Shown here in pieces: positions 1 to 64,000 of a stretch of 64,000 nt of DNA. Location of the stretch: NCBI RefSeq assembly GCF_000155595.1, contig NZ_DS989905.1:385040-449039 (forward strand). The letters run 5' to 3'. Origin of the DNA: Synechococcus sp. PCC 7335. GTDB taxonomy: Bacteria > Cyanobacteriota > Cyanobacteriia > Phormidesmidales > Phormidesmidaceae. Below the pieces are notes generated by a model. That model worked only from the letters and a program-made list of their open reading frames with translations. It searched no databases and was not told where the DNA came from. The translations under genes and the position numbers were made by a program. Positions within the stretch are counted from its first letter, which is position 1; every line of letters starts with the position of its first letter.

Positions 1-16
1 ATAAGGCAAGTAAACC

Positions 17-613
17 ATGAAGAAAGTTTTAGCAATAGGAATGTCGGCAACGCTAGCTGTAGCCACTCTCGGTAGCGCAAGGCCAGCACAAGCATTAACG
101 GCAGGAGAAGCCTTCGGTGCTCTTCTTGGCGTCGGCATCGGTGCGGCAATCATCTCAGCTAGCGACGACAATAAAAAGAAGCCCAGCAACTTCGATCCCC
201 GTGCAGAGCGCGATCGCGGCTATCAGGATGGTTTATATCGCGGCACGTACAACAACCGCAACAACACCTCGCAATACGAGCAGGGCTTTGATCAGGGTCT
301 GGCAGAAAGCAATTCTCGAAACAGCTCTCGAAACGGTTACTACAGTGGCGACTACGGTAACAATCGTACCTTGACTTGCTACTTCAACGGTAGTCCACAA
401 ACTTGCACAGCCCAGATATCTTTCGCCCAAGCTGGCACGTCTGTTGATATCACCTTCCCAGACGGCTTCACTCGTAGGCTTGTCTATGACCGCGGTACCT
501 TCTTTGATAGTAGTGATGCACGCTCAGAGCTCACTGTGACTCAAGATGCTCGCTTCTTCGTAGTCACTGACGAGAGTAACGAGTACTTCGAGATTCCAAA
601 AGCGTGGCTCTAG
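17..613 (+). CDS. Exported small protein of unknown function
   Basis: The product has 198 residues. A classic Sec signal peptide (Met-Lys-Lys, a hydrophobic stretch, then an Ala-Gln-Ala site near residue 26) is followed by a Gly/Ala-rich segment that could be a short glycine-zipper membrane helix (about residues 29-48). Next comes an Asn/Arg/Tyr/Ser-rich low-complexity linker (about 60-120) and a compact C-terminal domain with two Cys that could form a disulfide. It is probably periplasmic or surface-exposed. I recognise no family. The start is the ATG at 17, within a few bases of the window edge, so promoter context is missing. The following 196 bases before the kinase hold nothing I recognise. 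Confidence 0.7.
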   Translation: MKKVLAIGMSATLAVATLGSARPAQALTAGEAFGALLGVGIGAAIISASDDNKKKPSNFDPRAERDRGYQDGLYRGTYNNRNNTSQYEQGFDQGLAESNSRNSSRNGYYSGDYGNNRTLTCYFNGSPQTCTAQISFAQAGTSVDITFPDGFTRRLVYDRGTFFDSSDARSELTVTQDARFFVVTDESNEYFEIPKAWL

Positions 614-809
614 TTGATCTGTGAAAGTCTTCGTTTAACAATGGGGTATCGAGCTGAATCCGTGGCGACTTTGTTCGCCACTCATACCTACACTCATAAC
701 TCAGGGGAGATTAGCTATAAGTGAAATAGGTGAAATTCAGCGCTTTAACACTCTAATCCAACACTTTGAAGCGAGATAGGGTACGCCAAACACTGGGGAA
801 GATAAGACG

Positions 810-1976
810 ATGTCACCAAGTCCTGGTTTGTGGGTTTGGCTATGGGGTGCTGTAGTAGCGGGCGGACTGCTATCAGGTCTGATTGTCTATGGAATTGCTG
901 CCCATCGCTATCAGGCTATCTTGCAAAGAGAACGTGAACGAGCCAGAGTCATCATACGCCAAAGTGAAGAAAAATTCAGGCGGCTAGTAGAGGCAAACCT
1001 AATTGGCGTGAGTGTTGGATGTTTAGATGGCCGTATTCTCGAAGCTAATCAACGCTTTCTAGATATTTTGGGCTATACCCGTGAGGATCTAAAGGCGGGG
1101 GCTATCAACTGGATCGATATGACGCCGCTAAAATATGCTGAAATCGACCGACAGGCAGTTTGTGATCAGCGCTCACTCGGTCAATGCTCGCCTTTTGAAA
1201 AGGAATACTTTCGCAAAGACGGCAGCTTGGTACCGATCCTTATGGGTCATGCTGTCTATGATCAAGACCAAGAATACACCATTGGTTTTGTACTCGATCT
1301 GTCTGACCGTAAACGACTCGAGGCACTGTCAGTTTTAGAAGAGCGTAGCCGCCTAGCAAGAGATGTCCACGATAGCCTAGCTCAGGCGTTTACCAGCATA
1401 CTGGTGCATATAGAAGTAGCAGAGCGAAAGTTGCTCAGTGACCCTACAACCGCTCAGGCTTGTTTGCAAACTAGCGCGGAGGTAGCCCAGGCAGGACTTG
1501 TTGATGCCAGGCGCACTATCAAGGCCCTACGTCCCTATCATCTCGACCAAACCAATCTCTACGACGCCCTGTGTCAGATAGCGCATCAGATCTTTGCCTA
1601 CAGTTCTACCCAGGTGAGAAGTAACCAAAGTGGGGCGAGCTATGTCCTGCTGCCAGAAGTCGAAAACGCATTGCTACGCATTGGTCAAGAGGCTTTGACA
1701 AACGCCTTTAAGCACGCCCAGGCTACCGTTATCTATCTCAACTTAAGCTATCAACCGAACCAGTGTGTTCTGCGTATTCAAGATAACGGTATCGGCTTTG
1801 CAACAGACGCAGCTGAAAGGGCTAACGGTACTTCAGACCAGCATTCTTCAGTCCAGCATTATGGTCTCACCGGAATGGCAGAGCGTAGCCAGCACATCGA
1901 TGCTGAACTAACCGTAGAGAGTATCTTGAATCAAGGAACAGCTATCACTGTTTCGGTACAAAAAAGTCTAGCTTAG
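810..1976 (+). CDS. NarL-type sensor histidine kinase with PAS domain
   Basis: The product has 388 residues. It has one N-terminal transmembrane helix (about 7-30), a PAS domain (about 45-165), then a HisKA_3 dimerisation domain with the phospho-accepting His in Arg-Asp-Val-His-Asp-Ser (about residue 187). An HATPase_c domain follows, with an N-box (Gly-Gln-Glu-Ala-Leu-Thr-Asn-Ala), a G1 box (Asp-Asn-Gly-Ile-Gly-Phe) and a G2-like Gly-Leu-Thr-Gly-Met. This is the NarX/DegS/LiaS class, which phosphorylates LuxR-type regulators. The response regulator at 2084 follows on the same strand 107 bases later, so the two very likely form one system. The sensed signal is unknown; the PAS domain is the likely input. 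Confidence 0.9.
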   Translation: MSPSPGLWVWLWGAVVAGGLLSGLIVYGIAAHRYQAILQRERERARVIIRQSEEKFRRLVEANLIGVSVGCLDGRILEANQRFLDILGYTREDLKAGAINWIDMTPLKYAEIDRQAVCDQRSLGQCSPFEKEYFRKDGSLVPILMGHAVYDQDQEYTIGFVLDLSDRKRLEALSVLEERSRLARDVHDSLAQAFTSILVHIEVAERKLLSDPTTAQACLQTSAEVAQAGLVDARRTIKALRPYHLDQTNLYDALCQIAHQIFAYSSTQVRSNQSGASYVLLPEVENALLRIGQEALTNAFKHAQATVIYLNLSYQPNQCVLRIQDNGIGFATDAAERANGTSDQHSSVQHYGLTGMAERSQHIDAELTVESILNQGTAITVSVQKSLA

Positions 1977-2083
1977 CCGTCTATGCCAAGTTCACAGATT
2001 TCACCAAGGGCAATAATTACTGCGTTTGCACTTTCTACAATCTTGACTCTGTACAATATGGGTAAGGTTACAGTCTGAAGTAT

Positions 2084-2713
2084 ATGACCTCCACTGAACA
2101 GATTCGAGTGCTCTTAGTAGACGATCATCCTATCTTACTAGATGGTTTAGTCATGCTGCTCGAATGCGAGCCAGACATAGCGGTAATAGGCCAAGCTTCG
2201 GATGGTGAAGAGGCGATCGCGCTATTTCAACAACATCTACCTGATGTCCTGCTAATTGACCTGCGGTTGCCAACGATTAGTGGTATTGAGGTAATTGCCT
2301 CTATACGTGCTGACTACCCCCAGGTCCGCGTTGTTGTGCTCAGTACCTACGACACTGAGGAAGAAATCTACCAGGCTGTACAGGCCGGAGCGAAGGGGTA
2401 TGTCATTAAAGGTTCTACCTCTGACGAATTGCTCAAAGCTGTTCGAACGGTCTATCAAAATCAGAGCTATATCCCTCCATCAGTGAGTGAAAAGCTAGTT
2501 AGGCGTATGGGAGCCCCCACGTTGAGCACTCGCGAGCAAGAGGTGCTTCAGCTAATCGCAGAAGGTAAAACCAACCTACAAATCAGTGCTGAGCTAACCA
2601 TTGCTGCGAGCACAGTTAGATTCCACGTTGGCCATATTTTAGACAAACTCGGGGTGAGCGATCGCACTCAAGCAATTGTTCAGGCCGTCAATCAAGGAAT
2701 TGTTCGCCTCTGA
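2084..2713 (+). CDS. NarL/LuxR-family response regulator
   Basis: The product has 209 residues. The receiver domain has the acidic pair Asp13-Asp14, the phospho-acceptor Asp59 in Leu-Leu-Ile-Asp-Leu-Arg, and the conserved Lys in Val-Ile-Lys-Gly near residue 110. The C-terminal LuxR-type helix-turn-helix (about 145-205) begins Leu-Ser-Thr-Arg-Glu-Gln-Glu-Val and contains Ser-Thr-Val-Arg-Phe-His-Val in the recognition helix. It is a DNA-binding transcription factor expected to be phosphorylated by the kinase encoded immediately upstream. Target genes cannot be read from the sequence; the exported protein genes downstream are candidates only by position. Confidence 0.92.
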   Translation: MTSTEQIRVLLVDDHPILLDGLVMLLECEPDIAVIGQASDGEEAIALFQQHLPDVLLIDLRLPTISGIEVIASIRADYPQVRVVVLSTYDTEEEIYQAVQAGAKGYVIKGSTSDELLKAVRTVYQNQSYIPPSVSEKLVRRMGAPTLSTREQEVLQLIAEGKTNLQISAELTIAASTVRFHVGHILDKLGVSDRTQAIVQAVNQGIVRL

Positions 2714-3239
2714 ATTCTTCTGATATCTCACTCTTTCTAGAGTAGTCTTTCTACATTAGATCCGTATTCCTAGATTTGATCCGTATTCCTAGATTAGGTC
2801 TATACTCTCTATAGAGATAGATCTTGTCTTAGTAAGCGAAAGACAGGCTTTGTGTACGATATCTTCTTATCTAACAAACAACCCAACACTTTGATAGGTC
2901 TAGAACTAGATTGAGATCTAGTGACGGCCAGGCCAAATCGTTCTAAAGTCAGAATAGTCTGTTGTTTATTGCTTAGCACATTAATTCTCTTAAGGGCTAC
3001 CTTGTGATCTAAGATGCTGCGCGGGTTTCAGAATTGAAGTTCTTACTGAGCATACTTTTAGAAGGCTTGAAACGCGCATATTCTTCCACACTACGATAGG
3101 ACTGAGCGATATTTGGTATGTTGCTAGCCAAATTCCTCAAACCTTATTAGTGATATAGGAAAGCTATCGAATTCGTTGAAAGGTAGGCAATTGAACTAGC
3201 GATCTAATCAACAGTAGACGTTTAGATGTAAAGAGTCCT
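2714..3239. other. Intergenic region, 526 bp
   Basis: AT-rich stretch without a convincing gene. It holds a short tandem repeat (listed separately) and several CTAGA-rich palindromic words. I see no tRNA, riboswitch or strong terminator. Confidence 0.5.
2759..2795. repeat. Two tandem 18-bp copies, 19-bp period
   Basis: GATCCGTATTCCTAGATT occurs at 2759-2776 and again at 2778-2795, identical in both copies. It lies 45 bp after the response regulator stop codon. It may be a binding site or simple slippage; nothing nearby decides this. Confidence 0.8.
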
Positions 3240-3560
3240 ATGAAACCATTTTCTGTTGTTTTAATTGCAGCCGCCTCTGCTATCGCAGGGGGAGTAGTTG
3301 GTGCCTTATTAGGTGGAGGAATTGCGAGTGGAATTGCAGGTTTTGCGGGCGGTACACTAGGCGCTGAAGCTGGGATCTGTCAGTCTGCCGAGACAGCTAG
3401 AGACCAAAATCTACTGACTATGGAGCAGTCCGAGCAGCTAATAGATCAGGCAGCCGCTCAACTTCAAAGCAGGTATGGTTCTAGCGAACCCTCAGCAGAA
3501 TTTAGAATCGATGACTGTCAGGAAGTCTTTACCCTACTAAATGAAACCGTTGTGGAATAG
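3240..3560 (+). CDS. Small Gly-rich exported or membrane protein, unknown
   Basis: The product has 106 residues. The N-terminal 45 residues are very rich in Gly and Ala (Gly-Gly-Val-Val-Gly-Ala-Leu-Leu-Gly-Gly-Gly), resembling a glycine-zipper helix. A soluble acidic tail with two Cys follows. It starts at ATG 3240. It resembles other short cyanobacterial cell-envelope proteins in composition only, and no family is recognised. It lies between the two-component system and another small exported protein. Confidence 0.55.
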   Translation: MKPFSVVLIAAASAIAGGVVGALLGGGIASGIAGFAGGTLGAEAGICQSAETARDQNLLTMEQSEQLIDQAAAQLQSRYGSSEPSAEFRIDDCQEVFTLLNETVVE

Positions 3561-3689
3561 TCAAGGCACCCTAGGGTATTAGGCAGAGTAGATGTTTGTG
3601 TGATTGGTAAATAGAGACGATAGAAAGCTCGGGCGGCTATCCTGTGTCATCCACTTTCTACTATTCATTTCTTCTTTGGAGCAATAGTT

Positions 3690-3971
3690 ATGACAAAGTA
3701 CCTAAGACAGTTCAGATTTGCTTACAAGCGAGCATTTCGCCTATCGCTAATCTTGAATGCCTTGCTGATTGTAATGGCAGTTATTACCTTTTTACAGACT
3801 CCAGCTAGCGCAGTCACCCTGCGAGTCGTAGGCAGCACAGACTCATCAACAACCTACAGACTCGATGTCGACCTTGAACAAATCGTGTACGTAAGGTGCG
3901 TTAGCGCATATGGTGGTGAGCCATCGTTAGGATATTTGTCTAACGAGCTAGCGCTAACTTGCCCTAGCTAG
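3690..3971 (+). CDS. Small exported protein, unknown
   Basis: The product has 93 residues. A Lys/Arg-rich N-terminus and a hydrophobic helix (about 20-40) end in Pro-Ala-Ser-Ala, which fits a signal peptidase site. The mature part is only about 50 residues, with two Cys that could pair. GGAG lies about 9 bases upstream of the ATG and supports this start. No family is recognised. Confidence 0.55.
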   Translation: MTKYLRQFRFAYKRAFRLSLILNALLIVMAVITFLQTPASAVTLRVVGSTDSSTTYRLDVDLEQIVYVRCVSAYGGEPSLGYLSNELALTCPS

Positions 3972-4049
3972 GGTTGCAGCTCATCTTTTCACTAAACAAT
4001 CGTTGATGACCTTTTGCTTTTTTAGCAAAATACAACAAAGACTTTGTAC

Positions 4050-4805
4050 ATGAAAAAACACACTCTCGATGGCAAAACCGTTCTCGTCGCGGGCGGTGCT
4101 AAAAACCTTGGCGGTCTGATTAGCCGCACCTTTGCGGCGGACGGTGCAAAAGTCGCCATTCACTTTCATAGCGACTCATCCAAACCCGATGCCGATGCCA
4201 CGGTTACCGCCATCAAAGATGCCGGTGGTAAGGCATTCTCAATACAAGGAGACTTCACAGATCCTACAAACATCGTTTCTGCTTTTGCAACAACAAAAGA
4301 ACACTTCGGCGGCGTTGATATTGCAATTAACACAGCCGGACGCGTGCTTAAAAAGCCTTTTACCGAAACGACCGAGGCTGAATATGATTCAATGGCTGCA
4401 ATTAATTCTAAAGCAGCCTACTTCTTCATTCAAGAGGCTGGCAAACAGCTCAATGACGGTGGCAAGATCTGTACAATTGTCACCTCCCTTTTGGCCGCAT
4501 ACACTGGACTCTATTCTACCTATGGTGGAATGAAAGCACCGGTCGAACACTTTACCCGGGCTGCATCAAAAGAATTTGGTGGTCGCGGTATCTCCGTTAC
4601 TGCTGTGGGACCAGGGCCAATGGATACCCCCTTCTTCTACGGTCAAGAATCTGAAGATGCGATCGCCTACCACAAATCTGCAGCCGCGCTTGGCGGCCTC
4701 ACGAACATTGAAGATATCGTGCCCCTGATTCGCTTTCTAGTTACTGATGGTTGGTGGATTACCGGCCAAACGATCTTTGCCAATGGTGGATACACGACTC
4801 GATAA
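4050..4805 (+). CDS. SDR-family NAD(P)-dependent oxidoreductase
   Basis: The product has 251 residues, the usual length of a classical short-chain dehydrogenase/reductase. It shows the N-terminal nucleotide-binding glycine motif (Gly-Gly-Ala-Lys-Asn-Leu-Gly-Gly), the Asn-Thr-Ala-Gly motif near residue 92, a Thr-Ser catalytic region near 145, and Tyr-x-x-x-Lys (Tyr-Gly-Gly-Met-Lys) near 160. The C-terminus ends Asn-Gly-Gly-Tyr, typical of 3-oxoacyl-ACP-reductase-like SDRs. The substrate is not deducible. I use ATG 4050; a TTG two codons upstream (4044) is less likely. Confidence 0.88.
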   Translation: MKKHTLDGKTVLVAGGAKNLGGLISRTFAADGAKVAIHFHSDSSKPDADATVTAIKDAGGKAFSIQGDFTDPTNIVSAFATTKEHFGGVDIAINTAGRVLKKPFTETTEAEYDSMAAINSKAAYFFIQEAGKQLNDGGKICTIVTSLLAAYTGLYSTYGGMKAPVEHFTRAASKEFGGRGISVTAVGPGPMDTPFFYGQESEDAIAYHKSAAALGGLTNIEDIVPLIRFLVTDGWWITGQTIFANGGYTTR

Positions 4806-4942
4806 TCATTGCCAAATACTCACAGTTCTATGGTAGACATGGCTCTCCTACCTACTTGATTTTTAGTCTGGTTAACAATAGTTTCTTCAAAGTTTACATT
4901 TCAATAACTGTTTTGAATGTCGTTAAGAGCGGTTTAAATATT

Positions 4943-6739
4943 ATGGTTATTCGCATCTCCCGGCTCTCACGCTTCATGCTGGCGTTTTTAATTGCTCTAG
5001 GAATTAGCTTTGCAATCAGTGAACCTAGCTCAGCCCAGTTCTCACTACCGGGGGGTATCGGCCTAGAAGGGACCACTGCCCCACCGTATGAGGTTACCCG
5101 GTACGGCAATATTGAAGCAGTCTCGGTGAAATCTCCTTTAAGCGACCAAGAGCTATTTACTATCGCCTCACCCACTGTTTTCGACCGCGACGCTAGTGCC
5201 ATTGGTGAGCAAGTGCCTGTAGAACACAGAGCCGAAGCCATTCGGGACAATCTCTTGCTGCTCATCAATCGGCCTATGGACCCAGAGACTTTGTTGTTTG
5301 AGGTTTCTACTCTCAACAACGCTCCGATCATCGACGTTAGAGACGCCGAATTTACTCAGCCTCTGATCATTGCGACGGTCACTGAATACGATGCTAACTA
5401 CGTTGGCACTCCGGCGAATGAGCTAGCCACTGTATGGCGCGATGCCTTAGAAGACGACCTTCTCGATGGGCTTAGAAATCTGCCTGAAGGTAGAGAGCGA
5501 GTCCGCACAATTGTCTCTTACCTAATTGTTTTCTCAATTGTCGTCTTTGGGTTCAAATTCGCACTCTCGCGCCGCCAGAAGCAGCTTCGACACCGAAAAA
5601 AAGCTATCAACGCCGAAGCTATGCCTGTGGCTGATGATGGGCTTCAGACTGAAGCAAGGCCAATCTCTATGCAAAGACAGGTTGAGCAAAAGCGGACAAA
5701 TCATCTACGCAAGCTACAGCAGGTTTTCACTCTAGACCGCCAGCTCTCAGTATTAGACTTTGTGCAGTGGATGTTGTTTTGGCTGGTTATCTTAGCTTGG
5801 TTTATAGGAGAGTTTTGGGTTTATCAAGTATCACCTTATATACTACTTAATTCTCCTATCGGTGAGCCGCTAGATATTATCTTCCACTTACTCACTATTT
5901 GGTTTCTTACTAGCCTTGCCGTTCGTATCTGTCGTCGCCTAATAGACCATTTCGCCATTGAGAGGGAAGGGTTTAATCTAGGACACCTAGTGGCGTTTGG
6001 CGATGAGCAGCGTCGTCAACTACGAACGGCAACCATTGCGGGATCTCTCAAAGGGTTGGTCACCATTGTGATTGTGGTGATTGGGCTGCTAAACGCCTTG
6101 CAGTCGCTAGAGATCTCTACCGTGTCGTTAGTTGCCATCACCAGTGTGGCAGGTCTGGCAATCACGTTTGGTTCACAAAACTTGGTCAAGGACTTGGTGA
6201 ATGGCTTCTTCATCTTGGCAGAAGACCAGTATGCCATTGGCGATGTGATTGATATCGGTAGTGCGGCTGGACTAGTCGAGAACCTTAACCTGCGGGTTAC
6301 TCAGCTGCGCAGCGGTGGTGGTGAGCTGGTGACCATTCCTAACAGCAGCATTAGCCAAGTCAAGAATTTGACCCGTAACTGGTCGCGGGTGTCGTTTAAT
6401 ATTGAGGTCGCCTATGAAACTAGTCCTGACGAGGCCCTTGCCGTACTTGATGAGGTTGCCCAAACGCTCTACAACGACCCTGAATGGCACGACAAGATGC
6501 TAGCTGAACCGAAGGTGCTAGGCATTGATAGCGTTTCTCATAGCGGTATGGCTATCACTATCATGATCCAGACCAAACCAGCACAGCAATGGGGTGTTGG
6601 CCGCGAACTGCGCCTTCGCGTTCGCCGGGCGATGTCCGAAAATAACATTGATATTGGTACTCCTCGGACTGCTTTTGTAAAGCCGGCTGTAGAAAATACC
6701 AATGGAGCTTTGGCAGAGCAGTTAGAGCAGCCAGTATGA
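4943..6739 (+). CDS. MscS-family mechanosensitive channel with exported N-terminal domain
   Basis: The product has 598 residues from ATG 4943. The frame is open further upstream into the SDR gene, but a clean signal peptide begins only here (Met-Val-Ile-Arg-Ile-Ser, hydrophobic core, Ser-Ser-Ala-Gln). A periplasmic domain of about 160 residues follows. One TM helix lies near 190, a charged linker near 215-260, then several TM helices and the MscS pore/beta domain. That domain contains Phe-Gly-Ser-Gln-Asn-Leu-Val-Lys-Asp and Pro-Asn-Ser-Ser-Ile. Family role: a tension-gated channel that releases solutes during hypo-osmotic shock. The extra exported domain is larger than in E. coli MscS. Confidence 0.88.
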   Translation: MVIRISRLSRFMLAFLIALGISFAISEPSSAQFSLPGGIGLEGTTAPPYEVTRYGNIEAVSVKSPLSDQELFTIASPTVFDRDASAIGEQVPVEHRAEAIRDNLLLLINRPMDPETLLFEVSTLNNAPIIDVRDAEFTQPLIIATVTEYDANYVGTPANELATVWRDALEDDLLDGLRNLPEGRERVRTIVSYLIVFSIVVFGFKFALSRRQKQLRHRKKAINAEAMPVADDGLQTEARPISMQRQVEQKRTNHLRKLQQVFTLDRQLSVLDFVQWMLFWLVILAWFIGEFWVYQVSPYILLNSPIGEPLDIIFHLLTIWFLTSLAVRICRRLIDHFAIEREGFNLGHLVAFGDEQRRQLRTATIAGSLKGLVTIVIVVIGLLNALQSLEISTVSLVAITSVAGLAITFGSQNLVKDLVNGFFILAEDQYAIGDVIDIGSAAGLVENLNLRVTQLRSGGGELVTIPNSSISQVKNLTRNWSRVSFNIEVAYETSPDEALAVLDEVAQTLYNDPEWHDKMLAEPKVLGIDSVSHSGMAITIMIQTKPAQQWGVGRELRLRVRRAMSENNIDIGTPRTAFVKPAVENTNGALAEQLEQPV

Positions 6740-7021
6740 CGTTTCACCATAGACTGCGACCAGATAGGTCACAAACCGTTGTAGGAGATTATTTACCGTA
6801 GAGCCATCAGCGACACTTAGAGAGTTTTCAGTATTCTTTGTAGCAGAAAGCAACCATAACTGCAGTTTGGTAGAAGAATACATCTAGTTCAACAAACACT
6901 TGAACAAATTTCATTGCAAGAAGTTTGTTGTTCATTTCAAGACATAGTGATGCCTATGCGCTCATTCACTATACATATGCGCTCATTAATCAAACATAGT
7001 CCCATAACCACAGAAAGAAAG

Positions 7022-7453
7022 ATGAAAATCTTCAGCTTAATCAGTTCGCTCACAATCACAAGTCTACTCTGTGCAGAAGTTGCACTGGCGTCGAATTCCG
7101 CTCGTGCTGCGGAGTTACGGCCTAAACAGCAGCTAAAAGAAGAAACAGACTCCTACCGTTGTTCGGATGGCGATAATAGCGGTGTCGTTCGATTGAGATT
7201 ATCACTATCTGAGTTTACTGGCGAGCCCACCAGGATGACTGTTGACCAATATTCTAATGTAGAAACTTACGAGATTGCTGGCTCCTCGAGTGTGAGAGGC
7301 GGCACGAAGTACACAGCTTACAGTGGGAATAGCAATCTAACCTATGATTTCATACAGTATCCGGCTGGACATGCTGAGTTCATCTTCAGTCTCGAAGATC
7401 CAGATGGTCAGCCACAATTTGAGAACGAAATGGATTGCGTCAAAATTGGGTAA
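7022..7453 (+). CDS. Exported protein of unknown function
   Basis: The product has 143 residues from ATG 7022, where GAAAG lies just upstream and a signal peptide begins (Met-Lys-Ile-Phe-Ser, hydrophobic core, cleavage around Ala-Leu-Ala-Ser). An in-frame extension to 6914 exists but would bury the signal peptide. The mature protein is acidic with two Cys near its ends and no recognised domain. It lies between the channel gene and the HAD hydrolase, all on the + strand. Confidence 0.6.
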   Translation: MKIFSLISSLTITSLLCAEVALASNSARAAELRPKQQLKEETDSYRCSDGDNSGVVRLRLSLSEFTGEPTRMTVDQYSNVETYEIAGSSSVRGGTKYTAYSGNSNLTYDFIQYPAGHAEFIFSLEDPDGQPQFENEMDCVKIG

Positions 7454-7709
7454 GCAATCGAGCTGAGATCGGTTTTGCTGCACGAACAAGTTAACAGACA
7501 GATGCAGGTGGCAGGTATCAATTGGAGGCTTGTTGTCTTACAACAAACAACGAAACCGATAAAATCTGTCACCCGTAGCTGCAATCTGTCTGGTTGTAAC
7601 CCTATCTTTGGCACCCAATAAATAGTGAAGGAATCGAGATCTTCAGATTGCGCAAGAGGTGACTAACCCTTGGACTAGCCTGCTGTTGTTCGTAAGCCTA
7701 AAAGTCTTC

Positions 7710-7925
7710 ATGATATACCATAGTCTTTTCTATCTGCCCGCTTTGCTTATATCGGGAATAGCTTTGTATGAGCTACCCTCAGGCGCAGAGTCCACGATTG
7801 TAATAAGAGAACCTTTTGCGATCGCGCAAGAGCCTTTAGAAACCGGACCGCCTGTAGCCTCTGTTGACCCTAGCGCACCTATTCAGATCAGAGTTATCAA
7901 CGAATCCACAAACGAACGACCATAG
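7710..7925 (+). CDS. Possible small exported peptide
   Basis: The product has 71 residues from ATG 7710. A hydrophobic N-terminus (Met-Ile-Tyr-His-Ser-Leu) and a short Pro-rich acidic tail suggest a secreted or membrane-tethered peptide. The frame is open upstream to a GTG at 7659. There is no clear ribosome binding site or homology. It could be chance. Confidence 0.3.
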   Translation: MIYHSLFYLPALLISGIALYELPSGAESTIVIREPFAIAQEPLETGPPVASVDPSAPIQIRVINESTNERP

Positions 7926-8053
7926 CTCATCCTTTTGCACCGTCAGCTTCCCTTTTTCTTTGGGTATGACCACTATACATTTACTTTATTGCTCTACCAC
8001 AGCAGGCTATCTTATAGAAGTAGGAACTAGCACCTTTCGACGGCACTGACTCT

Positions 8054-8803
8054 ATGGTTGAACGAATAAGTACTTCGGCAATTCCCACGAAGCCGGTAGC
8101 TGTTCTATTTGATGTAGACGATACTTTATATGACTATGCATCAGCGAAAAGCGCTGCAGATAAGGTGCTTGAAGAGCAGGTAGAGAGTTTTCTAGGCGTA
8201 CCTGCGAGTCTATGCCGGTCGATGTTTTCGCAAGCTCGTCAAGATGTTAAGGATAGACTGGAAGAAACAGCCAGTGGTCATAACCGTCTGCTGTACATAC
8301 AACGCATGATAGAGATGATGGGATTTAAATCAAAGCCCTTACTCTCGCTATATCTAGAAGAGATGTATTGGCGTGCTTATTTTCAGAATGCTGTTCTATT
8401 TTCAGGCGTTATAGATACGCTCGAGTGGCTAAAAGAAAGCAACATTTTAGTTGGAATTGTTTCTGATCTGACAGCTCGTCTGCAACTTAGAAAACTAGTC
8501 TACTTTGGATTGGAAAGCTACTTTGATGCGATTGTTACTTCAGAGGAAACCGGAGTAGATAAGCCCGATAAGAGAAATTTTGACCTTGCACTAAGTAAGC
8601 TAGGCTTAGGCAAAGAAAGCGGACAAATCTGGATGGTTGGTGATGATCCTAGTAGTGATATGGTAGGTGGCCAAACAATCAATGCTGTCACTTTCCAGAA
8701 GGTACATCGGGATATAGACGTTGGTCAGGACGAGGCAGCTCCAGACTTCTTGATTAGAGAGTTTGATGAACTATATGACTTTATTCTAGATTGCGCGGGA
8801 TAG
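8054..8803 (+). CDS. HAD-superfamily hydrolase
   Basis: The product has 249 residues. HAD motif I is Phe-Asp20-Val-Asp22-Asp-Thr; the nucleophile Asp20 and general acid Asp22 are present. Motif II is the Ser in Ile-Val-Ser-Asp (about 136), motif III is Lys in Gly-Val-Asp-Lys-Pro (about 172), and motif IV is Gly-Asp-Asp-Pro-Ser-Ser-Asp (about 197). The alpha-helical cap between motifs I and II places it in subfamily I (phosphoglycolate phosphatase/haloacid dehalogenase type). It probably dephosphorylates a small metabolite, but the substrate is unknown. Confidence 0.88.
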   Translation: MVERISTSAIPTKPVAVLFDVDDTLYDYASAKSAADKVLEEQVESFLGVPASLCRSMFSQARQDVKDRLEETASGHNRLLYIQRMIEMMGFKSKPLLSLYLEEMYWRAYFQNAVLFSGVIDTLEWLKESNILVGIVSDLTARLQLRKLVYFGLESYFDAIVTSEETGVDKPDKRNFDLALSKLGLGKESGQIWMVGDDPSSDMVGGQTINAVTFQKVHRDIDVGQDEAAPDFLIREFDELYDFILDCAG

Positions 8804-9061
8804 AGAACGGTTAGTACGAGAGTACGTGGTTAGGGGAGGTGGCTTCGTAGACCTTCCTGTTGAACTTATGAGATGACACTACAAGTGTGTCTAGTGCGTC
8901 GCATTGCGCTTTGGACAAGAACGAGAGAGAGCGAAGAATGTTTTGGGCGCAGAGTTTATACGATGGGCACTGCAGACAGTCGCTTGTTGAAGATTGCTTT
9001 AACGATAAAGAGAAGGGGTTTTGACCTTATAATAAGCAAAATGTAATTCAGAGAAGTAAAG

Positions 9062-10855
9062 ATGGTAATCCATACCATACCTAAAGAGATTCTTGATTCT
9101 GTGGCATCGACTGGGGATGTTTTTGCCTATCACCTCTTGAGAAGCACTGGAGACATCGGAGAGACGGTACTTCAATATCTACTATGTCTAGCAGCAAAGG
9201 TCAATCTCACCGGGATTGAACAAGATACCTATAATGCTGATAAAGTCCAAGAGCAGTTGCTCAATGACATACTACGCTCTGAAAATAAGACGCTATACGG
9301 CAAAAAATATAATTTCGATAGTCTAAATGTTGATAGTTTCCGTTCGAGCCTTCCGCTTACCTCATATGAAAACTATCGCGAGTCAATTGATAACGTCGTT
9401 CAGACAGGGAACTACTCACAGCTAGTATCTGAGCCAATTACGCTATTCCAGGAATCCTCTGGCACAACCGGCAAGGTAAAACTGATTCCTAGAACGAACA
9501 AGTTCACACTAAGCGCAATGAGAGCGTTTCAGGCAATTGAAGCCGTAGTTCAATCTCATTTTCAAAACCCTAGCTCCTCTTCACAACGAGTGTTAGCTCT
9601 GGTCAATACAAGCCCCACCAAGCTAACGCCTACTGGGATTCCAAGGGGAACGGGTACCAGCGGTGGCCTCAACGACGCACTTCAAAAGTTCAAACTTGCT
9701 AACTATTTAATCGATATCAAATATAGCAGTCCATCTCCAGTCTTCCTGATCTCAAACACGGAAGCAGCTTATTACTGTCATCTGCTATTTGGTTTGCTAG
9801 ATTCTGATATCAATGACATCAGCGCCAACTTTGCAGCGACTGTATTAAACGCTATGAAGATTCTAGAAAAGGCGTGGACTCAACTGGTTGAGGATATTCG
9901 GCAAGGAAAGCTCTATGCCGGACTAGATATTGATGAAGCTACCCGACGAGAACTGGAAATACGCCTGAGAGCAAATCCTGAGCGAGCCAGAGAGTTACAA
10001 GCCTATTTTGAAGAAGGCTTTGAAGGCATCTTGCCGCGCATATGGCCGAGTTTGTCCTGCATCCAGTGCATTACAACCGGCTCCATGCAGCTTTATACTG
10101 ATGCTTTGCGATACTACAGTGGGACCGTACCGTTTTTTTCGGGTAGCTATGGAGCTTCAGAAGCTTGGATAGGCGTCAATTTAGATCCAGAGCGAGAGCC
10201 ACCTGCCTTCGTCGTAACTCCTCATACTGCTTTTTTTGAGTTTATTCCTCAAGATGCCATTGACCAAGAACAGTCAGCTACCGTTTGTCTAACTGATCTG
10301 AAGCCGGGTGAAAGTTACGAGGTTGTTGTGACCAACATGTCAGGACTGTATAGATATCGCGTGGGCGATGTGGTTAGGTGCGTTGGCTACCACCACAAAA
10401 GCCCAATGATTGAGTTCATGTACCGTCGTCAGACCCTATTAAACTTATTTGGTGAGAAGGTCTCTGAGGATGTCATCTATTCAGCTTTGTCAACCACTCT
10501 TCGTGAGTTTGGAATGGCTATTCAGGACATCGACTACACCTGTCGGCATGAATTTGAAGGTACTCCCTGGCGATATGTAGTTTATCTCGAACCTGCGGAC
10601 TACGAAGGGTGCTCTTCTCAACATGAAATGGTTCAGCAGCGGTTGGATGAAGTCCTCTGTAACCTGAGCGATCGCTATCGCCAACTCAGGGAAGTAGGTA
10701 GTATTGGCTCTCTCAAACTGAAGTTAGTCCGTGAAGGTACATTCTCAGGTTTAAAAACCAGACTTCTCTCTCAGGAGCATTCAGATTCTCAGTTTAAGAT
10801 GCCAAGGTTGTTAACTGAAACAGCTCTCATCAGTTTCATGGAAAGCAGCCTATAG
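9062..10855 (+). CDS. GH3-family acyl-adenylate-forming enzyme
   Basis: The product has 597 residues, the usual GH3 length. The ATP-binding motif Glu-Ser-Ser-Gly-Thr-Thr-Gly-Lys is near residue 130. Later GH3-typical blocks include Gly-Ser-Tyr-Gly-Ala-Ser-Glu (about 362), Tyr-Glu-Val-Val-Val-Thr (about 420) and Tyr-Arg-Tyr-Arg-Val-Gly-Asp-Val (about 435). GH3 enzymes activate a carboxylic acid as an acyl-AMP and usually join it to an amino acid; in plants they conjugate auxin and jasmonate. Bacterial members are mostly uncharacterised, so the acyl substrate here is unknown. No neighbouring biosynthesis gene helps. Confidence 0.85.
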   Translation: MVIHTIPKEILDSVASTGDVFAYHLLRSTGDIGETVLQYLLCLAAKVNLTGIEQDTYNADKVQEQLLNDILRSENKTLYGKKYNFDSLNVDSFRSSLPLTSYENYRESIDNVVQTGNYSQLVSEPITLFQESSGTTGKVKLIPRTNKFTLSAMRAFQAIEAVVQSHFQNPSSSSQRVLALVNTSPTKLTPTGIPRGTGTSGGLNDALQKFKLANYLIDIKYSSPSPVFLISNTEAAYYCHLLFGLLDSDINDISANFAATVLNAMKILEKAWTQLVEDIRQGKLYAGLDIDEATRRELEIRLRANPERARELQAYFEEGFEGILPRIWPSLSCIQCITTGSMQLYTDALRYYSGTVPFFSGSYGASEAWIGVNLDPEREPPAFVVTPHTAFFEFIPQDAIDQEQSATVCLTDLKPGESYEVVVTNMSGLYRYRVGDVVRCVGYHHKSPMIEFMYRRQTLLNLFGEKVSEDVIYSALSTTLREFGMAIQDIDYTCRHEFEGTPWRYVVYLEPADYEGCSSQHEMVQQRLDEVLCNLSDRYRQLREVGSIGSLKLKLVREGTFSGLKTRLLSQEHSDSQFKMPRLLTETALISFMESSL

Positions 10856-11522
10856 AAAAAATTATGTCTATGAGTTAGCAGGGCAGGTACAGTCCTTTGC
10901 CAACGTTGATGCTGCCAATCCACAGCATCAGAAGCGAGCTGGTTGGGATAACTGATTGGGTTTTGGACGCGAACATTTTTATCTTGCTGTTCAACAATCA
11001 ACTAGACAAAATCAGTTATTCGTGTCACTTTTTAAGTAAATGGCAAAGTGACACGAATAGTTAATAGGTCAAGCTTAGGTTACGTTAGAAGTTAAGTACG
11101 GATAGCGGATCGGTATCAATCGCTTGCTTGGAGCGTGGGGTACACCTTGAACAAGAGATACCGTTCTTGACTCAGTTTCGTTCGAGTTTTCGTTCCTCAG
11201 AGATTTTAAGTGTTGCAAAAGAATTCCATTTTTGGCACACAAAAGCCCTTTTGCCTAATTAAGCTGAGTATTAGGTGGGCTGTCAAACAAGAATGTTTCG
11301 AAAGGTATACTCCGAGTCATACTTATGCCTTGAACAGCCTTGATGACGAGTTCGTTATCTTCACTTGATGAGTGATTGTTTAGTTAAGAATTTCCAACTC
11401 TATTGGCTTGTGTCTATTACCTAGAAAAGGACTCTATATCTAACTAACGCTTTTTCTTAGTGGTTGTTTTCTACTTGTTACCTTCGCAGTTGTCAGGACC
11501 CTAAGTACTGTTAACTGGTCCA
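10856..11522. other. Intergenic region, 667 bp
   Basis: No convincing gene. The notable element is the 41-bp dyad at 11018-11058, whose half-site recurs at 15409-15449. The remaining sequence upstream of the peroxiredoxin-like gene holds no promoter I would defend. Confidence 0.6.
11018..11058. repeat. 41-bp dyad, copy 1 (14-bp perfect arms)
   Basis: The left arm ATTCGTGTCACTTT (11018-11031) is the exact reverse complement of the right arm at 11045-11058, around a 13-nt centre. A second dyad with the near-identical half-site ATTCGTGTTACT and the same 41-bp outer span lies at 15409-15449. Equal span and conserved arms with unrelated centres point to a protein-bound site (operator or partition/recombination site) more than to a terminator. 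Confidence 0.75.
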
Positions 11523-12113
11523 ATGCTGAATGTGAGTGCAGGAGCAAATCAGATGTTTTTTAACTATGAGGGTCAGCGCGTTCCTCAAGTCACTTTAGGC
11601 GTATTTACAAAGCAAGGTTGGCATGCTTTGACAACGACACACCTTTTTGCTCGTAAAACTGTCGTGATGTTTGCGGTTCCAGGCGCCTTTACTAGTCCCC
11701 ATTCTTCTACTCACTTGTCAGGCTATAACGTGCATGCGGAAGACTTTAGAGCGTATGGAGTCGATGAAATTATCTGTATCTCAGTGAACGATTCGTTTTC
11801 GTTAGCAGCTTGGGCACGGAAAGAGAAAGCTGATCGGGTTCGCTTTGTTCCTGATGTGAACGGTGAGTTTACTAAAGAGCTAGGAATGATGGTCAATCTC
11901 TCTGATAGGGGTATGGGACAGCGTTCCTGGCGCTATTCCATGTTGATAAGAGATCAAGTCATTGAGAAAATGTTTGTCGAACCAGATGGCTTTGAGACTC
12001 CGCCTGTTGTCTCCGACGCTGAGACAATGCTGAATTATTTACGATCAGAAACTAAGAAACCCGAACAGACAGCTGTGCTGATGCATATGTGGCGTACCAT
12101 ACTTTCAGCCTAG
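11523..12113 (+). CDS. Peroxiredoxin-like (Prx5-type) protein lacking the catalytic Cys
   Basis: The product has 196 residues. The fold-defining motif Val-Pro-Gly-Ala-Phe-Thr is followed by Ser-Pro-His60-Ser-Ser, whereas Prx5/AhpE-like redoxins have Pro-Thr-Cys-Ser with the peroxidatic Cys at that place. The codon is CAT. The only other Cys is Cys85 in Ile-Ile-Cys-Ile-Ser, on a buried-looking strand. The conserved Arg region (Arg-Ser-Trp-Arg-Tyr) is kept. Enzymes of this family reduce peroxides with thiols; this copy should not do so by the normal mechanism. It lies upstream of katG on the same strand, about 390 bases away. The C-terminal 30 residues extend past the usual domain. Confidence 0.82.
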   Translation: MLNVSAGANQMFFNYEGQRVPQVTLGVFTKQGWHALTTTHLFARKTVVMFAVPGAFTSPHSSTHLSGYNVHAEDFRAYGVDEIICISVNDSFSLAAWARKEKADRVRFVPDVNGEFTKELGMMVNLSDRGMGQRSWRYSMLIRDQVIEKMFVEPDGFETPPVVSDAETMLNYLRSETKKPEQTAVLMHMWRTILSA

Positions 12114-14872
<2,759 letters not shown>

Positions 14873-15056
14873 CCTCAATTCACTTTAGTTCCATCCCGAA
14901 GACCTGTTCTTAAAACTTGTGAGCGCTGTTTAGCGTTGCCTCGACCGATTTCATTTATCTCATCAGATGATTGATAATGAGAACTCGAATGAGGCGACGC
15001 TATGCGATGTTAAGAATTACCCTTTTTATTTTTCTTTATACTCTCTGTTTTGTATA

Positions 15057-15404
15057 TCAAAGAGTGAAGTCAGATATAATAGAGGTCAACCACTTCAACT
15101 TCTTTTGCCGCCTTTGAATTGCTCTATCGAGTTGAGTAATCGTTTTTCCTCTACTACACATTGCCGTATATTTCTCGATTTCTTGCAGAGGAATATACTT
15201 TGATTTCTTCCCATTGTCTAATAATTTTCCTTTACCTGCCCTTAGCCGAGCGTACTTACATTCATTTTTAGCATTGGACGATGCAGTTCCACCAGCAGGA
15301 GTACGTTCAACTCGAACACCGGTGAGATAATCTCTTGCTTTTAGCTCATCAAGCTGCTGCTGTAAGTCTTCTATCTCTTTTGCAATACGCTCACAGACAT
15401 TCAT
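15057..15404 (-). CDS. Coiled-coil, basic protein next to replication genes
   Basis: The product has 115 residues. An N-terminal heptad-rich segment (Ile-Ala-Lys-Glu-Ile-Glu-Asp-Leu-Gln-Gln-Gln-Leu) predicts a coiled coil. A Lys/Arg-rich middle and C-terminus (Gln-Arg-Arg-Gln-Lys-Lys-Leu-Lys) could bind nucleic acid. Its start codon at 15404 directly abuts a 16-bp-arm dyad at 15405-15453, so that dyad occupies the leader or promoter. This arrangement would fit autoregulation by the gene product, though that is inference. No family is recognised. Confidence 0.55.
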   Translation of the reverse strand: MNVCERIAKEIEDLQQQLDELKARDYLTGVRVERTPAGGTASSNAKNECKYARLRAGKGKLLDNGKKSKYIPLQEIEKYTAMCSRGKTITQLDRAIQRRQKKLKWLTSIISDFTL

Positions 15405-15453
15405 TTTTATTCGTGTTACTTATGCGCTGCTTAAAATAGTAACACGAATAAAA
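15405..15453. promoter_or_regulatory. Dyad copy 2, probable operator (16-bp perfect arms)
   Basis: TTTTATTCGTGTTACT (15405-15420) is exactly mirrored at 15438-15453 around a 17-nt centre. The inner 41 bp (15409-15449) match the dyad at 11018-11058 in half-site and outer span. It begins one base before the start codon of the minus-strand coiled-coil gene. The stem could also mask that gene's ribosome binding site in RNA. Confidence 0.7.
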
Positions 15454-15534
15454 TCCGATAGTTTATTTAGTCATAGAAAGACGGGAAATGATAATTATGT
15501 GCAATCTGAGATACATGGTTATGAGTTCCTACGC

Positions 15535-17484
15535 CTAAGTAGCTCCTGTCTCTAAAGCTCCTGTCTCTAAGCTCTTAACTTGTAGATGGTATAGAAGTTC
15601 TAGTGCTTCCTCATCAGAAAGCTGAGAGCGCCGCCGCCCTTGAAACTTCTGAGCAATTAGGGCGTGAACCTGTTCGGCAGACCAGTTTAGTCTTTTAACA
15701 ACGGATTGGGTGGTTGTAATTATATCGATAACAGACTGAGATAAAGCGTTCTTCTTAGACGAAATTATGGCTGTTGCTAGTGAGCTAGAAGTAACCTCGG
15801 TGCTATGTATTGTCCTGGAAGTTACTTTTGGAATCAGCTTTTGCTTAGAAGCTGAGCTATCTAAAACGTAGGACTGGTTGTGAACCTTCTGATCACGAAT
15901 CCTATCTTCTGACGCGAATGAATCCGAACTCATGACTGGAAGCTGTGGAAAATGAGAAAATTCCCCCCGCACCCCCCTATAAGAATTAAACTTCGTTTTA
16001 GAAGAAGCAAGAGCCTCACCTGAGTGCTTACACTTCATTACTCCTGATTTGGTCCGTAATTCCTTATTTTTCGAGGGTTTTGGCCTTTGTGGAGATAAGA
16101 GAGAATCTGCTTGTTGATCGACAGAAGTCTTTGAAGTAGGGGCGATTACGGACTGATGAGCTTGATTTTCAATATCAAACTCTGGATGCCAAAGCTTTTT
16201 GTTTTCATCTTTGTAGAGCGTTTCTAAGCTGCTAGAACTTTCTCCTGAGGACGCTTGAGCCTTTCTTATGGCTTGTGCTCTAGCTGTTGCGGTATAAGGC
16301 AATTCCTTTGCGGATCTAAGCTGTTGGACAGCGGCCTCTATACTTGTCTTTGCACTCTTTGCACGCAGGTCGTTAAACGATGGCGTATCTTTTACTGCTC
16401 GTTGTGCTTTCCCGTAGGAACCTATGGGCCAGTAATACTTCTCTATTGCTGTTGCCCAAACGCGCGATCGCATCTTGATTTCACGCTGATGGCGGCACCA
16501 CTTCTTATAGCCAGGGCTAGCGATCGCTTGCTGATAGATATAGTCGGCGAGCGACTCGCCAGAAAGGCTTAAAAACACATGTCCGTAGCAACCAAACTCT
16601 TTCAAGAGTTGATTTGTCTGGCTGTGTCCGCTCCACCCTTCAGCTAGCAGTGTTTCTAAATCTTGTTTCCAGCTCTCTATCTTATTAAGACGATTCCGTA
16701 CTCTTCTCAACCGATTTTTACGAGCGAGTGGTAGAGCCTGTTGTAAGGTAGCGATGTCCTGGCCGGCAGCAGCAATGTCCCACTGGTCTAAGAAATTTTC
16801 AAGATGATGGCTTGTTGGATTGAAGGCCTCGTCTAAAAGACAAGATCCGCTAGCTGGCTGTAATGGGAGCCGGTGGGCTAAGTACTCTGTCTTGATAAGA
16901 TTGCCGTAAGCTTTGACGTTTGGGAAACACTCTAGATGGCCTTGCTTAAATTTGAAGCCCTGGGGCTCTAAACAATTTTTGAGTGCTACGGCCAGATCGA
17001 ATGTCTTAACCCGCTCTGGTAACGGCAGGTACAGATGTATACCTTCACTCCAACTGCTGCGGATTTTAAGAGTTCTAGTGATGCCAATGGTTTCGAGAGC
17101 GGCTTCTATGCGAGCGATCGCGTTGGTATCTTGCTTTGGATGGTAGGGACTGTTGATGTCGATATCGAGAAGAGCGTAGTTGATGTACTGCCCTGGTCTG
17201 ACTCCAACAAGTTTCTGTGAATCTTGCCAATCTCTGTACAGAACTCTGTTTTTGAGTCTGTAACGTCGTTGCGTGTGCCATTTAGGCTTTTCGGTTGTGT
17301 CTTTAGGAGTATCTGCATAAATTGTGCAATACAGATAACTTCCAAATATCTCGCAAAGTCGTTGACCGTTGGCGCTTGCTGGCAACGGGTCTGCTGGCAA
17401 AGAGTCTGTAGACTGGCAAACTTTGTCTCTTCTAACTCCAGATTGCGCAGTTACGCTCTGCCCAAACGTAGGTGATAAGGGCAT
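15535..17484 (-). CDS. Primase-polymerase-like (AEP) plasmid replication protein
   Basis: The product has 649 residues. The N-terminal half carries two signatures of archaeo-eukaryotic primases: Leu-Leu-Asp107-Ile-Asp109-Ile (the DxD metal site) and Ser-Ser-Trp-Ser-Glu-Gly-Ile-His150 (the S-x-H-like motif) about 40 residues later. A helical region with several Arg-rich stretches follows (about 255-400). The last 230 residues are Ser/Lys-rich and look disordered, then a short helical C-terminus. AEP proteins make primers or extend DNA in many plasmids. It lies between the dyad-regulated gene and the iteron array, divergent from rep, which supports a replication role. The third AEP acidic residue I cannot place with confidence. 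Confidence 0.65.
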   Translation of the reverse strand: MPLSPTFGQSVTAQSGVRRDKVCQSTDSLPADPLPASANGQRLCEIFGSYLYCTIYADTPKDTTEKPKWHTQRRYRLKNRVLYRDWQDSQKLVGVRPGQYINYALLDIDINSPYHPKQDTNAIARIEAALETIGITRTLKIRSSWSEGIHLYLPLPERVKTFDLAVALKNCLEPQGFKFKQGHLECFPNVKAYGNLIKTEYLAHRLPLQPASGSCLLDEAFNPTSHHLENFLDQWDIAAAGQDIATLQQALPLARKNRLRRVRNRLNKIESWKQDLETLLAEGWSGHSQTNQLLKEFGCYGHVFLSLSGESLADYIYQQAIASPGYKKWCRHQREIKMRSRVWATAIEKYYWPIGSYGKAQRAVKDTPSFNDLRAKSAKTSIEAAVQQLRSAKELPYTATARAQAIRKAQASSGESSSSLETLYKDENKKLWHPEFDIENQAHQSVIAPTSKTSVDQQADSLLSPQRPKPSKNKELRTKSGVMKCKHSGEALASSKTKFNSYRGVRGEFSHFPQLPVMSSDSFASEDRIRDQKVHNQSYVLDSSASKQKLIPKVTSRTIHSTEVTSSSLATAIISSKKNALSQSVIDIITTTQSVVKRLNWSAEQVHALIAQKFQGRRRSQLSDEEALELLYHLQVKSLETGALETGAT

Positions 17485-17619
17485 CTGTCTCTATACATGT
17501 AGTGATTGATAGAGCCGTAAAATTTGCCAGCAGTAATTTGCAGCACCTAGATTGCCACAAATCTTGTCATACTGCTAAGATCGGTTTACGGCTCAATGCG
17601 AATAAGCATTAAGGCTACT

Positions 17620-17661
17620 AGGAACTCCAGTTCATTGCTTGCAGGCTTGTTTGGAGTTCCT
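17620..17661 (+). terminator. Hairpin with 10-bp perfect stem, terminator-like
   Basis: AGGAACTCCA (17620-17629) pairs with TGGAGTTCCT (17652-17661), followed by TTCTATTG. Only a weak T-run follows on the + strand. It may end a short untranslated RNA. Confidence 0.5.
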
Positions 17662-17686
17662 TTCTATTGAATAAAAAACTTAGCAA

Positions 17687-17718
17687 CCATTTCGACGCTT
17701 CAGTAGCCGTCAAAATGG
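17687..17718. repeat. Second hairpin, 11-bp stem with one mismatch
   Basis: CCATTTCGACG (17687-17697) pairs with CGTCAAAATGG (17708-17718) except at one position. It lies 25 bp after the previous hairpin. Function is unknown. Confidence 0.5.
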
Positions 17719-18082
17719 CTTTGATCTAACTAGATTAAAACATTGCTTTCTCCCGAAAATAGCGCTCACAGAAGAAATGTATATGGCTGGTTAGAAGAGC
17801 TGTCGCTGAGGCTGGCAGTCTTTATGTCACCATACGTCCACTTCAGAGCAGCTTTCATCTTTCACCTAAGGTGCTTTCTGAAAGTCGCTCCAGGCCGCAG
17901 TTGCACAACACAAAAGTCAATGGTTGACTAAGCGTCTCATAGAACTATAGTTGGCCGAGTTTGGGGATACTGCAGTTCCTTACTACAGGGCCTATAACAG
18001 CTCTACGATGAACAAATACATCTGCTTCCTTATAGAGACACTAGCACCGCAAAGTCCGTCTCTCAACCCGCTAAAAATCTTC

Positions 18083-18620
18083 ATACGACAAACAGACAGG
18101 TCATAAATACGCGAAATAGACAGGCAGTTTCATACGGCAAATAGGTAGGCAATTTTGAACTAATACGCGAAATAGACAGGCAGTTTCATACGGCAAATAG
18201 GTAGGCAATTTTGAACCAATACGCGAAATAGACAGGCAATTTCATACGGCAAATAGATAGGCAATTTTGAACTAATACGCGAAATAGACAGGCAATTTCA
18301 TACGGCAAATAGATAGGTAAATCTAGCTAATGACTTCGTATCTCTTACCATTCGAAATATGTTCTTCTGGTCTGCATACGCGAAATAGACAGGCAATTTC
18401 ATACGGTAAATAGATAGGCATTTTTGAACTAATACGCGAAATAGACAGGCAATTTCATACGGCAAATAGATAGGCATTTTTGAACTAATACGCGAAATAG
18501 ACAGGCAATTTCATACGGTAAATAGATAGGCATTTTTGAACTAATACGCGAAATAGACAGGCAATTTCATACGGCAAATAGATAGGCAAATGGATGAAAA
18601 ACATACGCGAAATAGACAGG
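18083..18620. repeat. Iteron array, probable replication origin
   Basis: I count 17 good copies plus one degenerate copy of an 18-bp direct repeat. Two types alternate strictly: type A ATACGCGAAATAGACAGG and type B ATACGGCAAATAGATAGG (with C/T and G/A variants). A-to-B spacing is 25 bp and B-to-A spacing is 31 bp, giving a 56-bp period, kept in both blocks (18107-18317 and 18376-18620). A 58-bp non-repeated gap (18318-18375) separates the blocks. The last A copy ends 77 bp before the initiator gene. Tandem iterons directly upstream of rep are the hallmark of an iteron-controlled plasmid origin. Confidence 0.9.
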
Positions 18621-18697
18621 GGTTCTATTTACGCGAGAACTCATCTATATTTAGGCATTGAGCAACCTGAACACCTAACCAAATCAGCTATCTTGCT

Positions 18698-19795
18698 ATG
18701 AATAACGCACCTTCTCAGCTTGACATGTTCGAGGTTGATGGTGAGTTCGTTAAGATTCTTCCTCGTGCTAGCGCCTCGCTGCGTAACCCGGACGTTAATC
18801 TACCCGTCTTGCGTTCAGATGCAGGTGGGTACTACTTTGAGATGCGGGTCGAGGCTGACTCAACCGATCCTAGTGAAGTTGCCCTGACTCGCCGCATTCC
18901 TTTGGATAACCTTTCTGGAGAAGAGTGGCAAGAATTAAAGCAAGAATATGATGTATTAGACCTAGAGGCATGCTTAAGCCGAGGCATTAAGGGCTTAGAG
19001 CAAATAGAAGATCTCAGGCTGCGGCGGCTTACGATTGCTTTGCTGACATTCTTGAACCCGCGTCAGGTGCAGCTCGTTCTCTACCTTTACAAGGCAGCAT
19101 CAGCTGATAGAAATGGCTCCATAGTCGAGTTTCGCTCGAATGATCTTTTAGAAGTTATGGGTTACCAGCGCACCAAGGACGGTGGTTTTCGAGCTGAGGT
19201 GAGATCTCAGCTCCACTGTGACCTAATGGCTCTCCATAGAACAGAACTTATTTATGCGGTAGAGACTAGAAAAGGAGAAAAAGTAGAGGCAGAAGTCACT
19301 ATCAAGAATGTACTAAGAATCCAGAAGTTCTGGGCCGATGATGTACAACGCGACTTTGATACAGAAAAAGCTGCTGACTACAGCTATGGCGCTGCCGATA
19401 GATATAGAGTCAATTTAGAGTTTTTTCAGAATCCGGATCGTGCTGACAGTGACTATGTTCTCTTTGGCAACATTGATATCCAGCAACAGGTAGGTAAGAG
19501 CAGCAAACACGACTATGGTACGAAGCTCTTGATATATTTGGCTAGTCGTCTGAAATGGGATTCGCCAAAAGACGGACAGTATCTAAACATTTCAAAGAGA
19601 CATTTATACAAGAATCTCGACCTTCTGGGCAGCAATTCATCTCGAAATGGTCAGATCTTCTGGCGAACTGTCGATGAGCTTAAAGAGAGTCATTTTTTGG
19701 TTAATGCTAGAGAATTGCCGGGCAAGAGAAAGAGTAACGTCATGGTTGAGTTTCAGATCGATGCTGATAGAATTCGCTCTTCTACCAATTGCTAA
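18698..19795 (+). CDS. Putative plasmid replication initiator
   Basis: The product has 365 residues. I see no sharp catalytic motif. Two mixed helix-strand regions (about 115-215 and 220-355) look like paired winged-helix DNA-binding domains, as in RepA/TrfA-type initiators: for example Arg-Gln-Val-Gln-Leu-Val-Leu-Tyr-Leu-Tyr, then a basic recognition helix, and Asp-Tyr-Gly-Thr-Lys-Leu-Leu-Ile-Tyr-Leu-Ala in the second. The call rests mostly on position: it starts 77 bp after an 18-copy iteron array and is transcribed away from it. Family role: binds iterons, opens the origin and recruits helicase; free iterons also limit copy number. Confidence is high for the role, moderate for the fold. 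Confidence 0.75.
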   Translation: MNNAPSQLDMFEVDGEFVKILPRASASLRNPDVNLPVLRSDAGGYYFEMRVEADSTDPSEVALTRRIPLDNLSGEEWQELKQEYDVLDLEACLSRGIKGLEQIEDLRLRRLTIALLTFLNPRQVQLVLYLYKAASADRNGSIVEFRSNDLLEVMGYQRTKDGGFRAEVRSQLHCDLMALHRTELIYAVETRKGEKVEAEVTIKNVLRIQKFWADDVQRDFDTEKAADYSYGAADRYRVNLEFFQNPDRADSDYVLFGNIDIQQQVGKSSKHDYGTKLLIYLASRLKWDSPKDGQYLNISKRHLYKNLDLLGSNSSRNGQIFWRTVDELKESHFLVNARELPGKRKSNVMVEFQIDADRIRSSTNC

Positions 19796-19836
19796 AGGCT
19801 GACAATTGCTAAAGGCTGACAATTGCCAAAAGCTGA
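19786..19836. repeat. Three tandem 17-bp repeats over the rep stop codon
   Basis: CAATTGCTAAAGGCTGA is present at 19786-19802 and 19803-19819, and a diverged third copy at 19820-19836. The first copy includes the rep stop codon. The array probably arose by slippage, which would vary the 3' end of rep mRNA but not the protein. Confidence 0.8.
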
Positions 19837-19844
19837 GTGCAACT

Positions 19845-20033
19845 CTATTTTGAGTAGAGCGTATCAAGAACAATACTGCTATTCGAAAGCTTATTTTGCC
19901 AGCTATTGATCGTTTGATTAGCGATAAACTCGCTATAGTCAGCCAGATTATCAAGCCCAACATAGTTTAGAACGATCTCAAGTACACACCAAAACAAGAG
20001 CTTTGAGAGTAGCGTTTTGACAGTAGGTGGCAT
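19845..20033 (-). CDS. Small conserved-looking hydrophobic protein
   Basis: The product has 62 residues. GAGAGGAAAACT directly precedes the ATG, a strong ribosome binding site. The N-terminus is a hydrophobic helix (Leu-Leu-Ser-Lys-Leu-Leu-Phe-Trp-Cys-Val-Leu-Glu-Ile-Val-Leu-Asn), followed by Gly-Leu-Asp-Asn-Leu-Ala-Asp-Tyr-Ser-Glu-Phe. This pattern resembles short uncharacterised proteins I associate with cyanobacteria, recalled and not searched. It is convergent with rep. Confidence 0.55.
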   Translation of the reverse strand: MPPTVKTLLSKLLFWCVLEIVLNYVGLDNLADYSEFIANQTINSWQNKLSNSSIVLDTLYSK

Positions 20034-20484
20034 AGTTTTCCTCTCCCGATATGAGCCTTTCCGATTGAGGTTTTGCTGTTTAAGTGAACACCTAAGGCGA
20101 TCGCTGAATGTCTAAACTCAATTCTGGTTTCAGGATGACTCAGCAAAGAGAAAAACTCGGGAAGAAGGGGAGCCAAGTGCGATTATGGGGATTAAGCATG
20201 GGTGTAAGTATGCTTGTCTAGCTTGATGAGATGGCACTTCCTGAATAAAACTGCCCTAAGAGCGGCTCGTCGAGCTTGGACTTGACGAGGCCATTCACCG
20301 AAATTTGGCTACTCACGCTTGATAGATAGTTTCCTAAAAGGATGACAAGCAGCAGAAAGTTCCCCTCTTCAAACAAACATAGTCTTTAGGCAAAGCAAGC
20401 ACGAACTATGTAGAGAATCGCAGAAGATCAATCGCCTGCTCGCTGCAACAAAATAGCTGCCTGATTGATAACGACGATACAGGA
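20034..20484. other. Intergenic region, 451 bp
   Basis: I find no gene, strong hairpin or repeat here that I can support. Short open frames on the minus strand lack ribosome binding sites. Confidence 0.5.
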
Positions 20485-20955
20485 TCAGGTATTGTCGCTG
20501 CTGAGCTTAATTTCTTGGGGGTTGAGCCTCACACTCAAGCGATCGCCATACTCAATATTAGATAGAAGAGGAGCAATGATTTCAATAATAGAAGAATCTT
20601 GAAAATGTCCAATCTTGGTCTCGGGGTGAGGATAATAGACATATCCCTGTACGCTTCTATCTTGATGTTCGACTATACAAGGAGAAAAAGAAAAAGTCTC
20701 CGGTGGATAGTTTGGATGCCACTTGATATTACGGAAGGTATATTTTGGCTGGACTAGCTCAAAAGTGTGGGGAGCGATCGATAAGTTGATTGTTCCTAAA
20801 TAAAAGTTGCTTAGATCTAGTCCCAATGCCTGAAAGTAGGGCTGCTGCATCTTTAAGGTACCTTGTTCGTAGGGACTGTTCTCTGTCAGCCCTGAAGCCA
20901 CCTGATATCCTGGTTTGACTATTCCTGTTACGACGGTCCAATCAAGTTGTGTCAT
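20485..20955 (-). CDS. Protein resembling CTP-dependent riboflavin kinase (RibK/DUF120)
   Basis: The product has 156 residues. Three spaced motifs match the archaeal RibK barrel: a Gly-rich start (Thr-Gly-Ile-Val-Lys-Pro-Gly-Tyr-Gln-Val-Ala-Ser-Gly), Gly-Thr-Ile-Asn-Leu-Ser-Ile near residue 55 (family Gly-Thr-Leu-Asn-Val), and Glu-Ile-Ile-Ala-Pro near 125 followed by Gly-Asp-Arg-Leu-Ser-Val. In archaea that fold phosphorylates riboflavin using CTP. Cyanobacteria normally use bifunctional RibF, so this copy may have another substrate. It is an orphan gene, convergent with nothing obvious. The match is by eye; a profile search is needed to settle it. Confidence 0.5.
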   Translation of the reverse strand: MTQLDWTVVTGIVKPGYQVASGLTENSPYEQGTLKMQQPYFQALGLDLSNFYLGTINLSIAPHTFELVQPKYTFRNIKWHPNYPPETFSFSPCIVEHQDRSVQGYVYYPHPETKIGHFQDSSIIEIIAPLLSNIEYGDRLSVRLNPQEIKLSSDNT

Positions 20956-21293
20956 AGATGATTTAGTAAGTTTTAAGCGTGACCGTAAATTTTATTATTT
21001 CGCTACCCCCCAAAGACAATCAATAGAGACTGCTGAAATAGTGACTAATTCCTTGACGACAAACCGTCATCAGAAAGATATTCTCAACCAGTTCAATACG
21101 GCTAGAGGCACACCCAGAGAGTATGAAGTACGAAGGCAGTTCAAAAGCTAGGTGGCAAACGCCATGACGGCCTAGAATAAGGCTATCGCTAGAAGATTTA
21201 TCTAATCAACAATCTTAGATACAGATCTAGAAAGCCGAGGACATTGCCCCCGGCTTTCTAGATCCGTGTCTTCTAAGGATGAATAGCCCGATA
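20956..21293. other. Intergenic region, 338 bp, with one strong hairpin
   Basis: Between the RibK-like gene start and the sbtB stop. It contains the hairpin at 21224-21264. No further gene is supported. Confidence 0.5.
21224..21264 (-). terminator. 14-bp perfect hairpin downstream of sbtB
   Basis: GATCTAGAAAGCCG (21224-21237) pairs perfectly with CGGCTTTCTAGATC (21251-21264) around a 13-nt loop. It lies 30 bp past the sbtB stop, so it probably ends the sbtA-sbtB transcript or stabilises its 3' end. There is no long T-run on the minus strand. Confidence 0.65.
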
Positions 21294-21638
<345 letters not shown>

Positions 21639-21766
21639 TTAATGTGTGTATTCACTGAACGACATAAAAACTCCAGTAAAACAGCAGCACTACGCACTGT
21701 GGCGCTGATCCTAGCTGCCGCGTTGATCGCCGGGCTGGAGACCAGCGGATCACAACCGGCTTGGAA

Positions 21767-22945
21767 TTAGCTGCCCATTACTGCCTGAGCAAGCCCAATA
21801 AATAGCGGTATGCCGATGGCTAGCGCAACCGGTGTGCCCACCGCTGTGGACGAACCGATGTAAGCGGAGGGATTAGCCGATGGGATACCAGCTCGTAGAG
21901 TGGGTGGCCCAGAAATGTCTGAACTGGAAGCAGCGATAACAGCGAGGATCACAACGCCGCCAGGACTGAACCCCGTAGTTACGTGAGCAATCATACCGAA
22001 ACCGAAGGCAATGAGTCCATGCACTAACGGTGCAACAAAAGCATATAGAGCATACCACTGGCCTACCTTACGCAGCTCGCCCAGCCTTGCTGTAGCCTCC
22101 ATACCCATCACCAACATCAAGATTGATAGCAGGCCACGGAAAAGAGGATTGAAAAAGCTCTCGTACACACTTTCTGGCTGGGTTATGATACCTAGCGCGA
22201 GGCCAAGCAGCAATGCCGATAGAGCGGAGCCTTGCAGACTTTCTTTCACAATGGGCCAGATTTCGACTCGCTTGCTTGGAGTACTGCCCTGACCGCTACG
22301 ATACTCACTTACAGCAGTCCCTTGTCCACCGGAATACTCGCCTGGGACAGTAGTACCCTCTACAGCGGAATGCTCAACTGTGGCAACGCGCTGTTTGCCA
22401 AGATACTCTTGCTTGCCGAGATACTCTTGCTTGCTAAGCTCCTCGTTGGCTATGCTGCGCCGCTTGCTAGTATAGACGCTAGCCAAGACGATCGCAGTCA
22501 CGAGTGCGGGGATGTCCATGAAGGGATAAAGCGCCGCGGCCCAAGCTTCGTATTCTATTCCTTCTGTTTCTAGTAGCGTCAAGGCGGCAGCAAGGGTAGA
22601 GCCGCTCACGGCACCGAATAAGCCCGCGGTCGCCAGGGCATCGACCGTTCTGACGTTCGGTAGCTTAGCCAACGTGTACTTACCAAGAAATACGATGAGA
22701 ATTCCTATTACCACAGCGAACGCTGCGGGTAATAGCATCTCAAAAAGGTTGGCATTGCGGATGGCAATACCGCCGCTTAAGCCAACTTTAATGAGTAGCA
22801 TGAAGACAATGAACTTATAGACCGGGTCTGGAATGGTCAGTCGGCTATTGAGGGCAGCAACGATCGCACCACCGATTAGAAAGCCGAGTGTCGGAGACTG
22901 CAACTTCGATAAGAAGAGCGTCAAGAAATCGGACAAAAAATCCAT
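21767..22945 (-). CDS. sbtA: SbtA, sodium-dependent bicarbonate transporter
   Basis: The product has 392 residues from ATG 22945; the frame extends upstream to 23032 but Met-Asp-Phe-Leu-Ser-Asp-Phe is the usual SbtA start. About ten TM helices fall into two inverted halves, separated by a cytosolic loop (about 175-245). Family role: high-affinity sodium/bicarbonate symport in the plasma membrane, feeding the CO2-concentrating mechanism. The loop holds short internal repeats (Gln-Glu-Tyr-Leu-Gly-Lys twice; Glu-Tyr-x-x-Gly-Gln-Gly twice), suggesting local expansion. Its regulator sbtB follows. Expression is usually induced by low CO2; the 800-bp upstream region leaves room for such control. Confidence 0.94.
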   Translation of the reverse strand: MDFLSDFLTLFLSKLQSPTLGFLIGGAIVAALNSRLTIPDPVYKFIVFMLLIKVGLSGGIAIRNANLFEMLLPAAFAVVIGILIVFLGKYTLAKLPNVRTVDALATAGLFGAVSGSTLAAALTLLETEGIEYEAWAAALYPFMDIPALVTAIVLASVYTSKRRSIANEELSKQEYLGKQEYLGKQRVATVEHSAVEGTTVPGEYSGGQGTAVSEYRSGQGSTPSKRVEIWPIVKESLQGSALSALLLGLALGIITQPESVYESFFNPLFRGLLSILMLVMGMEATARLGELRKVGQWYALYAFVAPLVHGLIAFGFGMIAHVTTGFSPGGVVILAVIAASSSDISGPPTLRAGIPSANPSAYIGSSTAVGTPVALAIGIPLFIGLAQAVMGS

Positions 22946-23756
22946 GTTGTAATTTCTCCTTAGATCAGAATTTTGGGGTTTAGGACGGCAGGCAAGCGTG
23001 GCTTCGAATCCTGGACAGCTAGCTCCACGCATCCAGATAGATCAGCGAGTCAACCCGCTACTCTATGCATCTGAATCCAGGTGCGTCATATGCAGGAAGA
23101 TATGGAGACATAATTCTTTCTGCGATCGCAACTGATACACAATCGACTCCTATGGGTCTAGGAGATTACTGCCTTGCCATGGTCAGATAGGAACTCTATA
23201 GGCAGTAGCCGTAAAAGCTCCATTGACTTCAGTAAATGAGATCACTTCTTTCCATTAAGTTAATCTTATGGTTAAACGGCTAAGAAGTGAATACCTCCAA
23301 CGCATAAGTTCTCTATACATTTTATATACGAAGAATAATTTATACTTATCATTGAGGCGCAACTATATATGTAGCACCAATGACCTATTTGCTGTATGTC
23401 TTTCGATAAATTAACCTCATAGATTTTTGTCGCCGCACCGAGCTATTTGCAAAGCTATTCTTTGTTACTTTTCTCAGTAGCCTCAGCAATGTCGTGACAA
23501 CTGAAGTCGAGAACTCTGTTTTAGATGTTGGCAGAGTAGTTTTAGATCTTCTTCTAGTAAGGTCTTTGCATCAGCCTATAAGCCAGCAACATCGACCAAG
23601 GCTCACAGATGACCTCCATGCTTGGACGTTCGATACAGCGCTTTGTTTACTTAGATCAAGCGTACTCTTTCTAAGTGTTAAAAGTTACAAAAGTGATCTA
23701 AACGCATCAGTAGTGTAACGCTGAAAAAAGGGTGTCCATAGATACCCTTATGATGA
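22946..23756. other. Divergent upstream region of sbtA and the AAA-like ATPase gene
   Basis: About 810 bp, strongly AT-rich between 23250 and 23420. It should hold the sbtA promoter and possible CmpR/NdhR (LysR-type) sites, but I cannot identify one with confidence. An open frame at 23494-23718 lacks a ribosome binding site and family resemblance, so I leave it uncalled. Confidence 0.45.
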
Positions 23757-25247
23757 ATGCAATCGATCACAAGTAACGAGGCGGCCAGTGCATTGACCGA
23801 TCGGAAATTGAAAGATGTAGAAGCTCTATCTGATGTTGTGGAGCAGCTTTTAAAGAGGCGGCTCGAACCTCTAGAACGGTTTGTGTTGCATCAGTCTTGG
23901 CTGAAGCAAACCTATACTGACATGGCTAGAGCCTCTAGCTATGGAGCGGACTATATTAAGCACGTTGGCTTTAGGCTCTGGTCAGAGCTGTCAGCGGCTT
24001 TGAATGAGCCAGTGGGTAAAAAGAACTTGCATCTGATCTTCACAGACAAATGCTTCCAAGTAGTTGATAAAGCAAACTGTTCCGATGAACAAACTTCAAG
24101 ACTAGCTTCTCAACATATCTTGCAGCTACAGTCACTATTATCTGAACTACCACCTACTTTCACTAGCAAACCTGACATCGGGATAGCCACCTCAGACACT
24201 GTTCAAGCAGTAACAGTTCCCTCTGGGCCGTTACCACTAGGCTCACCGCTTTATATTCCGCGATCGCCTCTTGAAGAAACCGCGCTTAGTGAGATTACTC
24301 ATCCAGGCTGCTTACTGCGGATCAAAGCACCTCGTCGAACGGGTAAAAGTTCCTTACTAAATCGTTTACTAGCTTATGGAGAAACCCAGGGCTATCGCTC
24401 AATTAAGCTCAACTTGAATGAAGTAGATGACGCCACCTTCAGTAGCTTTGATCGTTTTTTGCGCTGGTTTTGCGCCAACCTAAGTTTGCAGCTGAAGCTA
24501 CCTTCTCGGGTGGATATGATGTGGGACGAAGACATCGGCAGCAAGGTCAACTGCAAACTCTATGTAGAGCGATATATCTTTTCAAAGGTGACTGAGCCAA
24601 TTGTTCTTGGCATTGACGAACTGAACCGCGTTTTTGAATACGTACCGACTGCGCACGACTTTCTACCAATGTTGCGAGTTTGGCACGAACAGTCAAAGGA
24701 CGATCCAGTCTGGCAGAAGCTACGGTTGGTACTGGTTCACTCTACTGACTTCTACGTATCCTTAAAACTCAATCAGTCTCCTTTCAACGTAGGGCTGGCT
24801 GTAAATTTGCCTCCGTTTACCCTAGAACAACTACAAGATCTCGCAAGGCGCTATGGATTAGAGACGCTGACACACGGCGCAGGTGCTTGGCAGTTGAAGT
24901 CTTTGCACCATCTGATAGCGGGGCATCCCTATCTAAGTGGACTAGCCTTCTATGCACTGAGACAAAAGCAAACTACCCTCAATGATATTTTAGCTACAGC
25001 GACTATGCCTGATAGCATCTATCGTCAACATTTACAGCGGTGTTTGGTGACTTTGCAAAGTGATTCGAGGCTGGCCTGTCTGTATTATCGAGTGGTGATT
25101 GCAGATGAGCAGATCTCATTAGATGCCATCTCTGCTTACAAGCTAGAAAGTTTAGGTCTTATTCGGTTTGAAAACGCGTTGGCAAAGCCTAGCTGCGCGC
25201 TCTACCAACGCTACTTCAGCGAGCAGCTACGCTCGGTCTGTAGCTAA
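23757..25247 (+). CDS. AAA-like ATPase with N-terminal HTH-type domain
   Basis: The product has 496 residues. The N-terminal 90 residues (sequence around Leu-Lys-Arg-Arg-Leu-Glu-Pro-Leu-Glu, then Thr-Tyr-Thr-Asp-Met-Ala) resemble the vWA-MoxR-associated helix-turn-helix domain found in cyanobacterial signalling proteins. An AAA-like (AAA_35) domain follows, with Walker A Arg-Arg-Thr-Gly-Lys-Ser-Ser near 195 and Walker B-like Leu-Gly-Ile-Asp-Glu-Leu near 285. Such proteins are thought to be regulatory or conflict-system ATPases; their action is not established. The next gene starts 38 bp later and has a related ATPase domain, so the two probably work together. Confidence 0.8.
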   Translation: MQSITSNEAASALTDRKLKDVEALSDVVEQLLKRRLEPLERFVLHQSWLKQTYTDMARASSYGADYIKHVGFRLWSELSAALNEPVGKKNLHLIFTDKCFQVVDKANCSDEQTSRLASQHILQLQSLLSELPPTFTSKPDIGIATSDTVQAVTVPSGPLPLGSPLYIPRSPLEETALSEITHPGCLLRIKAPRRTGKSSLLNRLLAYGETQGYRSIKLNLNEVDDATFSSFDRFLRWFCANLSLQLKLPSRVDMMWDEDIGSKVNCKLYVERYIFSKVTEPIVLGIDELNRVFEYVPTAHDFLPMLRVWHEQSKDDPVWQKLRLVLVHSTDFYVSLKLNQSPFNVGLAVNLPPFTLEQLQDLARRYGLETLTHGAGAWQLKSLHHLIAGHPYLSGLAFYALRQKQTTLNDILATATMPDSIYRQHLQRCLVTLQSDSRLACLYYRVVIADEQISLDAISAYKLESLGLIRFENALAKPSCALYQRYFSEQLRSVCS

Positions 25248-25285
25248 TCGGTCTGCAGCTAAGTAATTGTAGTTGAGGAAAGGCG

Positions 25286-28015
25286 TTGCGATATCAAGTT
25301 GGGGGGACACTGATTGCCAACGATCCAACCTATGTAGAACGACAAGCAGATAGTGAGCTATACGAAGCTCTGATATTAGGAGAGTTTTGCTACGTGCTGA
25401 ACTCTCGCCAGATGGGCAAGTCGTCACTGATGGTACGTACGAAGTATCGGCTCGAGCAGATGGGCGAACGTGTAGCCACCATCGACCTGACCAATATCGG
25501 TAGCGAGACAATCACGCCAACGCAGTGGTACAAGGGATTCGCCGCGGAGCTATGGGCGGGGTTTGGCCTATTTGAAGAGATTGACTTTCAGGCTTGGTGG
25601 AAACAGCAAAGTGAGATTTCGCTGCCGCAAACGCTCAGTTGGTTGATCACAGACATTTTGCTAGATCACCATCCAAAAGACACTTTCTATATCTTCTTAG
25701 ATGAGGTGGATAGTGTTTTGGGGCTACCGTTTCCAATTGATGACTTTTTTTCACTGATTCGCTATTGCTACAATCGCCGAGCAATTGACCCGCGCTATCA
25801 ACGGATTACGTTTGCTGTTTTTGGAGTGGCAGCGCCTTCTAACCTAATTCGAGACAAGCAAAGAACGCCTTTTAATATAGGCAGAGCGATTTCACTACAT
25901 GGGTTTTCTGTTCTAGAGGCTCAGCCGCTAGCGGCTGGTTTCGACTGGCCAAACGCCCAGCCACATCAGCTACTAGCGGGCGTTCTAAAGTGGACTCAAG
26001 GTCAGCCTTTGCTCACTCAAAAGGTGTGTCAGCTACTAATTCAACAAAAGTCAGGGCTGCTAGCATGTGACAACAGCACATATTCACCAGCCGAATGGGT
26101 TGATAGAACAGTCCAGAAGCAGGTGATTCACCATTGGGAGAGTAATGATGAGCCAGAGCATCTAAGAACTATCCGCGATCGCATTCTTCACCAGCCTGCT
26201 ATCACCAATCGTATTTTGGGCACCTATCAACAAATCATTCGCGATCATCCTGTTTTTTTCGACAATAGCCCAGAGCAAACAGAACTGTTGCTATCGGGGC
26301 TGGTCATCCAGCAGGGCGGGCAGCTAGTTGTCAAAAACCCAATCTATCAAGCAGTTTTTGACGAGCTGTGGGTCACTGAGCAACTAACAAAGTTGCGCCC
26401 CTATGCTGAGCCGTTCAAAGCCTGGATGGTCTCTAAACAAACTGATTCGACCTGTCTACTACAGGGATTAGCGCTCAAAGAAGCCCTGGCTTGGGCAGAT
26501 CAAAAGCAGCTAAGCGATCTGGACTATCGCTTCCTAAAAGCTAGTCAGTCTCACGAACGGCAGCAGGTTGAGCATCAGCTAGTTGCAGAACAGCAGCGCC
26601 GAGAGCAGGCTCAGTTTGCGCTTGAAATCACGAAGCAGGCCAACCACTTGCTAGCCCGAATACAGCGCCTTAGTCGTCAACATGCCAAAAAGCGGCGACC
26701 GCCTACGAAATGGGTCGCGCTGTGGGGAACTGGGGTAGCGGGTCTGTTGTTGTTGGTGCGTTTGATGGGATGGTTCCAGGGCGCTGAACTCACGCTTTAT
26801 GACCGATTCTTTCAACTGCGTCAGATAGCGGCGCTGCCTGACTCTAGAATCACAATCGTGACTATAGACGAGCCTGATCTACAGCAGATTAGAAGATTTC
26901 CGATTCCTGATCAGGTCTTAGCCGAGGCGTTAGAGAAGATCAATGCACAAGCGCCCAGATTAATCGGTCTAGATCTCTACCGGGATCTGCCAGTAGAGCC
27001 AGGAAACCAGCAGCTAACCGAGCTGCTAGGATCTCTTCCTAACCTGATTGGAATCGAGAAAGCAGTAGGTAGTCAAATTGCACCACCAGAGGTGCTGAAC
27101 CAACGAGACCAGGTTGGTTTTGCCGATCAGGTGCTAGACGATGATGGCAAGGTCCGGCGAGCCCTATTGACTGTACGCAATCAGACAGGCCTGCACGAAA
27201 GCCTGGCGCTAAAGCTAGCGCTGGCCTATCTAGAGTCAGAAGAGATTTCCCCTGAAGTGCTGCCTGGTTACTCTAGTGCTATCCGCTTGGGTAAGACTAG
27301 GATATTTCCTTTTCGTCAGTATGATGGCAGCTATATCCGCGCAGATGCGGGTGGTTACCAGATACTGTCAAACTATCGTGGTCCGATCGATCGGTTTCAA
27401 ACGTACTCTGTTCGCCAGGTGCTAGCTAATGAGGTCCCAGCCGAAGCAGTGCGCGATCGCATTATTCTAATCGGATCGATAGCCGAAAGCGTGAATGATC
27501 TATTCCAAACGCCTTACAGTAGCAGTTGGTTTGGTTCTTCTCCTCAGATGGCAGGCGTGACAATTCATGCCAATATTGTTAGTCAGCTACTTTCTAGTAG
27601 CCTGGACGGACGGCCTATGCTGCGGGCCTGGCCGGAGAGCGCAGAATGGCTGTGGACGTGGGGCTGTGCGATCGCCGGAGCAAGCATAGCGTGGTGGCTC
27701 AAAGGCTGTGGACGAATTGTTGCGGTCGGTACTCTGGGCGTTGCAATTATTGTTGGTACTTGCTACCTAGCTTTCTTAGCGGGCTGGTGGCTGCCGCTGC
27801 TGCCAGGAATATTAGGGTGGGCGATCGCCTCTACAACCTTTCCACTCATAGCAGCTCGTCAGCTTAAACAAATAGAGCTACGGCAAACGGTGCAGGAGCT
27901 AGCTGCGATCGCTCAAGATCAGCCTGCGGTCGGTCAAGTCGCCATAGAGTATCTAAGGCAATCTGAAAGTGAAGAGAATCAGGCGCTAATTACTACTTTT
28001 CTAGCGAAAAGATAG
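25286..28015 (+). CDS. AAA-like ATPase fused to CHASE2 sensor domain
   Basis: The product has 909 residues from a TTG start at 25286 with GAGGAAAGG just upstream. The AAA-like domain (about 1-350) has Walker A Arg-Gln-Met-Gly-Lys-Ser-Ser and an acidic Phe-Leu-Asp-Glu-Val. A charged helical linker (about 420-470) precedes one TM helix (about 475-495). Then comes an extracytoplasmic CHASE2 domain (Asp-Arg-Phe-Phe-Gln-Leu-Arg to about 790) and three C-terminal TM helices. CHASE2 domains are periplasmic ligand sensors. The architecture suggests signal transfer across the membrane to an NTPase. It forms a two-gene unit with the previous ATPase and converges on DUF928. Confidence 0.87.
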
Positions 28016-28022
28016 TAGATAA

Positions 28023-28757
28023 CTACAAGCTAGCTTCAACTACAGACTCCCAGATAGCCTCAAACTGAACAGCTTCAGACGGTGGCGATATTCTCTCGCT
28101 TTCCAAGGTTTGTATCTCTTCTCTAATAAATGCAACAAAGTCGTACCAGTAGCCGTTCTCGGCATACCACCGGGCTTGCTCTAGCGGAAGGTGCAAGCTA
28201 GCCTGCTGCAGTTCGGGCGTTGATTCGACCCGTTGAACCCAGCCGCTGATTACCGGATCGTCCGGCTGGACGGTTTCTTCGCAGATAACAACTAAGCTCC
28301 ACTGATAGTTCTCGCCGACCGTCAGTGGCGAAAAAGAATTAGGAAAAGTAAAAGCAGCGGTGTCGTCTTCAGGAATCGGAAGAAAAGTCTGCTCGTAGTA
28401 GGTACCCGCTTCATTGGTGACCACTAGTGCGACTTGCTCGGCAGAGGTATCAGCTAGCTGAGCAAATACGGTGGGCCGTTCGGACAGGGTGAGTCCGAAG
28501 TTGCTTTTAGGCATAAGGGCTTTGACTGCGGGTTCGCTTACGTCACAAGATGGGCCATCGCGTGAGCCTGCGCCGGAGGTCTCTCTGGGTGCATCATCGC
28601 CAGGCGGCTCGAATCCTTCCCAGAAGACGATTTGGTCTGGGAATCGGGCTGCTTGGGCAGCGCTTTTTTGTGGTCTTTGAAGCTGGCTAGATAGGAGGAA
28701 GATTGCAAATAAAGATATCTTTAGCGGTATCAGATGCCGAGAGAATAGCTGGGGCAT
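28023..28757 (-). CDS. DUF928 exported protein
   Basis: The product has 244 residues from ATG 28757, where a signal peptide starts (Met-Pro-Gln-Leu-Phe-Ser, hydrophobic core, Ser-Ala-Ala-Gln-Ala); the frame is open to 28889. The mature part shows DUF928 blocks: Gly-Leu-Thr-Leu-Ser-Glu-Arg-Pro-Thr near the middle, Tyr-Gln-Trp-Ser-Leu-Val-Val-Ile-Cys, and the C-terminal Ala-Arg-Trp-Tyr-Ala-Glu-Asn-Gly-Tyr-Trp-Tyr-Asp. The molecular function is unknown. DUF928 genes often sit beside CHASE2 proteins and TPS-domain haemagglutinins in cyanobacteria; here the CHASE2 gene is 8 bp away, tail to tail. Confidence 0.85.
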   Translation of the reverse strand: MPQLFSRHLIPLKISLFAIFLLSSQLQRPQKSAAQAARFPDQIVFWEGFEPPGDDAPRETSGAGSRDGPSCDVSEPAVKALMPKSNFGLTLSERPTVFAQLADTSAEQVALVVTNEAGTYYEQTFLPIPEDDTAAFTFPNSFSPLTVGENYQWSLVVICEETVQPDDPVISGWVQRVESTPELQQASLHLPLEQARWYAENGYWYDFVAFIREEIQTLESERISPPSEAVQFEAIWESVVEASL

Positions 28758-29559
28758 AGCTCGGTAGAATAAAGAACCAAAGACGAATTGAGATAGCACC
28801 TTTACCTTATTTTTACATGGGTACTCAGTATTTTTCAGGAGTGTCCTAGATGAGGGAAAAGGCAATAGTAAATCTAGAATCTTCTTCATAGAGTTACTTC
28901 AATGTTCAAAGCGTCTTTATGTTCCTACTCTTGAGCTAAGGTATCGGATGCATCGTCCTTTTACAAACAGCTACTGCCGTTATCTTAGCTCCTTCTCCCA
29001 GAAGCAGAGGGACTTTCCGAACTACGACCTTCTCAAGTCGTTGACAGTTAGGTTGACTAAAATCTCGACCTAGCTCAGCCTAATGAGACTGGTGCAAGAT
29101 TTCAGGTTAAGCAGCCCTAATTCTTTCTAAAGAGACTTTTTCTTATTTTTCTGTAGCATTATTGAACGTCCTAAAAAGGTATAGGATACTGTTGACGGTG
29201 TGATGCAGATAAGTCGAGTATGACAAGGAGGATATGGCATAGATAGTCGAAGCCATATCCTCCTAAATCTAGCTCAACCTCAGCAGCAGGAAAACTTTCA
29301 GTCAGTTATTCAGGTTTTGTCCTGTACGTAGCAAAAACGAAACAGAAGAACATTCTAAAGCTAGACCCTATGCGCATTCTCTTAAATCACACCTAGCTGA
29401 ACATTCTAGAAGCAGACTCTCAAATCAACTATTTGTGTAACGATTTACGAACACACATAACAGAGTTGTTCCGTTACTGCAAAACAGAGCTAAAAATGTA
29501 TTATTAGTTACAAAAGGCTCTGCTGCATAAATTAAGTCGGTCATACCGAAGGTCTCAGA
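28758..29559. other. Intergenic region before the RiPP cassette
   Basis: About 800 bp without a supported gene. It has a 13-bp-arm hairpin at 29226-29264 (listed) and the direct repeat GAACATTCT at about 29347 and 29399. A sequence GGCTCTGCTGCATAAATTA near 29516 resembles an insertion-sequence end (IS5/IS6-like terminal pattern), without a transposase beside it. Confidence 0.45.
29226..29264. repeat. 13-bp perfect inverted repeat
   Basis: AGGAGGATATGGC (29226-29238) pairs with GCCATATCCTCCT (29252-29264) around a 13-nt loop. No T-run follows on either strand, so a simple terminator is unlikely. It may be an operator or a small mobile-element relic. Confidence 0.6.
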
Positions 29560-29622
29560 TTTGCAAAGCTTGAAAAGTTCCCGGTTTTTGCCTTTGCAAA
29601 GCCTGAAGTCCGTGTATATTAG
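29560..29622 (+). promoter_or_regulatory. Predicted promoter with direct repeats, RiPP cassette
   Basis: TTTGCAAAGCTTGAA (29560-29574) and TTTGCAAAGCCTGAA (29593-29607) are near-identical and 33 bp apart, about three helical turns. The downstream copy contains TTGCAA (29594-29599), a possible -35 box, followed after 15-17 bp by TATATT/TATTAG (29615-29622) as -10. Transcription would begin about 45 bp before the precursor gene. The paired repeats look like an activator or repressor site. Confidence 0.45.
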
Positions 29623-29670
29623 CGATTATTTAAGCAACAAAGCCGTTACAAAATAGTAGAGGTATATAGA

Positions 29671-29919
29671 ATGGCTGACTTAAACAGAGTTAAGTTGCAA
29701 GAGCAAATGCAGTTTCTTACAACAGCTTCAACCAAAGGCGTAGATTCTGCTGTTGAAGAGAATGGAGATTTAATCTCTGCGGGTGAAGCCCTAGCGCTCA
29801 AACGCTTGTCAGAGCAGGAGCTAAACTCTCTAGTCGAACTCAATCAAAAGGTTGCGAAAATTCGTGGAATAGACAGACTTTCGAATGATGACTGGACTTG
29901 TGTAAACGTCGCTTGCTAA
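29671..29919 (+). CDS. Putative RiPP precursor peptide
   Basis: The product has 82 residues. TAGAGGT precedes the ATG by about 7 bases. Residues 1-70 are charged and helical (for example Leu-Ser-Glu-Gln-Glu-Leu-Asn-Ser-Leu-Val-Glu-Leu-Asn-Gln-Lys), as expected for a leader. The last residues are Ser-Asn-Asp-Asp-Trp75-Thr-Cys77-Val-Asn-Val-Ala-Cys82, the only Trp and the only Cys in the peptide. A C-terminal Cys is the substrate mark of EpiD/CypD-type oxidative decarboxylases, and such a flavoprotein is encoded three genes downstream. A hairpin terminator follows directly, as expected where precursor must exceed enzymes. It resembles no precursor family I know; the exact core boundary is inference. 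Confidence 0.8.
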   Translation: MADLNRVKLQEQMQFLTTASTKGVDSAVEENGDLISAGEALALKRLSEQELNSLVELNQKVAKIRGIDRLSNDDWTCVNVAC

Positions 29920-29921
29920 TA

Positions 29922-29975
29922 GTACTTAGGGGTATCGGTTGAGTTCTCGATACCCCTAAGTACATCCGGTTTTTT
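29922..29975 (+). terminator. Terminator/attenuator between precursor and enzymes
   Basis: GTACTTAGGGGTATCG (29922-29937) pairs perfectly over 16 bp with 29948-29963 around a 10-nt loop, and six T follow at 29970-29975. It starts 3 bp after the precursor stop and ends 40 bp before the radical SAM gene. Partial read-through would give abundant precursor mRNA and less enzyme mRNA. Confidence 0.82.
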
Positions 29976-30014
29976 GGGCAAAAGCACAGTTGTTTTTCTG
30001 AGGTAAAAAACCCA

Positions 30015-31325
30015 ATGCTAGTGTCTTTGAATTCACGGTGGCATTTTTCTGCTGACAGTAAAATTGCGATGAATGCAGATTCTGGGAGTCTGCATGTTCT
30101 TTCTACAGAGATGGCAGAAAGGGTTAGAAGCTTAAGGCAATCACCCAGCACTGTAGTAGACGAAGATATTACTTTAGCCGCACTAGGAGTTGTTGTCTTA
30201 GATCCAGCAGAGCGACAGAAAGAGATAAATGAAGAACTAGAATTAAACTGGTCGCGGAATGCCGTGCTAACCGTTTTGCCAACGGAGCAATGTAACTTTC
30301 GATGCACCTACTGCTACGAGACTTTCGAAAAGGGACGAATGAGTTCGGCGTTGCAGCTTGGTTTGCATAAGTTTTTACGACAACAGGTTCCTATGTACGA
30401 GTCATTTCAACTTGCGTGGTTTGGCGGCGAACCGTTAGTAGAAACCGAAGTTATTGCGCAGGCAACTGCTATTTTTCACCAAGCAAGAAATGCTCACCGG
30501 GTAAGAGGAACAGCTAGTATTACAACGAATGGTTATCTCTTAAGTGGCTCTAGGTTAGAGCGTCTTGATACTGCCGGAATTGATGTTTATCAAATTACGC
30601 TTGATGGAGATCCTGCTGTGCATGATTCTCAGCGTATTACAGCTAGTGGACACAAGACGCATCACCAAATAATGGAAAATATCAAAGGTGTCTTGACTAA
30701 CACTTTAGCTAGAGTTGTTGTTCGGATAAATGTTGATACACATAAAGATGAAGCGGCTAAGCGTACGGCCTGCTGGGTGCGCAACGAGTTAGCTGATTTG
30801 GTAACCATGGGTGGCGAGCGGGTTGATATTGCCGTTGTTCCGGTATGGAGTGCAGACACAACGACTATTGATGGCATTTGCCTTTCGAGTGCTCACCGTT
30901 TTCAGGTGTTGAATATGGTAAAAGAGGCAGCCTGTGAAATAAAAGGAACGACGACAGTAGAAAAGTTTCTTCAACTGTCGTCAGCACTAGGCACGTTGTC
31001 TTGTTATGCGGGTAAGCCGAATACTTGGGTTGTGGGGTCAGACGGGACTGTATACAAATGTACGGTTGCTTTCGATTTGCCAGAAAATAAGATAGGGCGA
31101 TTGACCGAGAGCGGAAACATGGAGCTAGACATAGAAAAAGCAGCTTTGTGGACACAGAAGAATGCCACTAACGATCCGACTTGTGGTAAATGTGCCTTTG
31201 CTCGATCATGCCAAGGAATTTTTTGTCCATTGCTACGCATGCAAGTGGAGAAACCCCCTTGCCCTACGGAAAAAAGGCTGTTTGATTTAGCGGTGGCCAG
31301 CGAGGTCAATAGCTATGTTAAATAA
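30015..31325 (+). CDS. Radical SAM/SPASM peptide-modifying enzyme
   Basis: The product has 436 residues. The radical SAM motif is Cys93-x3-Cys97-x2-Cys100 in Glu-Gln-Cys-Asn-Phe-Arg-Cys-Thr-Tyr-Cys, which binds the [4Fe-4S] cluster that cleaves S-adenosylmethionine. The Gly-Gly-Glu-Pro motif follows near residue 138. The C-terminal SPASM domain has Cys-x13-Gly-x4-Cys, then Cys-x2-Cys-x5-Cys-x4-Cys and a late Pro-Pro-Cys-Pro, enough ligands for two auxiliary clusters. The last inter-Cys gap is one longer than the usual x3. SPASM enzymes install thioether, C-C or C-O bonds in RiPPs. The N-terminal 80 residues may be a leader-binding region. The stop overlaps the next start by 11 bp. Confidence 0.9.
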   Translation: MLVSLNSRWHFSADSKIAMNADSGSLHVLSTEMAERVRSLRQSPSTVVDEDITLAALGVVVLDPAERQKEINEELELNWSRNAVLTVLPTEQCNFRCTYCYETFEKGRMSSALQLGLHKFLRQQVPMYESFQLAWFGGEPLVETEVIAQATAIFHQARNAHRVRGTASITTNGYLLSGSRLERLDTAGIDVYQITLDGDPAVHDSQRITASGHKTHHQIMENIKGVLTNTLARVVVRINVDTHKDEAAKRTACWVRNELADLVTMGGERVDIAVVPVWSADTTTIDGICLSSAHRFQVLNMVKEAACEIKGTTTVEKFLQLSSALGTLSCYAGKPNTWVVGSDGTVYKCTVAFDLPENKIGRLTESGNMELDIEKAALWTQKNATNDPTCGKCAFARSCQGIFCPLLRMQVEKPPCPTEKRLFDLAVASEVNSYVK

Positions 31326-32355
31326 TCAAACATATAGTCAGCGGGCTTCTCAAGGCGCAAACCTTCTTTTGTCAGATTACTTAAAGCTTAGGTCAGAAGA
31401 AAGCTTATGCCTAATCTTAGACGGACAGTTTAAGGCTATTTACGCTGAGAGTATTGCATATATTGAAGAAGCCGCCCAACATATGGGTGTGAATCTCTCT
31501 ATTGTGTATGATAGTCCAGATTATCTCTTTAAGCGCTTAGAGGCGGATGTATACTTATTTGCAGGTCGTAATAAAAGCCATAAGAAAAAGGAAGGCATGG
31601 CTATTGCCCAGCAAGGTGGACGCGTTTTTCGGAGCTTCGATTTTGGTATAGACCTTCTAGAGTTGGCATTGCAAACGCCTAGAGATATACTAGTCAATCT
31701 CAATGATAGACTAATTAGTCGAGGGCAATGCTCCCGTCAAGCTTCTATCCGCAGCTTCGATGGCACAGACCTTCAGATTAGTTTCGGCGAGCAATTCTTC
31801 TGGACAGATAGCTATGGTGCTGGTAGCAATGCGTTTCCTGGAATTCTTCCTCCCGGTGAGATAAATACATTTCCCTTAAGCGTTGATGGAGTAATTGTAG
31901 CTTCCGGCGCACTAAATTCTAGTATTAGCTTGCCCTGTTCGCCAATTGTCGATTCCTGTGCATTAACGCTTGAATTCGAAGATAGTTACTGCTACAGATG
32001 GCAGGCTGATAGCGTACTACTACAACAAACTTTGGATCTGTTGTTTTCAATCGAAAATGCTTGTAGAGTAGGGGAGTTTGGAATTGGAACAAATTTAGGA
32101 GTTACGCAGTTCGTTCCGTATGTATCTCATATTAACGAGCGCAGGCCAGGACCGCATATTGGTCTTGGTACACCCACACAACCTGCTGGAACGACTGACT
32201 GGTCATCACTGGTTCATCTAGATATTATTCTTCCAGATGCCTCCGTTTGGTTTGACGACCAACTTGTTTATGATGGCCATCGTTTTATAGAACCTTTGGC
32301 AAGCGATACTTTTGCACCTGTAATTAGTAACAGGCTATTGGTCGATGCCGTTTAG
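31315..32355 (+). CDS. M29-like metallo-aminopeptidase homologue
   Basis: The product has 346 residues. C-terminal motifs fit the M29 (AmpS/AmpT) clan: Gly-Glu254-Phe-Gly-Ile-Gly-Thr-Asn, Glu275, Gly-Pro-His281-Ile-Gly-Leu-Gly, and Ser-Ser-Leu-Val-His301-Leu-Asp303. These could provide the dinuclear metal ligands. The spacing from Glu254 to Glu275 is shorter than in AmpS, so it is a divergent branch. M29 members are aminopeptidases, though relatives act as ring-cleaving dioxygenases (NicX), so hydrolysis is not certain. Translation is coupled: the ATG lies inside the end of the radical SAM gene, and its own end overlaps the flavoprotein gene. A role in trimming the modified peptide is inferred. 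Confidence 0.75.
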   Translation: MLNNQTYSQRASQGANLLLSDYLKLRSEESLCLILDGQFKAIYAESIAYIEEAAQHMGVNLSIVYDSPDYLFKRLEADVYLFAGRNKSHKKKEGMAIAQQGGRVFRSFDFGIDLLELALQTPRDILVNLNDRLISRGQCSRQASIRSFDGTDLQISFGEQFFWTDSYGAGSNAFPGILPPGEINTFPLSVDGVIVASGALNSSISLPCSPIVDSCALTLEFEDSYCYRWQADSVLLQQTLDLLFSIENACRVGEFGIGTNLGVTQFVPYVSHINERRPGPHIGLGTPTQPAGTTDWSSLVHLDIILPDASVWFDDQLVYDGHRFIEPLASDTFAPVISNRLLVDAV

Positions 32356-32932
32356 AACGAGAACGCTAGTGATTGCGGCAGGCGGGGCGCTTGAGACAGC
32401 GCTGTTGCCGTACTATGTTGTGCGTTTGTTAACGACGACTTCTCTGTCTGTACGTGTGGTGCTTAGCCCGCACGCGCTGGACTTTGTGACGCCTACTGCA
32501 CTTCAAGGACTCACGGAGCATCCTGTATATACTGAACAAATAAAGTTTCATCCATTGAGCGGAAAACCAATGCATCTGGCGTTTGCAGATACCGATCTAC
32601 TGTTGGTGTATCCGGCAACCTGTCGGGTAATTGCGGAGGCAGCTCTTGGCATTGTAAGCTGTCCAGTAACGCGGGTAATTGCCTTTTCCCCGAAGGAAAA
32701 AGTTATTATGGTTCCGTATTTACATACTGCCCATCATCAGATGGTGTATCGAGAACATCTTGGTCAATTAAGACGACAGGGCTGTGAAGTAGTGATGCCA
32801 TCAGATAACGATCTCTGCTGGAAGACTGAGAGCGCTTGGGTGGCAGCTAGACGGATAATTCATGAACGACTTGAGCTACCAACACCAAACGATGCACCTA
32901 TTACGTGGAATGCGTCTTCTCAAGATAATTGA
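32345..32932 (+). CDS. HFCD-type flavoprotein (EpiD/Dfp fold), probable Cys decarboxylase
   Basis: The product has 195 residues. The Rossmann-like flavoprotein fold is shown by Ala-Ala-Gly-Gly-Ala near the start, catalytic His77 in Met-His-Leu-Ala-Phe-Ala-Asp-Thr-Asp, then Val-Tyr-Pro-Ala-Thr-Cys (family Pro-Ala-Thr/Ser-Ala-Asn). Next is a region Pro-Tyr-Leu-His-Thr-Ala-His-His-Gln-Met133 in the place of the Pro-Ala-Met-Asn-x-x-Met substrate clamp. HFCD enzymes bind FMN and oxidatively decarboxylate a Cys: free pantothenoyl-Cys in Dfp, the C-terminal Cys of a peptide in EpiD, MrsD, CypD and TvaF. The precursor at 29671 ends in Cys. The gene overlaps the previous one by 11 bp. Confidence 0.82.
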   Translation: MPFRTRTLVIAAGGALETALLPYYVVRLLTTTSLSVRVVLSPHALDFVTPTALQGLTEHPVYTEQIKFHPLSGKPMHLAFADTDLLLVYPATCRVIAEAALGIVSCPVTRVIAFSPKEKVIMVPYLHTAHHQMVYREHLGQLRRQGCEVVMPSDNDLCWKTESAWVAARRIIHERLELPTPNDAPITWNASSQDN

Positions 32933-32977
32933 ATATTTTTGGGCTTAGCAGCACTGAATCTTGGACAAACGACAACA

Positions 32978-34114
32978 ATGCTTCCCTTCGAAGAACTGCA
33001 AGCAGCTGCAACAAAGGCAATCGCACGCGCGAATTACGCTAGAGCAGAAGAGTTGCTCACTCGTGCTCTAGCAATGGCACACTCTGATGAAAGCAAGGCT
33101 TCCATCCTCTACGACAGGGCCTGCGCATCTTGTCTCTCAGGCGAGAAGGAGGCGGCAGAAAAAAATTTGTTGCGTTGCGCTGCGTTGGGATACTGCGCTA
33201 GTTTTTGGGCTCGGACAGATCCAATGCTGACAGCAGTAAAGGATACATCCAGCTTTCAGCAGGCCTTACTCCATATGCGTCAAAACCTCAATAGAAAGCT
33301 TGAGCGAGCAAGAGCCGTTACAGAGCCGCTTCGGTATCAAGATTTGTCTGGAGTTGACTTTTCGGCAGAGGCATCTCCACCTTTTTTATGGACTGAATTT
33401 GATTGTAACTATTACAAGCGATTGCTAGCGGAGTCAAAAGCTCCAAGGTTATTAGAGAGAACTACAATAGATTTTTTAGGAGTAATCGCAGCATGGTCAA
33501 ATAATCTTTGGGAACATGATGGCTATAACGAGCCGCTGTCTTGCGATCCACTATCTATTATCCAAGAGGCTAGACAGGGTGTGAGATTTCGCTGTGTGGA
33601 GTATGCTACGGTCTTTGGAGGAATAATGGAAGCCTCTGGATACCGCACTAGAGTCTTATGGCTGTTTACGGCTAACGTAGCGATGCAGGACTCGGGAGCA
33701 AGCCATGTTGTTGCGGAGGTGTTTGTACCAGAGTGGCATCGGTGGATTTTCGTTGACGTTCAATGGGGATATATTCCTATTGGAACGGATAATTTACCAC
33801 TTTCAACAGCTGCCTTTCGTCGTCACCTACTACACCATGAGGGGGCTATGCTATATAACGTAAAATCTCCTACCTCAGAAGAAGATTTCGAGGATGAAGA
33901 GCGAAAGCAGTTTTATCAGCTATGGATTCTACCGTACTTATATATGCATGGTGCTCTGTTAGATCAAAGATATAAGAAAAGTGTAAGAGGACGAGAAATG
34001 CTGCTACTTCTGCCTGAAGGCAAGGATGCACCATTAAAGTTTCAAAAAAATAAACTCCCATTTATATGGAAGCCCACTAGCTCGCTGGAATTCTTTTACT
34101 CACCGCCTGATTGA
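32978..34114 (+). CDS. TPR protein with transglutaminase-like protease domain
   Basis: The product has 378 residues from ATG 32978 (an in-frame TTG at 32939 is the alternative). N-terminal helices (about 5-75) read as TPR repeats. The C-terminal half has a transglutaminase-like papain fold: Cys206 in Arg-Phe-Arg-Cys-Val-Glu-Tyr-Ala, His243 in Ser-His-Val-Val-Ala-Glu-Val-Phe, and Asp260 in Trp-Ile-Phe-Val-Asp-Val-Gln-Trp, a complete Cys-His-Asp triad at normal spacing. Such domains hydrolyse or form amide bonds. Position at the end of the cassette suggests leader removal or macrocyclisation; which one cannot be read. The TPR part could bind the precursor. It follows the flavoprotein gene by 45 bp. 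Confidence 0.78.
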   Translation: MLPFEELQAAATKAIARANYARAEELLTRALAMAHSDESKASILYDRACASCLSGEKEAAEKNLLRCAALGYCASFWARTDPMLTAVKDTSSFQQALLHMRQNLNRKLERARAVTEPLRYQDLSGVDFSAEASPPFLWTEFDCNYYKRLLAESKAPRLLERTTIDFLGVIAAWSNNLWEHDGYNEPLSCDPLSIIQEARQGVRFRCVEYATVFGGIMEASGYRTRVLWLFTANVAMQDSGASHVVAEVFVPEWHRWIFVDVQWGYIPIGTDNLPLSTAAFRRHLLHHEGAMLYNVKSPTSEEDFEDEERKQFYQLWILPYLYMHGALLDQRYKKSVRGREMLLLLPEGKDAPLKFQKNKLPFIWKPTSSLEFFYSPPD

Positions 34115-34247
34115 AACTATCTCAATATATTCATAGTTTTTACTGTTGAATCCTTCATACAAAATTGTGAGCCGTTCTGCTGACAGCTTGTACATCCAGA
34201 CTTTTATAGTCAATCAAACTCACCCACGCACAGCTAGCCGTCGCCAT

Positions 34248-35077
34248 GGCATCGTCAAGTTAATCTTAACTAGGCAAATTTAGAACAGATTTATTGAGCT
34301 AGTGCTATCAGCTCGGCCTATGCGATCACGCCGACCCCTGCGATCAATCTCCAACTGTCGATCTGCTGGCGCATCGTTTTTCTATATTCTGAAGCCGTCT
34401 GTTTGTGCTGATGGGGATGGAAATGACCACGTATCGGTTCAAAGGCTGACAGAAAGCGCTGTGCCTGACCCACCGATTTGAATCGGCCCATTCGCCTCTC
34501 CCTAACTCGGGTCTGTCTATGTGAGTTCTCAGCTCGATTGTTCAATCCTTTATGCTGCCTATGTTCTACATTCCTCAAGATGTCCTTCTTAGCAGCGCCA
34601 TAACTCTTGAGTCTGTCGGTGATGATGACTCTAGGGGCAAAGCCGGCTGGTTTGAGTAGTTTTCGGAAGAACTTCTTGGCTGCCGCTTTGTTGCGGCATC
34701 GCTGCATCAGGATATCGAGCACTACACCATGCTGGTCAACAGCCCGCCACAAGTAAAACTGTTCACCTTTAATCTTGATGACGACTTCGTCGAGATGCCA
34801 CTTATCACCGGGCTTTGGCCGCTGTTTGCGAATCTGATTGGCATAGCTCTGAGCAAACTTTAGACACCATCCTCTGATCGCTTCGTAGGTGACCGTGATG
34901 CCCCGATAGAGCATCATTTTCTCAATGTCACGGAAGCTTAGTGGGAAGGTGTAATACAGCCAGACGCAATAGCTGATAATGTCGGCTGGGAAGCGGTGGC
35001 CACGGTAAGGATTATTCATGGCTGAAGCTTCTCAGAGGCAGTAGACCGGAGTCAACTCTAGCCAACTTGACAATGCC
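34248..35077 (-). mobile_element. IS6-family insertion sequence, complete
   Basis: 830 bp. Terminal inverted repeats GGCATCGTCAAGTT (34248-34261) and the reverse complement of 35064-35077 (GGCATTGTCAAGTT) match at 13 of 14 positions. It encodes one transposase of standard length. The 8-bp flanks (GTCGCCAT and CCGGTGGG) do not match, so there is no target duplication; IS6 elements often lose it through cointegrate resolution or adjacent deletion. The right end abuts a truncated haemagglutinin gene. Confidence 0.9.
34318..35019 (-). CDS. IS6-family transposase
   Basis: The product has 233 residues, full length for IS6/IS26 transposases. The DDE residues are visible: Trp-His-Leu-Asp-Glu-Val-Val, Ile-Ile-Thr-Asp-Arg-Leu-Lys-Ser, and Asn-Arg-Ala-Glu-Asn-Ser-His. 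The N-terminal HTH (Ser-Phe-Arg-Asp-Ile-Glu-Lys-Met-Met) is present. It is likely active; it mobilises DNA by replicative cointegrate formation. Confidence 0.94.
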   Translation of the reverse strand: MNNPYRGHRFPADIISYCVWLYYTFPLSFRDIEKMMLYRGITVTYEAIRGWCLKFAQSYANQIRKQRPKPGDKWHLDEVVIKIKGEQFYLWRAVDQHGVVLDILMQRCRNKAAAKKFFRKLLKPAGFAPRVIITDRLKSYGAAKKDILRNVEHRQHKGLNNRAENSHRQTRVRERRMGRFKSVGQAQRFLSAFEPIRGHFHPHQHKQTASEYRKTMRQQIDSWRLIAGVGVIA

Positions 35078-35670
35078 CCGGTGGGGGGTAGTGTTCGAGA
35101 ATTATTAACGATAGCCGCAGGGTTTGCACTGTTGAACAGAAAAGCAGACGGCTGCACCGTCAACAAGGGCGCCGTAGGCAAACCCTCGCCGCTACTATCA
35201 AACTCAACATTACCGTCAAACTCAACGCTATCAGCCGTAGTTGCTAGAAGAGAACCGCCCTTTAAATCTAATCGAGCATTCTCGCCAAAGATGATGCCGT
35301 TTGGATTAATCAAAAAGAGATCGGCATCTCCAAAGACGCCCAACAGACCTAAGATTTGCGATTCTGTCTCGCCGGTTACTCGGCTCAAAATGCTATCAAC
35401 CCCTGGATCATCAAAGTAGATAACGCGACCTGCCTCAACATGGAACTCTTCGAAACTATGAAATAAAGCCTCCCCACGCCTCAATCCACCTTCGATTACG
35501 TCTCCAGGATAGTCTGGACTAATAGGCCTAAGTGTAGAAGATTCCTCTCCTAGTGTGTCATCAGGAATAGGCACTAGCTGCGCTGACACTGAACCCGTCC
35601 AAGGAAGTATTATTCCAACTATAGCCGTCGCTAGCGTAACTTCCCATCGAATATACCGCATAGAAATCAC
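35078..35670 (-). pseudogene. Truncated filamentous haemagglutinin (TPS domain) gene
   Basis: Only the first ~190 residues remain. A signal peptide (ending Val-Ser-Ala-Gln) leads into a haemagg_act/TPS secretion domain with Phe-His-Ser-Phe-Glu-Glu-Phe, Ile-Leu-Ser-Arg-Val-Thr-Gly, and Phe-Leu-Ile-Asn-Pro-Asn-Gly-Ile-Ile-Phe-Gly. The reading frame then enters the IS6 element and stops at 35032. The missing C-terminal part, usually hundreds of residues, is not on the other side of the IS, so it was deleted. An intact protein would be secreted by a TpsB partner. Confidence 0.88.
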
Positions 35671-36234
35671 TCCTGTTTGCGACTTGTTTCACAATCGTGA
35701 GGCTAGTAGAGATCCCTGGTATCGATTAGTTAATCAAAGTAAGAATAAATAGTCAACGGTACGGAACTCGATTATTCAATTTATACTTTTTTGGGAAGCT
35801 ATGCATAATTTCTATTGCATACAGCCGAGTAGTTAGCAGTTTCCAGTTTCACGCTCGTGCTTTACTTTTCTTCGATCGGAAAAATCAATAATTTAAGTAT
35901 AAAACTATACAAACTCAGAAGCTATGTATCACTTTGGAAAGAACAAACATGAAAAGAAACAGACTAAAGACAACAGAAGAGATTTGGAGCGGCTATCGGT
36001 ATAGCGATGTGCGGATGCATTCGCGCATCGCGAGTCACTTAGCCTTTTGAAACACAAGGGTTATAGCCAATGACTACGCCGCAAGCTAAGTGACCAAAGC
36101 TATAGTTTGGTTCGACCAGAAAGCCAGATTACAGCTACATCAGAACCTACTTGTAGAGGTGGCGGAAGCACGATGACAACAGAATAGGCCGATGCTGAAG
36201 CTGATGCTTGTACATCCAATTATTCGCAGATTAA
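35671..36234. other. Intergenic region with two nested dyads
   Basis: 564 bp. A 10-bp stem (36004-36013 with 36022-36031, one mismatch) is followed by GTCACTTAGC (36034-36043) pairing with GCTAAGTGAC (36085-36094). These lie about 140 bp before the FGE-like gene and may form a structured leader. No other gene is supported. Confidence 0.5.
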
Positions 36235-37089
36235 ATGTTTGCAGACCAAATCTCTAGAGCATACTACACCGAGCCTCTAGAAGGTTTGGGTAGGAATATA
36301 CCACTGCAAATCCTACTGATTCCTGGAGGCACCTACAGGATGGGTTCCCCAGTAAGTGATTTTGATCCTGTACGTGATGAAACACCGCATGAGGTAACCG
36401 TGCCTGATTTCTTCTTAGGTCGCTATCCTGTGACACAGGCACAATGGCGGGTAGTAGCAGCTTTTCCTCAGGTAAATATAAATCTGAAACCAGAGCCTTC
36501 TTACTTCAAAGGCGACAACTTACCGGTAGAGCGAATAGCTTGGTATGAGGCTGTAGAGTTCTGCGATCGGTTAAGCCGTTTTGTAGATAATCGCCTTTCC
36601 GCTGATTCAATCTGCTCCTACCGCCTTCCTAGCGAAGCTGAATGGGAGTATGCCTGCCGAGCGGGAACAACCACGCCCTTCTACTTTGGAAAGACAATCT
36701 CTACAGAAGTAGCCAACTACAAAGGAGCATACAATGGCGATCGCACCTACGATAATCCATACGAAGGAGACTATCGTCAGACAACCACCCCGGTCGATTG
36801 TTTTAAAGTAGCGAATGCTTTCGGCTTATCTGATATGCATGGCAATGTATGGGAATGGTGTCAAGATCACTATGGAGACTATGCTCAAGCGCCTACGAAT
36901 GGTAGTGCTCGGATTACAGGCAAAGAAACTGCGAAAAGGGTGCTAAGAGGCGGTTCTTGGGCAGATTGTCCAAAGATGTGTCGATCTGCGTACCGCTTCA
37001 ACAGTCTCCCAGAGAATGTTGATTTCCGCGATGGTTTTCGAGTAAGTCGTTCAATTTCTAAACCTCAAAGTGCTAGCGAGATAAAATGA
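36235..37089 (+). CDS. Formylglycine-generating-enzyme-like (SUMF1) protein
   Basis: The product has 284 residues. Family blocks are Pro-Gly-Gly-Thr-Tyr-Arg-Met-Gly-Ser near 30, Pro-Val-Thr-Gln-Ala-Gln-Trp (about 63), Arg-Leu-Pro-Ser-Glu-Ala-Glu-Trp-Glu-Tyr-Ala (about 127), Gly-Leu-Ser-Asp-Met-His-Gly-Asn-Val-Trp-Glu-Trp (about 200), and Arg-Gly-Gly-Ser-Trp. The domain includes aerobic FGE (copper-dependent Cys-to-formylglycine), EgtB/OvoA-like and many regulatory or effector modules. Whether it carries the FGE copper Cys pair is unclear; Cys-Arg-Ser-Ala-Tyr-Arg is present near the end. Its stop overlaps the start of the next gene by 4 bp, so they are co-translated. Confidence 0.85.
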   Translation: MFADQISRAYYTEPLEGLGRNIPLQILLIPGGTYRMGSPVSDFDPVRDETPHEVTVPDFFLGRYPVTQAQWRVVAAFPQVNINLKPEPSYFKGDNLPVERIAWYEAVEFCDRLSRFVDNRLSADSICSYRLPSEAEWEYACRAGTTTPFYFGKTISTEVANYKGAYNGDRTYDNPYEGDYRQTTTPVDCFKVANAFGLSDMHGNVWEWCQDHYGDYAQAPTNGSARITGKETAKRVLRGGSWADCPKMCRSAYRFNSLPENVDFRDGFRVSRSISKPQSASEIK

Positions 37090-37649
37090 AGAGCGCAAAC
37101 ATAGAATTTGAGAGTCATACAGACGAAAACCGTTGTTTACTTGTCATAGATGTTCAAAACGGTTTTATTAGCCAAAGAACTCATTACGTCGCGCGTAGAA
37201 TTAAGTCTCTCTTAGAGAAAAGACTTTTCGACCCCGTTGTCTTTACAAGATTTATCAATACGCCAAACAGCTCCTACACTAGGCTGCTAGGCTGGAATAG
37301 AATGTTTACAAGTGAGGAGACAGAGATCAGTAGTTTGCTTCAACCATTCGCAAAAAATATCTACAACAAAAGCACATATACTGCGCTTACCGAAGAACTG
37401 AGTCACTTTCTTAAAGTTCGTAATATCGCTACGGTCTTTGTTTGTGGCATTGATACAGACTGTTGCGTGTTGGCAACCACAATAGAATTGTTTGATCTTG
37501 GGATTCGTCCTTATGTGCTATCCCACTACTCTGCCTCAAACGGTGGATACAATAGTGCAATGGCTGCGCTTACAGTATTAGATAGGTTAATTGGATCACA
37601 TCATATTATCGACCACGAACTAGACAGAAATAGTATTCTTAGATATTAA
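37086..37649 (+). CDS. Isochorismatase-family cysteine hydrolase
   Basis: The product has 187 residues. The catalytic triad candidates are Asp in Leu-Val-Ile-Asp-Val-Gln-Asn-Gly (about 20), Lys in Tyr-Asn-Lys-Ser-Thr-Tyr-Thr (about 97), and Cys in Asp-Thr-Asp-Cys-Cys-Val-Leu-Ala-Thr (about 130). Members hydrolyse isochorismate, nicotinamide, N-carbamoyl compounds or amides. The substrate is unknown. Start ATG overlaps the stop of the FGE-like gene, which implies a joint function I cannot name. Confidence 0.87.
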   Translation: MKSANIEFESHTDENRCLLVIDVQNGFISQRTHYVARRIKSLLEKRLFDPVVFTRFINTPNSSYTRLLGWNRMFTSEETEISSLLQPFAKNIYNKSTYTALTEELSHFLKVRNIATVFVCGIDTDCCVLATTIELFDLGIRPYVLSHYSASNGGYNSAMAALTVLDRLIGSHHIIDHELDRNSILRY

Positions 37650-38233
37650 AAGCAGGCAAAATGTAGTAGTAATCTTTATCTGCTATAAAGCCGCGCATAG
37701 GCTACCTACTGTCTGTCTGAGTCAAGGAACGAAAATCCAATTACTCTTAGGCAGAACGCTTAAGACCTTGCTGGGAAGAACGATCTTGTTCTGTACTGAA
37801 ATGTAAATCTATGAACATCGCGTCCACATGCTACTTCTTAGCGGCTGCATTAGTGGCTGCATTTGGTGGTGTGTATCTGTTTCGCTCTAAATTAAGGATG
37901 TGATGGTAAGGAAGCCGTCTCGTACTTTCCCTTCTATATAGTGCTTCTAATTCTGTTTGCTGTTATCTATTGATTGTCGGGTTTGTATCATTGACCCTAT
38001 CTTCTCTCTTCTTAGGGTGTACCTATTAAGTTTGAGTAGGGCGATCGAAGTTGAGCGCGTACTTCAGGGTTCAACGGTTGAATTATGCAATCTTTTACAA
38101 AACCTTGAGAAGGGAACTGTCTTCTGGTGTGCCTGTAAACTTAGAAGGAGTCATGAGTACGTTGATCTTTGTCTGCTTCTGTCACTATTAGACTTTCCAA
38201 AGGACTTTCATGGAAGCTGATAGAAGCTAACTT
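37650..38233. other. Intergenic region, 584 bp
   Basis: No certain gene. A possible 30-residue single-helix peptide is at 37811-37903 (listed). Another frame at 37957-38220 is Leu/Cys-rich without a ribosome binding site and is left uncalled. Confidence 0.4.
37811..37903 (+). CDS. Possible 30-residue single-pass membrane peptide
   Basis: ATG 37811 opens a frame reading Met-Asn-Ile-Ala-Ser-Thr-Cys-Tyr-Phe-Leu followed by Ala-Ala-Ala-Leu-Val-Ala-Ala-Phe-Gly-Gly and a positive tail Phe-Arg-Ser-Lys-Leu-Arg-Met. The shape is that of a tiny membrane protein. No good ribosome binding site is seen, so it may be chance. Confidence 0.25.
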   Translation: MNIASTCYFLAAALVAAFGGVYLFRSKLRM

Positions 38234-41200
38234 ATGGCTATCTTCCGCTCGCTCTACCCTTTGTTCAGGCAAAAAGCAATGTCTCGTTCGATTAAAGCTC
38301 AGCCAGGTTGTCTGAATACGCTGCGAATTGCTATCAAACGCAATGGGTTTTTAACCCAACGTGCGCTATCAGAAAGGGCAGGCTACTCCTTGGCAACGGT
38401 TAAAAAGTTTTTAAGCGGTAAACCAGTAGATTTTGCTACCTTTACTGAGCTTTGTGAAACGCTCAACTTGGAGTGGGAAGAGATCGCTGACTTGGGCCTA
38501 GATCTACCCGAAGACAAGCTATCCAAAAAGGTTAGTTCGCAGGTAGAAGAAGATTGCTATTCACTGGCACAAGATCCGTCCGGCACGATCAAAGCGCGAC
38601 AGGCTCAGCACCTTTCAGGACAAAACTCTACGCCTAAATGCGCTCAAGACTGGGGGAAAGCTATCGACACTGCTATCTTCTTTGGCCGGGAGCAGGCGTT
38701 AGACACGCTAGAGGACTGGCTGGTTCGCGATCGCGCTCGTCTGGTGGCGCTCTGCGGCATGGGTGGCATCGGTAAAACGACACTGAGTGCAAAGCTAGCG
38801 CGTCAAGTAGAAGATCATTTTGACTATCTTGTATGGCGCAGCCTGAAGAACGTGCCGCCTATTCAAGAGACGCTTGCGAGCCTGCTTAGTTTTTTGGTGG
38901 AGCAATCAGGGGATCATCTAGCAGAGGATCGAGCGGCTAGTAGTTTGGACGGCCAATTGCGGCAGCTCACGAACTGCCTACGGAACTATCGTTGCTTGAT
39001 TATCCTTGACAATATCGAATCACTCTTCGAAGAGGGCGATCGCGCTGGCACCTATCTAGCGGGATATGAAAACTACGCTCAACTGCTAGAAACGTTTTGC
39101 GAAACCGACCACAGCAGCAGCATTTTAGTTACCTCGCGAGAACTGCCTAAAGAGATCGCGATTCAAATGGGCAAGACTTCGCCGATTCGTAGCTTTCAGC
39201 TGTCTGGACTTGCAAGCGCTGAAGGGCGAGCACTCATCCAGACTGCTAGCCCGGTCGATGGTACCTTTACAGGGGCAGCAGCTGATTGGGACCGGCTAGT
39301 CGAAGCCTATAGCGGTAACCCCCTAGCGCTGAAGATTATTGCAGCGGCAGTGAGAGATTACTTCGATGGTAGCCTGCCTACTTTTTTGGAAGTGGTGCAA
39401 AAAGACTCGCTTATCTTTGGCGATATCAGACAGCTATTGGCGCGACAAGTGAAACGTCTGACCGTTTTAGAGCGTGACATTATGTACTGGCTTGCTATTA
39501 ACCGGGAGCCAGTTGTATGGCGATCGCTTCAGGCAGATATGGTTGAAGCCGTTCCATTAGATCAGCTACTAGAGGCTGTGGATTCTTTAGAACGGCGCTC
39601 TTTGATTGAAAAGAATGGCTCTTATATCACTCAGCAAGCCGTCGTGATGGACTATTTCACCCAAGAGCTGATTGATCGTATCTGCAAGGAAGTTTTCGCT
39701 CAAGCGCCTGAGCAGTTGCGCTCTCACGGATTGGTGAAAGCGAGTAGCAGTGACTACATATATCGGGCACAAATCCGGCTCATCATATCGCCTATTTTGT
39801 CAAAGCTACAGGTGCAAGGGGCGTCTGCAGCAGATCTAGACTCAACACTGACTAAACTTCTCGAGCAAGTGCAGGCATTACCGAAACGCGATCGCAGTTA
39901 CCTTGGCGGTAATGTCTTGACTCTCCTACGTCATCTGGGGATCGATCTGCAGGGCTACAACTTTTCAAACCTCACTATCCGCCAAACGTCGCTTCAGGGC
40001 TTAATCCTGCACGATGTTGTTTTTTCTGGTTCAGATCTTTCTAATTCACTCTTTAATCAGCCTTTTGGCAGCATTCGCGCGATGGCCTTTAGAGCGGATA
40101 ATGTCTTAGCAACCGGCGATACCAACGGTGAGATCTGGCTTTGGCAATCGCAGCTGTCTGCTGGTACGTCGGCAATGACCGCTGGTGATATTGGCTCTCA
40201 TATCTCTACGTTTAAGGGACATCAAAACTGGGTGTGCTCAGTGGCGTTCAGTCCAGATGGAACGCAGCTAGCCAGCGGCAGCGCCGATCGCACCGTTCGG
40301 CTATGGGATGCAAAAACGGGTAAGTGCTTAAAGGTGCTAGAAGGACACCAGAACTGGGTGATGTCTGTAGCCTTTAGTCCAGATGGAACGCAGCTAGCCA
40401 GTGGCAGCGCCGACCGCACCGTCCGGCTGTGGCATGTGGCTTCAGGCAAGTGTCAGCGTGTTCTAGAAGGTCATGGTCATGGTGTCTGGTCAGTGGCATT
40501 TGCCGCCACCGCAGACTATCTAGCCAGCGGCAGCGCCGACCGTACCGTTCGGCTATGGGATGTGCGTACGGGTGAGTGCCTAAAAACTTTAATAGACCAC
40601 CAGCACGGCGTATGGTCTGTGGCGTTTCATCCAGATGGTAGCCAGTTAGCTAGTGGCAGCGCGGACCAAACGGTTCGACTGTGGGATGTGCCTTCAGGGA
40701 AGTGTTTAGACACTTTGCTCGGTCATAGTAACTGGATTTGGACAGTCGCGTTTAGTCCAGATGGCAGCCAGCTAGCTACCGGCAGCGCGGATCAAACGGT
40801 TCGACTGTGGAATGTTGCAACACGGCAGTGTTTGCGTGTTCTAGCTGGCCATAGCAACTGGGTGTGGTCGATAGCCTTTAGCCCCAATGGTCACTATCTC
40901 ACTAGTGGTAGCGAAGATCGCACAATGCGACTTTGGAATTTAATGAGCGGACAATGTCTGAAGTCGTTGCAGGGCAGTGGGAACTGGGTATGGGCGCTAG
41001 CGTTTAGTCCAGATGGCAAAACACTTGCTAGCGGACAGGGCGATCGCAGCTTGGTCCTGAGGGATATGCAGGCGGACTTATCCTTAGAGAGCAGCTCAAA
41101 AACCCTGTTCGGCGCGCAAAAGGCCATTTGGTCGGTGGTGTTTAGTCCAAACGGACGGCAGCTCGCCAGCGGTAATGAGGACGGCGGCGTACATCTATGG

Positions 41201-41989
41201 CAGCTGGATAAGCAGCTTTGGCGAAGCCCCTCCAAAGGAGAATCACACTATCGCTTTTCAGGCCATGAGAAATCTGTATGGTCAGTGGCATTTAGCCCGA
41301 CGGGCGATCGCCTTGCCAGTGGCAGTGCTGACCAGAGCATTAAATTATGGGACTTAGACACTAGAAAATGTCAGCAAACGCTTACAGGACATCAGCATTG
41401 GGTCAGTTCAGTTGCTTTCCATCCTGAAGAGAATCTGTTGGCTAGCGGCTCTTATGATCGCACTATCAAGCTTTGGGACTTGGCTACCCACAACTGCGTA
41501 GCTACCTGGAGGGGCCACACTAGCGGACTTTGGTGCATTGCCTTTTCGCCGACAGGAGACTTTTTAGTCAGCGGCAGCCTAGACTGTACCGTTCGGTTGT
41601 GGGATACCCACACCGGAACCTGCAAACAGATTTTCGAAGGGCACAAAAATTGGGTCATTTCTGTAGCGGTCAGCCCAGATGGTCAATGTATTGCCAGCGC
41701 TAGCGCCGATCGCACCGTCCGACTGTGGAACACCCACAGCGGCCAGCTTGTTCATGCGCTGCAAGGACATACTAATAGCGTTTGGTCAGTTGACTTTAGT
41801 CCCGATGGAAAAATGCTTGCCAGTGGCAGTGATGATAAGACCATCCGCCTGTGGTCAGTAGAGACTGGTGACTGTTTGAATGTTGTCAAAAATAGAGAAC
41901 CTTACGATGGAATGAACATTACCGGTGTCAAAGGACTTACAGCCTCTGAGCTATCAACGTTAGAACAACTAGGGGCAACCCAGAATTAA
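38234..41989 (+). CDS. HTH/NB-ARC/WD40-repeat regulator-like protein
   Basis: The product has 1251 residues (start possibly ATG 38279). An XRE-like HTH (about 30-90: Thr-Gln-Arg-Ala-Leu-Ser-Glu-Arg-Ala-Gly-Tyr-Ser) is followed by an NB-ARC ATPase with Walker A Gly-Met-Gly-Gly-Ile-Gly-Lys-Thr-Thr and Walker B Leu-Ile-Ile-Leu-Asp-Asn. A winged-helix segment and a short pentapeptide-like stretch come next, then 14 WD40 repeats: two seven-bladed propellers. Neighbouring blades are nearly identical in DNA (Ser-Ala-Asp-Arg-Thr-Val-Arg-Leu-Trp recurs), which means recent duplication or gene conversion. The domain order is that of STAND NTPases, which bind a ligand and oligomerise; some are anti-phage or cell-death factors. 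The target is unknown. Confidence 0.93.
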   Translation: MAIFRSLYPLFRQKAMSRSIKAQPGCLNTLRIAIKRNGFLTQRALSERAGYSLATVKKFLSGKPVDFATFTELCETLNLEWEEIADLGLDLPEDKLSKKVSSQVEEDCYSLAQDPSGTIKARQAQHLSGQNSTPKCAQDWGKAIDTAIFFGREQALDTLEDWLVRDRARLVALCGMGGIGKTTLSAKLARQVEDHFDYLVWRSLKNVPPIQETLASLLSFLVEQSGDHLAEDRAASSLDGQLRQLTNCLRNYRCLIILDNIESLFEEGDRAGTYLAGYENYAQLLETFCETDHSSSILVTSRELPKEIAIQMGKTSPIRSFQLSGLASAEGRALIQTASPVDGTFTGAAADWDRLVEAYSGNPLALKIIAAAVRDYFDGSLPTFLEVVQKDSLIFGDIRQLLARQVKRLTVLERDIMYWLAINREPVVWRSLQADMVEAVPLDQLLEAVDSLERRSLIEKNGSYITQQAVVMDYFTQELIDRICKEVFAQAPEQLRSHGLVKASSSDYIYRAQIRLIISPILSKLQVQGASAADLDSTLTKLLEQVQALPKRDRSYLGGNVLTLLRHLGIDLQGYNFSNLTIRQTSLQGLILHDVVFSGSDLSNSLFNQPFGSIRAMAFRADNVLATGDTNGEIWLWQSQLSAGTSAMTAGDIGSHISTFKGHQNWVCSVAFSPDGTQLASGSADRTVRLWDAKTGKCLKVLEGHQNWVMSVAFSPDGTQLASGSADRTVRLWHVASGKCQRVLEGHGHGVWSVAFAATADYLASGSADRTVRLWDVRTGECLKTLIDHQHGVWSVAFHPDGSQLASGSADQTVRLWDVPSGKCLDTLLGHSNWIWTVAFSPDGSQLATGSADQTVRLWNVATRQCLRVLAGHSNWVWSIAFSPNGHYLTSGSEDRTMRLWNLMSGQCLKSLQGSGNWVWALAFSPDGKTLASGQGDRSLVLRDMQADLSLESSSKTLFGAQKAIWSVVFSPNGRQLASGNEDGGVHLWQLDKQLWRSPSKGESHYRFSGHEKSVWSVAFSPTGDRLASGSADQSIKLWDLDTRKCQQTLTGHQHWVSSVAFHPEENLLASGSYDRTIKLWDLATHNCVATWRGHTSGLWCIAFSPTGDFLVSGSLDCTVRLWDTHTGTCKQIFEGHKNWVISVAVSPDGQCIASASADRTVRLWNTHSGQLVHALQGHTNSVWSVDFSPDGKMLASGSDDKTIRLWSVETGDCLNVVKNREPYDGMNITGVKGLTASELSTLEQLGATQN

Positions 41990-42014
41990 ATCAAGGATTG
42001 AGCAGGGAAACCCA

Positions 42015-42890
42015 ATGAAAACAAAGATAAGTTATCGGCCTAGTCAACTAGATGAAGCCTCCAACCCGAACGCCGGTCAAAACCAAACGCGACTACCCTT
42101 TGTTCTTTGGTTACTGTCGGTTATCTCGATTATTTTGTTGATACTCGTTGGCGGAGGACTATTCTTCTTTCCTGATTTCTCTAGACCAATATGGCTTTGG
42201 TCGCTGACACCTTTCAACCTGCGATTTTTGGGGGCAATCTATCTCACCGCGTTAGTGGCCCTTGCAAACCTAGTATTGGCTAAGCGAGCTGCTCTCATTC
42301 GGCTGATTGTACCTATGATGTGGGTATTCACAACGGTTGTATTGTTAGTCTCCTGTCTGCACATAGAACAGTTTAACGCTGGTAGAAAAACAACAGATAT
42401 TTGGTTCTGGCTATATCTTATCGACTGTGTCGGTGCCAGCTACTACTTGGGATATATTAAGCAAATTTCGTTCGGGGGCTTGTGCCGCTTGCCGCTTGCC
42501 TGGTCCGTTGCGCTAGGTGTGCAGGCAGGATTGCTAGGCGTATATGGGTTAGGTCTGCTGATATTTCCTGAGGTGACCAGCAGTTCCTGGAGCTGGCCGC
42601 TAGATGTCTTTCACTCTCGTCTGTACAGCTCCATCTTTCTTACAGGCGCTATTGGCTCAGCTATTCTCTCTGTGCGAGCAAACGCAATCGAATGTAGAGC
42701 GCTAGGTGTTATACAAGTGGCGTTTAGCGGATGGGTGCTAGCCGGTGTATGGGTTGTCGATAGCGCAGTTAAAAAGATTGACTGGAGTTTGAGTAGCAAC
42801 TGGGTTTGGCTAGGTGCAATCGCATTGCCTGGTATCTTTGGTATTGGACTCATTCTACAGTCGCAAAACGGTCGAGAGGATCGCTTGTAG
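42015..42890 (+). CDS. Multi-pass membrane protein, unknown
   Basis: The product has 291 residues. About eight hydrophobic helices follow a polar N-terminus of 30 residues; two halves (about 35-140 and 150-280) have similar patterns (Leu-Leu-x-x-Phe-Pro-(Asp/Glu)-x-x-Ser-x-x-x-Trp-x-Trp and Pro-Leu/Phe-Asn/Asp), suggesting an internal duplication. It starts 25 bp after the WD40 gene, so they may be co-transcribed. No transport signature is seen. Confidence 0.75.
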   Translation: MKTKISYRPSQLDEASNPNAGQNQTRLPFVLWLLSVISIILLILVGGGLFFFPDFSRPIWLWSLTPFNLRFLGAIYLTALVALANLVLAKRAALIRLIVPMMWVFTTVVLLVSCLHIEQFNAGRKTTDIWFWLYLIDCVGASYYLGYIKQISFGGLCRLPLAWSVALGVQAGLLGVYGLGLLIFPEVTSSSWSWPLDVFHSRLYSSIFLTGAIGSAILSVRANAIECRALGVIQVAFSGWVLAGVWVVDSAVKKIDWSLSSNWVWLGAIALPGIFGIGLILQSQNGREDRL

Positions 42891-42925
42891 GGATCGCTGA
42901 TCCTCTACAAGCGATCCAGGATTCG

Positions 42926-43258
42926 CTACTTGTTGCGGCGAGCTGCCGATTGACGGTGACGTTCCGCTAGCGAAAGCTGCGCTTGTGGATTGTCTGTTTC
43001 TATGGTCTGTCTAGATTCGATAGCTGAGTGGTAGTTCGTCACAGCGCCATAGGAGGGTCCCTCAGCAGCGGGTTTAGCAGATTGTCCTGACCTAATGAGA
43101 CCATCGCGGATGTCTTGTTCCTGAAGGCGAATCTGTTGAAGATTGAAAGAAGGATCAACTTCTGGAAAAGCATGGACGTTAGCTGCAACTGTACCGCTCG
43201 AAATCAGAGCGACAATAGTAGAAAGAACAAGACGTTTTGTAGAAAGCATCGAAGTCAT
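42926..43258 (-). CDS. Small exported protein, paralogue of the one at 44678
   Basis: The product has 110 residues. The signal peptide (Leu-Ser-Thr-Lys-Arg-Leu-Val-Leu-Ser-Thr-Ile-Val-Ala-Leu) resembles that of the 79-residue protein encoded at 44678-44917, as does the following Leu-Gln-Gln/Lys-x-x-Leu region. The mature protein is Gln/Ser-rich and polar. GAGGTAAT lies upstream of the ATG. Both flank the sigma-like gene. Confidence 0.6.
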   Translation of the reverse strand: MTSMLSTKRLVLSTIVALISSGTVAANVHAFPEVDPSFNLQQIRLQEQDIRDGLIRSGQSAKPAAEGPSYGAVTNYHSAIESRQTIETDNPQAQLSLAERHRQSAARRNK

Positions 43259-43458
43259 GGTATTACCTCAAGATGTTGTTAAGTTGTTTGTGAGACGTGT
43301 GATATAGAGCGATGTTGTATTGCTCTATGTTTTCTATATAACTAGGCAAAAGGCTACGATGAAGGCTAGGAAAGTCAAACTTGTAGCTAACTTATTTTTC
43401 ATTGGGCTACTTCCATCTCTAGTTGTGGAAGCTCTGCTACCAAACTGAGTGCTTACCT

Positions 43459-44133
43459 CTACGATAGATAAGCACTCAGTTTGGTAGCGAACCGGGCTAA
43501 GCACCGGCGATAGAAGCTACTTAGCATAGGGACGGGTACCCCAAGGTCGTCAGAGAGGTCTTGCCAGGAATAGCCTTCTAATCGCTTAATGGCAATATAT
43601 TGAAAATTGGCTCTAGGATGGTCAACAACGCTAACTGATCTAAACAGGCCCTCAGTATCCTCTATTAGGCAAGCTTTTACTTCTAGCGAAAGCCGAAGCG
43701 TGGACGGCGGATTCAGTTCGCTAGGATTGCTTGAATCTAGATGCTGTAAGGTTAGTCGTTTGACATCTCTAACCTTTAGTCCTTTGGGCGCAACGGGGAG
43801 ATAGTCCCTGCTGGCGTCTATGAAAAATCGACGCCTAAGTAGGAAGTTAACCCACTGTAGGACTTCTCCTTTTTCAAGACTGTAATCGTCAATGCGATCA
43901 CACACAAACATGAACAGACGTTGAAGTGCTTCTGCGTAGATATCTTCATACAGTAGTTGCAACTGTCCTTGACAAGGCCGGCATAGCTTTTGCGCCTGCA
44001 ACAAGGTAGTAACCAACTCATTTAAGGCTCTTTGTCTAGCTGCACTTCCTTTGGGTGCATTTTGAGCTGAGACCACAAGTTGCCGTAGATAGATGTCTAG
44101 ATGAGGCTGTTCAAAACGGGTAGATAAGTCCAT
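43459..44133 (-). CDS. Sigma-70-like factor (ECF-like), divergent
   Basis: The product has 224 residues. The middle segment Tyr-Ala-Glu-Ala-Leu-Gln-Arg-Leu-Phe-Met-Phe-Val-Cys plus Trp-Val-Asn-Phe-Leu-Leu-Arg-Arg-Arg-Phe-Phe-Ile-Asp resembles sigma region 2. The C-terminal Gly-Tyr-Ser-Trp-Gln-Asp-Leu-Ser-Asp-Asp-Leu-Gly-Val-Pro followed by Phe-Tyr-Arg-Arg-Cys-Leu resembles a region 4 HTH. Similar proteins occur in cyanobacteria as atypical sigma factors. It would redirect RNA polymerase to few promoters; the flanking exported peptides are plausible targets. A CxxC (Cys-Arg-Pro-Cys) near residue 56 could be redox- or metal-sensitive. Confidence 0.65.
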   Translation of the reverse strand: MDLSTRFEQPHLDIYLRQLVVSAQNAPKGSAARQRALNELVTTLLQAQKLCRPCQGQLQLLYEDIYAEALQRLFMFVCDRIDDYSLEKGEVLQWVNFLLRRRFFIDASRDYLPVAPKGLKVRDVKRLTLQHLDSSNPSELNPPSTLRLSLEVKACLIEDTEGLFRSVSVVDHPRANFQYIAIKRLEGYSWQDLSDDLGVPVPMLSSFYRRCLARFATKLSAYLS

Positions 44134-44677
44134 TGTTTTGGTTGCCGAGACAGGTTTTCAGTACACGAAGATCAACTAGTGCAATCAGCTTCTCGTACAT
44201 CACTCTCAAATTTGAAGGTTCTTTCTCGAGTGTATTTTCTGCTAATTCTCTCTAGCTGAAAATCTTTATCAGATAATTCAAGGACTTCCAACCAGGAACA
44301 ACTAAGCATCCAGTGAAAGTTTGGAGTACTCTTTGCTGGTCTATAGTCCTATTTAAGCAATAGAAAAGCTAAGTAAAGGATAGAAAAGCTAGCTTTTAGC
44401 TGGGTTACTTCATAGCTAATCAGAGTTTAGACATTCAAGAATCTATGATTGACTTGGGAATGACTACTATAAATTAACGGCAGCAGACACGTCGGATAGT
44501 GTTACACCATCGGGTTGTTGTCAAACAACCCGCGACTCTAAGAGAGCCGATTAGCTCAATTAGAATGCTTACTACTTACTGCAAAGCTTTGCAGAGCGGC
44601 ATCATTACTCTAAAAGAAAGATGTGATGTACACTCGTCTCTATTTGTTACACTTTATCTTCATTGATCACAATATGG
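44134..44677. other. Intergenic region, 544 bp
   Basis: AT-rich leader of the sigma-like gene on the minus strand. A tight hairpin lies at 44511-44532 (CGGGTTGTT paired with AACAACCCG, 4-nt loop, perfect). No gene is supported. Confidence 0.5.
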
Positions 44678-44917
44678 CTATGGATCATAATCAACTTCGC
44701 TATGAGAATTTGGACTGTCTTTAGATATAAGAGTAGCAGAGCTATCTTTAGTTCTTACTTCGCTATGGCTAGTGTTGACTCTATATAAAAGCAGTTTCTG
44801 AAGATCGAGTGGTGAGACTGATGTAGTCGGCATATCCGCATAGGCTACAGCGCTTGTTGAAAGTGTGACAGCGATGGCGGAGAGTATAAGACGTTGTGCA
44901 GGATGTATTGTCGACAT
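44678..44917 (-). CDS. Small exported peptide, paralogue of the one at 42926
   Basis: The product has 79 residues. The signal peptide (Arg-Leu-Ile-Leu-Ser-Ala-Ile-Ala-Val-Thr-Leu-Ser-Thr, cleavage near Ala-Tyr-Ala-Asp) is followed by a short polar mature part with a repeated Ser-His-Ser-Glu-Val. AATTACC lies upstream on the coding side in a context similar to the 42926 gene, supporting duplication. Confidence 0.5.
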   Translation of the reverse strand: MSTIHPAQRLILSAIAVTLSTSAVAYADMPTTSVSPLDLQKLLLYRVNTSHSEVRTKDSSATLISKDSPNSHSEVDYDP

Positions 44918-45351
44918 AGGAATTACCTGGAATGTGTACGCAAGAATGTATAAGTCATGAACAACACCTTAGGTTGTGTTCTCTATATCTATTCAATTGT
45001 CCGAAGGACTACGATCAGGGTTAAGAAGGGCTAACTTATGGCTGACTTACTAACCCAGCAGTCAAATAGACCCTAAGTCGCTGTTCAAAGGTTGGCCAGA
45101 TTGAGCATCGACTAAGACGTGCTGAAGGGACTTAATACGGGCAGCGCTAAAGAAGACACTGTTGACGCACTAGATTCTAAACGCCAGACCAACACAAAAC
45201 CTTCGGTCTAGCTAAGAAGCTAATATCGAATTCACTGAGATTGAGATGTTATTTTAGAGTTCGCCAACAGTATCAGCGAAGCAGTATCTCCCTTTTGTTG
45301 ACTTGATGTTCTTTGCCAAAGAGTTTGTCCTATCCACAGGGACTATTGCGT
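44918..45351. other. Intergenic region, 434 bp
   Basis: I see no gene or clear regulatory structure between the exported peptide gene and the sulfotransferase stop codon. Confidence 0.45.
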
Positions 45352-46134
45352 CTAAGCGCTATAGCCGTGGTAATCGAAATATGCTTTCGATCTTTGTTGA
45401 ATTTGTTTTGCTCGCTTTTGCACTTCTGGCAATATGTTAAGCGATCGCGCCTTGATAACCTCTGAGTAGTCTAAACTTGAGCCGTCTCCTAGGCTCAAGA
45501 AAGTCATGATCTGTTTGATAGTAGACGCTGGTGCAGCGCATAAGTCCTCATACCTAATAGAAATGTATTCCTCAGAAGGGAGTTCGCTAATATTGTTCAT
45601 GAAGTAAGTGGTTGCTTCTACCGATGCTTGTATAGAGCGACGTCGCCCTATACCCAAGTGCTTAGAGGATAGAACCCTGACCAAACTACGCTTAATAGGA
45701 TTACTGAATATCTCCCGGTAGATGGGCGCAATTAAAGCGGTGTATTCGTTCCAGTCATAGATCACACTGCGCGAAGCCTTTAATTTAGAGCTAATAACAT
45801 GAACAGGATGGCGATGAATAAAAATAAACCTTGTACCAGGAACAAGCTGCCTGACCCGTAAGAACTGGGGAAAGTCCCAGGGATTTTTTAGCAGTAGCGG
45901 TTTGGCTGGGTCAGAAATAGCTTGAATCTTACGGCATAGCTGCTGAAAGGTAGGCAAGTTTCTTGGCGTTATGAACAGCTTGTCACTGGCTACATTCTTC
46001 AAGATAAACCCGTATTCTTCAGGCAGGTTTGGCGTTGCCGCAACCTGGTCAATCTTGCGATCACTTATTCCTAATGCGTTAAAGTGATTCTTTAATTCCT
46101 GAATAGCCTGCTTTTCCTTTTGATTGACATAGTT
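45352..46134 (-). pseudogene. Sulfotransferase, C-terminal part (split by IS982)
   Basis: The frame runs from the insertion point to the stop at 45352. It has the 3'-PAPS-binding features of sulfotransferases: Leu-Lys-Asn-Pro-Trp-Asp-Phe followed by Phe-Ile-Phe-Ile-His-Arg-His-Pro-Val-His-Val. The N-terminal part with the P-loop lies on the far side of the element at 47112-47310. Removing the element and one AGTT copy gives a continuous frame (Asp-Glu-Ile-Leu-Ser-Asn-Tyr-Val-Asn-Gln-Lys-Glu). The apparent start upstream of this fragment is inside the IS and not real. Confidence 0.9.
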
Positions 46135-47111
46135 AACGTCAGTTCGGGTTAAGCAGCAGGGGGAAGTTCCCATTCCATATGGAGAGAAGGCTTCTTCGGT
46201 TGGTGGCAATAAGCAATCAGTCCACAGAGGATGTTGACCCAGCAGTTGACCGGACTACGGTGACGAGAATGCTCTATCTGCGAAATGTTCTTCAGTTGGT
46301 CGATAATCGTTTCGATGATGGAACGTTTGCGCGAGAGTAGCTTGTCAGTTAGCCGCACTAGCTGGTTCTTCATGTTGCGCCGAGGCTTAGCAAAGAACTC
46401 GATGTTGAACGCGTCGAGTAGTTGCTTAGCCAGCTGCTTCGATACATAGCCTTTGTCTGCGCAGACTTTTCCCCATAGTCCAGTAAGTAAGTCAAAGGCG
46501 GGCTCACGGTCGTCCGTATTGCCCGGGGTCAGGGTGAGGTTGAGTAGTTCACCGCACTCGTTCACCACGAGGTGTAGCTTGAAGCCATAGAACCAGCCGA
46601 CAGAGGTTTTGCCCCTAGCTGCCGTATCTTTGCAGACCTTATGCTGCCAAATGCGACGGTTGTGGCAGACCGATAGACTGGTCGCATCGATAAAACTAAT
46701 GCCTGTACAACGGCCGAAGCAGCGCTTCAGATAACAACACAAGGGAAACAAACAAGAGGGCGTCCATTCGACAAAGCGGTTATAGCTGACTAGCGTTGGA
46801 AACGCTTGCTTCCAGTACTGGCATACATGATGAACGTAGTAGTGTTTGAAGGTGCGGTAGTGGCTTTGGTGAAAGCCGATGAGTATCGTCATCACTTCGC
46901 TTAGGCTCAGCGAACGAGCGCGTTGTCGCGTCTTTAGATGGTGGCTTAGCAGTTGACGCTGCCAGAGGGGTTCAAACACTTGGCAGAAGTCATCGACGTG
47001 GCAGAACAGTTCTTCTAAGCTGAACATAGTGGAGGATAGGGCTGATGGGTTTTACAACTTCAGCTTACCTATCCTCCTTTCTTCGAGCTTTCCTTATCCC
47101 GAACTGACGTT
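46135..47111 (-). mobile_element. IS982-family insertion sequence, complete
   Basis: 977 bp. Ends are AACGTCAGTTCGGGTTAAG (from 46135) and, inverted at the right end (to 47111), AACGTCAGTTCGGGATAAG: 18 of 19 match. A 4-bp target duplication AGTT flanks it at 46131-46134 and 47112-47115. It interrupts a sulfotransferase gene and is probably recent, since the reconstructed gene has no other lesion. Confidence 0.93.
46149..47027 (-). CDS. IS982-family transposase
   Basis: The product has 292 residues. DDE-type residues: Asp in Ser-Phe-Ile-Asp-Ala-Thr-Ser, Asp in Cys-Ala-Asp-Lys-Gly-Tyr, and Glu in Ser-Ile-Ile-Glu-Thr-Ile-Ile-Asp. The N-terminal region with Asp-Asp-Phe-Cys is typical of the family. 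Full length and likely active. Confidence 0.93.
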
Positions 47112-47310
47112 AGTTAGACAGAATCTCGTCATACTTAATAATGTGGTAGGCTCTTACCACATTAAAGCAACCTGTGTCAGCAAGCGTTTTGTACAGCAGT
47201 GTTGTTCCTGAGCGCTGATCTCCCAGAATGATGATAGGCGCGACCTCAACGTCCTTCAGCATGTTTAGATGCGGACTATCAGGACTATTTATTGGGTTTG
47301 TAGATTGCAT
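47112..47310 (-). pseudogene. Sulfotransferase, N-terminal part (split by IS982)
   Basis: It begins probably at ATG 47310 (others at 47370 and 47262 in frame). It contains the PAPS-binding loop Leu-Gly-Asp-Gln-Arg-Ser-Gly-Thr-Thr-Leu-Leu, then reads Asp-Glu-Ile-Leu-Ser-Asn and stops at the IS junction. The gene lies downstream of the glycosyltransferase at 47378 on the same strand; together they may once have decorated a glycolipid. That link is inference from adjacency. Confidence 0.88.
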
Positions 47311-47377
47311 TGTATCACCACCGATGAAGTGCTTTTTGTCTTTAGCGGTCAATATGCAAGAAACAGCCATGGTGTCT

Positions 47378-48631
47378 CTAGGAGGGAAGATAAGATTCAA
47401 CAATCGAGACGACACTGTCTACACCATTCTCTTGCTCAATCTGGGCTTGTAGCTGCTGCGCTCGTTTGGAAAAACGTTCACTTGCAACGATGCTTCGAAT
47501 ACTCTTCGCTAGGCGATCGCTGGTTAGCTCCATTTGAAGATGAGTCGCAGGACTAACACCAAGCTGTTCGAGTTGCTCTCCCCAGATGGGCTGGTCAGCA
47601 AAGAACGAAACAACAATAGAAGGAATGCCAGCTCTCAAAGTCGCAGCGGTCGTTCCACCGCCGCCATGGTGAATAGCTGCAACCACTTTGGGAAAGAGCC
47701 AGTCATGCGGCACTTCTTTGAGCAGGTATATAGAATCAGGTAGCTCTGCCGTGCTAACTTCTCCCCAGCCAGAACACAATATGGCTCTTTGCCCAGTTAC
47801 AGCTAGCGCAGAGATAATAGTCTGTGCTAGCCGTTGGGGATGACGTGGAATCATACTGCCAAAACCGACATAAAATGGCTTAGGGCCTTTGTCGAGAAAG
47901 GTTTGTAATGCTAAGGGTGGATTAAACGAGTCTGCGGTATCTAGAAAGCAGTATCCAGCTTGATGAACGAAGTTGCCCCAGTCTGGAGGCGGAGGAATGA
48001 CTGCCGGGCTGTAGCAGTTGACCACAGGCATTCGTAGACCAGAAGAGTACCGATAGCTAGGACCAAACGGAGATGATATTTGGGGTAAGTTCAGTACCTC
48101 TTTTCTGAAACGATTGATAATTTCGGCATAGCGACGCCAGAGAAGAAGTTTTACCAAACGGTAGCTAAGCAGGTTGCCTAACCCTCGTATCAACCCGTCG
48201 GTGCGCTGCGAAAACTTCAAGAAGGGAAACGCTCTTGTCTGCGCGGTAGGAAGTAAAGTTGCTAGTATTCCCGGAACTCCTAGTGCTTCTGCGATGTGGT
48301 ATCCCCAAAGGGTTATGGGCGAGAACACAATCAGTTCGCTGTCTTTACAGGCATTCCATGCATCAGACATTTGTTGCCATAGAAGCTCATCGTCAATTAG
48401 TCTCACGCTATCTCCTTCAAGCAGATCAAGTCCGATTGGTGAACTTAGTAGCGTCTTAAAGTTTCCTGAAACAGATAAGAAGGGGATGTTGAAGCAAGCA
48501 GCGAAGCTAGCGAAGTTAGAACTGCCTGCCAAAGTCACGTTGTGTCCTTTCCTCATCAGACCAAGCGCAATGGCACAGTAGGGCTGAATGTCGCCGCGAG
48601 AGCCAATTGTCAAAATAGTGATGTTTGCCAT
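47378..48631 (-). CDS. Glycosyltransferase, UGT/sterol-glucosyltransferase-like (GT1/GT28)
   Basis: The product has 417 residues from ATG 48631, where the family start motif Ile-Thr-Ile-Leu-Thr-Ile-Gly-Ser-Arg-Gly-Asp-Ile-Gln-Pro begins; the frame extends upstream to 48670. The donor site is His-His-Gly-Gly-Gly-Gly-Thr-Thr-Ala-Ala, then Phe-Phe-Ala-Asp-Gln-Pro-Ile-Trp-Gly near 360. The N-terminal motif and the Asp-Gln-Pro-x-Trp-Gly block favour the lipid/sterol-glucosyltransferase-like branch. Transfers a sugar from an NDP-sugar to a lipid or polyketide-like acceptor; the acceptor is unknown. Confidence 0.87.
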   Translation of the reverse strand: MANITILTIGSRGDIQPYCAIALGLMRKGHNVTLAGSSNFASFAACFNIPFLSVSGNFKTLLSSPIGLDLLEGDSVRLIDDELLWQQMSDAWNACKDSELIVFSPITLWGYHIAEALGVPGILATLLPTAQTRAFPFLKFSQRTDGLIRGLGNLLSYRLVKLLLWRRYAEIINRFRKEVLNLPQISSPFGPSYRYSSGLRMPVVNCYSPAVIPPPPDWGNFVHQAGYCFLDTADSFNPPLALQTFLDKGPKPFYVGFGSMIPRHPQRLAQTIISALAVTGQRAILCSGWGEVSTAELPDSIYLLKEVPHDWLFPKVVAAIHHGGGGTTAATLRAGIPSIVVSFFADQPIWGEQLEQLGVSPATHLQMELTSDRLAKSIRSIVASERFSKRAQQLQAQIEQENGVDSVVSIVESYLPS

Positions 48632-48813
48632 ACCGCTTGGTGCTACCAACTTTCTCTGGTTCACGGTCAATATTTGTTTAAGACACTGTAGACAGCCTAC
48701 TTCTGATATGTCAATCTTGAGGAGCGAAAATTATGCAGATTAGCGTTGCTGAATTCAGGTATGAATCGGTAATCGCCAGGGAGGTACCTTAACTAATAAG
48801 AAACAGATTATTT

Positions 48814-49098
48814 ATGAGGAGGTTGGCACTGCTAGTTTGTAGGTACTATCTGGTAGATGTTCTGTTTCCTGAAGCCAAAGAAGTCCAAGTGATTTTAGAC
48901 AACCGCGACCCCCATACAGTTGCGGCGCTCTACAGAACGTTTGAGCCTGACGAAGCCCTGCATATCCTTAATCGGCTTCGATTTAACTACACACCGAAGC
49001 ACGCTCGTGGTCTCAACATGGTTGAATTTGAGTGCTCTATCCTATCTAGGCAATGCTTGAGTCCTCGCATTCCTGAGTTTGAGCAGCTGACTCAGTGA
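48814..49098 (+). pseudogene. IS630-family transposase remnant
   Basis: About 80 C-terminal residues remain: Leu-Asp-Asn-Arg-Asp-Pro-His-Thr, then Tyr-Thr-Pro-Lys-His-Ala-Arg-Gly-Leu-Asn-Met-Val-Glu-Phe-Glu and Ser-Arg-Gln-Cys-Leu. This is the DDE_3 block with the second Asp and the catalytic Glu. The N-terminal two thirds are missing, and the first 15 residues of the frame are not transposase-like. It is inactive. Confidence 0.8.
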
Positions 49099-49134
49099 CT
49101 CGCAACGTACGAACGCGTCCGCACGTTGCTATAA

Positions 49135-50340
49135 CTAGTGCGACTGACTATCAATTTCCACTCTAAGACACTGCTCTAGTGCCTGCAAGTCCATATTAAG
49201 TTCTTCTCTGAGTATATAGGTTGCTACGCCGCCAGGTGCAGGCGCTTCTTTGTATTCTTCTAATATGGCTAGGAGTAGATGCTCTGGTGCAATCTGCGAT
49301 TTTTCCTGCTGCTTTGCCTCATCTAGCGCTAACTCAATCACTCTTTTCATTCTAGGAGCGAAGGGCAGCGTTGGGGGGAAAGTACCTTCAGGAGGAGCCG
49401 GACGAGTTCCTAGCCACTTGATGACAATAGGGTGTACGCGCTCGTAGCTAACGCCGACTGAGGTAAGCGCTCTTGCGGCAATGCTTTTTCCTTCCGCTAG
49501 TATTCCAAGTAGAGCACATTCTGTTCCTAATATGTCGAAATTTATCTCTCGGATCGGAATTTCACCCAAACGAACGACTTCCTGCGTCTGCGCGGTGAAG
49601 ATCTTGTGTCGTGGGATAGCCGCATTTGTCACGTCGCCTAGCGCCATCGAAAATATTGCTCTTAAAATATAGTCAAACGCGGCGCTGTCCATTCCCCAAT
49701 CTGTGGCAATGTTGCCCTCTCGCTGATACATCTTTATTAGCGATTCATAGATTTCTCCATCCCCCTGTACAAAAGATTTCATACTCCACAGCCAGCGCCT
49801 GGCGAGCATTCGCACGGAAGGACTATTTAAGGCACTATTTCGGTTCATTTCAGTTCGAATACCGTTCAGTATTTTCTGCCATTCCTCTTCTCCTTCACGA
49901 AGCCGATAGTCAAGTACTTTTTGTTGTTCTGGTGTGAAATATTGAGTGGTCATTGTGATGGTCTCCATTGTTTGAATTAGGTTGCCAACCGCAACTGATT
50001 GAGTGGTTTCTAGCTCCTTGACGATGCTGTTCAGGCGATTAAGCAGCGTATGGGATAGCGAAATCTGTTCGTGCAGGCGATGCCTATGCAGTTCGATTAC
50101 TTGCGGCAGCGAATAGCCAGGACGCTCCAAGCAATTACGAATTTCGCTGAGCGAGAAACCTAGCTGTCGTAAAGACAAAATCTGCTGTAGCCGGATGATA
50201 TCGCGATCGCTATACAGCCGATGGTCAGACTCACTGCGGTGTGAAGGCACTAGTAGCTGAATCTCATCGTAGTAATGCAGCGTCCGCACCGAGAGGCCAG
50301 TTTGTTTAGCCAGCTCGCCAATCTTCAGTAAGCCAGACAT
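49135..50340 (-). CDS. MerR-family regulator with Clp N-like C-terminal domain
   Basis: The product has 401 residues. MerR winged HTH (Leu-Lys-Ile-Gly-Glu-Leu-Ala-Lys-Gln-Thr-Gly-Leu-Ser) and dimerisation coiled coil (to about 120) are followed by a TipAS-like helical region (about 130-230). A Clp R/N-type double domain comes next (about 240-395, including Ala-Pro-Glu-His-Leu-Leu-Leu-Ala-Ile-Leu). TipA-like regulators bind drugs or peptides and act on their own promoter by twisting the 19-20 bp spacer; the Clp-N part may bind unfolded or modified peptide. The upstream 320 bp are expected to contain the operator, which I could not pin down. Confidence 0.88.
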   Translation of the reverse strand: MSGLLKIGELAKQTGLSVRTLHYYDEIQLLVPSHRSESDHRLYSDRDIIRLQQILSLRQLGFSLSEIRNCLERPGYSLPQVIELHRHRLHEQISLSHTLLNRLNSIVKELETTQSVAVGNLIQTMETITMTTQYFTPEQQKVLDYRLREGEEEWQKILNGIRTEMNRNSALNSPSVRMLARRWLWSMKSFVQGDGEIYESLIKMYQREGNIATDWGMDSAAFDYILRAIFSMALGDVTNAAIPRHKIFTAQTQEVVRLGEIPIREINFDILGTECALLGILAEGKSIAARALTSVGVSYERVHPIVIKWLGTRPAPPEGTFPPTLPFAPRMKRVIELALDEAKQQEKSQIAPEHLLLAILEEYKEAPAPGGVATYILREELNMDLQALEQCLRVEIDSQSH

Positions 50341-50662
50341 CTCTATCTACGCTCCTACTCTTCAAAAGTTGTGAAAGAATTGCGGTTGATAGATTCATTC
50401 TAAAACCTGACGTTGCGTGAGGTGCAAGAGCTATTCTTTAACTCTTCACCGGTTGAGTACTCAGCACCTTTCCTATCTTCTGAACTACGCATAGCAAACG
50501 CTTTGATGTAATAGGACGTTTGCTAGTCGAGTTACCTGCCACCATACAGCAATTCTGACTGATAAAAATGTCATAAGCAACTTGACAGAAGCTACAGAAG
50601 AGATTTCATATAGAGCGTTGAACCTCATGTAGTTTCAACAAAACTCAAAAGTTACTTTCATT
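50341..50662. other. Intergenic region upstream of the MerR gene
   Basis: 322 bp, probably with the MerR-regulated promoter. I see no clear 19-bp-spaced promoter or dyad I would defend. Confidence 0.4.
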
Positions 50663-51046
50663 TTGCTCCTTGCTATTCTCTCTAGGAAGATAGAAAAGCA
50701 TCGTTCGGCGAATGGACAAAACAGCTATATAGACTGCACCAAGCAACTGCACCAAAGTATTGCCGCAGACTGCGTTGCATTTTCTTATCGGTTCAAGACA
50801 CTAACCTTAGGGCTCAATGTGATTGCAACAGATATCTCTCGCCCGCTAGCAAAAGTCGGCTACGCTTTCAGCGAATACAACTTTTTACCGTACGTAGATT
50901 TGCATGAGAACTGCAACGTTGGCCAAAAGAGACCCGTTTGCTCTTTAATTTGGGACTATGTAGAAGCAAATGCAGGTCGAATCGTAACAGAGTGGTTTGA
51001 GCCCTTTCGGGCTTACCTTCATAATTGCGAATATCAGAGCGCTTAA
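50663..51046 (+). CDS. Uncertain 127-residue protein
   Basis: A TTG-started frame with Met only at the initiator. Composition is protein-like, with six Cys and Pro-Tyr-Val-Asp-Leu-His-Glu-Asn-Cys. No family or ribosome binding site is recognised. It might be a decayed gene fragment. Confidence 0.3.
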   Translation: MLLAILSRKIEKHRSANGQNSYIDCTKQLHQSIAADCVAFSYRFKTLTLGLNVIATDISRPLAKVGYAFSEYNFLPYVDLHENCNVGQKRPVCSLIWDYVEANAGRIVTEWFEPFRAYLHNCEYQSA

Positions 51047-51271
51047 GCTCAAGACCGTTGGACTTATCGTTCAAGTGCTTCCTTCAATATTGAAGAAAGG
51101 GCCGTACTCTTGAAGTCATAGAGCTATCTAAGGAAAGATCTTATGCCATTCGCCATGTGTACAATGTCTTCTGCATAATGACTTTGTTCATAGGTTGAGC
51201 GTGACTTATAGCAGGTGCTTTTTGTAGAAGCTGCTTTTATCATTGCTATATTCGGATGTTACGACACTTCT

Positions 51272-52181
51272 ATGAAACCTCTACAGCCAATGTCTTTTAT
51301 CGTAGCCATTGCGATCCTGGTGTTTGCTGGCCTGTTATCTGCATGCGAAAGTAAGATCCTTACTCACTCAACTACTCCGCCTACTCCAGAGGCGCCTGCC
51401 GAAACCGCTCCCTCTAACGTAGAACAAAACTTGTCAGTCGCAACAGACTGTGCAACCTATCAAAAGGCTTTCGAACTACACCTCGATTCTGAAGCAGTTA
51501 ATTGCAGCGCTGATTTTCTTGAGGTAGCCGCGACAGGTATTCCTGATTTAATATCTGAAGTCAGTGAAGATGTACCGATGGTAGGCATCCGATCTTGGAT
51601 ACAAAGGGTTCTCATTCCCTACGATTACCAGTGGCGTATTCCTCTTTCTCCTACTTGGTTATCTGAACCTACTGAAGCCAGTGCGCGTGGGCCAATAGCG
51701 GTGGCAGTTGACGGCGTGCCAATTTTTCATTACGAGCGACGACCTGATGTCTCGACCTCGCTAGATAACCATGAGCAGCACAATGATACCGTTACCCAGG
51801 GCGAATTAGACCAGTGCGGCGGCCACGCAGGGCAAGGTGAAGATTATCACTATCACTACGCTCCGGTTTGCCTAATGGATAAGCATAGCCCTGACTTACC
51901 CATTGCCTTTTGTCTTGAACGGTGCACCTATCTATTACGGTGAAGGGGGTGATGACTACTATGGACGCGGTAGATACAACAATCTTAGTTATCTACCGGA
52001 TGAAGCACTAGACGACTGCAACGCATTGCAAATGCCAGACGGTAGCTATGTTCATTCCACCACCAAAGACCCACCTTATGTTGTGGGTTGCTATCACGGC
52101 GCTTTTGACACTGAGCTGCAGATAGAACCACCGCCCTTCGATGCCCTAGCACAGCGCACACCAAACCCCCTAGAACGTTGA
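51272..52181 (+). pseudogene. YHYH-domain lipoprotein, frameshifted
   Basis: From ATG 51272, a lipoprotein signal (Leu-Leu-Ser-Ala-Cys) leads to a YHYH domain: Asp-Gly-Val-Pro-Ile-Phe, then Asp-Gln-Cys-Gly-Gly-His-Ala, and Tyr-His-Tyr-His-Tyr-Ala. The frame then continues out of register in the run of four T at 51908-51911 and stops at 51943. With one T fewer, it reads on as Phe-Val-Leu-Asn-Gly-Ala-Pro-Ile-Tyr-Tyr and through a normal YHYH C-terminus to 52181. Either a real null allele or a homopolymer sequencing error. YHYH proteins are exported and of unknown function. Confidence 0.85.
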
Positions 52182-52279
52182 GAACTCATTGGGTTTCCAT
52201 GCCGTTTTTGCACCTTTGCCATAGTTTCTAGACGTTCAAGTTGGGGGCTGAAAGCTAACTATAGCGGTGCTTTCAGATT

Positions 52280-52630
52280 CTAATTGCCTCTGGTGACAGC
52301 AATACTCGCACAAAACCTATCAGCACCGACATAGAGGTACTCATGTGTTTGTCCCTGCTTAGGGGTTGGTGGGTCTGCCAAACCAGTACGCTTCAAGAAG
52401 AAGGCGACCCCGATAGCTACCACACAGCCTAGGGTTAGCCCTGTCAATAGTAACCCTATGACAAAATTACGTAACCGCTGTATATCCTGTTTGATATGGG
52501 GGGAAGGGTTACTAGTGGGAGAACCCTGCCGAAGAGGATCAAGCCCTGCGTCACTAGTAGCTTCTTGCTCAATATCGTTTGCATCGGGCAAGGGGTTTTG
52601 TTGAGGGTCGTGGAAGGGAGAATTTGTCAC
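52280..52630 (-). CDS. Small single-pass membrane protein, unknown
   Basis: The product has 116 residues from a GTG start at 52630. A polar, Asn/Pro-rich N-terminus (1-50) is followed by one TM helix (about 55-80: Val-Ile-Gly-Leu-Leu-Leu-Thr-Gly-Leu) and a short C-terminal segment with one Cys. No family is recognised. Confidence 0.5.
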   Translation of the reverse strand: MTNSPFHDPQQNPLPDANDIEQEATSDAGLDPLRQGSPTSNPSPHIKQDIQRLRNFVIGLLLTGLTLGCVVAIGVAFFLKRTGLADPPTPKQGQTHEYLYVGADRFCASIAVTRGN

Positions 52631-52908
52631 AGAGAACAGTTTTTCATGTGTGCAGTCATGTCAGCATTGTCATATCCCGCTGGCAGTGCTAGACATCCAT
52701 GATAGCTGAGTTTGAAGTAGTTCGTAAGAGGGAGCGATCGCCTGCTATCTTTCTGGCAGTCCCCTTTGTATGCATCGATCGACTTCTGCGAAGAAGGTAG
52801 AGAACGAAGCTACCGGGGATAATGCTTATGGGAAAGAGCTTTCGGCAAGACGGATACCCTCATCAGCATCCTTACGCCTTTCGGTCAGTAGCACATTCCC
52901 TTTGCTAG

Positions 52909-53765
52909 CAGGGCAAACGCATACTCGAAAAAGGTAGGATACTGAATAATTAGCGCATTATTCTGTCTTGCCAATGAGTCAGTCAGCTAGCCCATCGGGT
53001 TCACTGTTAACGCACTTTAATCTGGGAAGACATCGAAGCCTATGGCCATAGCAAGTCAACCTGGCTTAAAACGTTCCTCAGCCTGCCGAGCGGCATTCCA
53101 TCGCATGACACGATTGCCAGGGTGTTTGCGCTGCTAGACGATTGATGCAATGGGCGCACAGACAGAGATTGCTAAACAGATTATTGACAAAGGTGCTGAC
53201 TACGTTCTGAGCCTCAAAGGGAACCAGGGTAACCTGCTCAAAGATGTGAAACAGTTGTTTGATTGGGCAGTTAAAACCGACTTCAAGGACATTGAACACG
53301 AAGCCTACCAAACGGTTGATAAGGGGCATGGCCGGATTGAGGTCAGGCGCTACTGGCTACTCGATAAGGTTGAACATCTTGAGAATGCACAGCGCTGGAA
53401 AGGACTCAAACGGGTTGGAATGATTGAAACAGAGCGTCGCATTGAGGGGCAACCAACCACGAAAGAACGACGCTACTACTTAGTCAGTCTAGACGGTGGT
53501 GTAGAGCGCTTTGCCTACGCTAGTCGCGGGCACTGGGGCATAGAAAACAAGCTACATTGGAGCTTAGAGGTCGTTTTTCGTGAAGATGACTCGCGCATTC
53601 GTAAGGGCCATGCGCCGGAGAATATGACCATCATGCGAAAGATTGCACTCAACTTACTCGTTAAAGAATCGTCCAAAGGTTCTAAGAAAAACAAAAGACT
53701 CAAAGCTGGCTGGGACAATGACTTCCTCATTCGTGTCCTACTCGCTTGAGTATGCGTTTGCCCTG
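52909..53765 (+). mobile_element. ISAs1-family element with two internal deletions
   Basis: 857 bp. CAGGGCAAACGCATACTC (52909-52926) is exactly inverted at 53748-53765, giving 18-bp perfect terminal repeats. The transposase lacks two segments, so the element cannot move by itself but could be moved by an intact relative. No target duplication is evident in the flanks. Confidence 0.88.
52974..53749 (+). pseudogene. ISAs1-family transposase, doubly deleted
   Basis: The N-terminal start (Met-Ser-Gln-Ser ... Leu-Leu-Thr-His-Phe-Asn) passes straight into Trp-Glu-Asp-Ile-Glu-Ala-Tyr-Gly-His-Ser-Lys, skipping the usual Asp-Pro-Arg-Arg region. After Arg-Val-Phe-Ala-Leu-Leu-Asp-Asp it stops, and Ile-Asp-Ala-Met-Gly-Ala-Gln follows in another frame, skipping about 90-100 residues that include the first catalytic Asp. 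The rest is intact to 53749. Deletion junctions are near 53013 and 53142. Confidence 0.85.
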
Positions 53766-53927
53766 CGCTGCGGTCAGCCTGTCGGCTCAGCTAACGTCAG
53801 CTCATGGCATCACATAGGAAAGCCTGCTATCGCGAAAACCTAACAAGCGATGCGTAATCATGGCAACATCCGCTGTTTTGACAGTGTGTGTCTCACACGT
53901 TGTTTTCCTACTGATTCTTGTATTTCT

Positions 53928-54308
53928 ATGCTTTCTTTGACTAGGTCACTCATTCTTGGGAGTCAGGCGGCTGCGCTTGCGGCTGTCGGTGTTTTGTTAT
54001 CAGCTGTGGCCGCTCAGGCGCAAACGATTGAGTGGACAGATGTGCCAAACGTCATCGTACCGGCTGAGATTGGCACGAACACGATCGTGAGACAAGGCAA
54101 CCAAATTATGTTTGATGCCATCGCTGATGGCCTTTATGTCCGGTATAACGGGAACTGTCAGTCTCAGGTGCTCTATCGCCTCTTGATTGGTAGTTTGGAT
54201 GAGAATAGCCAGCCGATTGATGTTATCGACTACCCGAACGAACGATGGTTTGAGGCGAATGATTATCAATCGGCTATCCTGGCTACTGCTTGTGAAGCGT
54301 CTCAGTAA
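53928..54308 (+). CDS. Exported protein, unknown
   Basis: The product has 126 residues from ATG 53928, where a signal peptide begins (Met-Leu-Ser-Leu-Thr-Arg-Ser, hydrophobic core, Ala-Ala-Gln-Ala-Gln). The frame is open to 53850 without reason to start there. The mature part has two Cys and a beta-rich pattern. No family is recognised. Confidence 0.6.
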   Translation: MLSLTRSLILGSQAAALAAVGVLLSAVAAQAQTIEWTDVPNVIVPAEIGTNTIVRQGNQIMFDAIADGLYVRYNGNCQSQVLYRLLIGSLDENSQPIDVIDYPNERWFEANDYQSAILATACEASQ

Positions 54309-54873
54309 AGCGCTCAGACAGGCAACTAGCGCTATCCCGACGCGACCTGCTGACTTAGTGGTGGCACCAGCAGACAGAGAAACAGTGTGGCTGAAGATCG
54401 CCCTCAAAGGGCTATTCTGCTCGCGCACCACACAGGACGCCAGGTTTGGCATAAAAACGCTGTAAACCTCTCTGTGAGGTGCCTATAAGCATTTTTAGCC
54501 TCTTCAAAGGACTAACCATTTCTTACCCATTGATGAGAGAGAAGAAGCAGGCAGTATCCATCCCTAACCAAGACGTCATAGCCTTTATTCTGACTACCAT
54601 GCCGTCGCTACAGTCCACCGAGATAACGGATGTCACGCGACTAAAACGAGTAGTCAACAGGAATTCGCGATGACCTAATGGCTGCTAACTTAGGGAATGA
54701 TCGCACTTCAATCAACGTGGTCACTTACTCAAAGCGGTACCATCGCCCTGCCACAGTTGCCCGTTCCGTATCGGCAAAAGGGTCGCTTTGGCTAGCTGAG
54801 ATCACGCCAACTGTTCTGCTATACCGCGCAATTGGGAGTTCTAAGAACAAGAGCTATCTCCACCACCCCTACT
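54309..54873. other. Intergenic region, 565 bp
   Basis: Two short open frames (54479-54673 and 54678-54890) lack ribosome binding sites and recognisable content. I call neither. No strong hairpin was seen. Confidence 0.4.
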
Positions 54874-55218
54874 ATGCGCGCTTTCGTTAAGCTGATCGGC
54901 TTTTGCTTACTGGTGTTCAGCATCTATCTGCTAGGCAACAACATCTTGTTTACGACCAATGTCTCTCCTTATTGGTGGAGAGGAATCACCGCTGACGCAT
55001 CTATCTTTTTTCTAGCAATCGGCGTGCTGTCGCTAGTCTTTCTACCCAACGAGTTCAGGGAGATTGGTTGGGTATCGACTGCCCTTGGCATCTTAGCCGT
55101 CTTCATAAGCAGCCGAGCTATCCTGAATCCGACTAGCCTATGGGAGTTCTTTCTAGCCTTCATAGTGATGGCGATTGGCTATCAACTGTTTTTAACCGGT
55201 CGAATACCCCTACTGTAG
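54874..55218 (+). CDS. Small membrane protein with four predicted helices
   Basis: The product has 114 residues from ATG 54874. Four hydrophobic stretches (about 3-22, 38-55, 62-80, 88-107) alternate with short loops; Trp-Trp-Arg-Gly lies in the first outer loop. No family recognised. Confidence 0.6.
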   Translation: MRAFVKLIGFCLLVFSIYLLGNNILFTTNVSPYWWRGITADASIFFLAIGVLSLVFLPNEFREIGWVSTALGILAVFISSRAILNPTSLWEFFLAFIVMAIGYQLFLTGRIPLL

Positions 55219-55399
55219 TCGCAGCTCCTTAGCCTTCAAAGCACGAATCGTAGGAGAGGGTATTCCTACCTAGAGAGAGAACATAGTCCTTTTTCTCTCT
55301 GTTAAAACAAAAGTACTAGGCAAAGTAGTCAAGTAGAGTCGGCAAGACGTTTGCGAAGCGATATCGCCGCCACCGACAGCAGCACGAGGAAAGCGTAAG

Positions 55400-55636
55400 A
55401 TGATTCCCATTCCATCGGGAACAGAAGATTTTTTGTGGACACTCAAAACAGGCATATGGTCGATAGGCACCGCTTCCTGGGTGTTTGGTATCTCGGATAG
55501 AACGTTAGCCGCCTTGATGGACGGTTACCTATCGGCAATCGACATCGTTCAGCTATGTACAGCTGCCTTCTTCTTCACCAGCTGGCTGTTCCTTAGGCCT
55601 ATGCGACTGAAGCGCAGTGACAGCAAAGCTTCGTAA
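55400..55636 (+). CDS. Small membrane-associated protein
   Basis: The product has 78 residues. GAGGAAAG lies 8 bases before the ATG. Two moderately hydrophobic segments (about 18-38 and 44-64) and a basic tail (Arg-Leu-Lys-Arg-Ser). It is convergent with psbA. No family recognised. Confidence 0.5.
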   Translation: MIPIPSGTEDFLWTLKTGIWSIGTASWVFGISDRTLAALMDGYLSAIDIVQLCTAAFFFTSWLFLRPMRLKRSDSKAS

Positions 55637-55682
55637 ACACGACCATTTGTAGCTAAGCATCGTATCAGAACTCACCAGCGAA

Positions 55683-55725
55683 AAGCCCCCCACACATATC
55701 TCATCAGAAACAGTACGGAGGGCTT
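55683..55725 (-). terminator. psbA transcription terminator
   Basis: AAGCCC (55683-55688) pairs with GGGCTT (55720-55725), extended by a C/G run with a bulge. On the minus strand the stem is followed by TTTTCG. It lies about 45 bp after the psbA stop. Confidence 0.6.
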
Positions 55726-55767
55726 CTCAGCTTATTCAATTTTTGTAATCAAGCAATCGTCGTCAGA

Positions 55768-56859
55768 CTATGCGTTGATAGAAGGAGCAGTCAAAGCAAC
55801 AGGAGCTGCTTCACCAGCGGCCAAATCGAGCGGGAAGTTGTGAGCATTGCGCTCGTGCATTACTTCCATACCCAAGTTAGCTCGGTTCAATACATCCGCC
55901 CAGCTACCAATCACACGACCCTGTGAGTCAATGATCGACTGGTTGAAGTTGAACCCGTTCAGGTTGAACGCCATAGTAGAAATACCTAGCGCTGTGAACC
56001 AGATGCCAACGACTGGCCATGCACCCAATAGGAAGTGGAGGCTACGGCTGTTGTTGAAACTTGCGTATTGGAAGATAAGACGACCGAAGTAGCCGTGCGC
56101 TGCAACGATGTTGTACGTCTCTTCTTCCTGTCCGAACTTGTAGCCGTAGTTCTGACTCTCAGTTTCTGTAGTCTCACGTACCAAGGAAGAAGTTACCAAG
56201 GAACCATGCATAGCTGAGAACAAAGAACCACCGAATACACCCGCTACACCCAACATGTGGAAGGGATGCATCAAGATGTTGTGCTCTGCCTGGAACACCA
56301 ACATGAAGTTGAACGTACCGGAGATACCCAACGGCATCCCATCAGAGAACGAACCCTGACCCAACGGGTAGATCAAGAAGACTGCAGTTGCCGCTGCGAC
56401 GGGCGCAGAATAAGCAACACAGATCCAGGGACGCATACCCAACCGGTAGGATAGTTCCCACTCACGACCCATGTAGCAGAAGACGCCGATGAGGAAGTGG
56501 AAGATAACCAACTGGTAAGGGCCGCCGTTGTAGAGCCACTCGTCTAGAGAAGCTGCTTCCCAGATAGGGTAGAAGTGCAGACCGATCGCGTTAGATGAAG
56601 GCACAACCGCACCAGAGATGATGTTGTTGCCGTACATCAGTGAACCAGCCACCGGCTCACGGATACCGTCGATGTCGACGGGGGGTGCTGCGATGAACGC
56701 AATTACGAAACAAGCTGTAGCAGCAAGCAAAGTCGGGATCATCAACACGCCGAACCAACCTACATAGAGGCGGTTCTCGGTGCTGGTAACCCACTGACAG
56801 AACTGCTCCCACAAGGAAGCATTTTCGCTTCGTTGAAGAGTAGTTGTAGTAGAAACCAT
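55768..56859 (-). CDS. psbA: Photosystem II D1 protein, high-light-type
   Basis: The product has 363 residues from ATG 56859 (frame open to 56898). It is full length, with all five TM helices, the Tyr-Z region, and the Mn/Ca ligands near the C-terminus ([13 protein letters not shown]). The C-terminal extension after Leu-Ala is removed by CtpA. At the position equivalent to residue 130 (Gly-Arg-Glu-Trp-Glu-Leu) it has Glu, as in high-light/stress D1 forms; Gln marks the low-light form. Glu130 hydrogen-bonds pheophytin and speeds charge recombination safely. D1 binds P680, pheophytin and QB in the thylakoid membrane. An ideal sigma-70-type promoter is 85 bp upstream. Confidence 0.98.
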
Positions 56860-56942
56860 TGAATGATTGCGGAATGAATGTGGACATGCATGTAACAAAC
56901 GAAAGCGCGAATATGACTGCTTTTGTTCGTTGGTATATACCT

Positions 56943-56971
56943 ATCATAGCATATGTAACGAAATATTGCAA
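56943..56971 (-). promoter_or_regulatory. psbA promoter (-35 and -10)
   Basis: On the minus strand, TTGCAA (56966-56971) is followed after exactly 17 bp by TATGAT (56943-56948). Transcription would start near 56935, giving a 5' leader of about 75 nt. The consensus spacing and sequence support strong, sigma-70-type expression. Confidence 0.75.
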
Positions 56972-57129
56972 ACGAGTTTACAAATTATTTAGATTGTGAA
57001 CTGCCTATAAACAAAGGATTCTACGGCTATCTATAAAGAAATTCATGCTCAGCACCAGTCAATATTATTTACTTTTGTGAATAAATTTTACTTTTGTTTA
57101 CAATATCGTTGTGATATGACTTTTCGTGG

Positions 57130-58455
57130 ATGTGTAGTTTGATCCAATCATTTAATAGTGCTTCTTTGTCAGCAGACTCAGCTGTTCGATTGAGGCTTCC
57201 TTTGGTCCAGGGGCAAGAGACTTCTTTGACCTGTCGAATACATGCAGGACTTGCGCCTGAGCCTTCTGAAGAACCAGAGGAAGCGCTGATTCAGCTTTTA
57301 GAGCATATCCGCAGTGTCCTGATCTCATTGCTGAGCTATCGGCTTCAGCCTTCTCTATCGACGATTCAAATCGGCATAGAAACCCTGACTGAGGGGGATA
57401 CGATGCCTGCTCAGGCGCAGCGTCAGGTCATGGAGCTAGCGTTGAGTGAACTCTATGGGCTACGTGAGTCGGTCGAAGGTTTTCTTGATTACTTCACGCA
57501 GATATGGTCAATGACCATAAATTTCGTTCAGAGGTGCTCTGACCAGGATGTCAGTTTCTATCTGAGCGCATTGTTTGAATCGTTACCTGCCGGTATTGTG
57601 GCGTATCAACCTTGGGTGACGACAATTCGACTACGGCTAGCTCCTTTCTTAGAGAAGATGATGCGGCAGCGCAACGGTGTTGTGAGTCTTGCGCGCAGTC
57701 GGCAGCTGGCGCTGTTAGAACAAGAACGGCGACAGGTGTTAGCGATTGTGAATCATGAACTGCGGACGCCGTTCTCAACGTTGCAAGTTTGCCTAGAATC
57801 GCTAAAAGAGGAGGATAACCTCTCCATAGAGAACCGTCAGACGCTTTTGGAAGTTGCCTGTACGGATTTAGCCCGACTTTGCTTGTTGGTGCGTGATATT
57901 GATTTGTTGTGTCGTCTCAAGGCAGGACAGATCTGCTTTCAAACAGAATTGCTAGATCCGAGGGATACGTTACAGGTGGCGCTCAGCAGCTTTCTAACGC
58001 AGACGCCTGAGATAGTGCTATCCAAGCTTCGGGTCGAGTGGGCTGCTCAGCTATCTTCTGTTTGGGTCTATGGTGACCGGATGGGGGAAGTGGTGAAACG
58101 GCTGCTGGAGAATGCATTTCGCTTCACGGCGACCGGCGAAGTCAAAGTGGACGTTCAGGTCGTTAGCTCAGCGGACGCTGAGACTGACTCTCCGTCTGAT
58201 TCAACGGCTTCTATGCTGAAGGTCTGCGTTTCAGATACCGGGCGGGGAATTGGAACGGATAAGTTAGCTCGTGTGTTTGATTGCTTCTATCAGGAAGAAG
58301 CTTATCTTCAGCGGACGAAAGGAGGACTGGGGCTGGGCTTGACGATTTGTCGCTCGCTGGTCGAGGGCATGGGGGGTACGATCTGGGCGGAGTCTTCTGG
58401 TCAGGAGCAGGGTAGCCAGGTATGCTTCACGTTACCTGTGTACGCTGTGCCGTAG
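57130..58455 (+). CDS. Hybrid-shaped histidine kinase with a second, degenerate DHp motif
   Basis: The product has 441 residues. The working HisKA is near 205-225 with His209 in Val-Asn-His-Glu-Leu-Arg-Thr-Pro. The ATPase has Glu-Asn-Ala-Phe-Arg-Phe-Thr (N-box), Asp-Thr-Gly-Arg-Gly-Ile-Gly (G1) and Gly-Leu-Gly-Leu-Gly-Leu (G2). About 140 residues earlier a similar segment reads Ser-Tyr70-Arg-Leu-Gln-Pro-Ser-Leu-Ser-Thr-Ile-Gln-Ile-Gly-Ile-Glu-Thr-Leu, matching the active DHp except that Tyr replaces His. No TM helix is predicted, so it is cytosolic. It diverges from psbA with a shared upstream region of about 270 bp; no response regulator is adjacent. Confidence 0.88.
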   Translation: MCSLIQSFNSASLSADSAVRLRLPLVQGQETSLTCRIHAGLAPEPSEEPEEALIQLLEHIRSVLISLLSYRLQPSLSTIQIGIETLTEGDTMPAQAQRQVMELALSELYGLRESVEGFLDYFTQIWSMTINFVQRCSDQDVSFYLSALFESLPAGIVAYQPWVTTIRLRLAPFLEKMMRQRNGVVSLARSRQLALLEQERRQVLAIVNHELRTPFSTLQVCLESLKEEDNLSIENRQTLLEVACTDLARLCLLVRDIDLLCRLKAGQICFQTELLDPRDTLQVALSSFLTQTPEIVLSKLRVEWAAQLSSVWVYGDRMGEVVKRLLENAFRFTATGEVKVDVQVVSSADAETDSPSDSTASMLKVCVSDTGRGIGTDKLARVFDCFYQEEAYLQRTKGGLGLGLTICRSLVEGMGGTIWAESSGQEQGSQVCFTLPVYAVP

Positions 58456-58492
58456 GCGGTTTGGGGCAGTAATCGCTGGCTATTCACAATAA

Positions 58493-58523
58493 GAGACCCC
58501 TATTAAAACTTAGGTGGGGTCTC
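58493..58523 (+). terminator. Hairpin after the histidine kinase gene
   Basis: GAGACCCC (58493-58500) pairs with GGGGTCTC (58516-58523) around a 15-nt loop, 38 bp after the stop codon. No T-run follows immediately; a T-rich stretch is about 20 bp beyond. Confidence 0.55.
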
Positions 58524-58742
58524 GATATTGATAAGGGATTTTATACGTTTTATTGTATTGCTCAACAGATGCGAGCAATTGGGATAACAAGGCTATTTAG
58601 TTACAGTTCCTTGAGATAACAGCAGCGAGCAGTTGCCTGCCATACCTCGCGATTATAGCTGACTGAGTATGGCTGCTCTATGGTCTAAATCTTGTGTTTC
58701 ACTCTACGATGAAAGGAGCTATTTTTATCAGGTGCTTGTTCT

Positions 58743-58970
58743 ATGGTCGTCAAAACCGTTGGTAATCCGCCCCCCAGTGCTGATGACCTAAGGACAAATC
58801 TTGAGCAGCAGTTGCCTGAGATTATGACTCACTTCAACCAGGTGTTGCAAGAGCAGTTTGGCTTCCAAGGTGTGCGTGTCGGTGGCTTTACGGTCGTTCC
58901 GGCAGATGCGGCGGCTAGCGGTATTTCTTGTGATGAAGAGAGTTGTTCTGTTGCAGAAGCCAAGGCGTAG
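58743..58970 (+). CDS. Small acidic protein with Cys pair, unknown
   Basis: The product has 75 residues. Residues 12-45 form an amphipathic helix (Asn-Leu-Glu-Gln-Gln-Leu-Pro-Glu-Ile-Met), then Gly-Phe-Thr-Val-Val, and a tail Ser-Gly-Ile-Ser-Cys-Asp-Glu-Glu-Ser-Cys-Ser-Val. AAAGGAGCT lies about 25 bp upstream and AGGTG about 12 bp upstream of the ATG. It is polar with no signal peptide. A peptide-precursor role is possible but no modifying enzyme is next to it. Confidence 0.5.
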   Translation: MVVKTVGNPPPSADDLRTNLEQQLPEIMTHFNQVLQEQFGFQGVRVGGFTVVPADAAASGISCDEESCSVAEAKA

Positions 58971-59201
58971 AGTTGCTATTCTGATAGCTTTTGGTGGCGC
59001 TTGGATGTGCGCTGTTGCAACTACGTGTTTGCGACCACCTATCAGTTCTTGAGTCTGCGTGTTTGAACTGTCGTAAAAAGGGACGTTAATTTAGTGGTGT
59101 TGACAGAGCAGACCGTGCGATCGCTATGACAGCCAGCACATACGACGAGGAAAAACTGAACCTTGCCTTCACTCCGTTAGCTTCTTCAGTTATCGTCATG
59201 T

Positions 59202-59259
59202 GCTCCTTTCAGAGGTGTCCCAATATTTTTGTTTTTATTACAACACCTCTGAAAGGAGC
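59202..59259. repeat. 17-bp perfect long hairpin in a 368-bp gene-free stretch
   Basis: GCTCCTTTCAGAGGTGT (59202-59218) pairs perfectly with 59243-59259 around a 24-nt T-rich loop. The right arm word GAAAGGAGCT also occurs upstream of the 58743 gene (about 58709). The stretch 58971-59338 otherwise holds no gene I can support. It may be a mobile miniature element or an RNA control structure. Confidence 0.6.
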
Positions 59260-59338
59260 TGTGAGGGCTTTTTCCTATTTGGGATACGATGAAATCGTCC
59301 TTTAGGTGCTGCCCCTGCCACCGCTTATGCTGCCTCCC

Positions 59339-59737
59339 ATGATAGTGAACCGTTCCTTTATCCAGGCACTGGTAGCTGCAGAAGCACCCTGCTGTGGACT
59401 CGGACTGGTCGAATTGGATAAGAAAAAGAGCGGATTTGTCGCCATGCGCCCCGGCGAAATCATTCCTCAAGCCTGCTTGGGCTTAGGCTTCAACTTCGAC
59501 CACTCTCTGTACGGTAGCAGTCAGTTTGAAGTCGTCCATTTTGCCTTTGAGTTCTATAGATTTAAGCAGTACCACGCCCTGATGAATCCGAGCAATCCGC
59601 TGGTTCAAGTCGTTCTTAAAACCATGTTAGAGAGCCGTGATTACCTCTTCTTCTCGATAGAAGAGAAGAGCGGCAGCATCACCACCTTTAGAAGTGAGCT
59701 AAACGATGAAGTGATGTCTGGCTTTCGGCAAGACTGA
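59339..59737 (+). CDS. Cytosolic protein of unknown function
   Basis: The product has 132 residues from ATG 59339 (GTG 59306 possible). Mixed helix/strand with a Cys-Cys pair near residue 18 and Gly-Leu-Gly-Phe-Asn-Phe-Asp near 50. No signal peptide or TM. No family recognised. The coiled-coil gene follows 18 bp later. Confidence 0.5.
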   Translation: MIVNRSFIQALVAAEAPCCGLGLVELDKKKSGFVAMRPGEIIPQACLGLGFNFDHSLYGSSQFEVVHFAFEFYRFKQYHALMNPSNPLVQVVLKTMLESRDYLFFSIEEKSGSITTFRSELNDEVMSGFRQD

Positions 59738-59755
59738 CATTCACAGCAAATAGCA

Positions 59756-60073
59756 GTGATCGCACAGCAGCAGCAGGCGAACGCACAACAGGTAGCCCAG
59801 CATACAGAAGCGATTACAGCAATCACTCAACGTCTAGAGCAGTTCGATACCCGACTAGAGGAAACACGCCGGCTTGTCGCTAAAAATAGCTCAAATATTG
59901 CACAGCTTACCGTTAAGAAGGATCGCAATGCTGAGCTAATTGCAGAGTTAAGAACAGCACAGCGCGAAAATGCTACACAAATAGAAGCCCTCGCAGAAGC
60001 ATCTCGCACTCAGCTAGCAGGTATTATTGGCAACGGAAGACGGAGCGACCGAATAGAGCAGCAGGCTAGCTAG
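59756..60073 (+). CDS. Coiled-coil protein
   Basis: The product has 105 residues from a GTG start at 59756. Nearly the whole chain is heptad-patterned and Gln/Ala/Glu/Arg-rich (Ile-Thr-Gln-Arg-Leu-Glu-Gln-Phe-Asp, Ile-Ala-Glu-Leu-Arg-Thr-Ala-Gln-Arg). It looks like an oligomerisation module. It lies upstream of the broken parA, so it could be an accessory of the partition locus, but this is only positional. Confidence 0.5.
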   Translation: MIAQQQQANAQQVAQHTEAITAITQRLEQFDTRLEETRRLVAKNSSNIAQLTVKKDRNAELIAELRTAQRENATQIEALAEASRTQLAGIIGNGRRSDRIEQQAS

Positions 60074-60231
60074 CTGAACTTCTTATCGAATTGATCAGCA
60101 AACTACCGTCGGCTATTTGTGATTGCACTTCTCCTCAGGGAAACACTTCTCTGATTGAGGTGCGTCGTAAAGTAGACGATATAGATTGCTGCAGCGAACT
60201 TACGGAAACCATGTAAACCTAAATTTATATT

Positions 60232-60334
60232 TATATGTTTATATGCTTTTATGCAAGACACTGTCACTTAGACCGCTTGATTTCCCGTAATTTTTACACA
60301 TATTGCTATCTTTACCTATCTATATGTTTATATG
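60232..60334. repeat. Duplicated TATATGTTTATATG, upstream of parA
   Basis: TATATGTTTATATG occurs at 60232-60245 and 60321-60334, identical. AT-rich repeats just before a parA gene are typical positions for a partition operator or centromere. The rest of the cassette is missing. Confidence 0.6.
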
Positions 60335-60365
60335 GTTTCTATGTCTCAGATAAGCCTGTAAACGT

Positions 60366-60435
60366 ATGAAATGGATAGCAGTCTCAAACACGAAGGGAGG
60401 TGTAGGGAAAAGCACAGTATCTCTATCTTTAGCTC
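60366..60435 (+). pseudogene. ParA-family ATPase, N-terminal fragment
   Basis: From ATG 60366 the frame reads Met-Lys-Trp-Ile-Ala-Val-Ser-Asn-Thr-Lys-Gly-Gly-Val-Gly-Lys-Ser-Thr, the deviant Walker A of ParA/MinD ATPases, then Val-Ser-Leu-Ser-Leu-Ala-Arg. The IS at 60436 cuts it after 23 codons. The rest of parA is not on the far side, so the plasmid partition gene is truncated here. A second partition locus outside the window is possible. Confidence 0.88.
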
Positions 60436-61699
60436 GGGTGAATCCCACCTTTTCAACTGAGTGTAAATGCTTAGGCATGAAGGGCTGACATCTTCGCTAT
60501 GCTAAAAACGTCCTATCACAGCGTTAGCGCCTAACTCAGTATGGATGCCTCTAGAGCTGCTCAAATCAAAGCCTATGCTCGTGCCATCGCCGCACTGTTG
60601 TACGAAGATGTACGAAGAAACTGAGCATGCGAACCCTCAGCAGCTAGAAAACTTCGAGGGGGTTGAACAAGCAGTGCGCAGTCATCTTATAGATCATGTC
60701 GGTCCTGAAATCGGGGAGTTTTTTGTCAAAGCGCAAGCGGTCAGCAACCTGGACGAAAGCGTACCCTCAAAAGCCTCATCGGTGACATCCAGCTCACGCG
60801 CAGCCAAGCGCAAGCGCTAAGAATTAAGGACCATAGCCGCATCAGTCCGCTGTTAGAGAAGTGTTGCTTACTGCTGAGTGCGAACGAGTCTTATCAGAAA
60901 GCTGAGGAAGATATCGAAATGCTCACTGGACGTCGGGTTGGACATAGTACTCAGCAGCGATTAGTGCATCGTCAGTCGCTGGGTCGGGCAAATGCTCATA
61001 GTTCTGTGGAAGAGCTGAGTGTGGATGGCAGCAAGATTCGACTGAGAAGCGCTAAGGGAAAAGCGTGTGAGTGGCGAGACTACAAAGCGATTAAGTTACA
61101 TCAGCAAGTGATCGCGGCTAGTTTCCGAGACAATCTAGCGTTGACGGATTGGACGAATCAACAACCGTTAGCTGAGCGCGTAAGATGCCTGGGCGATGGC
61201 CATGATGGTGTCTGGAACATCGTTGCTGAAATTGGCACAAGTACTCAGCGACGAGAAGTTCTTGACTGGTATCACCTGATGGAGAACTTAGCGAAAGTAG
61301 ACAGTTCGAGTACTCAGTTGATTGACCTTGAAGAGCTGTTGTGGGAAGGAAAAGTGGCAGCGGCAATTGCGAAATTAGAAGGCTGTTGTGATGGCCATGC
61401 CCAGCAGTTCATGGGCTACTTGAAAAAAACCAGCACCGGATTGTGAACTACGATGATGACTGGTGGCGAGGGATTACGATTGGATCTGGAGAGATTGAAT
61501 CGGGCATCAAACAGATTGCCGCGCGAGTGAAGCTGACGGGTGCGCAGTGGAATGAAGAGAACGTACCGCAGGTGCTCAATCATCGATGTGCTTATCTCAA
61601 CGGTGAGTTCAGGGCCGTGACTGGGTCACCTGAAGCTGCCTCAGCCTGAGCGCGCTGCCTCGTCTGTTCCCATAGCTTTTGCAAAAGTGGGATGTACCC
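60436..61699 (+). mobile_element. ISKra4-family insertion sequence
   Basis: 1264 bp. Left end GGGTGAATCCCACCTTTTC (60436-60454), right end inverted GGGTACATCCCACTTTTGC (61681-61699), 15 of 19 matching. It contains a multiply frameshifted transposase. It lies between a ParA fragment and a fragment of a second transposase. Confidence 0.75.
60541..61649 (+). pseudogene. ISKra4-family transposase, frameshifted
   Basis: The N-terminal frame starts ATG 60541 (Met-Asp-Ala-Ser-Arg-Ala-Ala-Gln-Ile-Lys-Ala-Tyr-Ala) and stops after 27 codons. It resumes in another frame as Gln-Gln-Leu-Glu-Asn-Phe-Glu-Gly-Val-Glu-Gln. The main frame carries Ser-Val-Asp-Gly-Ser-Lys-Ile-Arg-Leu-Arg and Cys-Leu-Gly-Asp-Gly-His-Asp-Gly-Val-Trp-Asn (catalytic Asp residues). 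Around 61440 it shifts again, ending Gly-Ser-Gly-Glu-Ile-Glu-Ser (catalytic Glu) to 61649. At least three shifts: inactive. Confidence 0.85.
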
Positions 61700-61780
61700 T
61701 TCTTCTGTAGCATCTGTATGGAGCAACTCGGCAATAGCGCTGACATGAGCATCCATTTGGGCTTGTTTCTCTAGCGTCAT
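61700..61780 (-). pseudogene. N-terminal fragment of a second ISKra4-like transposase
   Basis: On the minus strand the frame starts Met-Thr-Leu-Glu-Lys-Gln-Ala-Gln-Met-Asp-Ala-His-Val-Ser-Ala-Ile-Ala-Glu-Leu-Leu. It aligns by eye with the N-terminus of the neighbouring element's transposase. It ends at the right end of the 60436-61699 element, opposite in orientation, so the two have collided. Confidence 0.5.
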
Positions 61781-61977
61781 TCTCTTGTCCCTTTGACTAG
61801 CGTATAGGTCTAGCTTACTTTTTCTCTACACAGAGGATGACGTGCTCCCCCATCAATAGCTCTACCACTCGCTACCACACGGAGTTGCAGAGCAGTAATG
61901 AGAGTCTCTAGAGCAGTCGATTTGATACGACTCTCAATCACAGGTGCAAAGCAACAGGAATTTCAACTGAACGGACT

Positions 61978-62439
61978 TCACTGAATGATATCTGGGTTCA
62001 AAATCAGCACACTTTCGCATTCCCAATACTCACTCTCGTTTTCGCAGGGTAGCGAGACGTGCAGCGCGTCAATGCCGTCTAAGGTGAGTCGCTCGAGGAA
62101 GGGTCTGTACAACGGCAGTGCATTGCTTATAGGCAGTCGCCACGGCAATTGCAGCAGCTCTGATTCGCCGTACACTGACAAGATCCTACCCTCAATGGAA
62201 AACTCGAACGAACAGGCTAGTTCTCGGCTGTCGCGGCTCCAATCTCTAAGACCAGTGCCCGAGCCTACAGGCGAGGCCCAGAAGCCGGCGAATTGAATCG
62301 CCAGCAGCTTAGTCTCTTCTTGAAAGCGGAATAGGTGCTCTTGTAGGAATACGTCAGTGCCGTGGTGGACTAGTTGCATTCGCTGCCAGCTCGTTAATAG
62401 TGGCTCAGCGGGTGGACGGGTGATGGTAATAGTTGTCAA
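61978..62439 (-). CDS. Hypothetical soluble protein
   Basis: The product has 153 residues. Beta-rich pattern with Trp-rich hydrophobic positions (Phe-Trp-Ala-Ser-Pro, Leu-Pro-Trp-Arg-Leu-Pro), and Cys-Glu-Asn-Glu-Ser-Glu-Tyr-Trp-Glu-Cys-Glu. No signal peptide or TM helix. No family is recognised. It stands alone between IS debris. Confidence 0.5.
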   Translation of the reverse strand: MTTITITRPPAEPLLTSWQRMQLVHHGTDVFLQEHLFRFQEETKLLAIQFAGFWASPVGSGTGLRDWSRDSRELACSFEFSIEGRILSVYGESELLQLPWRLPISNALPLYRPFLERLTLDGIDALHVSLPCENESEYWECESVLILNPDIIQ

Positions 62440-62752
62440 TGGTTTGGGTAGCGTGCGACTCTTGCAGGCTGCCCAGATTGATGATAAAATCCTACATCTA
62501 CAGATGACTATGCAACTTGAATATGTGGAAGTGCTTCGGCTCGTCGGGGCTGAGAGACGGTTGCACCTGGAAATGACAGGCTGTGTTGTAGATCATGCGG
62601 GTCATTGCGATCGCTGGGAAACTAAAGGCTCCATTGCTCGTCCCTATTAACCTCTATAAGGCCAATCCATATTACGAAGAGCCTGAACCAGCTTCCTGAC
62701 AGAATTACTACCAGTCGAGCGACTGTCTGCAGTCAGGAAGCAAATAACTGAG
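62440..62752. other. Intergenic region, 313 bp
   Basis: I see no gene, repeat or hairpin here that I can support. Confidence 0.4.
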
Positions 62753-63161
62753 AACGGAGGCGTGTAGTATGCTTTGGCTGTAGCTGTCGCCAAGGAAAAT
62801 CCATAGCCCCCATTGTCTTTCTTACTCTGTTTATAGGTGGAGCGCTGCTAGCCCTAATTGGCGACGCTATCTTCATTGCTCAAGGGTTTCAAGAGAGTGT
62901 TCTGTGGGGCTTCTTATGCTTCATTTTACTGGTTCCGCTAGTGTTTTTGGTAAGACAGTGGAATCGACGCAAGTGGGTCAGACGCGCTGTGTTTATGAAC
63001 CTGGCCGGACTTACTATAGCCATCTTGGGCGCAGGACTGGCCTACAGTTTTGGTGAACCAGGTAGCTTCTACTCACGCACCGCTAGTCATGGAGACCATA
63101 TTGCTCAAACCAACACAGACAGGAACGTAGCCAACAAAAGTGCATCTGATATAGGCGAAGG
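62753..63161 (+). pseudogene. Membrane protein fragment cut by IS6
   Basis: A frame open from 62753 has two or three hydrophobic helices (Ile-Val-Phe-Leu-Thr-Leu-Phe-Ile-Gly-Gly; Val-Leu-Trp-Gly-Phe-Leu-Cys-Phe; Leu-Thr-Ile-Ala-Ile-Leu-Gly-Ala). No ATG or GTG start precedes the first helix, so the 5' end is uncertain or lost. The IS6 terminal repeat at 63162 supplies its last residues and stop at 63195. The family is unknown. Confidence 0.5.
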
Positions 63162-64000
63162 GGCAGTGTTGCAAAAATGGGCAGCGCCTCTCTGAGCGGG
63201 TAATCTGAAGCCCTCTGCCATCGAATCCAGCCAGCCATATGTCATCCTCCCGGCCATTCAAATGGCGTCACTTCCAGTCAGAGCTGATCCTGATAAACGT
63301 TCGCTGGTATCTGCGCTATGGCCTGAGCTACCGGGACTTGGAGGAAATGATGCTCGAACGCGGTGTCAAGGTGACCACACGACAATCTACCGCTGGGTTC
63401 AGGCTTATAGCCCCGAGTTGGATAAACGCTGTCGCCGCTATCTCAAACCCACCAACGATTCATGGCGGGTGGACGAAACCTACGTGAAAGTCAAAGGTGT
63501 TTGGAAGTATCTCTATCGAGCGGTCGATTCGGCGGGAAATACCTTAGACTTCATGCTCAGTGCGAAGCGTGATGCAAAAGCCGCAAAGCGCTTCCTGCGA
63601 AAGGTACTCAACGCTTCACATACGATTGAACCGAGGGCGATCACCGTTGATAAAAATGCAGCTTATCCGCCTGCCATCAATGAGTTGAAAGCCGATGAGG
63701 TGTTGCCAGAAGCGACGAAAACAAGGCAGAGCAATTACTTGAATAATACGGTTGAGCAGGACCATCGCTTCATCAAACGGCGTGTCAATCCTGGGCTAGG
63801 ATTTGGCTCCTTCAACACGGCTCGGCGCACGCTCAAAGGGTATGAGGCGATGAATATGATTCGTAAGGGTCAGCCCACAGGAGTGAACAAAAACGATGTG
63901 ATGGAACAGATCTCATGTATCAACGACATCTTTGGTGTGGCTACATAATTAACGACAGGTTGATGGGACTCGTCTGACCTCGATAATTTTTTGCAACAGA
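63162..64000 (+). mobile_element. IS6-family insertion sequence, right end at window edge
   Basis: Left end GGCAGTGTTGCAAAAAT (63162-63178). The window's last bases, inverted, read TCTGTTGCAAAAAATTAT, so the right terminal repeat runs into or just past the edge. Size about 840 bp, normal for IS6. Its ends differ from the IS6 at 34248, so it is a different element. Confidence 0.8.
63239..63948 (+). pseudogene. IS6-family transposase, frameshifted
   Basis: The N-terminal frame from ATG 63239 reads Trp-Arg-His-Phe-Gln and Tyr-Arg-Asp-Leu-Glu-Glu-Met-Met-Leu-Glu-Arg-Gly-Val-Lys-Val. The continuation Asp-His-Thr-Thr-Ile-Tyr-Arg-Trp-Val-Gln lies in another frame, so one base is missing near 63375. 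Beyond it the DDE residues are intact (Val-Asp-Glu-Thr-Tyr-Val-Lys; Thr-Val-Asp-Lys-Asn-Ala; Glu-Gln-Asp-His-Arg). Confidence 0.85.

Follow-up and report, generated by a model that had tools for sequence, protein, structure and literature searches.

A candidate RiPP cassette with a radical SAM/SPASM enzyme and a divergent HFCD flavoprotein in Synechococcus sp. PCC 7335

Described systems and the organization of the locus

The combination of a LanD flavoprotein with a radical SAM enzyme has been reported to yield a C-terminal AviCamCys ring (Cheng et al. 2023, Angew. Chem. 2023 e202308733, cited in PMC11162475); this is the one radical SAM/LanD macrocyclisation that the literature search returned, and it appeared there as a citation. 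In the ranthipeptide NxxcA, Cys23 is joined to Asn20 at Cβ, according to an excerpt of PMC8326336. Also relevant are the AviCys RiPPs that employ HFCD flavoproteins, such as epidermin, mersacidin, thioviridamide and kintamdin.

Against this background, we examined a five-gene cassette in a stretch of 64,000 nucleotides of the Synechococcus sp. PCC 7335 contig NZ_DS989905.1 (the window). The likeness to the AviCamCys pathway, as far as the description in PMC11162475 allows a comparison, lies in a ribosomal peptide, a C-terminal macrocycle (here predicted), a radical SAM enzyme with a LanD-like flavoprotein, and a carbamoyl-bearing residue that would originate from Asn. A precursor with a C-terminal Cys, a flavoprotein of the HFCD/LanD fold and a radical SAM enzyme were found together in the operon; the difference is that the flavoprotein lacks the PXMNXXMW motif. 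The first-pass annotation, which did not recognise the combination as a named class, is out of date in this respect, since a LanD plus radical SAM pathway is already published (PMC11162475, as excerpted). With NxxcA, the cassette shares the NxxC spacing and a radical SAM maturase, and differs in that the NxxC forms the very C-terminus and a flavoprotein gene is nearby. With the AviCys RiPPs, it shares the C-terminal Cys and the HFCD flavoprotein, while a radical enzyme takes the place of a recognised Ser/Thr dehydratase, LanC or kinase-like partner. The cassette looks like a distant relative of a known pairing, with an unusual complement of M29-type and transglutaminase-like proteins and a very divergent flavoprotein.

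Table 1. Features of the cassette (positions in the window)
Feature	Position	Strand	Characteristics
Precursor peptide gene	29671..29919	+	ORF, 82 aa; C-terminal N79-V-A-C82 (NxxC), second Cys 77
Perfect inverted repeat, 16-nt arms	29922..29963	+	between precursor and enzyme genes
Radical SAM/SPASM peptide maturase	30015..31325	+	436 aa; CNFRCTYC at 93-100; PF04055
M29-type metallopeptidase homologue	31315..32355	+	346 aa; E182, E254, H281, H301, D303
HFCD (LanD/CoaC-fold) flavoprotein	32345..32932	+	195 aa; PF02441; H77 kept; PYLHTAHH 124-131
Transglutaminase-like (papain-fold) protein	32939..34114	+	391 aa from TTG; PF01841; C219, H256, D273

The five genes lie on one strand in the order previously proposed: precursor, radical SAM/SPASM, M29-type, HFCD and transglutaminase-like. 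The overlap is exactly 11 nt at both joints among the three middle genes (31325/31315 and 32355/32345). In-frame codon scores are positive in all five genes; in the HFCD gene, one antisense frame scores slightly higher, 0.058 versus 0.048 for its own frame, which counts against our main reading. It was confirmed by Pfam that neither a lanthionine dehydratase nor a YcaO protein, and likewise no LanC, occurs among the 39 window proteins; LANC_like had no match in the genome assembly (95% complete), a point for the main reading, and none of the five genes was recognised as encoding a kinase-fold partner. In the earlier reading, the RiPP logic, the gene calls and the lack of lanthionine enzymes all hold up. 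In PADLOC, the radical SAM protein matched viperin models and nothing else was returned, and PHROGs gave no match for the four proteins searched (the radical SAM protein not among them). Two single-sequence AlphaFold models had pLDDT values of 40.7 and 33.6, too poor for use. An IS6-family element adjoins the cassette directly downstream; it has 22 matches in the genome and none on the main contig.

The precursor, the inverted repeat and the radical SAM enzyme

The precursor, preceded by an SD-like AGAGG, ends in WTCVNVAC, with the stop codon directly after Cys82. Its codon score (0.149) exceeds those of all 816 random ORFs of 60 aa or longer (maximum 0.129) that arose when the first 20 kb were shuffled 20 times at constant base composition. 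A C-terminal NxxC occurs in one of the 294 small window ORFs, namely the precursor, which argues for the main reading. Cys77 and Thr76 are alternative ring partners, and this argues against it. No homologue of the precursor was detected at E 0.001 in 357 other cyanobacterial genomes. A second precursor-like match in the genome (E 0.01) contains an internal stop and was rejected.

The region 29915-29995, which includes the inverted repeat, folds with -32.5 kcal/mol (z -5.6), and a T6 run lies 6 nt beyond the repeat; the strict terminator scan did not call it. The inverted repeat is probably an attenuator or an mRNA-end stabiliser that would keep the precursor mRNA in excess.

The radical SAM protein matches Pfam Radical_SAM PF04055 with 43.5 bits (cut-off 29.5). 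As for the SPASM assignment, the Pfam score (15.3 bits) falls below the cut-off of 21.5, while a SPASM-like Cys pattern, CX13GX4C..CX2CX5CX4C..C, is present. The best NCBIfam model is TIGR04463 (158 bits, below the cut-off of 525), followed by the CefB, Clo7bot, geopeptide and PapB maturases.

The association of such enzymes with NxxC peptides was surveyed at 13 plasmid loci, taken from the 20 homologues listed out of the 81 plasmid records that matched the radical SAM protein (the 13 do not include H20 or H10-H15, whose match is that of H9). Their radical SAM proteins are 23-33% identical to the window enzyme, a distance that speaks against the main reading. Small ORFs containing NxxC were sought by a fixed rule: a length of 30-110 aa, the strand of the radical SAM gene, and a stop codon between 500 nt before that gene and 15 nt into it. 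They were found upstream at 6 of the 13 loci by this rule, and at 7 of 13 when the annotated ORF of L016, which the length limit had missed, is added from the annotation; the NxxC at L016-L018 had been noticed before the rule was fixed, so these three are no independent test. The loci with NxxC ORFs support the main reading, whereas the 6 loci of 13 with no NxxC ORF oppose it. Counted by ORF, the NxxC occurs in 7 of 30 upstream ORFs (two in one locus) versus 46 of 861 control ORFs, which take in spurious frames (Fisher p 0.0012). Of 7 such maturases put through a scan, 5 matched TIGR04463 best, as does the window enzyme, and the others matched Clo7bot and CefB. The likeness of the precursor leader to those of 7 other peptides is not significant (best case: 142 of 2000 shuffles equally good). 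No HFCD-like ORF was found at any of the 13 loci within the flanks examined, which also weighs against the main reading. What is new here is the C-terminal NxxC of the precursor, and the occurrence of small NxxC ORFs beside 7 of the 13 plasmid radical SAM homologues.

The flavoprotein and the accompanying enzymes

The HFCD protein matches PF02441 Flavoprotein with 41.8 bits (cut-off 22.7), and among solved chains its top score is to 6jls, a putative flavoprotein decarboxylase. The catalytic His is kept (H77 in the alignment), with a one-residue deletion after it, before PAT. The motif PXMNXXMW is absent: in the corresponding PYLHTAHH, the N, M and W are all replaced by His, which counts against the main reading. 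In AtHal3a, the N and M of this motif are required, as stated in an excerpt of PMC9604783. Among 9 aligned plasmid-borne stand-alone HFCDs, the motif Asn is kept in 4 and missing in 5 (P, T, S, G and G), and the CoaBC of M. smegmatis carries His at this position (PAMH). Outside CoaBC, a missing Asn is thus nothing unusual, which speaks for the main reading, while the 4 that keep it speak against. The idea that Asn-to-His by itself denotes a dead flavoprotein was rejected on these two observations.

The protein is clearly distinct from the genome's own CoaBC: a separate CoaBC is encoded in the genome, in favour of the main reading, and the 195-aa protein has neither a fused CoaB domain nor the CoaC clamp Cys, which is present in all 36 aligned CoaBC (a 37th locus, L047, dropped out of the active-site alignment). 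Its subfamily is another matter. The NCBIfam CoaBC model gives 66.4 bits (cut-off 219.7) and the CypD model 28.3 bits (cut-off 215); the higher score on CoaBC, with both far under cut-off, is a point against the main reading. In a tree with 10 of the 36 CoaBC, p-AU was about 0.50 whether the HFCD protein was placed within or outside CoaBC; it sits, unplaced, on an extremely long branch (3.44), and measured along the tree its closest neighbours are CoaBC, again unfavourable to the main reading.

The M29-type protein has no Pfam match alone; a profile built from it and 10 relatives picks up the solved M29 peptidases as well as NicX. E182, E254, H281, H301 and D303, which we take to be the M29 metal ligands, are invariant across 11 sequences. 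A NicX-type dioxygenase was rejected, as the protein has all five of these positions and NicX, in the alignment, is without both Glu and one His. Against genome contigs, the M29-type protein found one archaeal ORF (1848 aa, 27%). The fifth protein was proposed to be TPR-transglutaminase-like. The transglutaminase part stands (Transglut_core PF01841, 26.8 bits, cut-off 23), with C219, H256 and D273 in triad-like positions assigned by eye; the TPR part is weak, the NCBIfam model TPR end-of-group giving 29.5 bits where 32 is the cut-off. Position 32978 offers an alternative, in-frame ATG start.

For none of the five genes was an orthologue found in the cyanobacterial samples of 95-388 genomes, nor was a homologous operon, which counts against the main reading. 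The samples comprise 386, 95, 388 and 358 genomes including its own and overlap one another; the E limit varied with the search (0.001, 1e-30, 1e-12 or 1e-8). Three matches to the HFCD protein, in open frames of 250, 213 and 175 aa (genomes G394, G426 and G596), have CoaBC-level scores. The viral contigs contained no relatives. Plasmid tblastn returned 17 records for the HFCD protein (mostly CoaBC), one for the transglutaminase-like protein and 6, at E 3 or worse, for the precursor; none contained the cassette.

Proposed ring formation and alternative readings

We read the locus as an AviCamCys-type RiPP cassette, with a radical Asn79-Cys82 thioether and an oxidative decarboxylation of Cys82, and assign this reading a probability of about one half. 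The radical SAM/SPASM enzyme would take H from the Asn79 Cβ, to which the Cys82 sulphur would become bonded as the NxxC thioether; the HFCD flavoprotein would decarboxylate Cys82 oxidatively, so that the ring would end in an aminovinyl thioether with no carboxylic acid. In established flavoprotein chemistry, a free thiol is oxidised. Decarboxylation before thioether formation is for this reason the more likely order. The transglutaminase-like papain-fold protein probably removes the leader, and the M29 enzyme probably trims the new N-terminus. From the residue's name, we infer the link between NxxC and AviCamCys. The earlier suggestion of a ring from radical chemistry and a decarboxylated Cys is well founded in its idea (AviCamCys precedent, PMC11162475, as excerpted).

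A more far-reaching proposal, which we consider less likely, is a new RiPP subclass: the His-substituted HFCD would act together with the SPASM enzyme on an NxxC peptide and decarboxylate its C-terminal Cys, and the M29-type protein would tailor or release the modified tail and not act as a generic peptidase. If true, it would represent a second, independently assembled radical-plus-decarboxylase route. It is unlikely that the flavoprotein does not decarboxylate at all and is a flavin redox partner or a leader-binding scaffold, the product being a plain ranthipeptide crosslinked via Cys77 or Cys82. PYLHTAHH in place of PXMNXXMW, the missing clamp Cys and the deletion before PAT suit this explanation, as do the nearest radical SAM models, which are ranthipeptide and Cys-rich peptide maturases; the retained H77, the plasmid HFCDs that also lack the Asn, and a terminal Cys shared by only 12 of the 294 small window ORFs do not.

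The two core Cys with Asp73/Asp74 (SNDDW) close by, and the Cys-Asp Cβ bridges of freyrasin (PMC8326336, as excerpted), would fit separate modifications, that is, an HFCD enethiol at Cys82 and a radical link from Cys77 to another residue such as an Asp of SNDDW. We consider this doubtful: it leaves the C-terminal NxxC without explanation, an enethiol left free is unstable and is said to be protected by RosX-like proteins (excerpt of PMC12291118), and no kinase-fold partner was recognised among the five genes. More improbable still is that no pathway works today and the locus is a decaying or rearranged islet in which the flavoprotein function is lost. The neighbouring IS6-family element, with its 22 genome matches and none on the main contig, and the very long flavoprotein branch agree with such decay; the five intact ORFs with overlapping joints, their positive codon scores (the HFCD antisense frame being slightly higher), and the retained M29 ligand and transglutaminase triad positions contradict it.

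Returning to the AviCamCys-like reading, the cassette provides a sharp and cheap test of the rule that a decarboxylated Asn-Cys ring is to be expected wherever a C-terminal NxxC comes with an HFCD, and also of HFCD function with His replacing Asn, Met and Trp. Should a larger sample uphold the association of NxxC precursors with radical SAM enzymes of this group, it would be directly usable for genome mining. A locus of S. meliloti pAK76 likewise places an HFCD next to a radical SAM protein and to an ORF of 72 aa whose last residue is Cys; there, however, this ORF is without NxxC, the radical SAM protein belongs to the B12-binding type, and the locus also has a 2OG-Fe(II) oxygenase.

Gene order and the precursor

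The first-pass annotation had described five genes on one strand with coupled middle genes. The five were found on the plus strand, and the three genes that follow the precursor share 11-nt overlaps at both joints. The gene set is real and coherent. It lies on a contig (C2) of 774,507 bases in a cyanobacterial genome of 5.97 Mb, with which the Photo_RC gene in the window is consistent.

Coordinates of the cassette, its surroundings and two comparison loci
Feature	Location	Coordinates	Remark
Whole cassette (five genes)	window	29671-34114	plus strand
Precursor	window	29671-29919	plus strand
Radical SAM/SPASM enzyme	window	30015-31325	plus strand
M29-like protein	window	31315-32355	plus strand
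HFCD flavoprotein	window	32345-32932	plus strand
Transglutaminase-like protein	window	32939-34114	plus strand
Two adjacent AAA_35 genes (one with CHASE2 domain) and DUF928 gene	window	23757-28889	neighbours of cassette
Inverted repeat	window	29226-29264	5′ of cassette
IS6-family element	window	34247-35083	directly downstream of cassette
TPS-domain exoprotein ORF	window	35032-35670
FGE-sulfatase-like and isochorismatase-like genes	window	36235-37649	past the IS element
Photo_RC gene	window	55768-56898
HFCD and B12-binding radical SAM genes, 72-aa ORF	S. meliloti pAK76 (L068)	5941-9181
Small ORF and radical SAM locus	Streptomyces sp. NBC_01281 plasmid (L088)	2061-5567

The precursor ORF, preceded by the Shine-Dalgarno-like AGAGG, encodes 82 aa and ends in S-N-D-D-W-T-C-V-N-V-A-C. 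Its in-frame codon score (0.149) is above those of its five other frames and higher than that of any of the 816 ORFs (60 aa or longer) obtained by shuffling. Directly 3′ of the ORF lies a perfect hairpin whose arms are 16 nt long, and a T6 run is found 6 nt further. A hairpin between precursor and enzyme genes is a known means of producing more precursor than enzyme, and we infer that the present one serves such an excess. Another inverted repeat occurs 5′ of the cassette; its arms are 18 nt long and its loop is 3 nt.

Enzymes of the cassette

The radical SAM protein carries CNFRCTYC and a SPASM-like set of Cys residues; its top NCBIfam models (TIGR04463, CefB, Clo7bot, geopeptide and PapB maturases) each scored below cut-off. 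The M29-like protein by itself gave no Pfam match. When it was aligned with 10 relatives (identity 22–26%), 9 of the 11 sequences matched PF02073 Peptidase_M29, the profile of the set retrieved the AmpS, NicX, PepS and aminopeptidase T structures, and the five metal-ligand positions of M29 peptidases were invariant. At loci of the same phylum, M29-like genes lie beside a GCS2-like ligase ORF (L004, L007) and/or an ATP-grasp-like ORF (L006, L007, L008), a recurring set whose members were identified by eye. The fourth enzyme matches Transglut_core, with C219, H256 and D273 at triad-like positions.

The third enzyme, which had been read as having an EpiD/Dfp fold, is an HFCD flavoprotein by family match. 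It is not the housekeeping CoaBC, because the CoaBC of this genome is encoded elsewhere, and because the cassette protein has PYLHTAHH at the motif and lacks the clamp Cys, while Asn and the clamp Cys are kept in all 36 cyanobacterial CoaBCs compared. As for Cys decarboxylation, the V-A-C tail of the precursor agrees with the substrate preference of EpiD. In the homologue AtHal3a, the oxidative step requires His, Asn and Met, according to a passage of PMC9604783; the cassette protein retains His alone, and it scores 66 bits with the NCBIfam CoaBC model and 28 bits with that of CypD, both far below cut-off. This motif loss and the higher CoaBC score weigh against decarboxylation, though not decisively, since Asn is also absent from M. 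smegmatis CoaBC (PAMHTEMW) and from five of nine plasmid-borne stand-alone HFCDs (PSIPTGAF, PVMTEEMW, PVMSAEMW, PVMGASMW and PVMGGPMW; the other four retain it). In a 27-row tree, where its highest identity is 27% (to 6jls), the protein has a branch length of 3.44 and its nearest rows by path are CoaBCs; the tree gives no placement, p-AU being 0.504 and 0.501 when it is constrained with CoaBC and with the specialised enzymes, respectively.

The C-terminal NxxC and the proposed ring

3-Carbamoylcysteine is Asn bearing sulphur on Cβ; therefore, S-[2-aminovinyl]-3-carbamoylcysteine (AviCamCys) would correspond to a decarboxylated C-terminal Asn-X-X-Cys (NxxC) ring. A passage of PMC11162475, citing Cheng et al. 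2023, states that flavoproteins could pair with radical SAM enzymes to give this structure; the term was not found in the other literature searched. The first-pass annotation had proposed a ring joining an enethiol to a radical crosslink. Since AviCamCys would be such a decarboxylated NxxC ring, that proposal comes close to a reported structure, and its supposed novelty falls on the same passage. The cassette is a variation on known chemistry, probably a pathway to a decarboxylated NxxC ring, with divergent parts in putative roles.

The N-x-x-C spacing is that of the ranthipeptide NxxcA, which has a single Cys23-Asn20 Cβ thioether as described in a review (PMC8326336); in the window precursor it stands at the very C-terminus. 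Among 294 small ORFs of the window, the precursor alone ends in NxxC. Thirteen plasmid loci were examined from the 20 listed of 81 records matching the radical SAM enzyme. An upstream small ORF with NxxC was found at 6 of the 13 by rule, or 7 with the annotated ORF of L016, three positive loci having been seen before the rule was set; per ORF, the frequencies were 7/30 upstream and 46/861 in controls (p 0.0012). In L088, a 33-aa ORF missing from the gene table ends in N-G-N-C, a further NxxC at the C-terminus, and precedes genes for a radical SAM enzyme, a methyltransferase and a SagB/ThcOx dehydrogenase, a flavin enzyme different from that of the window. No ORF resembling the window HFCD was found in the flanks of the 13 loci (7 kb for four, up to 2.5 kb for nine).

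L068 has the look of a RiPP locus. Here too, a radical SAM enzyme, an HFCD (PAMNIRMF) and a Cys-ended small ORF (72 aa, unannotated, ending in GGQNC) occur together, which makes it the second such case. However, it is not the same system: its radical SAM protein, adjoining the HFCD, is of the B12-binding type, and a 2OG-Fe(II) oxygenase lies downstream.

Distribution and genomic setting

No orthologue was found for the M29-like gene in 386 genomes of the phylum (distant relatives occur in 9 other genomes), for the radical SAM gene in 386 (two partial matches, with a strict E-value limit of 1e-30), for the HFCD in 95 relatives and 388 genomes of the class (matches at the CoaBC level only, three short ones being left aside), or for the precursor and the transglutaminase-like gene in 358 genomes each. 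The AAA_35, CHASE2 and DUF928 neighbours are syntenic in another genome of the genus, where nothing cassette-like was found within 9.6 kb past them. GC3 of the five cassette genes (0.346–0.413) is lower than that of 14 other window genes (0.425–0.611). The distribution and the context fit lateral acquisition of the cassette.

Over 837 bases, the IS6-family element shares 99.8% identity with one other copy on C2, and its 22 matches are distributed as 16 on C2, 6 on contig C3 and none on the 4.7-Mb contig C1. It overlaps the end of the TPS-domain exoprotein ORF, which looks truncated. Past this element, the 3′ end of the FGE-sulfatase-like gene shares 4 bases with the isochorismatase-like gene.
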